A DNA stretch of 64,000 bases from Prorocentrum cordatum (taxonomy: Eukaryota > Sar > Dinophyceae > Prorocentrales > Prorocentraceae): NCBI GenBank assembly GCA_963575745.1, contig CAUYUJ010015024.1, forward strand, positions 1 through 64,000, written 5' to 3'. The position numbers and the translations under genes are program-made. The notes beneath the pieces were generated by a model. That model did not search any database, had not been told where the DNA came from, and was given only the letters and a program-made list of their open reading frames with translations. This document shows, piece by piece, positions 1 to 64,000 of this stretch (position 1 is its first letter; every line of letters starts with the position of its first letter).

Positions 1-46
<46 letters not shown>

Positions 47-85
47 ACCCCCCCACCCTCCCCCCCCCCCCCCCCCCCCCCCCCC

Positions 86-162
<77 letters not shown>

Positions 163-188
163 ACCCCCCCCCCCCCCCCCCCCCCCCC
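1..188. repeat. Poly-C tract at the sequence end
   Basis: Nearly pure C with about four A/T interruptions. It has no telomere-type repeat unit. It is either a genuine homopolymer tract or an assembly artefact at a contig end; the sequence cannot decide. Confidence 0.9.
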
Positions 189-1017
189 GAGCGCCCCGAT
201 GGCGTCTAAAATGACCCCAGACGCCCGAAAAACTGCTTCAAAAAAAAAAATCAATCGAGCGCTCGCGCGGGACGCGAAGCCCAGAATACTGCGAAAACAC
301 ATGTAAAAGCAACCGAAACGATCAAATGCTTCTCACAGAAATATGTTATTCTGCCTGCACATCCGTACTCGACGCCTCAATTGCTCTCATTGTTTCAAAC
401 GGAAGCTAAGAAAAGCGTCACGTCCGACTGCTGTTGCAGGAGATTGCGGCACGGTCGAAAATACATCGGAAGCTTTCATTTTTCTCCAAATGCCTCATCA
501 GTGGCATGACGTGAAGGAAGGACAGTGCGATACATAAGCACACAATATAAGATGTACTACGCCGAACTGCAAAGATGCAACAAGCTGCGCCGAGCGCGAA
601 ATACATGGGAAAAGAATGGGCTGCAGAAGCGCGAACGTCGCGCTACGGGCACCGCGTGATTGAAAGACTCGCTGCTCCAAACTCACTGAGACTGGCGCCG
701 AGTTGAATTGACGTGATTTGAGCCGTTCAGAGCTGGGTTCAGCTCGGGCTCACGCCCCAGAGAGCGAACAAGCAAAATCGACTAAAAAGGCAGCGCAGCA
801 GGTCGCCACGGCGCAAACCGCCGAAGACCTCAAAAGGAGGGCGGGGCGCCGGAAGAGGAGAGGAGCGGAGAGGCGACGCCTCAACAAGTGGATCAACGAC
901 CATCCATCATTCAGAATGGCTCAGTACAACATGTAGAACTAATAACATTCAGTGTCACTCGTAGGTCCTCAACAACTGCCGAGGGAATCAAGAAAGGGCA
1001 TGATAGCCTGGGCGGCC
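189..1017. other. Unassigned stretch, no gene recognised
   Basis: Mixed-composition sequence. The open frames here are short and show no recognisable motif. I see no RNA gene, no long repeat and no clear exon. Confidence 0.5.
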
Positions 1018-1126
1018 CCTGCTCCTCCTCCTCCTCTTCCTCCCCCCCCCTGCCCCTCCTCTTCCTCCTCTTCCTCCTCCTCCTCCTCTTTCCCCTCCTC
1101 CTGTTCCTCCTCTTCCTCCTCGCGCT
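1018..1126. repeat. CTC/CCT pyrimidine microsatellite
   Basis: An uninterrupted run of TCC, CTC and CTT triplets. It produces long Ser/Pro/Leu or Glu/Arg frames that should not be called as genes. Similar tracts recur at about 5,405-5,540, 11,520-11,655, 12,035-12,125, 13,345-13,470, 18,500-18,670, 36,295-36,390 and 56,850-57,000. Confidence 0.9.
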
Positions 1127-1320
1127 GACCGTTCGCGCGCAATGGCGCGGAGAAAGAAAAGGAAACAATGGGCTGACCCTGCGGGCGCAATGCCCAGCGA
1201 GGCGGCGGAAAGGAAAAAACCAAGCTGGCTGACCCTGAGGGTGCAATGCCGCGGAGAAAGGGAGCAAACAATGGGCTGACCTTGCGGGTGCAATGCCCAG
1301 CGCGGCGGCGGAGAGGGGAA
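1121..1320. repeat. Short irregular tandem repeat (43-59 bp)
   Basis: Four copies of a unit built on GGCTGACCCTGCGGGTGCAA followed by TGCC and a purine-rich tail. Copies begin near 1,121, 1,169, 1,228 and 1,271, so spacing varies between about 43 and 59 bp. The frames across it are repeat artefacts. Confidence 0.75.
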
Positions 1321-1584
1321 GAGCCGTTTGGAGCGACGGGCTCGCGCCCTTGCAGAAACTGCATACGCTGCGCCAAGCGCGTCTTACTGCTCCTCCGAAC
1401 TGCGCCGAGCGCGAACGCGGTTTTTTTGTTGTTACAAAAAAATCAGAGGTCCCGACCGATGCCGCGCGCCATCCTCTCTAGGCGCCCCTCCTCGGCGCTC
1501 TTCGTCCGAGTGCCTGGTGTAGGATGTGCTGGTGGAGATGCGCGGAGCGTCAAGAATTGTTCGTAATGCGTCGTGGGTGCCGCT

Positions 1585-1760
1585 TTCGGTGGAACTCCCT
1601 ATGGGGCCACGGAGCGCTGCCATGGGTGGGGGGAACGCATGCGAGAGCAGCCGCTAGGGCCTTCGGTGGAGCTCCTTATGGGGCCACGAAGCGCTGCCCT
1701 GGGTGGAGGAACCGCATGCGATAGCAACCGCTGGGGCCTTCGGTGGAGCCCCCGGGGATG
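1585..1760. repeat. 77-bp tandem repeat
   Basis: Copies start with TTCGGTGGA at 1,585, 1,662 and 1,739, giving an exact 77-bp period. The third copy is truncated. Each contains TATGGGGCCACG followed by AGCGCTGCC and a CGCATGCGA motif. No coding role is apparent. Confidence 0.85.
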
Positions 1761-3012
1761 TTGCATTTCGAATCGCGTCGGGCGGTGCATTCGATAATTG
1801 TGATGCGCAATGCCGGATGCTTAGAACAAATTAAGCATCCGCCTAGAGGGTGCTTATCACTGCGCGTCGCCGGCGTCCGCTGATGCCCCGGGAAGTCGGG
1901 CCCCCCGCCGCCGGCGCGCGCGCCGCCGGCGCCGAAAACAAAGCGCCCATCCAGAGAGCCAGAGACCTTTGCGACGGCGCGGGGTTCGCCGCCATCAGAC
2001 CCAAAGGAAGATCTTGGACTTCGCAGTGAGCTTCGCGCCCTCGTTGTTCCTGCGCGTGCCATCGAACTATCCGCCATCGCGCAGAGGGGGGCTCTGCTCG
2101 GACCGAGAGGGCAAGCGCGGAGAGACGCGAGCTTCAACGCCGCAGCCGACGAGCTGCGCGGCCACGCGCGCGTCTTCCAAGGGGGGCCCAACGGGTGGCG
2201 CTTGGCGAGCCCAGCTCGAGTGGAGCTAGCCAGCGCGCGGCGCGATGCACGACGACCAGGGCGCCTCCAGTCGTGGGCCTACCTACCATCGGGGCGAGTC
2301 GCGCGCGCGCTTCGTGCGTCCAAGATGGTTCTTCCCGCGGCGCGCCCCGACCACCGGGCGCGGTCTGGGCTCCGTCGCCGCGGTCAAATAAGGCCTCGAC
2401 AACCGAGTCAACGCGAGGTCTTCCGAGCGAGAGGCAAGGCCAAATGTGCCGCGTGGAAACGCGGCCTCCTCTGCGGCGGGGCCCGGGGGCCGCGCCCTGC
2501 GGAGACGAATCAGGGCCGGCATCTCCGCCGACCCATCTCCCCCGCGCGACCGGCGCAGGCGACCAGGAAAAACCATGGGCGGACTTTAAGTCCCCGAGTC
2601 GGGAAGTGGCAACGACTGCTCTGGACACCGTGATCGCCGAACACCAATGGCGAGAACCGCCGTCGCGCGCTAGACGCTGCAGCCTTCCTGAGCAAGACCC
2701 CCGGGCCATGGGTCTCCAAGTCGCCCTCGCCGAGGACGAGCCCCCGCGGCCCGTCCCGCGGCCGGCGCCAGACGGCCCTGACGACGACAGCGGGGAATGC
2801 GCCGACGACGCCGGGGCCGGGTGGGCGCGCGCTGCCGCCGACGTGGCCCGCCTCAATATGCCCGCCCGCTTCTCGCCAGAGCTGGTCTCGGAATGCGCCG
2901 CGGCCCCGGCCGCTGGCTCAACCGCTCGGGGCGCGCAGTCTGGGGCAGTCCGCGCAGAGTGCCGACCGAGATCATGGCCGTGCTTTATCTCGTCGCCGCG
3001 GCTTAACGGCCC
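1761..3012. other. Very GC-rich stretch, no gene recognised
   Basis: Long overlapping frames are open on both strands because the sequence is extremely GC-rich and poor in stop codons. None shows a recognisable motif. The 3' end abuts the possible RNase H fragment at 3,013, so part of this stretch may be more of the same decayed element. Confidence 0.4.
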
Positions 3013-3316
3013 GCCCACGCTTTCGTCGGCGCCCGAGATGTCGGCGACAGATTCGATGACCTCCCCGGCGGCAAACCGCTCCAACGCGCGGGTGCCCGGG
3101 CCGACATCTGGCTGGAGATCCACCGTGTCGTCGAGGCCAAACCGGACACGCTCGCAGCCCAGATGATTGAATCCCATTTGGGTGAGCAAGGCATCAGCGT
3201 TGGGCGCATTATGCCGCTTGCTCACGCAGTCAATCGAGGGTCCGGAACGGGGGAAGTGCAGGCCGGGCGGGGATGGCCGAACAAATTGCCAAGGACTTGC
3301 TTCTGAAATAAGGGCT
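3013..3316 (+). pseudogene. Possible RNase H C-terminal fragment of a decayed LINE
   Basis: The plus-strand frame beginning with the GCC at 3,013 reads through ADIWLEIHRVVEAKP and AAQMIESHLGEQG to LAHAVNRG. After a one-base shift it ends MAEQIAKDLLLK and a stop near 3,316. The pattern of a substrate-facing helix, a strand ending in a His/Ser-His, then Asn and a terminal helix resembles the C-terminal half of retroelement RNase H domains. There is no start codon, and the frame is closed upstream by a stop at about 3,004. This is an inference from pattern only; no catalytic aspartate can be placed with confidence. Confidence 0.3.
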
Positions 3317-3394
3317 GCCGCATGCTTGAATATCATGAATCACGCAATGCCCAATTCGTCGCCCACACGAACAAGCATGCCGCGCGTATGCGGC

Positions 3395-3530
3395 GGCTGC
3401 GCAAGTCTCTGGGGGCCCTCTCGGGCATCTTCTGGGGGGGGGATCCTGTGGGGGCCATCTGCAAGGATCTTGGCGCCCTCTTGGGGCGTTCGCGGGGCTC
3501 TCTGGGGCCTCGATGAAAGGCCCGCGAAGG
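3395..3530 (-). repeat. Degenerate CCAAGAGGCCCC-type repeat block, reversed
   Basis: On the minus strand this reads as irregular units such as AGATGGCCCC, GAGGGCCCCC and CAAGATCCTT. It is the same texture as the blocks at 10,795-11,430 and 55,760-55,910, which are on the plus strand. Confidence 0.55.
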
Positions 3531-6180
3531 AATCCCGGGGCCATCTGGGACACCGGGCGCGCCGATCCCCGCGGCGCCGTCGGGTCCGGGAGACTGGCCC
3601 CGCGGCGGCGCGCGCGCTGGGCTTCCTCTCGACGGCAGAATTGCGTCGTCGACGGCCCGACCGCGCCGGTGCCCGCGGGGGCCGAGTTCTCGACGGGTCG
3701 GGGGGAGTGCGCTGGAGACCCGCAACAGCGCCGCTGTCGGTGGGGGCCGAAGTCTTGGCGGCGCGGCGCGGGGCGCGCGTCGAGAGCGCACCCCGTGGGG
3801 CGCCGACGAGGCCTCGCGGGGCCCCCAAGGGGCTGCCCCCGCCCGCCCGCAACAACAGTCGCCCCCCCATCGGTTGCCCAAATCAAGAATCGTCGGATCC
3901 ACGCGCCACCCCAAGGGGGTCTTATGAAGCTGCGCGCCCACCCCTAAAATACGATCGACCTTGTAACACTGCTTCGGGCGATGCCTGCCACACGGCTGCT
4001 GCCGCATGGCCGCCACTAGTGGGGTGGCGCTTGACTTCGCCAGTGCCGGACTGCAAGATATTACATACGCAATCGAAGTTCAAACTTTGTTTCTAAAGAT
4101 TTGCGCCTTTGCGCCCAATCCCGCCCTTGGGCGAGATCCCGCTTTTGTGAGCTCCCGATCCTATCGCCGCACTGGCGAACTCGGCGCAGCTGGCGCATGC
4201 CTACAAATCGCGCCGCAAGGCCCCATCGATGCTGATAGAAACAAACGGAATAAGCTCGCAGCCGCCCTCCACAAGCCGGCGGTCGCCATGGATGACCGGC
4301 GCCGCCAGACGTGTCCCCGGCCAGACAGAAGGAGCGGGCGACTTTGGGGCTGAGCTCAGCAAGATGAAGCCCGACGTTCTTACAATTGGCCGTGGCGGCC
4401 ACGAGCCACCAGGCTCACCGCGCTGCACCGCTCATCCCGACGGCCCACCAACTACTTCGATCACGTCGACGATCCTTGGACGGCCTGCTCGACGATTTTG
4501 ACGGCGAGGAACTAGACCCGCTCGGGCTTGGCGCCTCCCTGGGCGATGGTGGAGAAATCGTTCTCCCCGTCCACAAATCACAGCAACGACAATCACAACG
4601 ACTGCAACGATCACCGCGACGCGTGCCAATCAGGACTCCCCAAGCGGGCCGAAGTCAACAGGACCAAGCCGCCATTACCATTCCGCACCACCGCAAGGCC
4701 AGCTCCTCCTCCCATCGGGGTATGGGGAGCAGCGAACGTCCAGGGACTGCCGTCGGAGCGAAACTCAATGCTACGGGGGCCCTGAGGCCAGACCGTGGGC
4801 AATCCCTCACGCAACACTTCTCAGCTGCCAATCGGAAGTCAAAAAAGAACCGCGACATGGCCCGCTAGTATCAACACGCTGCACCAGCGGGCCAACCACC
4901 TCGCCCAACCTGTGCAGTCCATCCAGGAACAGTCAGTTTCTTTGCCGGACTGGTCCCACCGAGCACAAGCTGCCTGGGGCGGCCTCTGGCACGCCATCCG
5001 ACCTGCCGCTTCCCCGCTGCGTCCCTCCAAGACGGCCTCCAGGCTCTCCTTGCTGCTCACCGCGCGGCACACAACTGCTAGCGTTCCTGCCCTCCCAATG
5101 GGCTCCGCGACAATGTTGCCTCCCGTTCCGTTCACAAGGTGGCGCCGCCACCGTCTGGGCGCCTTATCACGCATGCCGAAACGTGTGTACAGCCGGCGTC
5201 TCTGTGTTTTCGGGTGTGCAAATTGTGCAGAGGGGGCGAGCCTCGCCGTTATCACCATTTCCCACCTCTGCTTTCCAGTCGGGGTCCCCACAAACCGCGC
5301 CAAGGGGGAGGGTAGTCTATCGCCCAAGCAGCACCTCCCGCCTCACGAAATGGGCGCGGCAGGGGCTAGGACCCCATGCGCCCAAACGCACAATCCGACT
5401 GGTTTGTTGCGATCTCCTTCACATTCTCCCCCCTTCACGCCTTTCACATCCCCCTCCCTTCTCCCCTCCGACCTCTCCCACCCCTCTCCCACCCATCTCC
5501 CTCCCTCCCCCGTTCCCCTCCTCGCCCTCCCCCATGCACTCCGCCGTCTTTGGCGAAACCAACCAATACCATCACCGTTGCTCCCGGGACCTCTCCCGGA
5601 GTGCGTTCTGACCGAACTTTCGCGGCGAATCCAACTGTGGCGACGGATGGATGCCCATAAGGGTGAAAACGAGGAAAGGCAGGGGCATTGGTACCTTCTC
5701 CTCCCGTGAATCCTCTTCCCTTCCACCCCCAAGGGCCCCCACAGGGCAGAACGCGCCAGGCCCGCGAACCCCGCTGGGGCCCGCCAGTGCCCCCTCTACG
5801 CCGCTGCCCCGCAGCCGCTGCCGGTGTTCTGCGCGCGCGGTGCGACGGCGCGGGACGGAAGGGACGGGGAATGTTTTTAAGGTGCATCCGGTCGTGGCGG
5901 CGAGAGGTTTCGCGGAGGCAAGATAACAGGGCGAAGCGTGCCCAACAATTGTCTCCCCTCGGTTATCGTACTCCTCTCCTTCCTCATGCTGTATAATCGA
6001 AGCATGGCCACCATAACGTGGGTCAGTAACATGGGCCCCTTCGCCGAGGCCAAGGATTTCCAAGGTGGCAACAGAGAACACAAGGGTACCCCTCGAATGT
6101 GATGGGAAGCGTTAGTCGCGGGGGGCGGGGGCCAGCTTACGGGGGGAACGTCGAGCTGGAATCGGCGACACATCGCTGAT
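3531..6180. other. Unassigned GC-rich stretch
   Basis: I see no supported gene. A plus-strand frame at 4,386-4,868 contains an acidic run (LLDDFDGEELDPLGLG) that could be coding, but it has no family motif and no usable context. Bases 5,405-5,540 are a pyrimidine-rich tract. The rest is mixed sequence with short open frames on both strands. Confidence 0.4.
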
Positions 6181-6255
6181 AGATCGGCGATAGGCCCCCG
6201 ATGGCGAATCCGAGTGTTCCTGGGCGGGGTAGGCTATCGAGCCCCCTATCGGCGA

Positions 6256-6549
6256 TCAATTGGCGATTGGGGGTGGATGCGTTCCCCCCCTGAGGCTATC
6301 CCCCCTAGCGCTGTCCCTGAAGGGCCACTGAGGCCAGGACGGTGCAAGCCAGGACTTCTTGAAAATTCCAGTTGGAGAGAAGGAAGATTGGAGAACGTTT
6401 CGGCCCACGGCTGCAATTTCCTCGGGCGCGCGAGTGTCCTGCTCGACCAGAAAGTCCCACCAGCCCTCTGGGCGTAGGTGGTCTAGAGCGCTTCCTCTTC
6501 CAACCCCCTTCTTCCGCTTCGGGGAGGTACCACTGTTCCCAATGGGCAA
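6256..6549 (-). pseudogene. Fragment related to the N-terminal segment of the large retroelement
   Basis: The minus frame reads LDHLRPEGWWDFLVEQDT followed by RAPEEIAAVGRNVLQ, which looks like real coding sequence. The region 6,464-6,535 matches 55,378-55,450 at the DNA level: both read CCCTCTGGGCGT or CCCTTTGGGCGT, then a GGT..TAG segment, then CCCCCTTCTTCC and CTTCGGGGAGG. At 55 kb this lies just 5' of the endonuclease of the large element. It is most simply a diverged, truncated copy of that leading segment. No domain is recognised. Confidence 0.45.
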
Positions 6550-6656
6550 TTACACAATCTGAATCCTTCTTTTTTGCCGCAAGCGATGACCACTGACCAC
6601 TTGCAACGTAGGTGCGACCACGGCGCTGTGTTGGTACCCCTGTGGCATAGTCAGCC

Positions 6657-6682
6657 ATATATATATATATATATATATATAC
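6657..6682. repeat. (TA)n microsatellite
   Basis: About twelve uninterrupted TA dinucleotides, followed by ACATAAATAAATA. Confidence 0.95.
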
Positions 6683-6810
6683 ATAAATAAATAACCCTGT
6701 GACGTACCCAACCCATTTGTATCATGGGAAACGAGGAGTTGGCCGAAACTTGCACGGACAATCAAATTGCAGTATCCGTTGTTTGATATGTAAGCTACTT
6801 GGGACAAGCT

Positions 6811-8141
6811 CAGCAGCCCTCGAAAGTGGCGACAGTTTCACAGATCGCAGTCCCCAGCAGCCCTCGAAACGAAGCGACGAGCGAGGTAAGAAAGTGGCGA
6901 CAGTTTCACAGATCGCAGCCCTCCAGGGATGGCGAGGTCCCATTTGAATCCGCCGTGGGTACCCACTGTGCTGGGCCCCCCAGCAGGCCTCGAAAGTGGC
7001 GACAGTTTCACAGATCGCAGCCCCCCAGGGATGGCGAGGTCCCATTTGAATCCGCCGTGGGTACCCACTGTGCTGGGCCCACCAGCAGGCCTCGAAAGTG
7101 GCGACAGTTTCACAGATCGCAGCCCCCCAGGGATGGCGAGGTCCCATTTGAATCTGCCGTGGGTACCCACTGTGCTGGCCCCCAGCAGGCCTCGAAAGTG
7201 GCGACAGTTTCACAGATCGCAGCCCCCCAGGGATGGCGAGGTCCCATTTGAATCCGCCGTGGGTACCCACTGTGCTGGGCCCCCCAGCAGCCCTCGAAAG
7301 TGGCGACAGTTTCACAGATCGCAGCCCCCCAGGGATGGCGAGGTCAAATTTGAATCCGCCGTGGGCGGGTGCACGCTGTGCTGGGCCCCAGCAGGCCTCG
7401 CAGTGGCGACAGTTCACAGATCGCAGCCCCCCGGGAGATGGCGAGGTCCATGGATCCGCCGCGGTGCACACTGTGCGGGCCCCCAGCAGGCTGACAGTGG
7501 CGACAGTTTCACAGATCGCAGCCCCCCAGGGATTGCGAGGTCTAATTTGAATCCGCGGTGGGTACCCACTGTGCTGGGCCCCCCAGCAGCTCGAAGTGGC
7601 GACAGTTCACAGATCGCAGCCCCCAGGGATGGCGAGGTCAATTTGAGTCCGCGGGGTCCCACTGTGCTGGGCCCCCCAGCAGGCCTGGAAAGTGGCGACA
7701 GTTTCACAGATCGCGGCCCCCAGGGATGGCGAGGTCAATTTGAATCCGCCGGTGGGTAATGTGCTGGGCCCCCCCGCAGGCCTCGAAAGTGGCGACAGTT
7801 TCACAGATCGCATCCCCCAGGGATGCGACGGTCCATTGTGAATCCGCCGCGGGTGCACACTGTGCTGGGCCCCCCAGCAGGCCTCGAAAGTGGCGACAGT
7901 TTCACAGATCGCAGCCCCCCAGGGATGGCGAGGTCCCATTTGAATCCGCGGTGGGTACCCACTGTGCTGGGCCCCCCAGCAGGCCTCGAAAGTGGCGACA
8001 GTTTCACAGATCGCAGCCCCCCAGAGATGGCGAGGTCTAATTTGAATCCGCGGTGGGTACCCACTGTGCTGGGCCCCCCAGCAGCCCTCGAAAGTGGCGA
8101 CGGTTTCACAGATCGCAGCCCCCCAGGAATGGCGAGGTCAA
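6811..8141. repeat. ~102-bp satellite array, about 14 units
   Basis: Units are defined by GTGGCGACAGTTTCACAGAT, with copies near 6,829, 6,895, 6,996, 7,098, 7,198, 7,300, 7,402, 7,498, 7,597, 7,691, 7,790, 7,889, 7,994 and 8,094. Full units are 95-106 bp, and the first two copies are truncated. Each unit also has GGGATGGCGAGGTC, AATCCGCCGTGGGTACCCAC and a C-rich GGGCCCCCCAGCAG block. All six frames stay open across the array because the unit lacks stops, so the long frames here are not genes. Differences between copies are mostly small indels in homopolymers. Confidence 0.95.
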
Positions 8142-9168
8142 AGGCAGGGGGGAAGGGGGGGGGAAGGGAGGGGGTGGGAAGGAGACGCGCGAGCAGTGCT
8201 CTATTCAAAACGAGAACCCAACGCAGGAGGGTTGGGAATAAACAAATAAATCACGCACAGCAGCGGCAAAACCTTTGACGATTGATTGACGCACAATCCG
8301 TTGCCCCACTCAACGGCCGTTTACTGTAGAGGCTGGCCGGGTAAACGTCACCACAATCAGGGGGAGGGGAAGGAGCTGAAAGGACAAGGAAGGGCGGAGG
8401 AAGAGGACAAAGGCGAGGCGAGAAGGACTGACAATGGCGATGGGGGGGCCTCCCCAACGGCCTAACTGGCAAACCGTGAAGTGAGGCAGCAAGCGGCGGC
8501 AAGCGAGGGGAAAGCGCACAGCACAAACAGCAAGCTGCAGCCCATGCAGACTCGCGGCTGATAGAAAATGTGATCCAAATCCTATCGCACAGGGGGCGGA
8601 AGCAAGAGGAGGGAGGAGAAGAGGCGCGACGAACCCACGGGGCAAACATATAAAATGCTAGCAAGCCGGCTGGGCGGTATGTGCTGAAATGAAGCACGGC
8701 TGTGCCCCACAGCAGCGGAGAACGGCGTCCACGAGGCGAGAGGACGAGCCCTGGGCGACAAGAGCGGCCCGCGGGGTCGGCCAACCGCGGCCGTGGGCAA
8801 AGTCCACACAAGCTGCCCGTGCACATGATTGAACTAACGACGGCGGAGGCGAGGAGGGAGAACCGCGGGAGGGACCGAGGGGAGGGAGGGGGGCGGAGGA
8901 CAAAGGGGGGAAGGGGGGAGCAGCGTTTTCGACGTGCGCTTCTGCTTCAACACAGGCCAATTCTCGACGAGCCTCTCGGCTGGCACGCGCCGCTGGCCCC
9001 GTCCAATGACGGAATTACGCAATCTGAATACTGCTCTCCTCTCCTCTGGTGACGCCCGGGAACTGGCTGCCCAGCCTCCTGCGCACTTGTTTTTTCGCAC
9101 AGGATTCCTGGGAAACGGGTTTTCGCTAGGCTGTTTTTCAAAATGCTGCTCTCGCTGAGGCGCTGGCT
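8142..9168. other. Purine-rich stretch, no gene recognised
   Basis: The segment begins with G-rich runs (8,142-8,180) and continues as AG-rich sequence with scattered open frames rich in Arg/Gly or Pro/Leu. No motif or splice pattern is convincing. Confidence 0.45.
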
Positions 9169-9765
9169 TCATTTTCGGGCCACCGCTCGTTCCGAATCGT
9201 GCTCCCGCTGCAGCGCTGGCCTCATTTCCGCGCTTCCGCTCGTTCCGAATCGTGCTCCCGCTGCAGCGCTGGCGAAATTATTTCCAGCGCCATGCCACGG
9301 TATGTTTTCGGTGCTTCCAAATAGATGGTAAAATCTACAAAATGCCCCCCCCCCCCCCCGAAAAAAACATCGGAAGGGATTACACATTCGGTGTCGATTC
9401 GTTGATTTATTGGGTCGCAGAACCCCCCACACTTTAGGGCGTCGCCACGCCATGCTATGTCAAGCTCCGCGTCCTCCGAATCGTGCTCCCACAGCAGCGC
9501 TGGCCTCATTCCCGCGTTTCCGCTCGTTCCGAATCGTGCTCCCACTGCAGCGGTGGCGTCATTATTTCCAGTGCCATGCCACGGCATGGATTTGGTCCTT
9601 CCAAATAGTCCCCAAAATCTGGAAAATGGCCTCTCGAAGAAACCATCGGAAATGATTCCACTGATTACACGTTCGGTGTCGATTCGTTGATTTTCTGGGC
9701 CGCAGAGCCCCCCACTTTGGAGCGTCGCCACGCCATGCTATGTCAAGCGACGCGTTGATATTCAG
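9169..9765. repeat. Two tandem copies of a ~290-bp repeat
   Basis: Copy one spans about 9,185-9,460 and copy two about 9,468-9,765. Shared landmarks in order are CGCTCGTTCCGAATCGTGCT, a GCAGCGCTGG block, ATTATTTCCAG, GCCATGCCACGG, a CCAAATAG/AAATCT segment, TTCGGTGTCGATTCGTTGAT, CCCCCCAC and GCCACGCCATGCTATGTCAA. Copy one also has a short internal duplication of the first block, and a poly-C run at 9,343-9,359. Confidence 0.85.
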
Positions 9766-9929
9766 CACCACGCTATCCCATGAAATGCGATGTCATGCTG
9801 CGACATCCGATTGTGCGAATAGAGAAAAGATCCACGCCATGGTAATGGATGGGAGAGAGGGGTAAGACGACAGATATGGCGGAAACGCACCTAGCTTGAC
9901 ATACACCCCCTCCCCCAGGCGACCGGCAG

Positions 9930-10315
9930 CTAACCAGGAAAAATGAACACACCATGATCACCCCCCCAAAACCATCGCTATCAAGAAACAATACGAAACA
10001 CGTTCTGCCTCCGAATTCCGAGCATGCGCAACCAACCCGATGCGCCCCCCCACCATCCCTATCGAAAACAACATATAATGCACTTTGGGGCAAAGTCTGG
10101 AGTCATGTTCGTGAGGTCCGCGAGCACTATGTATTGTGTTTGTTTTGACAGGGGCGGCGGGGGTGTCAGCAGATTGCCGGCGGCGCGCAGAGCTACCATC
10201 CCTAACAAAAAACAATACAAAACGCACCTCGCGGCTTAATCTGCGTCGTGCGCGGCCACCCCGCGATCACTGTAACATGCTTTTGTTGACAGGGACGGCG
10301 GGGGTGGTGGCGTAT
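9930..10315. repeat. Direct and inverted short repeats
   Basis: Three plus-strand copies of CCATCxCTATC followed by AAAACAATACAAAACAC-like sequence lie near 9,970, 10,050 and 10,195. Two segments (about 10,138-10,170 and 10,282-10,310) read TTTGTTTTGACAGG followed by GGCGGCGGGGGTG, close to the inverse of the other copies. The layout suggests a repeat that inserted or duplicated in both orientations. No coding sequence was found. Confidence 0.6.
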
Positions 10316-10399
10316 GGCCCTCTTTGCGCAGGCTCACCAGACACAATGGTGGGCATTGGCTTCCGAAATGGATGATGGGGGCCGACATGTGTCCCGATG

Positions 10400-10622
10400 T
10401 GGTCTGTCACGTGCGCAGGCGCACCTGACAGAGACTGCACGTGCCCCGAACGTGGCGCACCTGGCGCGGCTGGAGTATGCGGCACACATGGCGCACGCGG
10501 AGGCACGTGGCGCATCTCGCGCACCAGGCGTGCCTGGCACGCTCGGGCCCCAGGGGTGTCTGGCGCGCGTGGCGCGCCTGGCACGCGTGGCGCACTTCGC
10601 CCGAGCGTCGCGCACATGGGCT
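10400..10622. repeat. Degenerate TGGCGCxCG/CTGGCACG repeat
   Basis: Dense irregular repeats of TGGCGCAC, CTGGCACG and TGGCGCGCC. The unit is partly self-complementary, so both strands look alike. The frames show Arg/Ala/His-rich translations that are repeat artefacts. Confidence 0.7.
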
Positions 10623-10794
10623 CGGTGTTCGTTCCCAGTAGCTGTCAATCCAAAGACGACCGCTGAACATGATGAGGCCCGGGTGTTACTTATGTATTGG
10701 GAGGGCGGGTGGGAGTGAGCTAGACGGCTTCCTATCTAGGAGGGTGTTTTGACCCCTCCCCATACCCACTCCCCTGGACCTGGACGGGGCGCCC

Positions 10795-11430
10795 CGCGGG
10801 TAGTTGGAGCGTCCCAAATGGCCCAAGACGTCTCCAAGAGCGCCTGTGAGAGCCCAAGCTGACCTCCATTATGGCTCAAGGTAGCGCAAGATGCCTCAAG
10901 GTGGCCCCCAAGATGTTCCAACAGGCCAGAAGACGGCCCCAAGATGGATCCAAGAGGCTTCCGGACCCCCCAAGGAGGCACCCAAGAAACAAACATCCTT
11001 AAAACACCTTAGGGCAATCAGTGATGTTTGTACCACTTGTTTTGCGTTCGATGGCCTTCCGAAGCTTCAAGGCAGCCCCAAGAGCGCTCGAGAGCGCCCC
11101 AAGGGCGCCCCAAAAGCGCGAACTTCAAGAGGCGATTGTTGGTGTTTCCCAGGGGCAGCACTAATTAAAGCTCCCCTCTTGTTTGATCGATGTCTTCCAA
11201 ATGGCCTCGAGAGCGGCCCCAAAGCTCCCAAGATCGCCACAGGAGGGCCCCAAGAGGCGCCCAGCCGACCTAAAGGGGCCTCCAAGTGTCTCGAAAAGTC
11301 TCCCAAGAAACCTTTTGAGAGGCCACAAGAGGATCCCCGAGGCACCCAACTCGCTGAAAGACTGCCTTGTGCCCGCCAAGATGCCCCCCCAGGCGCCACC
11401 AGGAGGTTTCTCAAAAGTTTCCAAGAGTCA
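10795..11430. repeat. Degenerate CCAAGAGGCCCC-type repeat block
   Basis: Dozens of irregular 11-18 bp units such as CCCAAGATG, CCAAGAGGC, CCCCAAGA and GAGAGCGCCCC. Within it, 11,157-11,230 reads GCAGCACTAATTAAAGCTCC, CCTCTT and TTTGATCGAT. This matches 55,727-55,790 almost exactly, so the block contains a dispersed repeat present at least twice in the window. Open frames across it give Lys/Pro/Gly-rich translations without motifs. Confidence 0.75.
10866..10883 (+). other. Possible spliced-leader-like sequence
   Basis: The bases CCATTATGGCTCAAG followed by GTA differ by one base from the 3' end of the conserved dinoflagellate spliced leader (CCATTTTGGCTCAAG) and have GT at the expected donor position. 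The 5' part of the leader does not match well, and the site lies within a repeat block rich in similar CTCAAG motifs, so chance is a serious alternative. Confidence 0.2.
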
Positions 11431-12445
11431 TCTTAAGAGGAGACTCCGAGAAACATTCAAGAGGCTTCTGGCTTACCTCCGAGAAGCATTCCGGAGTTTT
11501 CTGGCTCTTCTGTTCGTGTTTGTTTCTCCTCCTCCTCCTCCTCCTCCCTCTTCTTTTTCTCCTTCTCGTCCTCATCCGCTTACCCCTCCTCCTCCCTCCT
11601 GCCGCCTCCCCTTCCCCCACGGCTTCCTCCTCCTCCTCCTCGTCCTTTGCCTAATGTTGTTCCACGTTCTTTTCCTCGGTTTCATGGTACACGACCTGTG
11701 GTGTGCGACCTGCATGGTGATGGTACGCGACCTGTGGTACGCGACCTTGCCGGGTTGCACGTTGGCCGTCCAGATCGAGGAAGGAAGTGGGAGGAGGGAG
11801 TAGGAAGAGGCGCCCAAAAGGCCCCAACGAGCCCCCAAGAGGCCGTACATAAGTCCCAGAGACGTTTCCAAGAGGCTTCAAAAAACAAGGCCCCAATCAG
11901 CTTCCAAGACGCATCCGAAACGCCCCAAGAGTTTGTCGGACCCGCCACGACGCTCCGCAGACGATGCAAGGAGCGTGCAGTAGCTCAAGCGACATCCTGG
12001 GATACGCACAAGAGGCATCCGAGAAACGTATGTTTGTTTCTGCTCGCCCTCCCCCTCCTCGTTCTCCTCTGTCTCCTCTTTCTCCTCTCTCTCCTCCTCC
12101 TCCTCTTCCTCCTCCTCCTGCTCGTCCTCAACAAAATGATCACCCTTCTCCATGCTCCGCCTCCCTCCCGCGAGTGCTGACGGCTGTCCCCATCATTGTT
12201 CCTACACTTCCCTTGTCGTCTGAACTCGCCTGGGCGTCGGTTTTGGAGGGGCTGGTCCGAAATGGACGCCGCGCCTTAGATGGCCCAGTGCGGAGTCCAA
12301 AACACACAGGCTGGCCTCCAAGCCAGCCCTGATGGCCCTACACGGTTTCCAAGACAGCCCCAGAAACCTCCAACACGGTTAACAGGGCTCCCATACGTCC
12401 CCAGATTGCTCTAAAACGGCCACAGGTGGCCCCGAGAGACCACCG
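11431..12445. repeat. Pyrimidine tracts and a second CCAAGA-type block
   Basis: Bases 11,520-11,655 and 12,035-12,125 are CTC-rich. Bases 11,690-11,760 contain three near-copies of ACGACCTGTGGTGTGCGACC-type sequence. Bases 11,815-11,960 and 12,290-12,445 return to the degenerate CCAAGAGGCCCC texture. The phrase CGCCTGGGCGTCG at 12,228-12,240 recurs at 55,926 in the same relation to such a block. No gene was recognised. Confidence 0.55.
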
Positions 12446-12880
12446 AAAAACCCAGACGAACTACAAAAACACCCCGACGCGCACCGTGACCTCGAACAAT
12501 GACATCTGGAAAAAAACATGGAACATGCAACAAACATATGAAACTGAACGACGCTGCCGGCACAGAACACAAAAATGAACGAGACTACGCAAAACCAGCG
12601 CGACTCCAATTAGGGGAACGTGCAAGGGTAACGCGACAAAAGAAACCCAAGTCAAGAAACCGAGAAATCAACATCGATTGGCTTCGGAACCCTTTTGGGC
12701 GGGACATCGAGCGGGGGAAGCGCGGTTGATTTCGGGGACGCGGGTCCCACCCCCGCGCGCGCGGCCAACGGTTCGCAAGGCAGGGGGCAGGTCAGGGATT
12801 CTCGCGTGGAAAAAACTTGAGGTTCCCGTCGTGGACAGACCTATTTTTTGGGAACGCATTTGCGCGGCCTCAAAAAATTA
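12446..12880. other. Unassigned stretch, no gene recognised
   Basis: Mixed AC-rich sequence leading into GC-rich sequence, with only short frames open. Nothing further can be supported. Confidence 0.4.
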
Positions 12881-13320
12881 CTCAGCTGGCAAGGCCGCGG
12901 GTTTTCGCCGTCGGTTGATAAATAAAAACACGGCGCGGCCAGAGGCTCTTACAGCTGACGAAGCCAGGCGTTTTCGCCGTCGCTTGGCAAATCTCACGGA
13001 ATTGAGCAGGGACCGACCGTCCCAGCATTCCTGTAAGCCTAGCACGAACTGTTATTCGAACGCAGAAATGTTCGAATAACAAAACAATGTTCTTATTACG
13101 TAAGCCCTATGTGTTCAAACAGGACGGTCTCGGCCAGAAACGTTATAAGAACATTTCGCGCAAACCACAAAAGGTTCTTAGAACATTGTTTGGTGGGTCT
13201 ATCGGAGAGCCAGGACGCCTCGCCACTGCGCGACGGAATCCCTACGCGGCCAGAAGCCCGCGTAGCTGACGAGGCCAGGACCCCACGCCGCTTTAATGGT
13301 AATCCACTGCCGAGGCCAGA
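12881..13320. repeat. Degenerate repeat with GGCCAGxGGC and CGTTTTCGCCGTCG
   Basis: Two units 68 bp apart begin CAGCTGGCAAGGCCGCGGG and CAGCTGACGAAGCCAGGCG, each followed by TTTTCGCCGTCG. A third, more diverged copy lies near 13,262. No gene is supported here. Confidence 0.5.
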
Positions 13321-13344
13321 GGCACTCGTCGTCGCTCGAGCAAT

Positions 13345-13470
13345 CCCTCCTCCTCCCCCTCCGCCTCCGCCGCCTCCTCCTCAGCATCGTCATCATCGTC
13401 ATCACCATCATCATCTGCATATTCCTCATCACCCCCCTCCCTCCCTCATCTATCCTCGTCCTGTTCTTCC
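13345..13470. repeat. CCTCCG and CATCATCGT microsatellites
   Basis: A pyrimidine-rich block merges into CATCATCGT repeats and then back into pyrimidine-rich sequence. Confidence 0.85.
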
Positions 13471-14985
13471 TCCTCCTTCGAACGAGAACGGCTGCACCCC
13501 CCTTTGCTCCTACACTTCCCTGATCACCTCTACGCTCCTGGACGTTGTTTCTGGTTGGGCTGATGAAGGTATGTTTGGTCCGCGGGCGCACGCAACGAGT
13601 CGGACGCCGTGCAAGCATGGCAGCGCTTGCAACCTGCATAGGCAACAACAGGACGAGAGCAAAACCCGGCGCGGGGCGAAGCACTCAGAGAGGCACGTTG
13701 ACGCGGAACGCAGGCGGGAGAGGTGGTACACCTTGCCGCGAAGCGGCAAAACATTCAGCGGGCTGATGAGGATACTCTTTTAGTCAGCGACCGCGGGCGA
13801 GCGCGCCGGCGGCGAGTCCAGTCAAAGCGGGGCACGCAGCGACGGATTAACCTAAGGCGACGGAGGGAGGCTACACCTAATGCGGCAAACCGAGCCCTCG
13901 CGCAGCAGCCCAGCGGCGGACCGGCGGGCGGGGGGACAATTGAAACGGAGTCGAACTGCCAGCGTGCAAGTATGCAAAGCGTCGGACACCGGGGAGTCGG
14001 GACACACGACGACCCGGGCCAGAAGCCGAGATTAATGCAAGGACGCAACCCTGGACAACTGCGTGAGCACCAGGGTGGCCCGAAGGACCGTCGGCCAACG
14101 AATTAAAGCCAGGAGGCGAGAGCGCTGTCAGGCTGCAAATCCCAGGGCGGCCGCAGCCGCATAATCCCGAGCCAGCAGAGCGCGCGAGTGCGGGAAGCAG
14201 CGGAGCTGCGACGCAGCCAAAATGGCGCGGGTCACCACAAACCAGTGCGTGAAATGGCGCCAGGCGGGCGCGCCGGGGGTGAAACGACGGGGGGGGGGGG
14301 CGGGTGGACCGCGGCCCCGGCGTAGGCCCACGAGTCATCATGGTCAGCAATCCGCAGCCCCTGCCCGGAGGGTCTGAACGACGGGGGCTGGGCAGGGAGT
14401 GGCCCCAGAGAGGGGGCACTGCCTGCAAGTCGGGCGTCGGCCACAGCGAATGCTGCGCGAGTCGTGCCCAAGGTGATATAAGCGAGGACCGGCGTCGGAG
14501 GTCCTCGCCAAACCCCAAACAAACGCAGGTCGGAGGCCAAACCAGGGATAGCGAGAGACCACGGCGAGCTGCGCGAGTGAAGCACCAAAACCATCGGGCC
14601 CCATTTTACAGACAGAACCGCGTTCCTTCATGGCCTAACGGGCCCCATTCTAACTGAAGAATCGGGGGCGCAGCCCCGGCGAGTCCCTCGGGCCTGACGT
14701 CTGCACGTCTGAAGAGGAAGGCTGCGGCCAGCTGCCCATTGGGGCGCCGGGTCGGCGCATGGCCGGGCGCGCCGGGGCAGGTGCGGTTGGGTATCCGGGG
14801 GAGGAGTCAACGCAGAGCCGTCGACGCGCACGTGGTCGGGATGGGGCGCGTCGGGACTCAACGGGAGGGTGGGGCCCTACAGCCATGCGCGGGAGCGCTT
14901 GCCCCCTCTCCCGTCGCTGCTATCGTCGCCGCCACGCTTGCCTGCTGCGCGCCAGTCGTCGCCGCCCCAGCCCTGCGCCCATGGC
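13471..14985. other. Unassigned GC-rich stretch
   Basis: Several frames of 100-200 codons are open on both strands, but all are rich in Arg, Pro, Gly and Ala and none has a recognised motif. The right end borders the decayed Gag-like copy at 14,990, so the last few hundred bases may be its non-coding tail. Confidence 0.4.
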
Positions 14986-14989
14986 CATG

Positions 14990-15300
14990 GGCCCCGGGCC
15001 CAGGGTTGGCGGGAGCTGGCGGCGCATCGCCTGCACTGCGGGGCGCTGGCGCCCTGGTGTCCCGACCGCTTGTCGCGCTCCCGGCCCCGTGTGACCTGGG
15101 CCCCGAGTGTGCGACCCATCTCGTAGGCGTTGTGCCCGCAGCGCTTCCAGGCGTCAAGGAAGGCGCTGCGCGTGCTCTCGGGGTTCAGCGCGGGGTCACT
15201 CGTTGGGCCGTTGGCAGCGGGGCGCTTGCGGGTATAGGCGTGCCAGATGCTGCTGAATTCTCCCCCGAGGGCCTTTTGGAGACGGGAGATCTCGGTTCAG
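14990..15300 (-). pseudogene. Gag-like module, decayed copy
   Basis: The minus strand reads ISRLQKALGGEFSSIWHAYT and then, after a spacer, SAFLDAWKRCGHNAYEMGRT. It aligns with the intact frame at 39,864-41,048, which has IIRLQKTLGGVFNGVWSAWV and CDDFLQAWGKAGYDAYRMDK with a similar spacer. The match uses two minus-strand frames, so at least one frameshift is present, and the downstream frame runs into Arg/Gly-rich sequence. The homology to the second copy is seen directly in the translations. Calling it Gag-like is inference from its place in a retroelement and its small helical character. Confidence 0.6.
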
Positions 15301-16890
15301 GGTCCCTCCGCGAACTCGTCGAGATCGACGTCCTAGCCATTCCTTGCACGTGGGACCCCCTCCGACGGGGTCGACGAGGCCGTCGAACACCCGCTTGGAG
15401 CCCCATTCGCGGGGGTTATCGAGCGGCGGTTTCGAGCTGGCAGGTAGGGGCGGGGCCCGGGGGCCCGGGGCGGGCGTGCCGGAGCTGCCTGGCTGGGAGT
15501 AGCGGTCGCGCCACCCCGGGGGGGGGGGGGCGGCTGTCAGACGCCGCCGCTGGGGCGCCGTTGTCAGCCGGCTTGCAAGCAGGTGAGGGGCGCGCGTCGC
15601 CGTGGGCGGTGGGCTGGCGCTGGTCTCACCTCTCGGCTGGCGTCGCTCTGGCGGGCCCTCGCTGAGGCGTCTGGCGTCGCACCCGAACGCCCCTAGCGGG
15701 TCGTGTGGAGGCTTCCTCGTCTGCTGTTCCGGACGAAGGAAGAGGCGGGGGGCACTCTGGGCCGATCGCGCAGTCTGGTGCACCGCCGGGGGGAGGTGTG
15801 AGAGCCGGGGGGGGGGGGGGCTTCACCATTTTCCTTCTCGTTCTCAATCCCTTCAACCTCCGCCTTGACTGTGGTTGCTGGGCTCGTCGTGGAGCAAGCC
15901 TCTTCTCCTGGGGGGGGGGCCTGTCGGGGCCTGTCACCGGGGGTGTGCGGTCTGCCCGGGGCGCCGAAAGCCAGACGTCACTGCTGGTTGGGCCGAGCCT
16001 GGGGGCAACGGTGGCTGGGGGGCCGTCGCGCGCCGATCCCGCTGCGCGCCCGGGGCCCGGCTGCAGTGAGGCAATCGTGGAATCCCCCAGGGGCGGGGCG
16101 CTGGCATCGCGCGCGCGCGGGGCCGAGGGGCCCTGCTCCGCCAAGGTAGTGATGGAGGTGGTTGCGAGAGTGCTGGAGTTCAGGCTGGCGGTGACGCCCG
16201 CGAGGGCGGCGAGGTCGCGGTGGAAGGGGCTCGGTCCCCTGGTGGAAGCAGCGCCCCGGAGGAAGGGACGCCCAAGCATGTTGATGCGTGGGGCTGTGTA
16301 GCAGGTGCCCGACTACCCTGGCCGCGGCCCACCTCTTGCCTTCCCGGGTGGTGCCAGCGGGGAGTCCGCTGTCGGGGGCCCCGGGGCCATGCACCTCACG
16401 CAGGAAGGGGGCGTGCTGGCGAGCCAGCCACGAGGTCCCCGATCGTTCGGGGCGGGAATGTCGGCGCCGCATTTCTTGGCAAATTTCATCCCTTTGTCGT
16501 CCAGCGCTGGGTGGTAGTCACGCCTGTAGGCGACCAGGGTGTGAGGGGCGTCCTTCTGTTCGTTGCGCCGCCCGTGCTTGGGCGCGCTTCCCTCCTCGGA
16601 AGATAGAGCTGCAACGCCCCCGCGACCTACTTTGGGGACCCTCGGGGGGCGCGACTCTGAGAGAAGGGTCAGGATCTCGGCAACCGTGCGCCGCCGGTTC
16701 GAGCTGTCCCGAGGTCCGTCGTCATTGCCCCCCGCCTCGCCCTGCTGCGTGCCGTCTGGGGGGGGGGGGCTGCGGGCGTAGGGGTCGTAGGCATTCGCGT
16801 CCGCAGACGCCGGTGTGAGGAGGGCTGCCAGGTCTGGATCACTTTCGCTGGGGTCCGCCCGCGCTGCCTGGCGCGGGCGGGCCGTCGGCC
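15301..16890 (-). pseudogene. Proline-rich linker region of the decayed copy
   Basis: This lies between the cysteine-rich part (16,890-17,170) and the Gag-like part (14,990-15,300) of the same decayed copy. The spacing, about 1.6 kb, is close to that of the fuller copy (41,950 to 40,560, about 1.4 kb). The minus frame 16,313-17,239 stays open through acidic and serine-rich sequence, then reads TLVAYRRDYHPALDDKGMKF. This may correspond to the ARVIAHLVESNPKYQEEWK region of the fuller copy at about 41,340, although the similarity is weak. G homopolymers at 15,521, 15,810, 15,909 and 16,751 coincide with frame changes. Confidence 0.4.
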
Positions 16891-17170
16891 GCCGCGGGGC
16901 GACGTCGCCAGAGTCGCGGTCCATGATGTGGCCCAGTGTTGCGGGGGCGACGTTCCAGATGTACACTGGGCACCTCCGGCGGCGCCATGTGGCGTTCCAC
17001 TTGCGCTGGGCCCACGAGTGAAGCCACTGGTCCCAGCTGGGGGGGCCTGTTTGTCCCGGGCCCGAGGCCTCGGGCTCGGCCTGCCGAAAGAAGCAGCCGA
17101 GCGCTGGCGCGCCCACCTTCCAGACCAGCAGGGGACCTGACCCAAACCCCACCCGGATTGAACATATCAA
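16890..17170 (-). pseudogene. Cysteine/tryptophan-rich module part 2, decayed copy
   Basis: The minus frame reads GPLLVWKVGAPALGCFFRQA, then SWDQWLHSWAQRKW and CPVYIWNVAPATLG. This aligns with the fuller copy at 41,954-42,225, which reads SPLLEWSPGSPALGCFIWRP, then PWDAMPLLWIQRKC and CLVHIWDVAPSAPD. Homology is lost abruptly upstream of GPLLVW, at about 17,157, where a GGATTGGTT minisatellite begins. The module's function is unknown; cysteine and tryptophan spacing would allow a metal-binding fold, but that is inference. Confidence 0.65.
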
Positions 17171-17335
17171 TCCATTTAGACAAGGATTGAAAATGAACCA
17201 ATCCAATGGGCATATATAGATCCATGTGCCAAAAACCAATCCAAGCAGTGTAGAGACGCAAGCAAGATCTCAAGCGTTTTGCAAGATATCAAGCGTTGCA
17301 CAAGCAAGATGTCAAGCGCTTTGCAATATCTTTGA
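17155..17335 (-). repeat. GGATTGGTT minisatellite with hairpin, at a coding breakpoint
   Basis: On the minus strand several units of about 18-20 bp begin GGATTGGTT or GGATCTATA. The last is GGATTGATATGTTCAATCC, an inverted repeat with a 7-bp stem. The same unit family and hairpin sit at 37,080-37,200, also at the edge of the cysteine-rich coding module. Bases 17,260-17,335 add short repeats of CAAGATxTCAAGCG. Confidence 0.7.
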
Positions 17336-17551
17336 AATAGCAAACATACATGTTGATATATCAACATGTACATCATGCATGTTACATGCATGTTGCCGTG
17401 CGGTTATATGATTTATGTCGCACGCGTAAAACCGCGATCACACTTGTGGTGGTGCTGCAGGATGAGGGCAACAACGTTGCCACTGGATCACCCCTTTGAG
17501 CCTGGCTTCGAACCAAAATGGCAACGGAGGGGAAGGCGGGGGGAGGGAGGG

Positions 17552-17552
<1 letters not shown>

Positions 17553-17593
<41 letters not shown>
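17553..17593. repeat. Poly-G homopolymer, 41 bases
   Basis: Uninterrupted G run. Its length should be treated as uncertain because such runs are prone to sequencing and assembly error. Confidence 0.95.
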
Positions 17594-17594
<1 letters not shown>

Positions 17595-18783
17595 GGAGGA
17601 GGGGGACAAGTAGGAGGAGGAGGATGATAATTAGGAGCCTTGGCGCTTGCAGGGCCCGGTGCCGAGACCATGGCGCAGTCGCGCCAGCTCGATGTGAGGG
17701 CACATTGTGTGCCCTAGGGCACCTATCACGCCAGGTGGACGTGGATCGGGGCGAGGCCCCTCCAATTCTCCACCGCTGGCTTGCGCGCCCTGCGCCGCCA
17801 GCGGCGCGGGCGCCGCCCGCGTGGCGGGGCGCAGAAAAGCGGCAGCGTGCCGCCCGCCAACCCCACCCCCCTGGGCGCCCACCACGGGCGCCCCTCGGGC
17901 GGCTGCGGGAGCGGCCATTGAACGCAATCGTTCGGGCCGCCTGTAGGCGGCGGAAGCCGAGGCGGCGCGGCGGGCAGCCGAAGAATGCGCGGGAGCTGCT
18001 CCATAGATCACTCGAGCCGCTCAGGCGGAGGCGGGGGGAGGGGAGGAGGAAAGGGAGGGGGGGGGAAGAGAGGGGGGAGAGAAGGCGGGGGACGAGGACA
18101 AGGACGAGGACGAGGCGCCTGGAGGCTGGATTCCTAAGCAAATCGCCGTCACTGACATCTGCGGGGAGGAGGAAAAGGAGGGCGAGGGGGAAGTAAGAGG
18201 GCTCAGCATATCGTTCACTATATGCAGAGCGCTTTCCATTGGCAACGAAGGATACACGAGGAATCACAACAGGCACGCGCCTGAACACGTATACCCCGCA
18301 GCGCCAGTGGTCCACAGCATTGCAGATAGCGCGCACATGGTGGACCCTCGAGCAAAACCACGCGGCCCTCTCGCGCCGCCGCTCGCTGCGCCGCGAGATC
18401 TGCTCCAATCGTTCCGCTGCGGTCTGCGCTGCTAAGCAGGGCGCCGCTGGCATGGAGATCGTGATCATCCCTGTGTTTTTCTTTCACCTTCCTCATGATC
18501 CTCCTCCCCCTCCTCCTCCTCCTCCTCCCCCTCCCCGCCGGAGGGTGTCAACAGCCTGCAGGAAGGGCCACTTCTCCTCCTCCTCCTCCTCCTCGTCCTC
18601 CTCCTCCTCATCTCCCTCCTCCTCCTTCTCCTTCTCCTCCTCCTCTTCCTCATCCTCATCCTCCCTCTCTTTTCCTAATCGTCATGCTCCTCGCCCTGAT
18701 ATTCCCGCACGAACGCCAATGCCCAGAGCTGGAGGGGCGGAGTGAAACGAAGCGGGGTGAAACGAAGTGCTGTGGGCTCCCGA
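17594..18783. other. Purine-rich then CTC-rich stretch, no gene recognised
   Basis: Bases 17,594-18,200 are GC- and purine-rich with long uninformative frames. Bases 18,500-18,670 are a CTC microsatellite. No motif or exon is convincing. Confidence 0.45.
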
Positions 18784-20761
18784 TCAGCACCGTTCGGGCA
18801 CTACCTTCTGCATGAAGGCTGTGTAGAATGTGGGCCCACTGTGGGGTGATACTGCTACTCTGGCCATGGCCCGATTTAATCCTTCATCTGCGTAGCACCA
18901 GTACCACCTGGGGCTTCCGTGCTTGATCAGATTGTCGACGAGAGCGTGGATCAGGACGTGATGTTTGAATGCCAGGTGGCCGCCCCACGCCTTCCAGTGG
19001 TGCACGAACCGAAAGGCAGCCTTTTGCAACGCCTTGACCCCCTGCGGGGTCATGGCCCTCGGCTCAGCATACATCGCGTCGTAGGCCTTCTTCATCTCAA
19101 CGCAAGTGGTGGCGAGCAGGCTGTCTGTCTTGCCGAGGAGCGGGGCGTTCTCTTGCATCAGGAGCACAGCCAACGGCAGGAGCTGTCTAGTCTCCGCCGC
19201 TTTAGCAGCCAGCCTGCATTTTTTCATGAACTGCTTGAGTGAGATCCTATCGATCCTCGAGACTTTGTGCTTCTTGTTGAGCAAGCCCAAAACATTGTAG
19301 AACGCCTTGATACGCCTTCTAAGGTGCACAACGTTTTCCTGCTGGCGCAGCTTTGATTTGAACTTCCTGGACCGACTGAAATTCTTACGAATCATGAGAC
19401 GAAATACAGAGCCAATCAACCATTGCAGCACCCCGAGGTCTCCGATATGCATCATGTCGAGATGCGCACACGAGATGGTGAATCCGAAAATTGCCATTAA
19501 TGGGCAAACCAAGTTAAGGCCCATATTTATCGTCGTATCGAAAAAAGTAAGAGTGCAAGGAGTATCCACTAGCGCGAGATCATGAATGTCCTTGACTGGG
19601 CCGGCCTCTATGAGGCGCATTCCACGATTCAAATCAAGCTCATCAAAGCGACGCTGCGTTGCGTACCCTCCAAAGTCGAAGTCGAAGTCCATTGCCCTCA
19701 TGAGGCGATTGAGCTGAGCCCGGTTCACAACTGTTCTCGTGACGAGCGAGCGCTGCAACATTATCTGGTAGGCAGCGTCGTCGCGCGGCACCCAAGTGCG
19801 AGTGGAGACAGCGGCCGAAGAAGGGAAGTTCCAAAGGCCTTGTTTCCGAACTCAGCAGCAAAAGCGCGGGTTGAGGTGGTTTTGCCACGTTTTCATCCCG
19901 ATGCGTTCGACGACCTCGAGTAAGTCGGCGCGGAGCTCGCAAAGGGCTCCGCGCCAACCGTCCGCCATCTCGAACCCTCTCTTCGCTGCGCGAAGAGGGT
20001 CCACGAACGGCTCCCCCATGTGGCCCACCGCTGGGAAGACTCCAGCTGCTAGCACATTGAAAGCCCACGCTACTATTCGCAAAACTGCTCCGATAGAGCA
20101 AAAGCCTCTGCAGCCGCAGCGACAGAGGTCGCTCTTCCGCAGCACGCATATCAAATACCGTTTGCCCGTGAGGCAATTGCTAAAGTAGTGGGCGATACAA
20201 GCATCACGCTTTGTCGTAGGAAAGGCGTCTGAGAAAAAAACCGCAAGGGCATGTCTTGCCTGGGTTGGCAGCGGTCACGACGTGATCTTTGAACGTCGGC
20301 GGCAGACTCTCCGCAGGGAAAACAGCAGGATTGAACTGGTCAGGATCTTGTATGAAAGCCTCCTCGAAAACATCGAAAGGGAGGTTCACGGGGAAGTCGC
20401 CTAGGATGCAAGACTCTGTGTTCTTATCCCACATCGGGATTCTGGCCGTGAAGAAAGACTCCTTGGATCTCACGTTCAGCGCTTTACGGAGGTGCTCTGC
20501 GTGATGCTTGCTCTGCGAAGGAGGGCTGGCTATGTCATCAACTCCTCGCGCTCCTGCTTGAGTTGCGTAATGACAAAGGGTGCGCGCCATCGTCGCCGCC
20601 ATGTCACCATTCCTGCACTGCTCGAGAATGAACTTTCGTAGGCCATGACCTCCGTCAGTGGGGATTTGCTTTGGTTGCTGTTCTCCTGCGCCTGCGCCCT
20701 CGGCCACCAGTTCCTCCGCCGCAGCTGGATCGGCCATGACGTTGCAAGATCGTTTTGCCAC
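18784..20761 (-). pseudogene. Broken copy of an uncharacterised dinoflagellate-expanded protein
   Basis: Reading down from 20,761, the first frame (185 codons) ends with CPCGFFLRRLSYDKA and a stop. Removing the effect of a 7-T run near 20,235 restores a path through FSDAFPTTKRDACIAHYFSN and GKRYLICVLRKSDLCRCGCR. An in-frame TGA at 19,852-19,854 interrupts it after NHLNPRFCC. The same frame then continues to 18,784 with ISCAHLDMMHIGDLGVLQW, a Lys/Arg-rich helix and YWCYADEGLNRAMARVA. From memory, the CRCGCRG motif and the H-x-x-DLGV motif occur together in a large family of uncharacterised dinoflagellate proteins, possibly transposon-derived. This copy carries two disabling changes and is probably not functional, unless the frameshift is an assembly error and the stop is read through. 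Confidence 0.7.
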
Positions 20762-20769
20762 AGTGGGGT

Positions 20770-21417
20770 TTGGAAGGCTCGTGCCTCGTAGCTACGGTTG
20801 CATGCGCCCTGCCTGCAGGAAAGGATTTGAGGGCCGCATCGTTTCGAGGTCCTTCTCATGCTGAGCGCGCCTCCTACTCATCGAGCGCCTGCCTGCGAGG
20901 TGCTGCTGGGGCCGGAGAGGAGAGATGACAGGAACGAGACGGTCGCACAGATCGAGAAGGGGATGGCAGGGGCGAGATCAGGGGAGGGGATGGGAGAAGG
21001 GGAGGGGATGGCAGGGGCGAGAGGGGAGGAGCGTGAGCCTAACCAGATAGCCCTCAGACCTAGGAGACATGGACCGCCTCGTCTTGGAACCACTGCCGTC
21101 TCACGCCCATCCGAACGCATGCCAAGCGATGGGTCGCGCACGCAAGAGAATGCAAATCCCCATCAAGTTATCGAAATCGCCACCTAGCACTCATCCTCCC
21201 CCTTTGTCCCCGCTCTTCTTGATAGGAGTGGCGCGGGTAAAGCGTTAAAGCGCAAGACGAGTGTGGCCCCTTCGGCAGATGCACGCTCTCTGGGATGCCA
21301 TGCGAGAGTCTGGTGGCATGCTCATTCTACGCCCTCTCCTCCCCTCCCCTCTTGAAGCAATCGGTGCACAGGAGGGGTGGTGAAAACAATGTGCATCATG
21401 TTGTCATCATTCGTCCC
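20770..21417. other. Unassigned stretch, no gene recognised
   Basis: Contains GGGATGGCAGGGGCGAGA repeats at about 20,959-21,025 and otherwise mixed sequence. Nothing convincing on either strand. Confidence 0.45.
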
Positions 21418-21543
21418 TTCCTTCTCCTCCTCCACCTCCTCATCATCACCATCCTTGCTAATGCTGCACGTGCTCAATTCCTTCTCCTCCTCCTCCACCT
21501 CCTCATCATCACCATCCTTGCTAATGCTGCACTTGCTCACTGT
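21418..21543. repeat. ~63-bp tandem duplication
   Basis: Two copies of a unit containing CACCTCCTCATCATCACCAT and then CCTTGCTAATGCTGCAC. They differ by a few bases and by CTC-triplet number. Confidence 0.9.
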
Positions 21544-21574
21544 CCTCACTGGGCGTTCTTCGCCCTCCCCCTCG

Positions 21575-21775
21575 CCAGCTCATCAATCGAGATCAGCAGC
21601 AATTGCGCTTATCAGTCGAGCTCCTTAGCAAGTGCTCATCAACCGAACTCCTCATCAACTGCACATCTGAGCAACTGCTCATCAATCGAACTCCGTAGCA
21701 AGCGCGATGCACTTATCAATCGAACCCCTTAGCAACTGCTCATCAATCGAACTCGTTATCAATTCGACTCCACTC
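21575..21775. repeat. Minisatellite with CTCATCAATCGAACTC
   Basis: Six or more imperfect copies of a roughly 30-bp unit: CTCATCAATCGAACTCCTTA followed by GCAACTG. The frames across it are repeat artefacts. Confidence 0.8.
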
Positions 21776-22073
21776 CAAACGCGCAACTTTTCAAACGAGC
21801 GAAGTTCACCTGGAACGCGCGTCTGGGCGCGCGACGCCCCGCGCAGATGAACTCCAGCAAACCCTGACTCGGCGTGAGTCAATGCGCTGCTTGTCTCTCC
21901 GCTTCCTTCACACCTCCATTCGCGCCCTCGCTGCCATCGCGCCTGTGACTCATCGTCGCTCCTCTGCGTTGCCGAGCCGATGCTCGACGCCAGAAGGGAG
22001 AACAAAGAGGCTCTGAGATAAGAATGAAGACGCGATCGATATCGGCCACGCGCCGATGCTCTCAAACGCCCGT

Positions 22074-25000
22074 CATGCCGCCAGCATCTGCTGGGCTGCC
22101 GCATACGAGTCCAAGACGGGTTTCATCGCCGTGAACAGCTGCTTCGCCTCGCGCAAATCACGAACCAGAGGAGCAACATTTCCTCTCGTTCGTGGTCGGC
22201 GCAAGCCGGAGCGGACAAGGGGGGGGTCGGAACGCGAGGAAGGAGGAGGATGAGGAGGCAGACGAAAGAGTGGGATGAGCTAGTCTCGAGTTCTTCATGT
22301 TTGCTGGGTGCTCCTACTCCTGCTAGCGCTCCGTCTCGTGCTACCTCCCACCTGCTACCATTGTTGCTTCTCTACTTCGACCCCCTCCTGGGCGCGTCGA
22401 GCTCAAGTCCCTCCTCATCATCCTGCTCCTCTTCCTCCTCCTCCTCCTCCGTCTCAACCCCTCCCCAGAATGGCCCCGTCGATCTTCTCCTTGAAGTCGC
22501 GCGGGCTGTCCTCGGACCTCAGGGCCCATGCAACGAACCAAACAACCGATGCAAGAGAAAACAAAAGCTCAAGGTTGTCAATGGCTGAATAACAGCACAA
22601 TCAAATGCGACGTGGCACAGTGAGATATTGCGACTGTTATGGAGTGAACCCCGACAACTTCTGAACTATCACCCTCTCCATCTCTATATCTGCCCTTCCT
22701 CCAATAGCAACTCCAATAGCTAGGCGTCGGACTGCCCGCGAACGATGTCGGTCAAGGTCTTCACCGTCTCCGACAGGGTGGTGCACGTGTCCTTCAATTT
22801 CTTCTCGAAGGGCAAGACACTCGGGTTCGTCTTCGCTTGGGCCTCGCACTCCCAAGTGTGGATGGGAGGATCGATCGAGCGATGATCCCGCCTGCCATGA
22901 TCATGCGCGCCCCTACCTCGACCTATGGTCCTTCTGTTCCAGTGTGCCTTGCATGGACATGCCTCCAATCACCATCGTCTTCCACGTTACTCCTGTTCCT
23001 CGTCTTCCTCCGTCCTCCACCTCCACCCTCCTCTTAAGTTTGCTTGTTGTATCCTCCCTCACCTCCTAGTGTGACTGAAACAAAGATGGAGGATATAGAA
23101 AAAGAGCGAAGACGGGGGATACTGCTGCACCCCCTCTGCGCCAGTAGATCGCTCAGCGTCTTGTGGATGTCCGACGCTTCCCCGGGGATGATCGCCGCCC
23201 CCTTGGCCGCGCCGCTCGCGGCGCTCTTCTCCTTGTCAGCCTCGCTCTCGGAGGGCCCGTCCGAGTCGGAGTAGCTGTAGCTACCAGAGGAGCTCATCGC
23301 CGCCGCGCCCTTCTTCTTCTCAGCCTACCGTGCATGAGCTGCGTTAGCTACCGATTCGACCCCCTCGCAGTCGCAACCGCATCGCCGACCGCCCTGACGA
23401 GCTCGGTCGCTAATTCGGCCTCCACCTTTTATCTAGCAACCCATACCTAGCGAAAATGCTCAGCCGCCACGCCCTCCAGACGAAACTGAATACCGGGAGA
23501 GCGTGAGAGGGGGGAAGGTGGACTGCAATCCATGACAAGAGGGCAACGGATCAGGCAGGAACGTGAGAGCTAATGCCCTGCTCGGAGCGCCTGGAGCAAC
23601 TTCGGGTTGGCGCGAACGGTCTCCACGTCATGTTCGCGGCCGCGTACTTCTGAACCGATCTGCTGCCCGTGAGCCTGGCGCTATCGTTGGACGCGGGCAG
23701 GGGGGCGATGAGAAGCATAGGGATGCGGTGACAAGAGAGACGAGGGGAGAGAGGAGGGATGGGGCGGGGAAGGAGGGAGGGAAGGGAGGAGATGGGTAGG
23801 GAGGGGGTAGATGGGGAAGGGGGGGAAGGACTCGGAGAGAGGGGGGAGGGAGGAGAGGGTGAAGGCATGGCATACCATCCCGCTGTCCCTTCCCGTGCCC
23901 CTGCAAACACGGAGGCGCTGTAGGAGCCGTCACATCCGCTTCCGAGAACTCGAACTCCTTGTACAAGGTGGTACCGTCTTGAGGGTGGATCTCCCCTCCC
24001 GCACGTTCGCCACCCCCTCTTATGCAACGCGCAGTGCTGAATTCCTAGTACTCATCACCCTTCTCTGCCGCCTGGGCCACATATCTTCTTCCTGGTGCGA
24101 TTCCCCCCAGTGCGATTCCTCATTTCACCCGCCCTAGCGCGGTTCCTCATGTCACACGCGGCCTCGACGAACAAAGCACGTACCACCTCCTGAGCTCTTC
24201 CGACCTGTGCCCGCCACCACCACCCACCTTCGTCATCTTCTCTTCTTACAGCGCGCGACCCTGGCATCCACTTGCGCCGCGATCCTGGCCGCAATAAGCA
24301 GGAATCCAAACTCTGGAATGCTGAGGCCGATGACCTAACATCTGACGGGCTACCGACCGCTCGGGCTGTCACCATCGACAATGGCGGTCGTACAATTAAC
24401 TCACGCAAGCAAGAAACGCATCTTCCCCCCCCCCCCCCCCCCCCCCCCATCATCCTCATCGTCATCATCTTCCAACTTCATGGGTTCAGAAGGTCAGTGC
24501 CAACAGGAACGCAACGTACAACGCGGAAGGAGTCGAATGCTACGAGCTGGCGGGTTATGCTGCAGTCTCCAGGTGGCCAATCCTCATCTTCTGTCCTCCT
24601 CCACTCCTTCTACTCCCCCTTTCGCCCCCCCCCCTCACCTCCTCCCCCCCGAACTCATCGTCATCCTCGTCCCCCTCATCCCTCTCATTGAGATATCGTA
24701 GGCCTCTTCCCGAACGACGTGTTGTCGATCTCGGGGCGCCAGCCCCTGCCCACCAGCATCTGGTCCCTGCTTTTCCTCGGCGGCAACGGGGGGAGGGGGG
24801 CATGGCGGTAGCAGGGAAACAAGATGCACGGCGGCATATGCACCTATATAAATGTGCATGTGAGTGAGTACACACACATGCCTTGGGCCGTCGTCGTCGC
24901 CGTCGTCGTCGCCCCCGTCTTCGTCGTCGTCGCCGTCGTTTATTTTAATCGCGAATTAGTTTTTTACTTCGCATTTTCGTCGTCGTCGTCGTCCTCGTCG

Positions 25001-26150
25001 TCGTCGTCGTTTCGTTTAATCGCGAATTAGTTTTTTACTTTGCAGTTTCGTCGTCGTCTTCGCACCTTTCCAGACGGCCTTGGAAAGAGCAGACCTATAT
25101 GTAAGTAATTATCTATATATATATATATGTATAAATATGTGCTCCCATGCGCCTGTGTATACACATATATATAGCATCCCTATATGTATGTGTATGCGCA
25201 TGCACGTATATGCAGCACGTATCTTCATGCGTGCGTGCTTGCATCTATGTTTGCACGCGCATGCTAACGCGTGCACAGCGACTAGCTGCAAAGAGAACCC
25301 CCAGGCCCCTGGCGATCCAGTTTTTGTCGATCCGCTTCAACTCCTCCTTCTTGCACCACTCGCACTTCACAGCCGCGACCTTGTCCCAGCTGCCTGGCGT
25401 CATTGCAAGGGCAACTATCGGTCCCTAATCGCTCGTCCCCCTCATCCTCCACATCTTCATCCCTGGTGTTGCGCTCTCCAGGGTAGCGGGCTAACCGGCG
25501 GATCGTGGCACTCTACTGGACGCCCACAGTCTATGGGCATCGCTCTTTTCACCCGCCCTTCACTCATCCCCTCCTCCTCCTTCTCGCCCTCGTCCTCCTC
25601 CTCCTCCTCCTCATCCTTCACCTGTTCTCATCGTCCTCATGTTCTTGTATGCTTGCGGCAGAAACAAGAAAAACGGGACCCGTCTGATCCCAGGCTTTCG
25701 CCCAGGCCGCTTTCTCGAGATTGGAAGCGTCCTTGAAGTCTTTCTTCAAGTCTTTGCGCTCCCTGTTCATGCGGTACCTCCCACGTAGCGGCGCGCCATG
25801 GGCACCGCGCCCCTGGGATCCCAGGGGCGCGGCGTTCTTGGCGCGCCCCCCCCCCCCCCGAACTGCCCAGGGTACCCGAGGCGGTTCATTTCGTTCTCGT
25901 GCTCGCGATTCTCAGCCCTCATATCGCTCTTGTCCTTTTTCGTTCTCGGTGCCTTCCCAGGAGTCGCTTTCGACCCTTGGGGGGCATGGCTCGCCTCCCC
26001 TTTCCCCTGCAACGGACCACTCGCGCAATCAGATCTGAACCAATGCGGGGAAGCGGAGGCCTCTTGGAGAGACGAAAGCCGATTCGACCGTCGACACTGG
26101 CAGCTCCTGCACGCCAGTGAACCACTGTGCAACATATACAAATCCAGGAC
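22074..26150 (-). CDS. Candidate multi-exon gene, product unknown
   Basis: Short minus-strand islands look coding while the DNA between them is microsatellite-rich. In order: about 26,150-25,863 (LACRSCQCRR, then KDKSDMRAENREHENEMNRL); 25,776-25,680 (RMNRERKDLKKDFKDASNL, then EKAAWAKAWDQT); 25,411-25,285 (GSWDKVAAVKCEWCKKEEL); 24,785-24,695; 23,993-23,901 (DGTTLYKEFEFSEADVTAP); 23,700-23,555; 23,440-23,140 (SYSYSDSDGPSESEADKEK); 22,860-22,722 (PFEKKLKDTCTTLSETVKTL); 22,535-22,466 (DSPRDFKEKIDGAIL); and 22,170-22,074 (LREAKQLFTAMKPVLDSYAA) ending in TGA. Exon limits are guesses from frame and from AG/GT-like borders. The islands may belong to more than one gene. No domain is recognised, though two CxxC pairs are present. 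The TAG at 22,722 could be a true gene end. Confidence 0.4.
23140..23300 (-). CDS. Acidic Ser/Asp/Glu-rich exon of the candidate gene
   Basis: The minus frame reads MSSSGSYSYSDSDGPSESEA, DKEKSAASGAAKGAAI and GEASDIHKTLSDLLAQRG. It is preceded in the same direction by a lysine cluster (AEKKKGAAA). The abrupt change to Ser/Ile-rich sequence after LLAQRG suggests an exon end near 23,140. An island just upstream (23,440-23,360) reads EAELATELVRAVGDAVATA. No function can be given. Confidence 0.4.
24480..24600 (+). other. Coding-like island on the plus strand
   Basis: The plus frame from about 24,485 reads VQKVSANRNATYNAEGVECY, then ELAGYAAVSRW. Just upstream, 24,272-24,410 reads NKQESKLWNAEADDLTSDGL. 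Both look like real protein, but they run opposite to the surrounding candidate gene. They may be exons of another gene or chance frames. A poly-C run at 24,427-24,448 separates them. Confidence 0.25.
24885..25070. repeat. CGT microsatellite with a duplicated 30-bp segment
   Basis: CGTCGT runs surround two near-identical copies of TTTAATCGCGAATTAGTTTT followed by TTACTTxGCA, about 76 bp apart. Confidence 0.85.
25863..26150 (-). CDS. Longest exon of the candidate gene
   Basis: A 96-codon minus-strand stretch reads VLDLYMLHSGSLACRSCQCR, then SLQEASASPHWFRSDC and KTKKD-like basic sequence (APRTKKDKSDMRAENREHEN), ending EMNRLGYPGQ. A CA/GT border follows at about 25,863, where frame content changes to poly-Gly. 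The paired CxxC would suit a small metal site, but no family is recognised. Confidence 0.45.
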
Positions 26151-26470
26151 CCCGCGTGTCCTTAAGTGTTGAAAATGCACGAGTACTTAAAATGCATGCA
26201 TGCACACGGACGTCACGTACACGTACGTGACTGCTGGACATGCACGTATAGATGCATGTATGTATATGTATGTGAAAATATGCACATTATAGAATGCGTG
26301 CACACGCGTGCATGGTTGTGCCTATGTACTACTGTGGTCGAGTGGCTCTGAGTGTGGCGTGGGCGCGATGAACTCTGCGCGCGCGTCGCATTCCGCCTGG
26401 CGGCGCCCTGCCCAAGCGCGTGCGCGCGCGCCGTCGTCGACGCGCGCACGCACACAGATGGGTGCACATA

Positions 26471-26471
26471 A

Positions 26472-26502
<31 letters not shown>

Positions 26503-26572
26503 GACACACACGCACACACGCATACACACACACACACGCGCACGCACACACGCACACATATACACACACGCA
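26471..26572. repeat. (CA)n microsatellite
   Basis: Largely ACACAC with CTCACACT and CGCA interruptions. Confidence 0.95.
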
Positions 26573-26885
26573 AGCGCGTTCCAAGCTCAGTCGCGCACCG
26601 CGCGCGCACGCACGCGCACGCCCTTGCATACACACACTTTTTACACATTTTTCCAGAGGCAACATATACAACCCAGTTGGAACGCGCCCTATTCGCCCGC
26701 GGGATGCGCGCGCGGCGGCTCAGGCGCCTGGCCCATGTCCCTCTCGTCCCTATCCCCATCGATACGCTGGGTTCGGAGGGGGGCTACGGCCCCCCAAATC
26801 GATCGGGCGGGGGCCGTCGGGGGCCGCCGGGGGCCGTCGGGGGGGTGCATTGCGGGCGCGGCAGGACCAGCGCCACGGAGCGTGA

Positions 26886-27442
26886 AAACATGATAAGAAC
26901 ATGAAACCTCGATAAGAACATGAAAAGAACATGAAAAGAACATGAAAATACACATGACGGAACATGAGAACATTATAAAAACATGATAAAGGCATGAAAA
27001 GAACCTGAAAAGAACATGAGGGAACATGAACACCTGAGAACATGATAGGAACATGAAAACATGACACCATGAAAAACACATGCTAAAAAAACAGGAAGAG
27101 AACATGAAACGAACATGAAGGAACATGGACACATGAAAACATGATAAACACATGATAAGAACATGAAAAGAACATGAAGGAACATGAAAACATGAAAACA
27201 TGAAAAGAACATGGAAATATCATGAAAATTCGATAAACACATGAAAAGAACATGAAAATAACATGGAGGAGCATGAGAACATGAAAACATGATAGGAACA
27301 TGACAACATGAAAACATGAAAAACACATGATAAAAACATGAAAAGAATATGAAGGAACATGGGCACATGAAAACATGAAAACTCGAAAAGACCATGAAAC
27401 GAGCATGAAAAGAACATGAAAAGAACATGATAGGAACATGAT
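26886..27442. repeat. GAACATGAAAA minisatellite, AT-rich island
   Basis: About fifty imperfect copies of an 10-13 bp unit (AACATGAAAAG, AACATGAGAAC, AACATGATAAA). It is far poorer in GC than its surroundings. It keeps all minus frames open as Phe/Met/Ser/Cys-rich translations that resemble membrane proteins but are artefacts. Confidence 0.95.
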
Positions 27443-27664
27443 GGCACGGGACGACACCCCTGGCGCACCCCGAAGACCGTCGGGGCGCCTCGGGGTGCAC
27501 GGAGGGCCCCATCGATCCCCCCCACGGGTCACCCAGGGCGCACTGGCGATCTGCGGCGGCGTCGTCGGGGCGCAGTGCGGCGCCGCCGACGCTCGTTACG
27601 CGCCCCCGAGGTGCCTTCGCGGGCACAGGAAGCGCCGACTGGACCGCAACCGACCCCCGTTGCA

Positions 27665-27691
27665 CCCCAGCGCGCCCCAGGCGCGCTGGGG
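27665..27691. repeat. Perfect 12-bp hairpin
   Basis: CCCCAGCGCGCC, loop CCA, GGCGCGCTGGGG. The arms are perfectly complementary and very GC-rich, so the hairpin would be extremely stable in single-stranded form. Confidence 0.9.
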
Positions 27692-27805
27692 CCCAGCGTG
27701 GAGTCGTTTGCGGCACAGCCGACGCTCCTCTGCCCGTGAGCGCAGACTGCATGGGGGCGCGCTACGACCGTTGGCAGCGCCGACCCGTGTCCCGACGATG
27801 CCGCC

Positions 27806-27945
27806 GCTGCCCATAAGTGCCCACGATCGCCCCGTGCGATGGCGCGCCCCTCCACTTGGACTCGAGGGCCCAACGCCCGCGGGCCCTCGAGCCCAAGTGG
27901 AGGGGTATTGTCGCGCTCACATGGGCAGTCGTGGGCACGGGGCCC
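27806..27945. repeat. Long inverted repeat, core 25-bp arms
   Basis: The core arms are 27,847-27,871 and 27,881-27,905, separated by the 9-base loop AACGCCCGC, with one mismatch (A versus G at position 14). Similarity continues outward with mismatches for about 40 bp on each side: GTGCCCACGATC on the left against a right-arm complement GTGCCCACGACT. It could be a terminal-repeat pair of a tiny transposon or a folded RNA gene. No flanking target duplication was evident. Confidence 0.8.
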
Positions 27946-28255
27946 CAGTGCACCGCGGGGAAAGTGCGCGCTTGCAGCCAAGAGTGCGTCGTTGGAAAAA
28001 AAAGCCATCGCTATCAAGTGCGCCCTCGCGCAGTAGATCCACAGGCCCACCTGGGCGGCGCAGGGGGCGGGGGGCGCTCTCGACCTGCTGCCCTCTCGAC
28101 CTGCTGCCATTCGTTCCATCCTGCTGCTGCTCCTCGTGTCCCGTGTTGTTGCCCCTCGTTCCCTCCCGCTGTTGCCCCGCGCCCCTCCCCCCAGCGGGCC
28201 CTCGGCTGGAGCCCCCGCCTCTCGTGCGACATGCGTGCGCGCACAGACGTGCACA

Positions 28256-28362
28256 TGCATGTATACACACGCAACCACACACATATATACACATTTATAC
28301 ATATACATACAAATATATATACACATACATACATACATACATACATACATACATACATGTAC
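28256..28362. repeat. (ACAT)n microsatellite region
   Basis: ACATACAT runs with nearby TATATACAC and CACACA tracts. Confidence 0.9.
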
Positions 28363-28739
28363 ACACACACGCTGTCTGTGCGTTGTAATGCGGTTGACTT
28401 GGACACGCACACATAATTATATGGGTGCCACAGGCACGCACATACACATACAGCGTATATATAAGCTCGCGTGCGTGGGCAAACATAGATACGCGCGCAT
28501 ATATAACGTGCGTGCGTGGACGCGTGCTACTACGCAAGCGTTCCACATATATGCGTATATGCACGCACACGTGCATGACCATGATGATCGACGGTTCGGT
28601 GCGATGGTTCCCCGAGTGGCCTCGCGCCAGCCTCTCAGCGCCTGCTTGCGAGTGCACGGGCCCCCATGCATATGCCAGATGTTGTATGTATATACGCATT
28701 GCGCGCGTGCGTGCTCGTCAATTGCGCCCCGCGGCGCCT

Positions 28740-31282
28740 GCGAGACCCGAAGGTCCAATCAAACGAAATTCCTGGCTTCCCCATCATGTCTGCAAGTCCG
28801 TCGCGTCTGCAGCTCCACCCCATTTGCAACCTCGTGCTCCAGCTATGCGTTCGTGCTTCACCGTGGCCCTCGAGGGAAACACTTATAAGCGCGCCTGCCC
28901 TATTCGCCTGGGGGTGCTGCGAAGTCGAGCTGCCAAGGTCCCGCAAGCGCGTTCTCGAGCTCGATTGCTCTCTCTAGGGGCACAGGGGGAGCAAGGGGAG
29001 GGAGGGGATGAGCGGCCGCAGGGGAGAGGGCGAGCGAGGCAGGTGAGGGGGCGAGGATGAGGCGAGCACCGTTGGACGGAGGAAGCCGACCAAGCGTTAT
29101 GGCCCTGCTCAGGGCCCCTCTTCCTCCTCGCTCTCATCGTTCTCGCACGGGGTCCTCGATGTCCCCCTTATCTTCCTCCTCCGTCAATGAGCACTTCGAT
29201 CGGACGCATCCGATGGGATCCAATCGGCAACTCGATCGAATCCCCACTCCCCGCTGACAAACGCATTGCCAACACGCTCGAACAAGAAGAAACAGAAGAG
29301 GCTGGAGCGAAGCGAATGGCAAGGGGAAGGACGCGACGAGGAGGATCTAGATGCATCCCCTTCTTTCCTTCCTGTCAACCGCATCGCTCCACTGCGGAGG
29401 CGCTGAACTGCGGCGGAAAACTAGCAAACCCATTGCGCCGCGCAAGGCGTCGATGTCGGGCAGCTGGGCAAACATGAAGGTGAACGCGCCGCCTCCCCAA
29501 CCCAGAACTGAAGGAGGGATTGATCATGGGATGGGGAAGGGGGTGGGTGGAGGGTGGGATTAGGGAGGCTGTCGCTACCAAACCGGCAACCATAATATTA
29601 TTGATGGTGATGCTGATTCTGGCGATGACGCTGACGACGCTGGTGGCGGTGACGATGGTGACGATGCTGCTGGTGATGATGATCGTCGTGATCATGTGGA
29701 TGTTGGTGATGGTGCCACTGATGATGCTGGCAGCTATGATGACGGTGCTCGTGACGGTAACGATGATGATGACGATGATGATTATGACGACGATGATGAT
29801 GATGATGACGACGACGGCGGCGATGATGATGATACCGATGGCGAGGGAGACTCGAGGGATAATGAGGGAGGGAGGCGCCTGCGCTTTTCACAAGCCTTGG
29901 CCGAGACGCCTGCTTGGTTCTCCGAGCTCTGGCTGGGCCCCTGCGATGTCGTCGACGACGGGCTCGACGCTGCTGCTGCTGCTGTTGTCCTCGACGTCGA
30001 TGGGTGCGCAGAGGACTCCGCTCCTCCACCTGGGCCGCCTGGCGGCGCTTGGCGGCCTCGGCGAGCGCCGCGATGCCGCCTGGCGGTCGCCGACGTCTTC
30101 GCCTGGCCCGACGTCCACGGCGTTGTCGATGTCGATGGCCGACCTTGCCGTCGTCTGCTCGACGGCTGTGTCGTCGTCAGCCTGCTTCGTGCCGATGGCC
30201 GCGTCGTCGTCTGCCGTGCCGATGGCCGCGTCGCCGTCTGCCGTGCCGATGGCCTCCTCGTCGTCTGCCGTGCCGATGGCCGCCTCGTCGTCTGCCGCGC
30301 CGATGGTGTCGTCGACTGCCGTGCCGATAGCGTCGGTGTCGTCGTCTGCCGTGCCGATGCCGTCGACGACGGGCTCGTCGTCTGCCTGCATCTCGCCGGC
30401 GTCGCCGCCCTCGGGCGTCGGCGGAGGGCTGGGCGCGTGCTCGCGTTCAAAACGATCTTCCTGCCGCGCGCGCCTGTAGAGCCACACCTCGGCCGTCACC
30501 CATTCTACATCATCACCGTCGAACCGAGGATAGTTCCATGAGTGAGTCACTGGATTCCAGATCGGGTCGCAAAAATCCCCCGACGGGCTAACCCACGGGA
30601 GCCTCCGCATCTCGAGCCCAGCTGGCTCGAGCCGAAATGCCTACGGAGATGGGTAAGGATGCAAGCCCATGGAGTTGCCGTCGTCGCCCTCCTATCTGGA
30701 TCTGTCGTCGTCGTCATCCTCTCTTTGGGTACTAAAGACGACGAGGACGACGACGACGACGCAGTCGACGACGAGGGCGACGACGAGGACGACGATCACG
30801 ACGTCGCCACTGCTGGATTCGACCTTTTCTAAATATTTTTAGGATAGGTCGGGGAGGCCCCGACGACGACGACAGCTAAAGAGATGAGGAGAACGACGAC
30901 AGCTCCATAGGCCTGCATCCTTACGACGGAGGCGTCCCGAATAATGCGTGCCCGAGGCGCGCCAGCACGATGGGCCGAAGAGGTTCCCGAACGACTCGCC
31001 CCGCTACGAGGGGGGGCGACGACGACGACGACGACGAAGACGACGACGACGACGACAGCTAAACGAGGAGGACGACGACAGGTAAAGGGAGGAGGAGGGG
31101 GATGACGCTGTCGCCGTCCTCAGTGTTTACATGGGCACCGTAGGATTTCAGCTGGCAATGCTATTAGTGAATCTGCCATGGGGCCTCACGGACGCAGGAT
31201 TTAGAGAGGACCCCCATCCCCTCCTGGCAGAGCGCACGGCGCGCCGCGCTGGCATCCTTGAAGATGCTCGTCTTGATCTGGC
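28740..31282 (-). CDS. Candidate multi-exon gene, upstream part, product unknown
   Basis: Minus-strand islands: about 31,282-31,205 (CQIKTSIFKDASAARRALCQ, then EGMG before GT); 30,610-29,888 (separate entry); 29,490-29,425 (GAFTFMFAQLPDIDALRGAM); 29,280-29,180 (NAFVSGEWGFDRVADWIPSD); and 28,830-28,740 (GLADMMGKPGISFDWTFGS). They share orientation and spacing with the islands at 22,074-26,150 and may belong to the same gene. Evidence is the coding look of the translations and plausible splice borders only. The intervening DNA is filled with GAT, GAC and CGT microsatellites. No family is recognised. Confidence 0.35.
29600..29850. repeat. GATGATGACGATG microsatellite
   Basis: Imperfect GAT/GAC/GGT triplets. 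Related GAC-rich arrays lie at 30,735-30,815 and 31,015-31,080, each followed by GACAGCTAAA or GACAGGTAAA. All produce long Asp- or His-rich frames. Confidence 0.9.
29888..30610 (-). CDS. Exon with Trp-rich N-terminus and AIGTADDD repeats
   Basis: A 240-codon minus frame. It opens with LPWVSPSGDFCDPIWNPVTH and SWNYPRFDGDDVEWVTAEVW, then basic LYRRARQEDRFEREHAP. It then carries about six imperfect repeats of an 8-residue unit around AIGTADDD or AIGTADDE, and ends with acidic and serine-rich sequence. The first part looks strongly coding. The repeats may be a GTC/GCC-type microsatellite expansion inside the exon. No known domain. The ends are not fixed, because the frame may begin or end at splice sites. 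Confidence 0.5.
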   Translation of the reverse strand: MRRLPWVSPSGDFCDPIWNPVTHSWNYPRFDGDDVEWVTAEVWLYRRARQEDRFEREHAPSPPPTPEGGDAGEMQADDEPVVDGIGTADDDTDAIGTAVDDTIGAADDEAAIGTADDEEAIGTADGDAAIGTADDDAAIGTKQADDDTAVEQTTARSAIDIDNAVDVGPGEDVGDRQAASRRSPRPPSAARRPRWRSGVLCAPIDVEDNSSSSSVEPVVDDIAGAQPELGEPSRRLGQGL

Positions 31283-31710
31283 ACCTCCCCTCACCGCACT
31301 CCTTCAATCACGATCGCTCGGTCTGCCCGATGGGCCCCGCGCCTCTCATCCTCCGTTTCCCTCGCCTCCCACTCGCCCTTGATCCGTCCTACCCCTCCTC
31401 CTCCTCCTCTTCCTCCTTGTCCGGTCTACTCTTCCTCCCAGAGAACGGTCGAGGGGGGGCAGGGGGTGAGCAGGGCATCCGAATGGGCGTGAGAGTTGGG
31501 GGCAAAAGGGAGTAGCAAGAGGGAGACGCGACTACAGGAGAGGAGGAGGTCTTGCACAGGCTGCCGCTACCAAGCCTAACATCGCAGCAATGACACGCAT
31601 CCAACGGGTGCAACTCGAACGAACCAAGATGCCTTCACAGAAATCTGAATACAATGCTTGACGTAACGCATACGATCCTATACATCCTCCCGTGCCCGTC
31701 CCGCCCAGCA

Positions 31711-32340
31711 TCAATCGAAGTCGCCGATGATGCGCAGCGCCCGCATGATGTCCTTCACCTCCGCCTTGGCCGCCATCTTGTCCATGATCAGCTTCTTGGC
31801 GCACTGGGCCAAGGTGAGCGCCATCACCCTGTCGGCCATCGCGTCAGTGGGGATCCCGAACGCCGCGCTGCCATCTTTCTTCGCTGCGTCCTCGAACTCG
31901 GCGTCGCGGCAGGAGCAGAACTGGCTCCAGCCACCAGAGTCGTTGAGGTACTGGTTTGCGCTGATCTTCTCGCTGCCTCGCCTCACCAGCTTCAGCGTCA
32001 ACTGACCGTCGTCGGGGCCGTACGTGTAGCAGCGGTACTTGCCCGCGTAGTGGGGAATGTGGTTGGTGATGTCAACGGCCGTCATCTTGATGCTCTCCGC
32101 GTTGATCTCCAGGGGCTCGTCGGCGCAAGGATTGACCTCCTTCTTTTCCTCTTCGGCCTGCTCGCCTCCGTCGCCAGCGCCCTCCATCGCTGCAGCCATG
32201 GCCGCCTTGGCGGCGGCCTCGTCCTTGGCCTTCTGCTCGGCGGCCTCCCCCTCTGCGGCCCTCTTCTCTTCGGTCTTCTTCTCGGCTGCCGCTGCCGCGG
32301 GCGCGGCCCCAGCTGGGCGCTTCTTCGGCGGGCCCTCCGC
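31711..32340 (-). CDS. Last exon of a gene with conserved-looking C-terminal domain
   Basis: The minus frame runs through an Ala/Lys/Glu-rich segment (EKKTEEKRAAEGEAAEQKAK) into a well-formed domain reading NHIPHYAGKYRCYTYGPDDG, QLTLKLVRRGSEKISANQYL and SGGWSQFCSCRDAEFEDAAK. It ends MRALRIIGDFD and TGA at 31,711. It is the most convincing exon in the 22-36 kb region. Upstream, the same frame continues to 32,694 through a lysine-rich stretch (GHKKHEKKRKKHRKSDGEKG), broken only by a TAA at 32,356. That stop may mark an intron or a disabling change. The FCSC motif near the end of the domain is notable. I do not recognise the family. Confidence 0.6.
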   Translation of the reverse strand, partial: AEGPPKKRPAGAAPAAAAAEKKTEEKRAAEGEAAEQKAKDEAAAKAAMAAAMEGAGDGGEQAEEEKKEVNPCADEPLEINAESIKMTAVDITNHIPHYAGKYRCYTYGPDDGQLTLKLVRRGSEKISANQYLNDSGGWSQFCSCRDAEFEDAAKKDGSAAFGIPTDAMADRVMALTLAQCAKKLIMDKMAAKAEVKDIMRALRIIGDFD

Positions 32341-32944
32341 TGGTGCACTCGAGGCTTACGCCGGTCGCTTCATCTTTCCACCTTTCATCGCTGTCATTGC
32401 GTTCTTCTTCGGGTCTGGGCGCAGCCAAGGCGGCTGCGAGATTGGCAAGCCTGCTGCGGGGCCTGCTGATCCTGACGCACCGCCCTTCTCGCCATCGCTC
32501 TTGCGGTGCTTCTTGCGCTTCTTCTCGTGCTTCTTGTGCCCGCTGCCCAAGAGCAAACTCCGAGCGAGGGGCGCGTGCGCGTCTTCCTCGCCCACCTCCC
32601 TCCGCAGCTCTCTCTGACCATGGGGCAAGCGAGGAGGCGGGGATAGGAACGACGGCAGAGGTGGATATAACTCCAAAGCTCGTGCGAATACCAATGTACA
32701 TATACCCGAGCCCTAAGCGAACCTACACGATGCTGGAAATACCCACTGGGAAGTGTACTAAACTGATTGTTTTGGGGTGGCATTTTTACTACACTTCCCT
32801 ACGGAGATCCATCGTTTACATGGGCATCGCAACACAAGGCATCACTCACCATCGTCATGTAAGAACCTACACACACGAGACCACGACAGCAGGACGCCTG
32901 ATCAGTACAACAATAGCAACACGTCTAACCTCCATGCCCCCCGC

Positions 32945-36300
<3,356 letters not shown>

Positions 36301-36404
36301 CTCCCCCTCCTCCTCCTCCTCCTCCTCTTCCTCCTCCGTCTCCTCCTGCTCCTCCCCCTTCTTCCTCGTCCTCCTCGTCCTCCTCTTTTTGCGCATATTT
36401 GTAT

Positions 36405-36965
36405 AGATGACGTGTCGCCGTCGGCACAGCAATAATGAATTCAGTTTTGGAATTACAGGTCGGCTTTTCGGTTGTGGACAATGCGCAATTCCCCAACGCG
36501 CTCGCGGGTGACACGTGTCACCGTCGGCCTCCTTAAAGAGCCGCAGAAATTTTGAATTCAGTTTTTGGAATTACATGTTAATGTATTATTCTAGACAATA
36601 TAGAACTCGATCGACCGCGCGCGCGGGTGACCATGGTTATCCGCTCGCGTGGATAGCACGTGTCACCGTCGGCCTCCTCAAAGAGCCACAGAAATTTTGA
36701 ATTCAGTTTTTGGAATTCCATGTCAACTTTTCTATTGTGGGACTCCAACGCGCGCGCGCGCGCGGTTGACCATGGTCAATCGCGTGTGCGGGTGACACGT
36801 GTCGCCGTCGGCCTCCTTAAAGAGCCACAGAATTTTTGAATTCAGTTTTTGGAAATACATGCTAACTTTCTATCTATTGTGGGCAATGCACAACTACATC
36901 GCGCGCGCGCGGGTGGCCATGGTCACCCGCCGCGCGCGCGCGGGTCGCCCGAAATCCGCTCGGTC
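36405..36965. repeat. ~141-bp tandem repeat, four units
   Basis: Units begin near 36,408, 36,510, 36,652 and 36,793. Each has a CACGTGTCACCGTCGGCCTC block, AAAGAGCCACAGAAATTTTG, AATTCAGTTTTTGGAAT and then a GCGCGCGCG run with GACCATGGTCA. The first unit is shortened. The CACGTG and CCATGG palindromes and alternating GC runs are conserved between units. No coding sequence. Confidence 0.9.
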
Positions 36966-37079
36966 ACCAAAAAGGGTCCACTAGTTTCTAGGCTGGGCAC
37001 CTAGGAAATCGCATGACGTTGTAGGATTATCATCGAGCCATGTAAACCGACCAACATCTAGCAACAAACCAATCCACAT

Positions 37080-37200
37080 TGGAAAAAAAAATCCACATTG
37101 GACAAAACCAATCCATCTTCGAAAAAACCAATCCATGTATTCAGAACCAATCCGAGGTTCAAGAAGCAGTTCTTCTTGAGCGGATTGATATTTTCAATCC
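37080..37200 (-). repeat. GGATTGGTT minisatellite with hairpin, at a coding breakpoint
   Basis: On the minus strand about five ~20-bp units begin GGATTGGTT or GGATTTTTT and end in AT or GT. At the border with the coding sequence is CGGATTGAAAATATCAATCC followed by G, an 8-bp inverted repeat. The unit and the hairpin recur at 17,155-17,335. Confidence 0.75.
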
Positions 37201-38050
37201 GTCGGAGGTTTGGGGAGGGGGGGCACGTGTCGCACTTGGCGGAGTAGGGGCCTGTTCTGGAGGCGTCGCTGCCGAACCGCCCGTCCGTGATCCTGGGTGC
37301 TGGGATCGTGGTGTTCGTGGGCCGGGGGGCGCGTGGTCCGGCCGGGGCCATGAGGAGGTCGCCCAGACGCATGGTCTCCCTTCAGGAGGGGTCGCGCCAA
37401 TATCCCAAGGGCCCCCGGCAGGAGGGCAATGGGGGGGCGTGGGCGACCGGGCCCTTGTCGCGTCCGTTCCGCCGCGTTGTGTTGTCGGAGACTTTGGCTG
37501 CGACAGTCGCACCTGTAGGCCTCGGGGTGCACTGGATGTTGAGATGCGCCGCCCAGCAGTTCTCGCATAACCATCTGAGGTTCTCCCGCCCAGGTAGGCC
37601 TGCGGCCTGTTGCTGGCCAGAAGGTCTCTGACCGAGTCGTCCTCCCAGGTTCCGTCGGTGTACTTCAGCTTGTAAGTCTGGCGTCGGTCGCAGGTGAAGG
37701 CAGCGTTCTTCTGGTCGCAAAGTAGCCGGCCATCGGCGATGGTGGCGGGGTTTAGCTTCGTGCCTGGCGCGGGAGCGGGAGGAGTGGAAGACGACAGGTC
37801 GGTTTTGGAGAGGGCTGTGCCCCCCGACGCGCCCGGTGGCAGCGTCAGCCCTGCTCTCTCCTGCGCCGAGTCGGACCCGGCCAGGGGGGTGTGTAGGGCG
37901 CAAACTGAGCACTCGAAGTCTGCGAGGGGGTCGAGGTGCGCGGGGGGGGGGCGATTGCCTCCAGGACCAGCATCGGGGCTTTGAGATTGAAGTCGGCCCT
38001 TTCCATGCCACTCCAGGTCTGGGGGCGCTCCGCCTGCTGATGAGGATGCT
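37190..38050 (-). pseudogene. Cysteine-rich module part 1, second copy, frameshifted
   Basis: Minus-strand translations, in three frames, read TWSGMERADFNLKAPMLVLE, then CSVCALHTPLAGSDS, GTWEDDSVRDLLASNRPQAY, LRWLCENCWAAHLNIQ, and finally ITDGRFGSDASRTGPYSAKC and DTCPPSP. Each matches the fuller copy at 44,283-45,132 (TWAGMQEHDFTLEAPLRALE; CSICQLHKALTGSDV; GTWEDDDTREVLAQNRAQAH; CRWLCEQCWAS; LTDGRFGSEVHL) in the same order. One frame change lies near the G run at 37,942-37,950. Homology stops at CPPSPNL, at the GGATTGGTT minisatellite. The paired cysteines suggest a metal-binding module, but the function is unknown. Confidence 0.7.
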
Positions 38051-39439
38051 ATTTTGACCTGCGGCTCAAAGGGCGATTCCAGAGAGCGGGTCAATCTCGG
38101 CAGGGGCGCTAGGCGAGATGATCGGCAACGAAGGCGCATAGGCCAACGCTGCGAATGCACATGCGAGGGGCGAATGAACCTCATTAGAGCCGACCCGGGA
38201 AGGGGGGGCGGCTGCAGACTGGAAAAAGCCGGCGGAGGGTCGCGCAGTGGCGCCAGCCCCAACAGACCAAGCCTGCGCGATGGCGGGAACAGGAGAGGCA
38301 CCGCCAAACGCGGCGAGGAGGAGCTGAGGGGGGGGCAGGCGCGAGGGGCGACGAGGGGGGGGGGGGAGGAAACAAGGCCTCACTCACAGAACACCTCACG
38401 TGCTCGAAGCCAGGTGCGTCAACGATAGCCGGGCGTCGACAGCGTAGTCGTCAGAGGCCCAGCTGCGCCTGCCTTGCCACAGTGGATGGGGGAACGCTGC
38501 GAGGTACCACGGCAGAACCGCCCGGCGGGAGGCCTGCGGACCTGCCCGGGGAGAACCGCTGGGCGGTCGAACCACGCGCGCCGTGACTGTGGAAAAAGAC
38601 GTTGGCGCGATGCGTACGCAAGCAACAAGTCCGTCCATAGGAAGGGGGCGATGTCGCAAGCGAAGCCGGGGGCCAGAGGGTCCGGCCTGCCATGTGAGGG
38701 CTCAGAACTGCCAAAGGATGGACCAGTTGCACAGGAACCCAGCCACCTCAGGCCCACCCGCCGCGGCCGACGGGAGAACGCATCCCGCCGGGGGGATAAG
38801 TGTGACCAACTCGGGGCGTGCGCGTGAACGTTGCAGCGACGGGGATAAGCCGAGTGGCGTGTTACACCGCGTCGGCGCGCGTGGAGGAGGGGGGGGGAGG
38901 CGCAGCCGATAGCCGTAAATCAAATAAACAAAAAGGAGGGGGGAGGGGCAAAGCCGGTGGGCCAGGTGGCGGCAGTGTCCGCAGAGGACCCAACACAGCG
39001 TTGCAAGTATGGTGCACTTGAGGGGGGGAAAGTGCCCGCCAGGTGGGGGGGGGAGCGACTCCACCTGACCGGGGTCGCTGTAGGTGGTAGTGAGGAGGAG
39101 CGCGGTACGGGTGAAGCACCTGGGGTGGGCCTGTGGCCTGCAGTCCCAGTCAGCCAAAGTGAGTGCCCAATCGGACAAAGACGGACCATGGTCCAGTGAG
39201 AACAAGGCCAAAGGGAACCATGGGAGTGGATTATTTCAGCCGGCCCCCCACGGACTATGAAGCCCACGCACAAGCGTGGGAATCTAAACGCAGCGTGGTG
39301 GTGTAGGTGCACCTCAGCCCCAAGAGGTGGCACTGGAGTATCAAGGCCCCGGCCTGTCACTGCGGTGAAACTAATCCCCGTCGTGTAGGGGCCACCCGCG
39401 GAAGCGGTGTCCCGTGGGGGACAGCCGTCCATGTCGTCT
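38051..39439. other. Unassigned stretch between element modules
   Basis: GC-rich sequence with long unconvincing frames on both strands. It may be non-coding sequence of the large element, such as a 3' or 5' untranslated region, since it lies between a Gag-like module and a second cysteine-rich module on the same strand. No terminal repeat was found by eye. Confidence 0.4.
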
Positions 39440-39855
39440 CTATTCCTCACCAATCGCGTGCCTGCGTGCAGCAAAGGGGCGTTTGAGGACCAAAGGGCTG
39501 CCGACCCACTGGGCCCCGCATGGCGCAGAGGGGTCCCATATGGCCCACAGGGTCAGCGCGATGGAGACCACTTTGTATAGGGGGGTGGAGGCTGTCCCCA
39601 GCTGCCCGAGGTCGATGTTGCCCAGGAAGCAAGCGCTGCGTTCCGTGACGGGCTGAGTGGCAACTTGGAGAATTGACATGATCGGGGGGGAAGAAAAGGT
39701 CTTGAGCCGCAGACGAGCTGCACGGGCCAGCCCTTGAGAGAACGGGGAAGGGGCAAACGTGCAGGTGGGAAGGCGAGTAGCGCACATACCGACTGTTCCC
39801 AGTCAGGAGGGCCGACTCCCCCAGCCCAGGCCTGGGGGGAAGTCCCATCCCCGAT
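39440..39855 (-). CDS. Tail of the Gag-like region, unknown
   Basis: The minus frame reads IMSILQVATQPVTERSACFL, GNIDLGQLGTASTPLYKVVS and IALTLWAIWDPSAP before a stop at 39,440. It looks coding and lies directly downstream of the Gag-like frame, in a different frame, so a frameshift near 39,700-39,860 is likely. No family is recognised. Confidence 0.4.
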
Positions 39856-39863
39856 GGCGTTTG

Positions 39864-41048
39864 TCAGCGTAGTGGGTATTCCCTCTGGGGGAAAACCGTT
39901 TCCCCCTGGCCCTCCAGTCTGCGTCGACCCATGTGTCCTGCAGGTGGTCCCACACGCCCCAGGATTGACGTGAACCCCAGGGGGCGGCCGATCCTGATGC
40001 GCCTGTGTGTGTGGCAACTCTGTAGTCGGTTTACAGTGGGGGGGGGCCATGTAGCCTCTTTGCTCTCGTTAGCCCACGGGTTCCAGCGTCCTCCTCCAAT
40101 GGGCCCTCCCGAGGCAGCTGCCTGCAAGGCGCCTTTGTCGTCGGCGGGCGGCGGGGGGGTGCTGGGCGCGCCATTGTCCTCGTCGGCCCAAGGCCAGCGA
40201 CCGCCTCCGATGGGTCCTTCGGGGGTGCGGTTTTTCGTGTCGCGCTGTATGAGCTTGCGCTGCTTGTCCATGATGTTTGGCCATTCAACCTGGAGCTGGT
40301 ATTCCTTGTCCATCCTGTAGGCATCATAACCTGCTTTGCCCCATGCCTGGAGGAAGTCGTCGCACTGCTGCACCATATTTTTCCCGGGGCCGGACTTGAT
40401 GTTGACCCATGAGCCCCCTTGCTTGGTTCCTGCCTTACGGACCCAGGCACTCCAAACTCCGTTGAAAACACCTCCCAGCGTCTTCTGCAACCTTATGATA
40501 TTGTCCGGTGCTGGCTCGTCCCTTGTGACATTTGCTTCATTGATGGGCCGCAAGTACATGGGGAGACCACCCATGGGGTCATCTGGGCGCGCTGGTGGGA
40601 TTGTTGCTGACAGCGCGTCGCGCTCCCGCCCCGAGCTGAGTTGTTGCCTGGGCGAGCTGCGGGGCGGAGGGGAAGAGCGACCTATGGGGGAGTCTTCGGG
40701 AATAGTGGGAGGTCGGCGGTCTGCTTTGTTCTCCGTTAGCCTGAGCTTCCTGCCGTCACTGACCGCGTCTGCGAAGACCCGCGCATGCGGGGTCCAGGCT
40801 TGCGAGTCGACCCTCAGGGGGGGTTGGGGCCACAGGGGGGGAATGCTGCGGGCGGACTCACGGTTGCACGGTCCTGGAATGTTGGCATGCTCTACCTGGT
40901 GTGCGGGGCTGGCCTGCACCTCGGAGCCGGAAATGTCTGGCGGGCTTCCGCGCGCCTGGCCGTCCGGCTTGGATCCCTTGTTGGACTCATCCCAGTCGAG
41001 ATCTTCATCGTCGCCGCCGCCGCTTCCGTACTTATATGGGGACGGCAC
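39864..41048 (-). CDS. Gag-like protein of the large element
   Basis: A 394-codon minus frame. The N-terminal ~60 residues are acidic (GGGDDEDLDWDESNKGSKPD), followed by a Pro/Ser-rich region. The middle has a helical domain reading IIRLQKTLGGVFNGVWSAWV and FLQAWGKAGYDAYRMDKEYQ. The C-terminal third carries a repeated motif, GPIGGGRWPWADE and GPIGGGRWNPWANE, about 35 residues apart. The middle domain has a decayed relative at 14,990-15,300. There is no zinc knuckle or protease. Its role is inferred as nucleoprotein from place and composition. The frame probably joins the one ending at 40,892 across a 17-G run at 41,093-41,109. Confidence 0.55.
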   Translation of the reverse strand: MPSPYKYGSGGGDDEDLDWDESNKGSKPDGQARGSPPDISGSEVQASPAHQVEHANIPGPCNRESARSIPPLWPQPPLRVDSQAWTPHARVFADAVSDGRKLRLTENKADRRPPTIPEDSPIGRSSPPPRSSPRQQLSSGRERDALSATIPPARPDDPMGGLPMYLRPINEANVTRDEPAPDNIIRLQKTLGGVFNGVWSAWVRKAGTKQGGSWVNIKSGPGKNMVQQCDDFLQAWGKAGYDAYRMDKEYQLQVEWPNIMDKQRKLIQRDTKNRTPEGPIGGGRWPWADEDNGAPSTPPPPADDKGALQAAASGGPIGGGRWNPWANESKEATWPPPTVNRLQSCHTHRRIRIGRPLGFTSILGRVGPPAGHMGRRRLEGQGETVFPQREYPLR

Positions 41049-41114
41049 GTCTCCTGCGCACCCGTCGGACAGGCCTGGTGCGACCGTTTGTTGGGGGGGG
41101 GGGGGGGGGCGCGT

Positions 41115-41690
41115 GGCAAACTGCGTGTAGAGAGGTAAGGCCAGACTGTTCCTCCTGGGGTCTGTTGAACTGTGGGGGGACCTCCTTTAACAGTGCCGCT
41201 GGTCTTTGCCACCTTGGGCTGGCCGGCGAGGAGCTCTATCGTTCCTCCTGAAAGGTCATCCTCCATCCCTGAAAGAAAGAGGGTGAGTGTGCTCAATGGC
41301 TGTCGGTGGGGGCACTGTCCTTTCTGGTTGTCGAGTTTGTCTGCGAAGCATTTCCATTCCTCCTGGTACTTCGGATTGCTCTCCACTAGGTGTGCGATAA
41401 CCCTGGCAGCCGCGGCCCTCTGTCCGTCCCAGGGGATGCGCGGGGGATGGCCGTTGCTGGGAATGTCATCCCCGTAGACAGTTTCCAGAAAGGGCGCCAC
41501 CTGTTCGAGGGGCCACCCGCATTCGTCGGTTACCTCGCCCACAATGTCTCTTCCCAAGCGCTGTGCGTGGGATGCCCAGACGGTGTAGATTGCGTGGCCC
41601 CACTCAATCAGGTATTTTACCAACGCGCGGACAGGGCCTCTCGACTCATCCCCTGCCAGACGGAGGGTGGAGTGCGTGGGGAGTGACGGC
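41115..41690 (-). CDS. Region upstream of the Gag-like module, unknown
   Basis: The minus frame 41,623-40,892 reads YLIEWGHAIYTVWASHAQRL, DECGWPLEQVAPFLETVYGD, and AARVIAHLVESNPKYQEEWK. It then passes into Pro/Lys-rich sequence and meets the 17-G run, beyond which the Gag-like frame takes over. The first ~130 residues look like a compact helical domain. A weakly similar segment lies in the decayed copy near 16,500. No family is recognised. Confidence 0.5.
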
Positions 41691-41953
41691 GCAGTGGGCG
41701 GTGGTAGGTCGGGAAGCGAGTAGCTGAGGGTGACCCCTCCAGCTGAGGCCCCTTGTGGCTGCCCGGTAAAAAACTATGTTAACCGGCTATCGTCTGTTGG
41801 AGTTGGTGTGTCAGGGCCTGCGGCTAACGCGCGGCTGGTTGTGGAAAGGTGCGCGGACATGTCGTAGATGCACCATTCCTCTGTGATATCGTTCATGGCC
41901 GGCCTTTTAGTCGGGGAGGCTGGGTATATCTCGCTGGAGCACTGGTCAAGTAT
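41691..41953. other. Linker between cysteine-rich and Gag-like regions
   Basis: The minus strand is open for most of its length and Pro/Ser/Thr-rich (LSYSLPDLPPPTAPSLPTHS), with a stop near 41,780. It probably encodes a disordered linker of the large element. Confidence 0.35.
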
Positions 41954-42225
41954 TCAATCGGGGGCGCTTGGGGCGACGTCCCAGATGTGCACCAGGCACC
42001 TCCTGCATGCCCAGCCGGCGCCACACTTCCTCTGGATCCACAGCAGGGGCATTGCGTCCCACGGCGGGAGGCCTGTCTGCTCGTCGCAGTCAGCGTCTGC
42101 CTCTGGGCGCCATATGAAGCAGCCAAGGGCCGGCGAGCCTGGCGACCACTCTAGCAAGGGGGAACAGGGGGGACAGGTGTCCCAAGAGGCCGAGTATAGT
42201 TGGGTGAGGTGCACTTCGGAGCCGA
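41954..42225 (-). CDS. Cysteine/tryptophan-rich module part 2
   Basis: The minus frame reads SEVHLTQLYSASWDTCPPCS, PLLEWSPGSPALGCFIWRPE, then LPPWDAMPLLWIQRKCGAGW and CRRCLVHIWDVAPS. It includes CPPC, a spaced Cys pair and CRRC. It continues the module at 44,283-45,132 once the 2.08-kb insertion is removed, and it matches the decayed copy at 16,890-17,170. The CxxC pairs suggest zinc binding, but no named family fits. Confidence 0.6.
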
Positions 42226-42295
42226 CCCAATCAGAGCTTGCCTCTGTAGGGGTCATCGCGGATATAAAGCTGAGGCGAGGTGGGCGGCCGACTTC

Positions 42296-42465
42296 GGTGG
42301 CCGGGGCCGGGTGCCCGGGGGTTCCCAGGGGTGCCCGGGTGCCCAGGTGTGTGGCCGATTTCTGTGGCCGGGGCCGGGTGCCCGGGTGCCCGGGGGTGCC
42401 CGGGGGCGCCCGGGTGCCCAGGGGTGCCCGGGCGCCCGGGGCGCCCAGAAGTGCCCGGGGGGGCC
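42296..42465. repeat. GTGCCCGGGG minisatellite
   Basis: Irregular repeats of GTGCCCGGG and GCGCCCGGG, with a larger duplication built on GGCCGGGGCCGGGTGCCCGG (at about 42,299 and 42,372). Confidence 0.9.
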
Positions 42466-42599
42466 TAGCCCAATAGCCCTATAGCCCTATAGCCCAATAG
42501 CCCAATCGCCATATATCCCTGTAGCACTATAACCCTATAGCCCTACAGCCGTACCTATACGACCATCCTTCGGGTGATAAGGAGGTTCGGGGGGGGGAC

Positions 42600-42815
42600 C
42601 AACGTCTCACTCGATCGGTCTCACTATCGATCTCAATATCGATCTCACTATCGGTCTCGCTCGATCGATCTCACTCGATCGATCTCACAATCGATCTCGC
42701 TCGATCTATCTCATTCGATCACTCTCAATTGACCTCACAATCGATCTCACAATCGATCACACAATCGATCTCGCATTCGGTCTCAATATCGATCTCATTA
42801 TCGATATCACAATCG
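42600..42815. repeat. ATCGATCTCAC repeat
   Basis: About sixteen copies of a 10-13 bp unit such as TCGATCTCACTA, TCGATCTCACAA and TCGATCTCGC, containing the ATCGAT palindrome. Confidence 0.9.
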
Positions 42816-43615
42816 CTCGCACAATCAACGTCATCATCATCATCACCATCAACATCATCGACATCATCATCATCACCAACATCGTCACCATCATGGGGGC
42901 ACCGTCATCATCATCATCATAAACATCATCATCAACGTCAGCATCATCATCGGGACAACATCATCATCATCATCAGCATCCTCATCATCACCATCATCAT
43001 CTCAACATCATCATCATCACCATCGTCGGGACACAGTCATCGTCATCATCATCATCACCATCACCATAATCATCATCATAATCGGGACACCGTCATGATC
43101 ACCATCGCACTCATCATCAACATTATAATCAACATCGTCATCATCCTCGGGACACCATCACCATGATCATCGCATCATCATCATCGACATCATCATCATC
43201 AACAACATCATCATCATTGGGGCACCATCATCATCATGAGCAACATCATCATCAACATCGTCATTACAATTGTTATCATCATCGTGACAGCATCAGCATC
43301 ACCATCATCATCAGCATCATCGTCGGGACACCATGATTATCAACATCGTCATCAGTATCAACATCATTATCGCGGGGACACCATTTCCGTCAACACCATC
43401 ACCACCAACATCATCGGAATCATCATCATCATCATCATCGGGGCACCATCATCGTCCTCATCAACATAATCATCATGAGCATCCTCATCATCATCATCAT
43501 CATCATCGGGACGCTATCATTATCATCATCGACACCATCATCATCATCATCATCATCTTCATCGGGAAACCATCATCATCATCTCATCATCACCATCATC
43601 ATCATCATCATCCTC
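42816..43615. repeat. CATCAT array with ~62-bp higher-order unit
   Basis: CATCATCAT repeats are punctuated at fairly regular spacing by TCGGGACACCATCATC or variants, near 43,025, 43,082, 43,147, 43,217, 43,324, 43,374, 43,439, 43,507 and 43,561. The spacing of roughly 50-70 bp shows a higher-order unit on top of the triplet. Frames give His, Ile or Ser runs only. Confidence 0.9.
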
Positions 43616-43835
43616 CTCGCGGGACACCGCGGGGCACCGGCGGGGCGCCGCGGGGCACCGCGGGACGCCGGCGGGGCACCGCGGGGCCCCGCGCCCCGGA
43701 TGAGAAAGATTTGGCCCGGCCGCGCCTCAGCCACTGGAGGACGCCGCGGGACACCAGCGGGGCACCGCGGGGCCCCGCGCCCCGGAAGAGAAACATTTGG
43801 TCCGTCCGCGCCTCAGCCACAGGAGACTTTTTCTC
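43616..43835. repeat. GC-rich ~95-bp tandem duplication
   Basis: Two copies contain GGGGCACCGCGGGGCCCCGC, GCCCCGGA, GAGAAA, ATTTGG and CCGCGCCTCAGCCAC (about 43,673-43,733 and 43,760-43,830). They are preceded by shorter GGCACCGCGGG units. Confidence 0.85.
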
Positions 43836-43944
43836 GCCCGCCCACGCAGCTTCGCCTCGCACGCACGGCACGCACGAACACGGAACCGAAACCGATGCCC
43901 TGGTGGGGGGCTCGTCGTTCCACTTCGATCTCACCCCCTCACCT

Positions 43945-44238
43945 CCGATAGCCCTATAGTCCAATAGCCCTATAGCCCAATAGCCCCATAGCCCCATAGC
44001 CCTATAGCCCTATAGCCGTATAGCCGCATAGCCCTATAGCCCTATGGTCCTAACGCCCTATAGCCGTATATAGCCCTATAGCCCGAATGGCCTTATAGCC
44101 CTTAGCCCTATAGCCCTGTAGCCCTATAGCCCCATAGCCCTAAAGGCTTCTAGCCCTATATCCCTATGGCCACATCGCCCTATAGCCCTATAGCCCCATC
44201 GCCCCGTAGCCCTAAAGCCCTACAGCCCCATAGCCCCC
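43945..44238. repeat. TAGCCCTA octamer array
   Basis: About thirty-five copies of TAGCCCTA, TAGCCCCA or TAGCCCAA. A shorter array of the same unit lies at 42,470-42,545, so the unit flanks the other satellites on both sides within the insertion. Confidence 0.95.
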
Positions 44239-44282
44239 CCTCAAAAAAATCGGATTGGGGTTTTTCTCTGGTATCATTGGCC

Positions 44283-45132
44283 GAGGTGCACTTCGGAGCC
44301 GAACCTGCCGTCGGTGAGCCTGTGTGGTTTGAGTGTGGTGCCTGCGCTGGCTGGTTGGAACTGGCGCGGCGTGCGCATGAAGAAGTTCTTCAGGGAGGTT
44401 GGGGCTGGGGCGTCGGTAGGCTGCCCGAAACCCAGCGGTAGTCTGGACAGAGGGGGGGGGGGTCCTGGCTCTCTTGCGTGCACGGTCATCGTCCACTCTG
44501 CGCTTGTACTCCTGTAGTAGCCACTGCATGGACTTCTTGGTGCTACGCTCGGTTGTGCTGGGCACGGGGACGTGCACCCCCGTGCTTTCCAGGGAGCTGG
44601 CCCAGCATTGCTCGCAGAGCCACCTGCAGTTCTTGCCCTCCGTGTGCGCCTGAGCTCTGTTCTGGGCTAGGACTTCCCGGGTGTCGTCGTCCTCCCAGGT
44701 GCCTGCTGCTCCATGCATTTCTGTGTTGGTGCATCCGTCGCGGTTGTAGGTGGCGTCCTTCTGCAGCCTGCAGAAGCGGTCGTCTCGAACGATTGGGGGG
44801 GGCAGTGTTGTTCCTGGGGCCGGGGTGGCCGGGGAGGCCGGGATGTCCTCGTCGAGACGGTGGTTGGAAATTGCAGCCCCGCCCCCTATGTACTGCAGGT
44901 CCTCCATGGTGTGTGGACTGCCAAGCCCCACGTCTGATCCCGTCAAGGCCTTGTGCAACTGGCAGATGGAGCAGTCTCCACTGCTTAGCTGCTTGACGTT
45001 CGCGGGCTGGACTATTGCCTCCAGTGCGCGTAAGGGGGCCTCGAGGGTGAAGTCATGCTCCTGCATTCCTGCCCATGTCCTGGGGCACTCGTGCTCAGCT
45101 GCGATCTCGTGATGATGAGCGTATGTGGCCAA
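44283..45132 (-). CDS. Cysteine-rich module part 1 of the large element
   Basis: A 306-codon minus frame, in which residues 18-40 read PRTWAGMQEHDFTLEAPLRA, residues 54-57 are CSIC, residue 121 starts CRLQKDATYNRDGC, residues 145-162 read GTWEDDDTREVLAQNRAQ, and residues 169-176 are CRWLCEQC. A basic stretch (KRRVDDDRARKRARTPPP) follows, then a Pro/Ser-rich linker leading to the insertion. At least seven cysteines are conserved in place with the second copy at 37,190-38,050. The order of CxxC pairs and basic residues suggests a nucleic-acid-binding zinc module. That is inference, and no named family fits. Confidence 0.6.
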
Positions 45133-46071
45133 CGTGCTGATGTGGTGAATGACCTGCCGTAGTGGGGGGAGGCGAAGTCCGCGAGCTGGAATCCCCGAGT
45201 CTCAGCGAACTGGGCGCGGAACTCTCTGTGGGCCTCCTGCCATGGAAGGCACAGGCCCATCGCAGCTTCTATGACGTCGCCCGTGGCCTCTGGGAATGGG
45301 GAGGGCCAGAGTGTAGCACGAGGCTCACGCAGCTGCAGCATCATCGCCACCAGTAGGACTCTGAGCGCGGGGGGACTGAGGGGCTTCCCATCGCCTCCTA
45401 GTAGGGCATGCGTGAGATCTGTATCGATCTTTTCGGGGCTGAGCAGGGAGTGCAGATGCTCCGTTCCCGGGTGCATCCTGTGGCGTTTACACAGGCAGGT
45501 GTTGCTGCTGCAGGCCGCGGGGAACTGGGGGAGTGTGCCCTCGGGGGTGCAACGGCTCGAGGGCTTGGGGCGGCGATTGTTCCCGATTCCCGACCATGTG
45601 TGGCAGTGGGGGGAGCGATTCATCGGTGACGCCCAGCTGCTTGTCGTGCCATGGTGCGCCCAGTCCGAGAAACCAGACCAGGGCCGCCCACGCGAGGTTG
45701 CACACAAGGTTACTGGCATCGATTCCGACTTCCACGTCTAAGCAGTACCCTAGGTGACTCCAGGCCTCCCTGTCTAGGCTGCCTGGCTGCCTGGGCGTGG
45801 CCCCCATGTGCCACTGGTGGGGATGTAGTCCGGGCACTGTGTAGAGAATGATGCCCCATGCAGGGTCATGAACCAGCTTGCTTCCGCATGCTGTCTGCGA
45901 GGGCAGCACTTAGCTTGTCCCAAGAGAACTGGGGGTCGAGTGGTGCTGCGATACGGTCTGCGAAGCTGCTCTCCATTCTGGCTTTGGCCTTCTTGATGGC
46001 GTCGCCAAGGCCTTTTTATGTTGTCGTCCCCTGCGTGGGTGGGGGCGGGGGGAATCCACGTCGTAAGGTCA
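45012..46071 (-). CDS. Linker region between helicase and cysteine-rich module
   Basis: Three minus frames together give plausible protein: SFADRIAAPLDPQFSWDKLS near 45,950; WGIILYTVPGLHPHQWHMGA and ASNLVCNLAWAALVWFLGLG near 45,830-45,680; then TDLTHALLGGDGKPLSPPAL and EATGDVIEAAMGLCLPWQEA at 45,420-45,230. A cysteine cluster (CSSNTCLCKRH) lies near 45,500. Frame changes fall near 45,900, 45,690 and 45,160. No domain is recognised. Confidence 0.45.
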
Positions 46072-48464
46072 TCAATTGGGGTCGAATGCCTTGTCGATTT
46101 GAAGCAGCGCTCTCTTGCCCAAGTTGGTCCCCTGGAAGCGGACCAACAGTTTGGCAAGCCTCCCGTACTCCGAGAGTTCCCCCAGGTGAGCTCCTGTGGC
46201 GGTGCCGAACATCCTTCCATCCCCGATTGTGACCACATTGGAGGTGGCACGTGTGATTGCAACGTTCAATCTGTTGGGATTGTCCATGAAACCCCAGTCA
46301 TGCCAGCTGTTGGATCGTGTGGTCAGGAATATCACTATGTCGGCCTCCCCACCCTGGCTTGAGTCAATGGTGGAGATGGTGAGTCTGCCGTTGGCAAAGA
46401 ATCCTTCCGCAACTTGACGTAGCCCCAGGAAGCGTAAGTCGATCCCAGTGAGGGGGGAACTCCATTGCTCGAACACGCGCTCGTGCCCCTTGAAGTCGTC
46501 GCGTTCGGGGGGGAGTGTGGTGCAGTCACTTGCTTTGGCTGTTCCACCTTTGCCGCTTCCTTTCTCCTTGGTCTTGGTCTGCCCCAGGGCGCCGCTGATG
46601 CTGCGTCCTGTCTGGGGCCAGCCGTTCTCAAGGGCGGTGCGCTGCAACTGGTGGCCAACCACGACGCGCACTGTAGTGCCCTTCCCCATGGCGGGCAGGA
46701 GCGCACGCACGATGTCCACTGTCTGCGCGGCCTCTGGGAGGTTCGCGTAACCTGAGTGGAGGTTGGATGAGACCTCGAGGGAGGGGTTGTCAACCAGGGG
46801 AAACCGATGCCTCTCCTCTGGCCGCTGGGGAGGGGGCTGGAGGTCCCTCAGTAACTTCTCCAAGTCCTCCGAGGTGGTGGCAGTGGATTTGGCCAGGTCC
46901 TCGAGCCTCGCACTGCCCCAGGGCAGTATCTCCCGCCATGGTAGTCCTTCTACCAGCGGTCTTTGCTTGAGGGGGTCCGTGGGGCCTGTCCGCATCGACT
47001 CGTTGTAGAAGACCACGTTGGGCCAGGACAGAAGTAGGGGGTGCATGCGGTAACAGAGGCTCAGTTGCACCACTGCTGAGGTGCCCTCACCCAACGCGTT
47101 GTGCAGCCGGTCGAATATCGAGAGACACAGCCCGCGGTCGGCCGCCTTTCTGGAGAGGACGGTGGGGGGGCGTTGTTTGGGGTCGCCGACCAGCACCAGG
47201 TGCCCGCCTGAGCGTATGACGCTGTCGAGAGACATTGCGGCCATCAGTTCGTGAGCTTGTCCTGCTTCATCAATAATGAGCAGGGCTACTGGTGCCGCGA
47301 GTTTGAGGGACTCTGCCGCCTCATGCGTGGCGATGATCGTCTTTGCGTCCCTCAGCAGCTGCGCGCGGAAGGCGATAAATTCCTTCGAGGGTCCACTCTG
47401 GTGTGCGGAACGGTTGTGTGTTCTGTGAAAATGTCCACCTGGCGTGAGCGGGCCAAACTTCTGCGCAACTCGTAATCTTTGGCCAGCCTAACGCACCTGT
47501 TGGGGAAGCAAGTCCCTTGTGCTAGCCTGCCTGCATCGTGCGCATCCCCTAGGCCGATGGCAGGTTGGTCGGCGGCTGTGTTCGACCCTGCAGTGAGGGC
47601 CACCGCCTGTCCGTCGGGGAGCGAGCTTGCCCACGCGTCCATGGTGGCGACTGAAAAAACAGTTTTGCCAATCCTGGGGGGCCCGTGAACCACCGTGACG
47701 TGGTGCTGTATGGTGGCGACAAGGGCCTTCGTCGCATCCTCGTTGAGTCTGTGACGTCTGGCGCCCTCGTCCAGAGTGGTGATTGGGGGGAGGTCCCTGA
47801 CCCGCTGAAATACCTGACCCGTAGCACTGTCAACCTCCTCGTCGGAGAAAGGGGTGTCTGCTGGCCCCTCGCTCTGCTGCTGTTGATCTGCCGTGCTACT
47901 ACCCTCACTTGCCGGGGGTCGGCCGGGTGCCTGGGCCCTCATGGTGGCCCCCGCCCGCGAGAGGAGGGAGCTGCCGCACGTCCTGGTATTTGCTACGTCG
48001 TTGGCCCGCACCCTGTCCTTTCCGTCGATGGCGCGGTGGTTGAGAAGGACGGAGATGACGTCGAGTGGTGTGCCCACCAGGTCGTCTGGGGCCTGCTGCA
48101 GCTTGTAGATCTCGCCGATGGCATTAGAAATCCGCCAGTACTGCAGCTTGGGGGGAGCTCTGTCCACTCTGTACAGCACGTCACCCTCATTGTCCGGCTT
48201 CGAGCGCGCCCCGTCCGGGAGAAATTCCCCAGCCTGCCCGGGGTCGCAACAGGCCAGGGCTTGGTTGGTGGGGTACTTGGTTCCTGCTCGTAATCCCATG
48301 ACTTCGCACTCGTTGGGGGGAATGGTGCCTCCGAGGTCTGGGGGCCATATGAGTTGAGGGAGGCAATCTGGTCCGCCGTTGGGCTGGTGATGCTGAGAAG
48401 CAATGTCCGCGCCTCTTGTCCCCCTTCCAAACCTCGGAACAATACCTTGAACTCTATCGGCCAT
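46072..48464 (-). CDS. Superfamily-1 helicase, UPF1-like
   Basis: Two minus frames joined by one frameshift near 47,390 give a full helicase core. The first frame (48,464-47,352) has a Walker A motif GPPRIGKT at residues 261-268. After the shift comes LLIIDEAGQAHELM (motif II, DEAG, about 47,265). The second frame (from 47,244) has LVGDPKQRPP (motif III), VVQLSLCYRMHPLL, TISTIDSSQGGEADIVI (motif V) and NRLNVAITRAT (motif VI). This set and order are those of UPF1/SMUBP2-type helicases, which unwind RNA or DNA 5' to 3' using ATP. The N-terminal 230 residues contain DVLYRVDRAPPKLQYWRISN and an acidic linker, but no UPF1 cysteine-histidine domain. Walker A departs from the usual GPPGTGKT. Its position in the element suggests a role in replication or target opening, but that is inference. 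Confidence 0.88.
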
Positions 48465-49617
48465 TGCAGGCGTTGCAGCAGCTTTCCGTCATGGGGGGGA
48501 ATGCGTTGCGGAGCTTGTACTTGTCGCGGGGCACGCAGGGGGAACGCTCGTTGATGGGGGTGGCCGCCACGGCCAGGGCGCAGCTCTTCCTTTGTGCCAA
48601 GTCTGTTCTGACCTTCGCGGAGACGTCCCATACTGTTTCTGTGGCTGCCATGCACTCGGTCCAGGCCAGCCTGTTCAGGGCGCAACCTCTTTGCCGTAGA
48701 TCCTGCTCCCAGTGTTTTGGAAGGTTGACCCCGGTGGGGACCGTGCCCGCGGGGGTGTGCAGGCGGAATTGGGCCCCTGGGCTGCTGGCGGGTAAGGCGT
48801 AGAGCCGGGTGATGGCGTTCGCTGCTGCGGCTGCGGATGACTCCGAGGTTGTCTGCCCGTCCTGGGGGGGAAAGTCGCATGTCCAGTCGTCCCCAACTCC
48901 GCGCGGTGGACCCGCCCGATCTGATGGGTCCTGCGACGAGGCCCTGCTGGAGTCGACGCGTCTTTCCCTCGGGACCGGTGAGGCAGAGGGCACCCCTGCT
49001 GCGGTGGGGTTCGGGGGGGGCGGGGCCGTGCCCCCCCAGGCTCCGGTGGTGCGAAATGGGGTGACCCCCCAGCCCTCCCGGTACTGGCTGGGCGACCGTA
49101 GGTCTGCCGAGTGCACGGCGTCGGTGGAGACGGAAAAGTTGAACTTATCATCGCGGAAGGGGAAATTGACTGGTACGTGGCCCCAGTCTTCGGTGAAGGT
49201 CCAGCCTGGTAGGTGTACCTGGGTGCCGTCCTTGACTGGGGCCGGCAGGTGCCAGCCTGGCCATAGGCGTCGGGCGATGGTGTTGCCAGTAATTATGTCC
49301 ACGCTCTTTCCCAAGGTCCTGGTCCAGAGATTGCCTTGCTCAGTATACAGCCCGGGGTCTGGCCACCCAGACTCCTCCTGCTTCTCAGCCTCTGTGGCAT
49401 GGCCCCCTCCCAGGAGGCGCCCCTTGCCTTCGCAGTATATTTGGCCCCCCGCGCACCACCAGCCCCACTCGCGGTTGAAATGCGCCCATCTGACCCATGG
49501 GCATTCCCGCGCGCGGAAGGGACGGGGGCCGCCTGATGCGCCAGGGCCTTTTTCACAGGGTTCAGCGGGGGAGGGCCATCTGGCCAGTGGCCCGTCGCTG
49601 CACTTCTTCTCTGGCAT
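48454..49617 (-). CDS. Trp/Cys-rich region between RNase H and helicase, unknown
   Basis: A 387-codon minus frame. Early on it reads WVRWAHFNREWGWWCAGGQI, YCEGKGRLLGGGHA and SVDIITGNTIARRLWPGWHL. A middle segment reads LPGWTFTEDWGHVPVNFPFR and DDKFNFSVSTDAVHSADLRS. A Pro/Ser-rich linker is followed by a helical part, CALNRLAWTECMAATETVWD. It ends FPPMTESCCNACNGR at a stop, where a one-base shift at the CCCCCC run near 48,495 would lead into the helicase frame. No family is recognised. It may be a helicase N-terminal extension or a separate fold. Confidence 0.55.
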   Translation of the reverse strand: MPEKKCSDGPLARWPSPAEPCEKGPGASGGPRPFRARECPWVRWAHFNREWGWWCAGGQIYCEGKGRLLGGGHATEAEKQEESGWPDPGLYTEQGNLWTRTLGKSVDIITGNTIARRLWPGWHLPAPVKDGTQVHLPGWTFTEDWGHVPVNFPFRDDKFNFSVSTDAVHSADLRSPSQYREGWGVTPFRTTGAWGGTAPPPPNPTAAGVPSASPVPRERRVDSSRASSQDPSDRAGPPRGVGDDWTCDFPPQDGQTTSESSAAAAANAITRLYALPASSPGAQFRLHTPAGTVPTGVNLPKHWEQDLRQRGCALNRLAWTECMAATETVWDVSAKVRTDLAQRKSCALAVAATPINERSPCVPRDKYKLRNAFPPMTESCCNACNGR

Positions 49618-49859
49618 CCTGGTGGAACGGAGGGGGGAAGTGCAGCCGATAGCTGCGTAGCTGGCAAATGGGCGTGCGGGGGGGCGGCTTGAGCCGCCAC
49701 AGCGAGGACCTCAGTTGTCGCGCAGATCGGTCGATCGGCGATCAGATTGGGGCGGGGCGGAGAGGGGGGGGGGGGGGGGTGCTCGAGTAGGTGCGCAGCC
49801 TCAGCCGCCCCGATGGGGTCGCAGAGGTTGGTTTCCCGTAGGTTGATATTGGGAAAGTG

Positions 49860-50408
49860 CGCCGGCGGGGAGGGGGCGCCACCTGCCCAGCGCGCGTGTG
49901 AGGTGACAGCGGCCACGCCTTCCCTGCGGAGGGAGTCCGCCCAGTATACCCCAATGGTGGCAAGGCTGTCTGCGGCTTTGTTCAGTCTCCGCCTGACCGC
50001 CTGCCACGTGAGTATCCACCCATCACTTTCTACTTGTCCTAAGGCGTCCTCCATTTGTTGGGCCAGGTGGAGCCTTCGGTATCTGGCGGTGCCGGCCCCG
50101 TATCGCACAGCTGCCAGGTTGTCGCCCACTACTCGTGCCGTCCGGATTGGGCCTCTGAGGTGGGGGAGTAGTGCCGGTCCAGCTCGGCAGCCTGCCACCT
50201 CTGCCATCTGCGCATTGCCGCAGTCGGGGAGTGCGACGATGGCTATGGCAAGGGCCCGAGGGGAACCGGCGTTGGGGCTGCGATGCCAGAGAATGGTCCC
50301 GGCGCCAGAAACTTCCCCCCCACCTCCGATGGACCTTGCGCCCCCGTCGAAGGTGACCTGGCATGGCCATTGGGTGGAGTCGGAGTCAGGGAAAGGCGAG
50401 CTGCGCAC
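49860..50408 (-). CDS. RNase H domain of the large element
   Basis: The minus frame starting at 50,408 reads VTFDGGARS (catalytic Asp at residue 21), then MAEVAGCRAG (Glu 70), ARVVGDNLAAVRYG (Asp 96) and RRRLNKAADSLATIG (Asp 147). These are the four acidic positions of a retroelement RNase H, which removes RNA from RNA/DNA hybrids. The domain is followed by a Pro-rich tail that stays open to 49,293 in the same frame. The G run at 49,765-49,778 does not break it. It lies 3' of the RT as in I- and LOA-type LINEs. Confidence 0.85.
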
Positions 50409-50468
50409 CGTGACCTCATCGCCTGGCTCGAGCCTCGCGTTGGCAGTTAGAGTGGTGGTGTGGAGCCT

Positions 50469-52562
50469 TCACTCCCGGCCGAAAGCAGAGGACCAACTGG
50501 CGGTGGGTGAGTTGTCTGTCCTTGGGCAGGGGAACCAACTCCTGCCCGGAGGCATCCCTGCAGCACGCGTTTCGGGGGCTTGCAGGACCACAATTATGTC
50601 CCCTGGGTTGTGGTGTCTAGTGGCAACCGGGAGTCTGCGAATCTCGCCTCCTGCCCTGCCCGCGTGTCGCTGCGAGCGGGGCCTAGCAGCGCCGCGGGCG
50701 GATCCTGCGGGGGTGGGGCAGGGATTGCACGTGCGACAGGCGTCCCGCAGGACGGTCCATACAGCTGTTTCGTCTGGATTGCTGCTCCTGGTGGGCTCGT
50801 CGCCCCCGTGCTCCTCCTCCTCGCTCTCCTCCTGATGGTCAGCGTCGAGGGTTGCTAAGCCGTGTGGGATGAGTCTGGCGGCTTCGGCGGCTTCGAGGGG
50901 GGAGGCTGTGAGGTTGACGCAGTATATGAAGGAAATCTGGTGTAGTACCTTGGCGAGCAACGGCTGAGTGTCGCCGTCGCTGACGATGGCTAGAGCGAGG
51001 GGCGGTGGGTCGTCTGGGCCCCGCATGGTGCCCCAGGCGAGTGCTGCGGCTGGGCACCAGTGCCAGACGTGTTCCGCGGTCGCTTCTCCTAGCCCACAGA
51101 GCGGGCAGCTCCCGCGCGGCCCGCTCCTACTGGGCGGTCGAAGGCGCCCCCGCGTGTTTGCATAGGCTTCTGCTTGAGCCCTTAGGGAGGGGGGTAGTGC
51201 ATTGGGGGGAAGGGTATGCCAGAGGGCGAATGCGCGCGGGCCGGTGCCGATGCATCTTGCGCACCAGGCCGCTCCACCGTCGCTAGGGCCGGCGGTGATC
51301 CACGCGTTTCTGGCAGGCGCGCCGCAGGGACACCTGTGGGGCATTTTTTCATTGTCTCCTCTGCGCCTCGCCGAGCCAGGACGGCCGTTGCTGAGGATCC
51401 CGATCGCGTGGTGTGCCCTGGTGAAGGAGGTGCAGTGGCGGAGCAACTGCCACTCCTCCCCGTTGGAGGGCTGCCATCTCCCCCCTTGGCTGGTGTCCAG
51501 GAGCCATTTTGTAAAGTGCCGGCTGTTCATCTGGGCCCATGCCGCAGCGCGCGAGATCCTGCCGAAGTGTTTGCCTTCAAGGAGGTTGGGCTGTTGCTTC
51601 GCGAGGAGCAGTGCCCGGGCGGCCTTGCGTTCGGAGATCATCTCGGGCCGAGGGGGGAACGTCTCGGGCACCTGCGCCGCGCGGGCCCCCCATGTCAGCA
51701 ACTTGTTCCACCTGATGCTTGCTCGCTTCTTGACGTTACTGGGCCCCCAGAGGTCGTCGAGTGCGAATGCTCTTGCGGCGACCGCGCGGGCCGTCGCGAC
51801 CGGGCACCTGGGAGCGCCCTGTACTTGGAAGCGGATGCCAAGCCCCGCCAGCGCAAAGTCGGGGGCCCATGGGGCCCCGGCCAAACCGAGAGCAGTCCTC
51901 AGCTGGGCCCGTAGCTCACTCTCTTGCGCCGTGTCGGGGAGGGCATAGTGCGCGGCGCAGGGGGCCAGGGAGACCAGGTGCGCGTTCCAGGCCGCGGCAG
52001 TGCGAGAGGGGGACATGTTGGCCAGATGCAGAGGGGCTCCTTCCTTGGTTTTCGGCAAGGGACGGTCCCAAGTGCCTTTGCATAGGGCCTCCTCCTGTTC
52101 CTTGGTGAGTCCCCCGTCCTGCGGGGGATCGTCGCCTTCTGCGGCGCGGGGCGCCACCGCTGCCCCCAGGTCGGGCCGCTGATCTCTAACTGACGAGCCT
52201 CCAATGGGGGCGTGGTCCATTAGGGTGCGCCACCACTCTTGTTTGCCCGCTGGGGCGAGCGCTGTCTTAAAGGTGCAGTTGCAGGCGCGCTGATAGGGGG
52301 GGCGCCGCCAGGGGCGGCAGGGCCCTGCATTGCTTTCCGAGAGTGCCTGGGTGAGTTCGCCCGGGGGCCCAGAGATGAGCACGCTGTCCCCGTCCTGTTC
52401 GAAGTGGACAGGTGCTTCCTCCAGCGCGGCTCGGAGGGCCGGGGAATCCTCGGCGCGGATTCCCCTGCAGCGGTGGGCCTCGACCAGGAGCCCAGCGGCC
52501 TTGGCAGCCCAGGGGAGGGCGATTGCTGCGCGTAGCGCCTGCGTCGTTGCGCTGACCAAGGC
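50469..52562 (-). CDS. RT C-terminal (thumb) region and zinc knuckle
   Basis: This continues the frame that carries RT motif C. It is about 700 codons with no stop. It includes the presumed thumb (RQAL, LLVEAHRCRG), then HFTKWLLDTSQGG, a cysteine cluster HRCPCGAPA and WCARC, and near 51,060-51,110 the zinc knuckle CPLCGLGEATAEHVWHWCP, typical of the zf-RVT motif after LINE reverse transcriptases. An acidic run (HQEESEEEEHGGDE) and a second cysteine pair (CRTCNPC) follow before the stop. The RNase H follows in a different frame just downstream. Confidence 0.75.
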   Translation of the reverse strand, partial: ALVSATTQALRAAIALPWAAKAAGLLVEAHRCRGIRAEDSPALRAALEEAPVHFEQDGDSVLISGPPGELTQALSESNAGPCRPWRRPPYQRACNCTFKTALAPAGKQEWWRTLMDHAPIGGSSVRDQRPDLGAAVAPRAAEGDDPPQDGGLTKEQEEALCKGTWDRPLPKTKEGAPLHLANMSPSRTAAAWNAHLVSLAPCAAHYALPDTAQESELRAQLRTALGLAGAPWAPDFALAGLGIRFQVQGAPRCPVATARAVAARAFALDDLWGPSNVKKRASIRWNKLLTWGARAAQVPETFPPRPEMISERKAARALLLAKQQPNLLEGKHFGRISRAAAWAQMNSRHFTKWLLDTSQGGRWQPSNGEEWQLLRHCTSFTRAHHAIGILSNGRPGSARRRGDNEKMPHRCPCGAPARNAWITAGPSDGGAAWCARCIGTGPRAFALWHTLPPNALPPSLRAQAEAYANTRGRLRPPSRSGPRGSCPLCGLGEATAEHVWHWCPAAALAWGTMRGPDDPPPLALAIVSDGDTQPLLAKVLHQISFIYCVNLTASPLEAAEAARLIPHGLATLDADHQEESEEEEHGGDEPTRSSNPDETAVWTVLRDACRTCNPCPTPAGSARGAARPRSQRHAGRAGGEIRRLPVATRHHNPGDIIVVLQAPETRAAGMPPGRSWFPCPRTDNSPTASWSSAFGRE

Positions 52563-53430
52563 AGCGAGATCGTCGACGCACGCGGGGTCGCCACCCCCCG
52601 TGATGGAGGAGATGGCTGAGATGAGGGGGTCGTACCCCATGCTCCAGAGGAGAGCGGGGGCAGTGCCCCCATCCCGACGGACCTCAGTAGGCGCTGTTCA
52701 GGACCTCTGTACTTTCCCTTGCATGTCATCACTCTTCGCTCGGCAAGTTGAGTGAGTGAAGTAACCGCGAGGGGAGCTTCCACCTCCGGAGGAGGCTATC
52801 TACCCATTGAAATGAAATTCTTTCGAAGGCCTTATTCTGGTCGCAGGAGATGACCGCCGTGCACGGGGCGTCGCCCACAGCGGAGGCGGCTCGGTGGACA
52901 AAGGCCTCTGCGACTGCTGTGTGTTGCCCAGGGGGCGCGGTCCACCCAGGACCTGGTGCCTCTGGGGGGTTGGGGGGGCGCTTAGGTGCCGGGTCACCTT
53001 CGACATGTTGGGGCCGCATTGCCCCCCCGCTTGGCCGCCTGGTTGGGGCCCAGGAGCGGTTCGACAGCTGGGCCAATTAGGTCGGCCAGGGAGGCGCCGT
53101 GCAGCCGCCGTATGCACGTGGGGAGTCATGTCGTTGGGGCCTTCCGCACCAGGCTTTTTCCTTATCCGAACCAGCAAGTCGACGGAGGGCCCCAGCACCT
53201 CTTCGACGAGTGATGGGTAAAGGTCAGCGGCGTACCAAGCTTGGGCAATGAGGCAGGCAACGAACCTTGCCCCGGGATGATATGCTTCGTAAGGTACCCC
53301 ATCCACCCCTGGGGCGCTCCCGCTGGGTGTGAGAACGGCAGTGGCGAGCTTGGCCCACCTAGGTCTGGGTCTGCTGGAGATCTCGATCCCAGGGTGCTCT
53401 TGGAAATAGAACTCACGTATCCTACCGGCG
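52563..53430 (-). CDS. LINE-type reverse transcriptase
   Basis: Minus-strand frames give SAPGVDGVPYEAYHPG (the APGxDGxPYE motif, about 53,330-53,280), LLVRIRKKPGAEGPNDMTP (about 53,170), AVISCDQNKAFERISFQWV (motif A with catalytic Asp, about 52,850), a GMGGTAPALLWSMGYDPLI region at the place of motif B, and ACVDDLAAL (motif C, CVDD, about 52,583). The Cys in place of Tyr/Phe before VDD is unusual but not disabling by itself. Frameshifts lie near 53,070, 52,790 and 52,650. The enzyme would copy the element RNA into DNA at the target site. Confidence 0.88.
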
Positions 53431-53432
53431 GA

Positions 53433-54173
53433 TCATGGTAGGGTGGGGGCGGAATGCCATATCGCACTGCGACTGTCCCAAAGGACGTTGTCGATCTGGT
53501 TTGGCCTGTCGTGCCATGTGCCGTTGTGGTCACGAACGCCTGGGATTGCGTGGGTCTTCTTGTAGATCTCCCGCCCTGTTCTGTTGTGGGCCGCCAGGGG
53601 GGAACGCTCCGCTCCCGGGCCTCCTTGCGAGGGGGGCAGTCGGGCTGATCTTCTCTGCGTGACCTCGGCGCCCCAGGTCCTGAGCCACCGGCCAGCCTGC
53701 TCAGGGGTTCGGTCTTGCCCGTCCCACCCGTGCTCATACAGCCAGGCTGCCAGAACTCCCACTGGGCGCGTCGTCTCTCGTTGTTGACTGGCAGTAGCGA
53801 GCAGCAGGCCTGGGGAGGCTCGCGTTCGGTGCGCTCTCCACTTCTTCCACCAGTCCTGCAGAGCAGATGAGAGGGCGTGCCTGCCAAACCTCATGAGGGC
53901 GGGGAGGATGGGCGGGGTGGGCTCGTCGCCTTCTGGCCCTCTTGGCGCGCGGGGGTCCGCGCCGGAGGGGTTGTAGGAAGTGTCGCCATCGTCATTGTCC
54001 GGGCGTCGGTCGGGGAACCCACCGGGACGGGCAGGTCTAATCCAGTCAGTAGGTTGGATAAGGCCGCTCAGGTTGACGGGCGGCATGCCAAAGGAGAGCT
54101 CTAGGTGAGCGTACAACTGTCGGAGCTCCACGTGCGCCGCGGTCGGGGGATTCCTGGGGTCGGCAGCTTTCAT
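53433..54173 (-). CDS. Linker between endonuclease and RT
   Basis: A 246-codon minus frame beginning right after the endonuclease SDH motif. It has an N-terminal helical part (AHVELRQLYAHLELSFGMPP), an acidic Asn/Asp-rich stretch, then SALQDWWKKWRAHRTRASPG, and ends with EIYKKTHAIPGVRDHNGTWH. Such linkers with basic helices are usual between the endonuclease and RT of LINEs. No separate domain is recognised. Confidence 0.6.
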   Translation of the reverse strand: MKAADPRNPPTAAHVELRQLYAHLELSFGMPPVNLSGLIQPTDWIRPARPGGFPDRRPDNDDGDTSYNPSGADPRAPRGPEGDEPTPPILPALMRFGRHALSSALQDWWKKWRAHRTRASPGLLLATASQQRETTRPVGVLAAWLYEHGWDGQDRTPEQAGRWLRTWGAEVTQRRSARLPPSQGGPGAERSPLAAHNRTGREIYKKTHAIPGVRDHNGTWHDRPNQIDNVLWDSRSAIWHSAPTLP

Positions 54174-54214
54174 GGTGTCGTCCCTTCTGGCCCTTCTCGC
54201 GCCCTGTGGTTCGA

Positions 54215-54880
54215 GTTAGATGAGGGCATGGTCCGACAGCGTGAGTATCCACAGCTACCGGGTTTCATAAGCATATATGTGTTGGACTGGGCAGGCACAC
54301 GTGTCAATCTGCGACTCGTTCTCCTTGTCAACTCTAATGGGGCCTGGCATGTGCATGGCGGCTGAGCCGGAGCTGGTATGTCTCTCAGGAGGGCTGCTGC
54401 CTCCAACTCTCCGTATCTCGGGTGCTCAAGCTGTAGGTTGACATCCCCTCCCCAGTATGTGTCGAGCGGCTCCCACTGCTCGGTAGCTATGGCGATACCA
54501 ACGAGGGTTTCCTCCTTTCTGGTAGGGGGAGGTACACTGACACAAGTCGAATCCTCCATTCGCCCAGCTGCACAACCGCGGCAACGGCGCAACCAGGGAC
54601 AAGGGCTTGCTGTTCCAAGAGGGGAATACCATGCGGGAAGAAGATGCCGACTCCTCCGGCGAGTCCTCCAGCAGGTCCAAGGTGCCCGGGTGAGGCCACA
54701 AGGGTCCTCGCAGGAAACATGGTTCTCCACACTTCAGTTTCATGTTCGGACCAGTGTGTCTCCTGAATAAGGGCGATCCTGCTATTCATCGTGACCTGGG
54801 TCAGCAGAGCGTGCTTGATCTGATTCTTTCCGGCGGTGCAGCTTCTGAGGTATCTCACGTTCCAACAGCTGAATCTGGGT
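54215..54880 (-). CDS. EEP-type (APE-like) endonuclease
   Basis: Minus frames read FSCWNVRYLRS (Asn of the LxxxN motif, 54,873), RIALIQETHW (catalytic Glu), GVGIFFPHG, RLVSVYLP (Tyr), then after a frame change DTYWGGDVNLQ (GGDxN, about 54,445), and after another LSDHALI (SDH, about 54,230). These are the successive motifs of the exonuclease-endonuclease-phosphatase family that nicks target DNA for LINE integration. Frame changes lie near 54,520 and 54,290. All catalytic residues are present in one or another frame. Confidence 0.85.
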
Positions 54881-55460
54881 GGGCTGTTAGGGGGGGTGGC
54901 GTTGAGAGCTCGCATCACGTCCTCGAGTGAGAGGCTACCACACATGCTATCCCATGTGGGCTGCGTCCAGGGGTCAGTGCGTAGGAGAGACCAAAAGGCT
55001 TCTTGGTCCACGAAGCTTGTGTTGACACTTGGCTTCGAGCGCTTCGTTGAGCGCGCGCCGTGCCTGCGCCCAGGCGAGGGTGCGAATCCCCGGCGCAAGT
55101 ACGTGGCGGGGGGGGACCCCAACGCTCGGTGGAACGTGTTGGGGTCCCTGGTCGAGTCTAGGGGCGCGTCGACTCGGGAAGGAGGGCTTCCTCGCGCCTT
55201 ATCTGTTCCGCGATGTCATCTGGGAACGGGTGGTTTCTGAACTGCGCCCACGGGCATTGCCTCCCAGCGTATGCTCGCGCTGTTGCCCATGCGAGCGCTA
55301 TCTGGGCGCCCGTCGGAGCGGGGGAGCAGGCGGGCGCCTGTCGCATGAGGATACACGAAGCGTCAAGAATTCCCACCGGCCCTTTGGGCGTGAGTGGTTT
55401 AGCGAGCTCTCTCTGTTCTCAACCCCCCTTCTTCCCCTTCGGGGAGGGGTTTACCTGGAG
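54881..55460 (-). CDS. N-terminal segment of the large element, 5' end undefined
   Basis: Two minus frames with a shift near 55,155 read ALAWATARAYAGRQCPWAQF, DIAEQIRREEALLPESTR and then VDQEAFWSLLRTDPWTQPTW before the endonuclease. The leading part overlaps the dispersed repeat 55,378-55,450, so this may be the 5' end of the element or part of a longer truncated N-terminus. A related fragment lies at 6,256-6,549. No domain is recognised. Confidence 0.45.
55378..55450. repeat. Dispersed repeat shared with 6,464-6,535
   Basis: Both copies carry CCCAxCxGGCCCTxTGGGCGT, a GGT(T/C)TAG segment, CAACCCCC, TTCTTCCxCTTCGGGGAGG in the same order and spacing, in the same orientation. They are 49 kb apart. 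Confidence 0.75.
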
Positions 55461-55560
55461 AGGTCCCTCCGCGGGTGGCCGGCGGGGTCTTTTTCGACTC
55501 CTGGGAGGGCTAAAAAACGGCACCCATCACGAGGATTCTGGCCCCGACGGGGGGAGGCAG

Positions 55561-55755
55561 AAAAATGCTCCCCTCTTCTTTGAAGCCAAAATCATTAAAT
55601 TTACAACGGTTTTGGCCCCATTTTGGCCTTCTGCGAGGGCAGCGCTAATTAAAGCTCCCCTCTTCTTTCAAGCCAAAATCATTGATTTTACTAAGATTTT
55701 GGCCCCATTTTGGCCTTCTGAGGGGGCAGCGCTAATTAAAGCTCCCCTCTTCTTT
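55561..55755. repeat. ~86-bp tandem repeat (2.3 units)
   Basis: Units begin GCTCCCCTCTTCTTT at 55,568, 55,654 and 55,740, with CAAGCCAAAATCATT and TTTTGGCCCCATTTTGGCCT. The third unit switches to TTTGATCGATTTCCTCCAAG and runs into the CCAAGA block. The junction sequence CTAATTAAAGCTCCCCTCTT also occurs at 11,161-11,180. Confidence 0.9.
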
Positions 55756-55915
55756 GATCGATTTCCTCCAAGATGGCCCCAAGAAGCGCCCAGGAGGCAC
55801 CAAGAGGCCCCAAGATGGCCCCAAGAGGCCCCCAGGAGGCCCCCAAGAGGATCCCAAACGGCCCAAAGAGGCCCCCCCGAGGCACCCAAGACGCCGAAAA
55901 GCCCATCAAGACGAC
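55756..55915. repeat. Degenerate CCAAGAGGCCCC-type repeat block
   Basis: About fourteen units such as CCCCAAGATGGCCCC, CCAAGAGGCC and CCCAGGAGGC. It is the clearest copy of the texture seen at 10,795-11,430, 11,815-12,445 and, inverted, 3,395-3,530. Confidence 0.85.
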
Positions 55916-55959
55916 CCTCTACTCGCCTGGGCGTCGTTTCTGGACGGGCAGGAGGAGGG

Positions 55960-56150
55960 GCCCGAACGACTCACACCAGGACGAGGGGCCCGAACAACTC
56001 ACACCACGAGAAGCCCGAACGACTCACACCAGGACGAAGAGCCCGAACGACTCACACCACGAAGAGCCCGAACGACTCACACCAGGAAGAAGGGCCCGAA
56101 CGACTCACACCAGGACGAGAAACCCCAAACGACTCAAACCACGAGGAGCG
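55960..56150. repeat. ~27-bp CCCGAACGACTCACACCA minisatellite
   Basis: Seven to eight copies of CCCGAACGACTCACACCAGG with ACGAGGGG or shorter spacers; the unit length alternates between about 24 and 28 bp. It yields NDSH-type repeats in one plus frame, but there is no sign of a surrounding gene. Confidence 0.9.
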
Positions 56151-56990
56151 CTTTCTCTCCCTCCTCCTCCGCCTCGTCCTTCTCCCGCTCCCACCACAAG
56201 GAGGATGTACAAGGAGGCGGGAGGAAGGAGGAACAGGGGAGATATGCGGGGGCAGGCGGACACACGCCTGAAAAACACGACTGTCGGCATGCTTCGCTAG
56301 AGTTGCTGCTTTGAGATGGGCTGGTGGGGATACGCGAAGCGTGACTGGACAACTCGGAAAAGCAACTGCGATGCAGTCACATTTTTGGGGCAAGGTCCGG
56401 CGTTATTTCGAAATGAGCTCGAATTAATCGGGTCCCTTGAAGGGTTTCCTCTGGCGCTCCTGGTAGGTTGGGGGGGTCCCGCCCGCCGTCTGATGAGGAA
56501 GGAGGGAAAAGTCACTCGATCCCTGACAAAAGAGGGTACCTAACGTACATGGGAATATGGAGTCCAAGCGTACCTACTTCCAAACACCGATGGGAAATAT
56601 CCCTTTGTTGTTTTTTGTGTTCTCTCTCTCTCTCTCTCTGTCTCTCTCGCTCTCCCTCTCTGTATCTCTCTCTCTTCCGTTCTCCATCTCCTCCGACTTC
56701 GGCTTGTCCGTCCTCCGTGGCGTTCACTCCACGCACCAACGTCCTCTTCCTTGTCTTCGCATTCCTCCTCGTCCCGCTGCCTCTCGTCCTCGTTCCTTTT
56801 CGTCCCGCTCCTCCGCGTCCCCTACCCCTCTCCACCTCCATGGTCCCTCCGCCTTCCTTCCCCCCTTCCCCACCGCCTCCTCATGCCCCTCCTCCTCCTC
56901 CTCCGCCCCCCCCCTCCTCCCACGCCTCCTCCCGCCTGCCTTCCCTCTCGTCGCCTCCTCCCCCCTCCCCTGCTCCAAACGGGCGCCCCC
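56151..56990. other. Mixed stretch with CT-rich tracts, no supported gene
   Basis: Bases 56,615-56,690 are CTCTCT-rich, and 56,850-56,990 are CCTCCT-rich. A short minus island at about 56,745-56,700 (TLVRGVNATEDGQAEVGG) looks coding but stands alone. Confidence 0.4.
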
Positions 56991-57105
56991 CCCATGCCCA
57001 GGGCCTCGCAGCACCACGTCCTCTTCCAGCCCGACCAGCCCTCCACGGCGTTGCCGCCGCGCCTGCGGGCGGCGACGAGAAGAACGGGCTTGTGAGAGAG
57101 GGCGC
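56990..57105 (-). CDS. Possible exon on the minus strand
   Basis: The minus frame reads KPVLLVAARRRGGNAVEGWS, then GWKRTWCCEALGMG before a GG/GT-like border. It looks like the exon islands of the 22-36 kb region and is in the same orientation. A second island (57,945-57,835) reads WRGFLVATAASASKCWPMRI, although the opposite strand there is also open and ends in a stop. No function can be given. Confidence 0.3.
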
Positions 57106-59250
57106 CCCCCCGACGACAGTGCCGCACTGCTGGCCCACACGCTCCAGGAGGAGGAGGGGTCCTAGTCCTCCCCTAAGAAGAGGAAGAGGAATACAGGAGG
57201 GGGGGGGTCATCATCTTCCTCCTGGCTTCCCTTCGGTGACCCTCCCTCGTGCTGCCGCTGCCCCTGCTCCTCCGCTGATCGCGCTCCTCCCGCTCCTCTG
57301 GCTGCTGCGTCTTCTCCTTCCTTTTGTGTCACATCCCCCTCGCATGTTCCTTCCCCCCTCCTGACACATCATTCCAACTGTTCCCCTGCCCCTGCTGCTT
57401 CTGCTTCTCCCGCTGCTCCTGCTCCTGTCCCTGCTCCTGCTGTCCCGTATGGCCATCTTCCTGTTGTTCCTCTTTTGGTTTTCATCATCCACTCTCCATG
57501 TCCTCGTCCTCCTCCGTTGCCCTCTTGCCATGCAGCACTTCTCATCCTCTCATGCTCCCCCCCTTTCTCGACGACCTTGTCCTTCTCCTCCCCATCCCCA
57601 CAGATTTCCATCGCATCCTCATCCTCAGAATCTTCATCCCCGTCATCCTTTCACTCACTCTTCTCCTCTCTTGGTCATCCTGCTCCTGCCGCCTTCTATG
57701 GTGTCCTGGCCCTGCTCCCTCGGCCCTCCTGCCCGTCCCCTTGCTACCGCTAACTACGCACTGCTGTTCCTCCTCGTCCTCCTCTTCATCCTCCTCTTCT
57801 TCCTCATCCTCCTCGTCGCGCACAGATCAAGCAGGAACATACCGAACATCGGCTCCTGTAGCTCTCCTGGGATGCGCATTGGCCAGCACTTCGAGGCGGA
57901 CGCAGCCGTGGCGACCAAGAAGCCCCTCCACCTAGAGTGATGGGCCAAACTTCCACCACCGCTGTCATAACTAGGACGGGGGAGAGGGGAGGATGGGGAG
58001 GTCCTCCTTTTCCTCCTCATTCGTTTCGACTTTTCTCATACATAAACATCGAGGCTGTTGCGTTGCTCCTCCTCCTCCTCCTCCTCCGCCTCCTCCTCCT
58101 CACGCAGGGGCCTTCCCAAAGGACGAACATCGGCCAAGAAAATCAAATCTCAAACCTCGATCGCGGCGGCGAGGGGAGGCAAACGCGGCCCAGCAAGATC
58201 GCCGCCGTCGTCGGACAGGGCGCGCGGCAGCAGCAGGGCGGGGCCCGAAGTCGCAGTCGAAGGGCTCGGGCAGGGCGGGCCCAAGAGCCGCCGCGGGGCC
58301 AGGCGCGTCCCCGGCGGCCTGGGGGAGGGACGGGCGGTGGGAGGGAAGGGCAGGCGGGAGTGATCGGAGGCGCGTCCACAGGGGGAAGGCCGAGGGGCGG
58401 GCCTTCGCAGACGGCTCAGGAGGCCTCCGAATGGAGGAGCTTTCCAAGTGTTCTCTGGGAACCGCAAAGGGCTTCTCAAAAGGCCAGAAGGGGTTCGGAG
58501 AAGCCCTGTCGCATTCTGAGAAGGCCTGCCCCTTGAGGGGAGCGAAGCTCGGGCCAGGGCGACTTGAGACAACGGCACCTCGAAATCGGTCCCCAGACCC
58601 GTCCTGAGGTACAACCGCGCAATTTTTCCGAGCTGCGTCCAGCCGTGGCGACGAGGGGTCCCCGAAGGCCTGGTGTCTCAAACGGCCGTCCTGTGAGAAA
58701 CGTGTCTTCCTGGGGCGGACTCGGTCGCCCCGCGTCGCGCGGCAGCGACCCCGCAGGTCGGGGATGTACTGACCCGGGCCAATCCAATCCAGGCCAAACA
58801 GGCGTGGCAAAATCCCGCAACTGCGCCCCGGCTCAGCAGGGCCCTGCCAGATCTGGCGCTCTGACTGACCCCCGTGTTCGGCGGCGAGCGAGGGGGGGAA
58901 GTGAGAAGGAGAGACCTTGTCAGAAAGCTCGGAGGTCGGCCGGCCCTCTGAGAACTTGCGAAGCCTTCCCCGGAGACAAGAAACACTTCTCAGAAGGCGC
59001 GAGAGTTTCTGAAAAGTCCCGCCCGCATGCTGAAAATGCCTTTTCCTTCTCACTTCCCCCCCTCGCTCGCCGCCGACGTTTGCACTGACCCCTATTCCCT
59101 AAGCCCCAAACAAAGCCTGACAATCCATTGCCGAGGGGGGGGACTCGGAGGCGCGGCCAAAAGGGGGGGGCAGCAACAGCAGGTGTGGGGGGGGAGGAAA
59201 TGCAAAGAAGAGGAGGGGGCCCGCCCCCAAGCACGAGCATCCTTTTCACC
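57106..59250. other. Pyrimidine-rich then GC-rich stretch, no supported gene
   Basis: Bases 57,220-57,830 are strongly pyrimidine-rich, with irregular TCCTGCTCC and CATCCTC motifs. Bases 58,050-58,100 are CTC repeats. Bases 58,440-59,060 contain several copies of a TTCTCAGAAGG-type motif. Long frames occur on both strands but none has a motif. Confidence 0.45.
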
Positions 59251-59747
59251 AATCACTGCAGCCAACCCGTATCATACGGATGCACGGCAAGGGGGCGAGG
59301 GCCTTGGAAGGCCACGCTCGTCTTTTTGTTGTTTCTTTTGTGTAAAAATTCGAACGACGCTGGCCAGCGAGAGTCGCTAAGGATGGGACGAAAGGGCAAG
59401 GATGCCAGCGTGCCCTTTGGAAGGTTGCCCATCTTTGCGGCTTGACGTATCCCCACTTGCGTGACCTGGGCCCCGCTAGCCGACGTAACCACCTAGGTGG
59501 AAGGATGTGCCTCGTCCTTTGGGTTTCGCGGGGCCTGCCCCCATCTGGGAGGATGGGCTGGTCGGGCGGATATTATGTTCGGACTTCTTTTCACTGCCGC
59601 GAGCGGTGCGTGGCCACGGCCTGCAGTCCTGCGCATGCAGCTCCCAGCGGGACGGAATAAATATTCGGGCCTCGAGCCCGGCAGTATAAGATCGCTGATA
59701 TGTCTGCTGTGCGTGCTATGCTGAATGCCTGTGGATCAGTATCTGTT

Positions 59748-59750
<3 letters not shown>
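59251..59750. other. Unassigned stretch
   Basis: A minus frame at 59,492-59,253 reads AKMGNLPKGTLASLPFRPIL, which could be coding. Otherwise nothing is recognised. It may contain the distal terminal repeat of the Copia element to the right, but no matching repeat can be tested because the other end lies outside the window. Confidence 0.35.

Positions 59751-59782
<32 letters not shown>
59751..59782. repeat. (AT)n microsatellite
   Basis: Sixteen AT dinucleotides without interruption. Confidence 0.95.
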
Positions 59783-59786
<4 letters not shown>

Positions 59787-60071
59787 TCGCCGGCTGGCGG
59801 CTCTACAAGAAGGGCCCCTCAAACTGGTTTGAGCGAAACGGCCACGCAGCGGCACAAACCTGAGAGGGCAACTATGCAAGCTGAAGCCGCAAAACGTTAA
59901 GCACTGATCTCAATACTAGAAGCTGAAACGCACTCGGACCTCTCGAAGCTAAAAAGTGTCTAGCGGGAGTTTACAGACAAGGCTGGCATGCTAAACCAGT
60001 TCCTGTTTCAGACTGGTGTTTCTCTTCTGTTGGCTGAAAACTCATAGAGACGTCTGACAGCAAAACGGCAA
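59783..60071 (-). other. Sequence 3' of the Copia polyprotein
   Basis: This is less GC-rich than its surroundings and has no open frame of note. In the orientation of the element it is the 3' untranslated region and possibly the start of the right terminal repeat. Purine runs that could serve as a polypurine tract are not obvious. Confidence 0.35.
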
Positions 60072-62033
60072 TCACGCAAAAACTGAAGCTGACTCGGCAC
60101 TGGCTCCGAACAGTTCGATGGCAGGCTCGCTAAGCCACTGAACTAAACTGTCGCGCAACTGGTCGGACACTCTCGTGAGAGGGTCTGCTAGCGCGTTAGA
60201 AGTTGGATCCCATCTCATCGAACCTAGACCGAGACTGCTCTGGATAGAAAGAACATCGAGAAGCGCCCGCTTTCCGTCCAAGCTGGGGTTCTCTTTGGTG
60301 ACACAGTCGTACAAACTCTTACAATCCGTGATGGCGTAAAGCGGCACACAGGGCGGCGTGCGATCAGCTATGCGGTTGGCTATGTCTGACCGGCCTGTCA
60401 AGACCTCGGACAAAACCACAGAAGCATAAAATCCTCGATCAACGGCTGCATCAGCGGCACAAGCCTCCGCTGATAAAGTTGACCTCGCCAGACGTTGCGT
60501 CCTCGCACTCCTCCAATCGGCCAACGAGGCATGTGCTGACCCTGAGAGTGCGTCTCGATTGGCCCAAACGATCATCGCTCCGGTCTGGCTCTTCATCTGC
60601 TGCGCGTTGGCCCAACTCGAATCTCCGTACGCAACCGTAATCACATCAATATCTCCGGAATCGTTGATCGACCGCAACGGCATCACCGTAATCCCAACCT
60701 CTGGCGTGTTCTTCAGGTGCTCTATGGTTTTGTACATCGCCTTAAGATCGACGATCCGGGGGTCGTCGCTCTGCAACAACGATACATACGACGAAACATC
60801 CGGACGGCATAATCCCGAAAGCCACTGACCGCTTCCGATACAGCTCCGCATCTCGGTCCGTTCTGCGGGTGTGAGGGACCCTCCCTCTCGGATGCGGCTG
60901 GATGGGATGCGGCGAACCTCTAAACCTTTGACGTACTCTTTCTGAAAAATGACGACCCGGCCGTCGTGGTACTGGTTAATCTCACGCCCGCACCACGCGA
61001 GCTCCTGAGGCAGAAACACGAGCTTGCCCCACACGAAAACCTTCTCCAGCTGGGAGAAATCGAAACGGCTCTTGGCGCATACGGCGAACATGTCGCCGAC
61101 GCACCACAAAACGATGGCTAACAAGCGTCCGTTATCGAACTTCAGAAAACACATCACGTCCAGGCTATGGCTCACGAAACCCAAATCGCACATCTTGCGT
61201 CGAATGTGGCGACACAACGCCAGTGGGGCATCGGAGAAACCGTAGATGTTGCATGTCACCTCGTACACCGTGTCCGGCCAGGAGCCAGTGGCGATGACCA
61301 GTGGGTCACGCGGCGGAATGAGGTAGACCTTGTCCTCCCTCTCGCGGCTGCCCTGGGAGAAGCTGTTCTCGAGGTCGCCGACGCAGGCGGTCCAGTTGCC
61401 CTCTGGGTCGTAGATCTTCATGCTGGCGAGGATCTGGCAGGCTGTGAAGAAGCCGATGCGCTGCGTAGTGGGAGACCCCCGCTCGAGCGCCTCGAGCCTC
61501 GGGTCGCTGCAACCGACGGCGACTCCCCGACACTTCGCAGCAATATCTCCTTGGCCGCAGTTCTTGCCACGATAACAGCATCGCGCCCGGATGCAGCTCT
61601 TGCGGATCTCGGGCGAGTTGAGCACGTCCTTGGCAATGTCGTCTGGCACGACGACCATCGGCGCCCGCTTGACCCAGTTGCTATACTCCTTGCGGGTGGC
61701 CTGCAGGAAGCTCTGGATGGTGGAGCCGTCCATGCTCATGATCTCGCGCCATGGTATCTCGCGGTCGTAGGCATTCCGCTCGGCTCTCGTCATGGTGGGC
61801 TGGTTCTGGTCGGCAGGCTCGTCGTCCTCGGAGTCGGGCGCCAAGGGGAGCTCGGGCCCGTCGTCGGCGACAATGGCGTTCACCTGGTAGATGATCTCGA
61901 TCTCGTGAGCGTAGTCGGCGTAGCGGCCAACGTTGGCGAACACGGCGGGAATCTCATCGGAGCCGTCGGCGCCGTCCCCGACCTCGGTGGCCCAGAAGGA
62001 AGTCAACCAAGCCTGCGCGCGCAAGGTAGACAC
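60072..62033 (-). CDS. Copia reverse transcriptase and RNase H (RVT_2), motif C altered
   Basis: A 653-codon minus frame. Residues 217-228 read CVGDLENSFSQG, the RT motif A with Asp 220. Residues 264-270 (YGFSDAP) lie at the expected YGLKQAP position. Motif C at 307-317 reads IVLWCVGDMFA, so the usual YVDD is CVGD and one of the paired aspartates is missing. The RNase H follows, with Asp 471 (VAYGDSSWANA), Glu 523 (TLSAEACAAD), Asp 570 (YAITDCKSLYD) and Asp 617 (NALADPLTR). The RNase H residues are intact. The lost Asp should stop polymerase activity if the base calls are right. The start shown is only the first Met in the frame; the true protein is a processed part of a longer polyprotein. 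Confidence 0.92.
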   Translation of the reverse strand: MSTLRAQAWLTSFWATEVGDGADGSDEIPAVFANVGRYADYAHEIEIIYQVNAIVADDGPELPLAPDSEDDEPADQNQPTMTRAERNAYDREIPWREIMSMDGSTIQSFLQATRKEYSNWVKRAPMVVVPDDIAKDVLNSPEIRKSCIRARCCYRGKNCGQGDIAAKCRGVAVGCSDPRLEALERGSPTTQRIGFFTACQILASMKIYDPEGNWTACVGDLENSFSQGSREREDKVYLIPPRDPLVIATGSWPDTVYEVTCNIYGFSDAPLALCRHIRRKMCDLGFVSHSLDVMCFLKFDNGRLLAIVLWCVGDMFAVCAKSRFDFSQLEKVFVWGKLVFLPQELAWCGREINQYHDGRVVIFQKEYVKGLEVRRIPSSRIREGGSLTPAERTEMRSCIGSGQWLSGLCRPDVSSYVSLLQSDDPRIVDLKAMYKTIEHLKNTPEVGITVMPLRSINDSGDIDVITVAYGDSSWANAQQMKSQTGAMIVWANRDALSGSAHASLADWRSARTQRLARSTLSAEACAADAAVDRGFYASVVLSEVLTGRSDIANRIADRTPPCVPLYAITDCKSLYDCVTKENPSLDGKRALLDVLSIQSSLGLGSMRWDPTSNALADPLTRVSDQLRDSLVQWLSEPAIELFGASAESASVFA

Positions 62034-62460
62034 GCGGGGCCTCTTCCCGTCTGGAGGGTCGGCCTCTGGAGGGACTTCGTGTTCGGCAACTCGGCTGCGA
62101 GGCGACCTGGGGGCGCTGACCTTCGGATCGGTCTCGATCGTGGTCGGCTCTGCGGAGACGGAAACAATGGCCTGAATGACCTCCGCGTCCGTGGGGGTCG
62201 CGCGTGGAATCTCGGTCTCGATCGGCGTCGGCTCGGACGGGGTCGCCTCTGGCTGAGGCGGGGCCGCCGCAGCTGGCGGCGGTTCGACTGGGACAGGCTG
62301 AGCTCCAGGAAGATTGGCATCGGCAGGCTGTGGAGGCAGAAGTCCTTCGCGGCCTGGAAGAAGGTTGCGGCCGTCGTCGACGAAGATGTCGGCCTCCTCC
62401 GCAAGGTCATCGGGCGCGGGCCCGGCGTCTCGCTCGTCATGAGGTGGTAGCTGCTCTTGA
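62034..62460 (-). CDS. Pro/Glu/Ala-rich linker of the Copia polyprotein
   Basis: The minus frame that leads into the RT is rich in Pro, Ala, Glu and Thr (VPVEPPPAAAAPPQPEATPS; SEPTPIETEIPRATPTDAEV), as is usual between integrase and RT of Copia elements. The upstream integrase frame meets it near 62,430 through a one-base shift. Confidence 0.6.
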
Positions 62461-63906
62461 GAACCTCAATGTCCTTGGCGTCGGGTACCCACTGCTCGAA
62501 ACCAATGGCTGGTCGAAGCTGTTCGCGGCTGAAGAGCTCGATGGTCTGACCGACTCTGACCCAAGCGTTGCGGCCGAGTCCGTGTCCTTGATGTCCGCCG
62601 TCCCACTGTAGGAAGGTGCAGATGACGAAGCCTGGGCGCGACGACTTGCCGCTGGGGCGCTGCTTGGCGCCCCGGCGCCAGCGTCCAACCTGCTGGCCTG
62701 CGACGAGCCTGTCAAGGTCGTAGCGAAGGTGGCGGGTCTTCCTGAGGAGCGACTTCCTCACGTGCTGCTCGTAGCTGAAGTGGGCCGTGTGGATGTTGGC
62801 CTCCATGCGGTAGAAGTCGTTGTTCATCACGTGCTGCGACTTAGTGGAGCTGGCGGCGACGGCAAGGCCGTGATCGTCGGATAGCACCTCACCAGGAACA
62901 CGAGGAGTCCTTCCCAGGGCGCACTGGTTGGCGGAGCGCCCAGCCCGACGAACTGCATGGTTCTTGGCTTCGCTGACGGCAATGGTGGCCATGTCGACCT
63001 CCTCGGCGGTCTTCACAGCGCAGGCGTCGCAGGTCCGAATCCAAATCCACCTCCATGACGCGTTATGCCTCTCGACGGTCCCGATCCGCCAATGCGCGTC
63101 CGGCGGGCAGTAGGAAACGTTGACCCCGTACGACTCGAGCCGATCTTTGAAATAGCCCATGAAGCTGCCGTCCATGTCGACGGTGATGGCAATCGGCATG
63201 CCGAACGGTAAAGCCCATGCCTGCAAGGAAGGCGGACACGGCTGTCTCTGGGAAGCGGTCGACCACGCGCTTCACGCGGTGGAGGTGTGTGTGTGTTGAG
63301 GCATATAATACCGAGCATGTGGTGCGGCGTGTTGATGACGTCCACGATAATAAAGAAATCGGCCTGGAGGTGTTCGCCGAACTGACCCAGGTACCTAATC
63401 GTCACGGAGATCGGCTTTGGCCTGGCTGGCGGGTGAGTCCGCTCGCAGGCCTCGCACTTCAAGAAGTTGATCGCCAAGTAGACTGATGGCTTGGCCCCCT
63501 GCCAGGCACAGAAGCGTCGGAGATCTTCGCGACCAGCGTGTCCATGATGACAGTAAAGGCGGGCGACCATCGCCTTGATCTCGCGGGGGCACTTGTCGTC
63601 GCTGAGGTTAGGGAACTTGATGCGGCACCCTGCGATAGAGTAGAGGTCGGGATCGGCAGCCTGAACTGGCGGCGCCGGCGGACGCGCGCCCGGCTCTTCC
63701 ACTGGGGGCTCCGCGGCGCTCTCAGGGTGAACTTGGGCAGCAGCAGGTCCTGGCTGCGGCACCTCGGAGGGCAGCTCGCCGTCGGCACTAGCCGACTCAG
63801 GCGCGTTCCCGAAGAAGAAGATGGCGAGGGCGATCGGCTCGCTGAAGCGGTGTCCCGGGCCCGATCCTCCATCATGAGCATCGCCTGAGTGGGGGCAACG
63901 TGCCAC
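62461..63906 (-). CDS. Copia integrase, frameshifted
   Basis: Two minus frames joined near 63,290. The first has the zinc-binding HHCC motif (LYCHHGHAGREDL, about 63,549, then LKCEACERT) and the first catalytic Asp in HLQADFFIIVDV (about 63,360). The second has the next Asp in ITVDMDGSFMGYF (about 63,172) and the Glu in RIGTVERHNASW (about 63,073), so the D,D,E triad is complete. The C-terminal part reads HGLGRNAWVRVGQTIELFSR, EQLRPAIGFEQW, a pattern I associate with dinoflagellate Copia elements. Integrase inserts the cDNA into the genome. Confidence 0.88.
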
Positions 63907-64000
63907 TCGTCAGTGTCGCGGTCGACGTCGACGAACCAGGCGGTGTAGAGCTGGTCGTGGTGGTCCGCGGGTGTGCTGTCCTGAGGGTGCCAGTCGCATC
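63840..64000 (-). CDS. Copia polyprotein upstream part, cut by the window edge
   Basis: The minus frame reads DWHPQDSTPADHHDQLYTAW, FVDVDRDTDEWHVAPTQAML and continues into Arg/Ser-rich sequence. A frame change near 63,830 joins it to the integrase frame. It probably belongs to the region between Gag and integrase, where the protease lies, but no DxG protease motif is in view. Confidence 0.5.

Follow-up and report, generated by a model that had tools for sequence, protein, structure and literature searches.

Does this part of the Prorocentrum cordatum genome hold a retrotransposon that happens to lie beside a helicase gene, or a single mobile element that carries its own helicase? An earlier note on the window (the whole stretch analysed, 64,000 nucleotides of contig CAUYUJ010015024.1) had described LINE enzymes and an SF1 helicase on the same strand at 46072..55460, and this was confirmed by a Pfam AAA_12 match (8.5e-28), by the motifs that it had named and by alignment to the relative P0121. 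It had left undecided whether the two parts formed one polyprotein or two adjacent genes. The conserved spacing between them places both in one element, while a single polyprotein is rejected, as in related copies a spacer lies between the stop of ORF A and the ATG of a separate ORF B.

A LINE and a helicase in one mobile unit

The earlier note had proposed that repeated co-occurrence of RNase H and helicase at conserved spacing would support one element, and such a pattern was found: across the 4.13-Gb genome of the window, the RT-to-helicase distance was 5,201-5,312 bp in 22 of 31 same-strand pairs, and two pairs were in the wrong order or on the wrong strand. These counts used 117 of 119 RT matches and 70 of 71 helicase matches, the rest being secondary pieces of one place; one of 93 matches was removed from the list for the upstream ORF on the same grounds, 90 partial and repeat-like rows were used among the AAA_12 C-terminal matches listed, and L010 was excluded, being identical to L009. 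Single alignments of 8-19 kb run through both the LINE enzymes and the helicase between copies, and the regions of the element diverge in parallel in the eight copies that had all three of them (14 copies were entered, and the window's region was placed by a fixed offset). One copy, L018, carries the footprint of a single insertion: 5'-truncated, it starts inside the RT, takes in RNase H and the helicase and ends in a poly(A) tail, with a 9-bp duplication flanking it. We conclude that the helicase and the endonuclease-RT-RNase H part constitute one mobile element and not two neighbouring genes.

The idea that neighbouring genes, or a pair of mobile elements often found side by side, account for the locus could draw on the spacer between the ORFs and on a blind test in which the helicase was absent at its predicted place in three of seven readable RT loci (eight were fetched of 70 RT loci without a listed helicase, one being all N). 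It is nevertheless scarcely credible given the recurrence of order, strand and spacing, the long single alignments and the parallel divergence, and the L018 insertion, in which one truncated event with its target duplication covers both parts and poly(A) follows ORF B; two host genes, in particular, are rejected on the recurrent spacing and this insertion. LINE copies that stop cleanly at the end of RNase H and are flanked by target duplications, which the earlier note had named as the contrary case, did not appear among the few ends read, although three of the seven readable RT loci lacked a helicase at the predicted place. Segmental duplication as the means of spread, the helicase being a passenger, would fit the identity of L009 and L010, the apparent duplication of some other contigs and the match of L009 to L020 over 19 kb, both ends of which lie beyond the fetched DNA. 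We reject it as very improbable, because a common 3' terminus with poly(A) recurs in different surroundings, at 830 such ends, and because 5' truncation points differ at the same target motif.

Almost certainly, the window copy is a decayed representative of a LINE family that is present in many copies and prefers a target site, and whose unit comprises upstream coding sequence, ORF A, a separate ORF B, a 3' UTR and poly(A). The unit measures 20.7 kb or more, and the sequence reached stops short of its 5' end; of the 41 matches to the outermost 3 kb, 36 begin at the first base of that piece. L012 was considered as a 5'-truncated copy and rejected, since its RT stands 12 kb before the helicase end, making it interrupted and not truncated.

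ORF A, the target site and the copies in the window

In relatives, ORF A encodes about 1,800 amino acids with an APE endonuclease, a reverse transcriptase, a Cys-rich region and RNase H; P0121 is one protein of 1,811 aa with the endonuclease upstream of the RT in the same ORF, as in LINEs. Pfam searches of L009 gave Exo_endo_phos_2 (9.4e-7), RVT_1 (7.3e-9) and a sub-threshold RVT_3 (1.3e-3), the last being found in two of eight relatives (best 7.1e-9). The ORF A profile matched the R2 retrotransposon protein (2.7e-8) and an L1-type endonuclease (2.1e-6), so that, with RVT_1 in L009, the RT is of the non-LTR type. In the window copy itself, the one Pfam match to the ORF A enzymes was RVT_1 below its threshold (0.071), endonuclease and RNase H going unmatched. 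Relatives of ORF A exist at 35-61% identity; searches of IMG/VR, phage records and GTDB contigs confirmed no relatives.

The exact 3' end is present 830 times in the genome, and CCACC occurred within 20 nt in 497 pattern matches at those ends (including at least one place, C5369, listed twice) against 4 in the control, which indicates a common target sequence. A target half-site opens four copies (the window copy, L018, L024 and L026) and is absent at L011, L022 and L028, whose matches also begin inside fetched DNA. The 19-mer form of the target has 11,756 exact copies, and the flanks of the motif differ among the few sites read. Of eight copies with downstream DNA, four have the 3' terminus and four lack it; in the five copies read, the 3' end is A-rich and is not an LTR. 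Poly(A), 5' truncation and target duplications are thus all found, with the full pair of duplications outside the window in one fetched copy, L018. In the DNA flanking three copies on the 3' side, all Rfam matches stayed below threshold. The element is a site-preferring LINE. Its GC content (63%) hardly exceeds that of the flank (61%), making a GC-rich template a weak argument.

Copy 1 occupies 38050..55345(-), more than the earlier note had marked out: it begins after the half-site GACGCTTCGTGTATCCTCA (55346..55364, minus strand), which lies immediately before the 5' junction at 55,345 and resembles those opening L018, L024 and L026. It is 5'-truncated and decayed, with ORF A, ORF B and 3' UTR. 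ORF A homology to P0121 spans 55,167-49,794(-), with 48.6% identity in a 1,546-column tblastn piece. Within it lie the remnant of an APE-type endonuclease at the ORF A start in two frames (54392..55167(-), recognized by tblastn of P0121, by Pfam on L009 and by the likeness of the ORF A profile to L1 endonuclease) and, by homology, the reverse transcriptase, thumb and Cys-rich part with in-frame stops (50469..54368(-)) and the RNase H end (FDGGAR..., 49794..50468(-), without a Pfam match here). Part 1 of ORF B follows in several frames at 44524..49692(-), matching within aa 4-1743 of L009 ORF B and containing the N-terminal region, the helicase and the start of the C-terminal region; a simple-repeat block of (TAGCCCTA)n, (TCA)n and others (42233..44523, no strand) then interrupts it, and part 2 (40239..42232(-)) matches aa 1808-2156 and 2330-2429. 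Because ORF B continues past this block (44.5-42.2 kb), the copy extends to about 38,050(-), where an A-rich tract (about 38,055-38,050(-)) probably marks its 3' end.

Beyond GCATCCTCA (38041..38049(-)), which appears to separate the two copies and is similar to the target duplication GTATCCTCA, a second ORF B fragment terminates in AAAAGA (13776..38040(-), 3' limit probable). Its homology to L009 ORF B falls in two pieces, aa 1560-1845 at 38,039-37,160(-) and aa 1830-2499 at 17,134-14,889(-), separated by about 20 kb, which we infer to be one copy. Directly after it, GTATCCTCA recurs as the 3' target duplication (13767..13775(-)), the same 9 nt with which the 5' half-site ends. Apparently, then, the window holds a decayed, truncated copy in tandem with a second, and an unoccupied target-like site with 2 mismatches lies at 56323..56345(-), where shuffles gave an expectation of 0.

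ORF B and its helicase

In L009, ORF B encodes 2,502 aa, comprising an N-terminal region, a UPF1/SEN1-type SF1 helicase and a long C-terminal region. The earlier note had seen no non-coding gap before the helicase; in related copies an ORF A stop, a spacer and an ORF B ATG are conserved in 14 aligned copies (selected from 18 measured), with reading-frame exceptions, and in the window the match to ORF A lies about 100 bp from that to ORF B. The full helicase it described stands as regards motifs, since GPPRIGKT, IDEAGQ, GDPKQRPPT, TIDSSQGGEAD and RLNVAITRAT are present; ORF A and the helicase of this copy are, however, spread over several frames with stops. The core, motif I to motif VI, lies approximately at 46219..47730(-), with AAA_12 (8.5e-28) and AAA_11 (1.2e-13) matched at 46075-47487(-) and AAA_11 at 47355-48488(-) under its cut-off (1.9e-4).

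The helicase belongs to the UPF1/SEN1/IGHMBP2/DNA2 group and is not UPF1 itself. The UPF1 likeness held for the motifs and fold of the UPF1/SEN1 group, which SEN1, IGHMBP2 and DNA2 share; special kinship to UPF1 did not, these three being about as close. Structural alignments with cellular UPF1, SEN1/SETX, IGHMBP2 and DNA2 gave only 22-27% identity despite similar SF1B motifs and fold, and in a tree of 36 of 120 listed relatives, with long branches, the helicase sits on a long stem (2.4 changes per column). No Pfam family for the N-terminal CH zinc-binding domain of UPF1 proper appeared at E<=1 in the N-terminal half and helicase of ORF B of three copies. A virus-type helicase is rejected, as AAA_12 (2.5e-29) and AAA_11 (6.5e-26) far outscore Viral_helicase1 (8.4e-5, just above cut-off) in L009. 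The structure model is modest for the helicase (mean pLDDT 56.7, with values of at least 70 in 334 of 850 residues) and unusable for the C-terminal part (29.6). A protein search with the N-terminal part of ORF B found no relatives among candidates of about 700-2,240 aa, a range that leaves out full-length ORF B.

Like RNase H, the helicase is under purifying selection. ATPase motifs are retained in at least 15 of 20 copies, the measured parts of ORF B are constrained (dN/dS 0.18-0.19), and about three quarters of ORF B falls outside the helicase core.

A proposed role for the helicase in LINE replication

By analogy with established LINE biology, ORF A would nick the target at the motif TTGACGCTTCGCG-TATCCCCACCAG and prime reverse transcription on poly(A) RNA, frequently stopping early; for L018, the insertion footprints of 5' truncation, poly(A) and target duplication are demonstrated. 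ORF B may be expressed by reinitiation or by spliced-leader trans-splicing at the spacer. Several roles are compatible with a conserved helicase. Tentatively, we propose that the ORF B protein joins the RNA-protein particle of the element, as a motor that could melt structure in the very long RNA and/or, with RNase H, strip the RNA off the cDNA, which would allow long copies to be completed. As a whole, a site-preferring, helicase-bearing LINE whose helicase aids copying is a fairly probable explanation.

That the helicase instead shields element RNA from RNA silencing or nonsense-mediated decay is unlikely, yet has points in its favour: an RNA with several ORFs and an ORF A stop far from its 3' end is a typical decay trigger, the fold is that of the UPF1/SEN1 group, and insect LINE helicases have been proposed as silencing suppressors, a UPF1-like quality-control role also being raised (PMC5563155, PMC6338049). 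The helicase is, however, no nearer UPF1 than SEN1, IGHMBP2 or DNA2, and the zinc-binding domain was not found in the three copies. Less probable still is a mainly structural or RNA-binding particle protein whose core is kept for binding and not for unwinding, as the large constrained part outside the core might suggest; retention of the ATPase motifs speaks against it. A role in copying remains our preferred reading.

LINEs that carry helicases have precedents, and in this respect the earlier note's view of the arrangement as undescribed must be narrowed: SF1 helicases in insect LINEs are published, while neither a UPF1/SEN1-type helicase in a LINE nor a helicase-bearing protist LINE appeared among the top results of searches of the open-licence literature. 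To our knowledge, endonuclease and RT are usually all that LINEs supply themselves, the host providing the rest. TRAS elements have sequence-specific targets, as has the element here. Target-specific LINEs (R1, R2, TRAS, Tx1, Utopia) likewise insert at a repeated motif and in tandem; the target here differs in being a short motif. According to Lazareva et al. (2015, PMC4686597), insect TRAS elements of the R1 clade have a tobamovirus-like SF1 helicase at the C-terminus of ORF2, after a spacer of over 300 aa and in dozens of copies. The likeness is an SF1 helicase downstream of endonuclease-RT, whereas in the protist element, whose unit is 20.7 kb or longer, the helicase is of the UPF1/SEN1 group and sits behind RNase H in a 2,502-aa ORF of its own. 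Insect Jockey LINEs also combine a LINE with an SF1 helicase with conserved motifs, but one that is virus-like and lies in ORF1, according to Morozov et al. (2017, PMC5563155). Neither insect trait, fusion into ORF2 or ORF1 or a virus-type helicase, was found here, as judged by the 14 aligned copies and by the Pfam scores of L009, respectively.

The chances seem evenly balanced that a previously undescribed protist LINE lineage acquired a cellular-type SF1B helicase in one ancient event, as a dedicated replication protein, and thereby escaped the LINE size limit to become a site-specific retrotransposon of three or more ORFs and over 20 kb. With an SF1B helicase of its own that is conserved and maintained by selection, this high-copy LINE opens two questions to testing: whether the length of target-primed reverse transcription is limited by unwinding, and whether helicases were recruited by LINEs repeatedly, the virus type in insects and the cell type here. 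The size of the element and its target motif bear on the build of the 4-Gb, repeat-rich dinoflagellate genome.

A reverse transcriptase and a helicase in one repeated unit

The helicase motifs named in the earlier note are present at 46,075-48,488 of the window (reverse strand), and Pfam AAA_11/AAA_12 match the same region. By homology, remnants of ORF A, encoding endonuclease (EN), reverse transcriptase (RT), a Cys-rich region and RNase H, occupy 55,167-49,794, and those of the helicase-encoding ORF B occupy 49,692-40,239 with a simple-repeat block within, both on the reverse strand; this copy is disrupted by stops and frameshifts. Several simple-repeat arrays lie inside ORF B at 42,233-44,523, and an 8-bp repeat (TAGCCCTA/ATAGCCCT) occurs there twice (42,466-42,550 and 43,948-44,236).

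A Pfam search of the genome (4.13 Gb, 21,875 contigs) returned 271 AAA_12 matches, many of them partial and of one repeat-like kind. We fetched 20 copies; the domain order in related copies is Exo_endo_phos_2, RVT_1, an RVT_3-like domain and then AAA_11/AAA_12. Copies align to one another in single stretches with small indels (e.g. 85.7% over 13.3 kb and 95.8% over 19 kb), with shorter or split alignments for L022, L024, L026 and L028. The suggestion that RT and helicase belong to one LINE-like element was borne out genome-wide, as the same order, strand and spacing recur among the matches listed (117 of 3,946 candidates scored for RT, 70 of 3,267 for the helicase and 92 of 80,846 for the coding-looking sequence upstream of ORF A), lists in which a missing locus is not evidence that the feature is absent there. 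Of 31 RT-helicase pairs among these matches, 22 are spaced by 5,201-5,312 bp; 34 of 48 pairs of upstream ORF and RT are 6,532-6,658 bp apart, and 19 of 24 pairs of upstream ORF and helicase 11,791-11,928 bp; two RT-helicase pairs have the wrong order or strand, and opposite-strand pairs within 40 kb number one for upstream ORF with RT and none for upstream ORF with helicase. For 70 RT loci no helicase was listed; when 900 bp were fetched blindly from eight of them, at the position where the helicase was predicted, four contained it (main pieces 78-94% identical), three did not and one was all N.

Two reading frames and a long upstream region

The earlier note had read ORF A and the helicase as coding without a gap, which the copies contradict: all 14 aligned copies show sequence conservation of a TGA behind a C-rich tract, of a spacer and of the ATG that opens ORF B, and the TAA of the spacer's ACTAAGG is kept in 13 of them. 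The ORF A frame ends at this TGA in seven of 18 copies (L009, L015, L016, L020, L024, L026 and L027), the other 11 having earlier frameshifts or different stops before it. The ORF B frame is stopped between TGA and ATG in L009, L015, L016, L020 and L026, and is open further upstream of the ATG in L011, L024 and L027; the stop-to-ATG distance is 83-112 nt in the former five and L027. This conserved arrangement, together with the in-frame stops, makes a single polyprotein unlikely, though ribosomal tricks at the C-tract could conceivably join the two ORFs; the spacer might, at a guess, hold a spliced-leader acceptor. In L009, ORF B measures 2,502 aa between its bounding stop codons. Eight ORF A relatives from ENA, apparently of environmental origin (35-61% identity, 1,485-1,815 aa), all terminate at RNase H or shortly beyond.

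The upstream coding-looking sequence, which has no Pfam match, is part of the unit. The furthest 3 kb fetched has at least 41 matches (40 of 401 candidates scored), 36 of which begin at its first base. On contig C13378, the stretch running from there to the ORF B end measures 20.7 kb, and the unit would reach about 22 kb if the 3' UTR resembles that of other copies. One upstream-ORF match (G000:C14516:308905-310002, reverse strand) contains a single TAA, and the open frame reported for it measures 5,646 aa. L027 carries an internal deletion of ~5 kb, which leaves the upstream ORF, the RT end and RNase H in one 1,906-aa frame. Partly repeated stretches of ~280 and ~700 bp occur in L009 (about 13,767-16,000), and likewise in L020, within the 3' region.

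Insertion footprints and target motif

Five copies share a 3' terminus, followed by an A-rich run in L012, L018, L019 and L023 and by a TA repeat in L013; it was not seen in the fetched downstream DNA of L009, L016, L017 and L027. Exact matches to this 3' end followed by AAAA number 830 in the genome (reversed control, 0). L018 starts within the RT ORF immediately 3' of GTATCTCCA, which returns after its poly(A), and is a 12.1-kb truncated insertion comprising most of RT, RNase H, ORF B and the 3' UTR. In L023, the poly(A) end of an L018-like element adjoins a copy resembling that of the window, the arrangement that a nested insertion would give.

CCACC lies within 20 nt of the 3' end in 497 matches, against four for the control GGTGG, and the 14 3'-end matches displayed mostly read GTATCCCCACC or near variants. 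L018, L024, L026 and the window copy each begin, on the 5' side, after a half-site resembling GACGCTTCGCGTATCYCCA; none was found where L011, L022 and L028 begin. The motif TTGACGCTTCGCGTATCCCCACCAG is the target of this helicase-bearing LINE; the 19-mer CTTCGCGTATCYCCACCAG occurs 11,756 times in the genome (reversed control, 0). TTGACGCTTCGCGTATCCCCACCAG, often followed by CCCATC, occurs more than 11,000 times genome-wide in 19-mer form, its surroundings differing among the few sites read; an unoccupied target-like site with two mismatches lies at 56,345-56,323 of the window (reverse strand).

In the window, GTATCCTCA lies directly 5' of copy 1, an A-rich tract at 38,055-38,050 is followed by GCATCCTCA, and AAAAGA at 13,781-13,776 is followed by GTATCCTCA; these placements suggest two tandem insertions at one target, with later insertions within. 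An ORF B fragment is found in two pieces ~20 kb apart (37,160-17,134), and the DNA between them looks like one later insertion or several stacked together.

Constraint and possible role of the helicase

At dS of 0.2-1.2, median dN/dS is 0.086 for EN, 0.123 for RT, 0.146 for RNase H, and 0.194, 0.144 and 0.178 for the N-part, helicase and C-part of ORF B, over pairs that are not independent, as copies recur across them. The helicase is under selection about as strict as that on RNase H. At dS up to 0.15 the ratio is 0.32-0.53, and such a rise is the pattern of dead copies from constrained sources. Helicase and RT-RNase H diverge in parallel (r 0.997, 21 pairs), and the helicase is copied in the same RNA as RNase H.

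The earlier note knew of no description of a UPF1-type helicase within a LINE. That holds in part: SF1 helicases are known from insect LINEs (PMC4686597, PMC5563155, PMC6338049), and the open-licence literature searched yielded no protist LINE of such length that bears a cell-type helicase in a separate ORF. With GC at 63% in the element and 61% in the flank, GC by itself is a weak reason for a helicase. The main rival role is evasion of host defence, already proposed for insect LINE helicases (PMC5563155); most likely, the helicase would assist the copying of a very long RNA.
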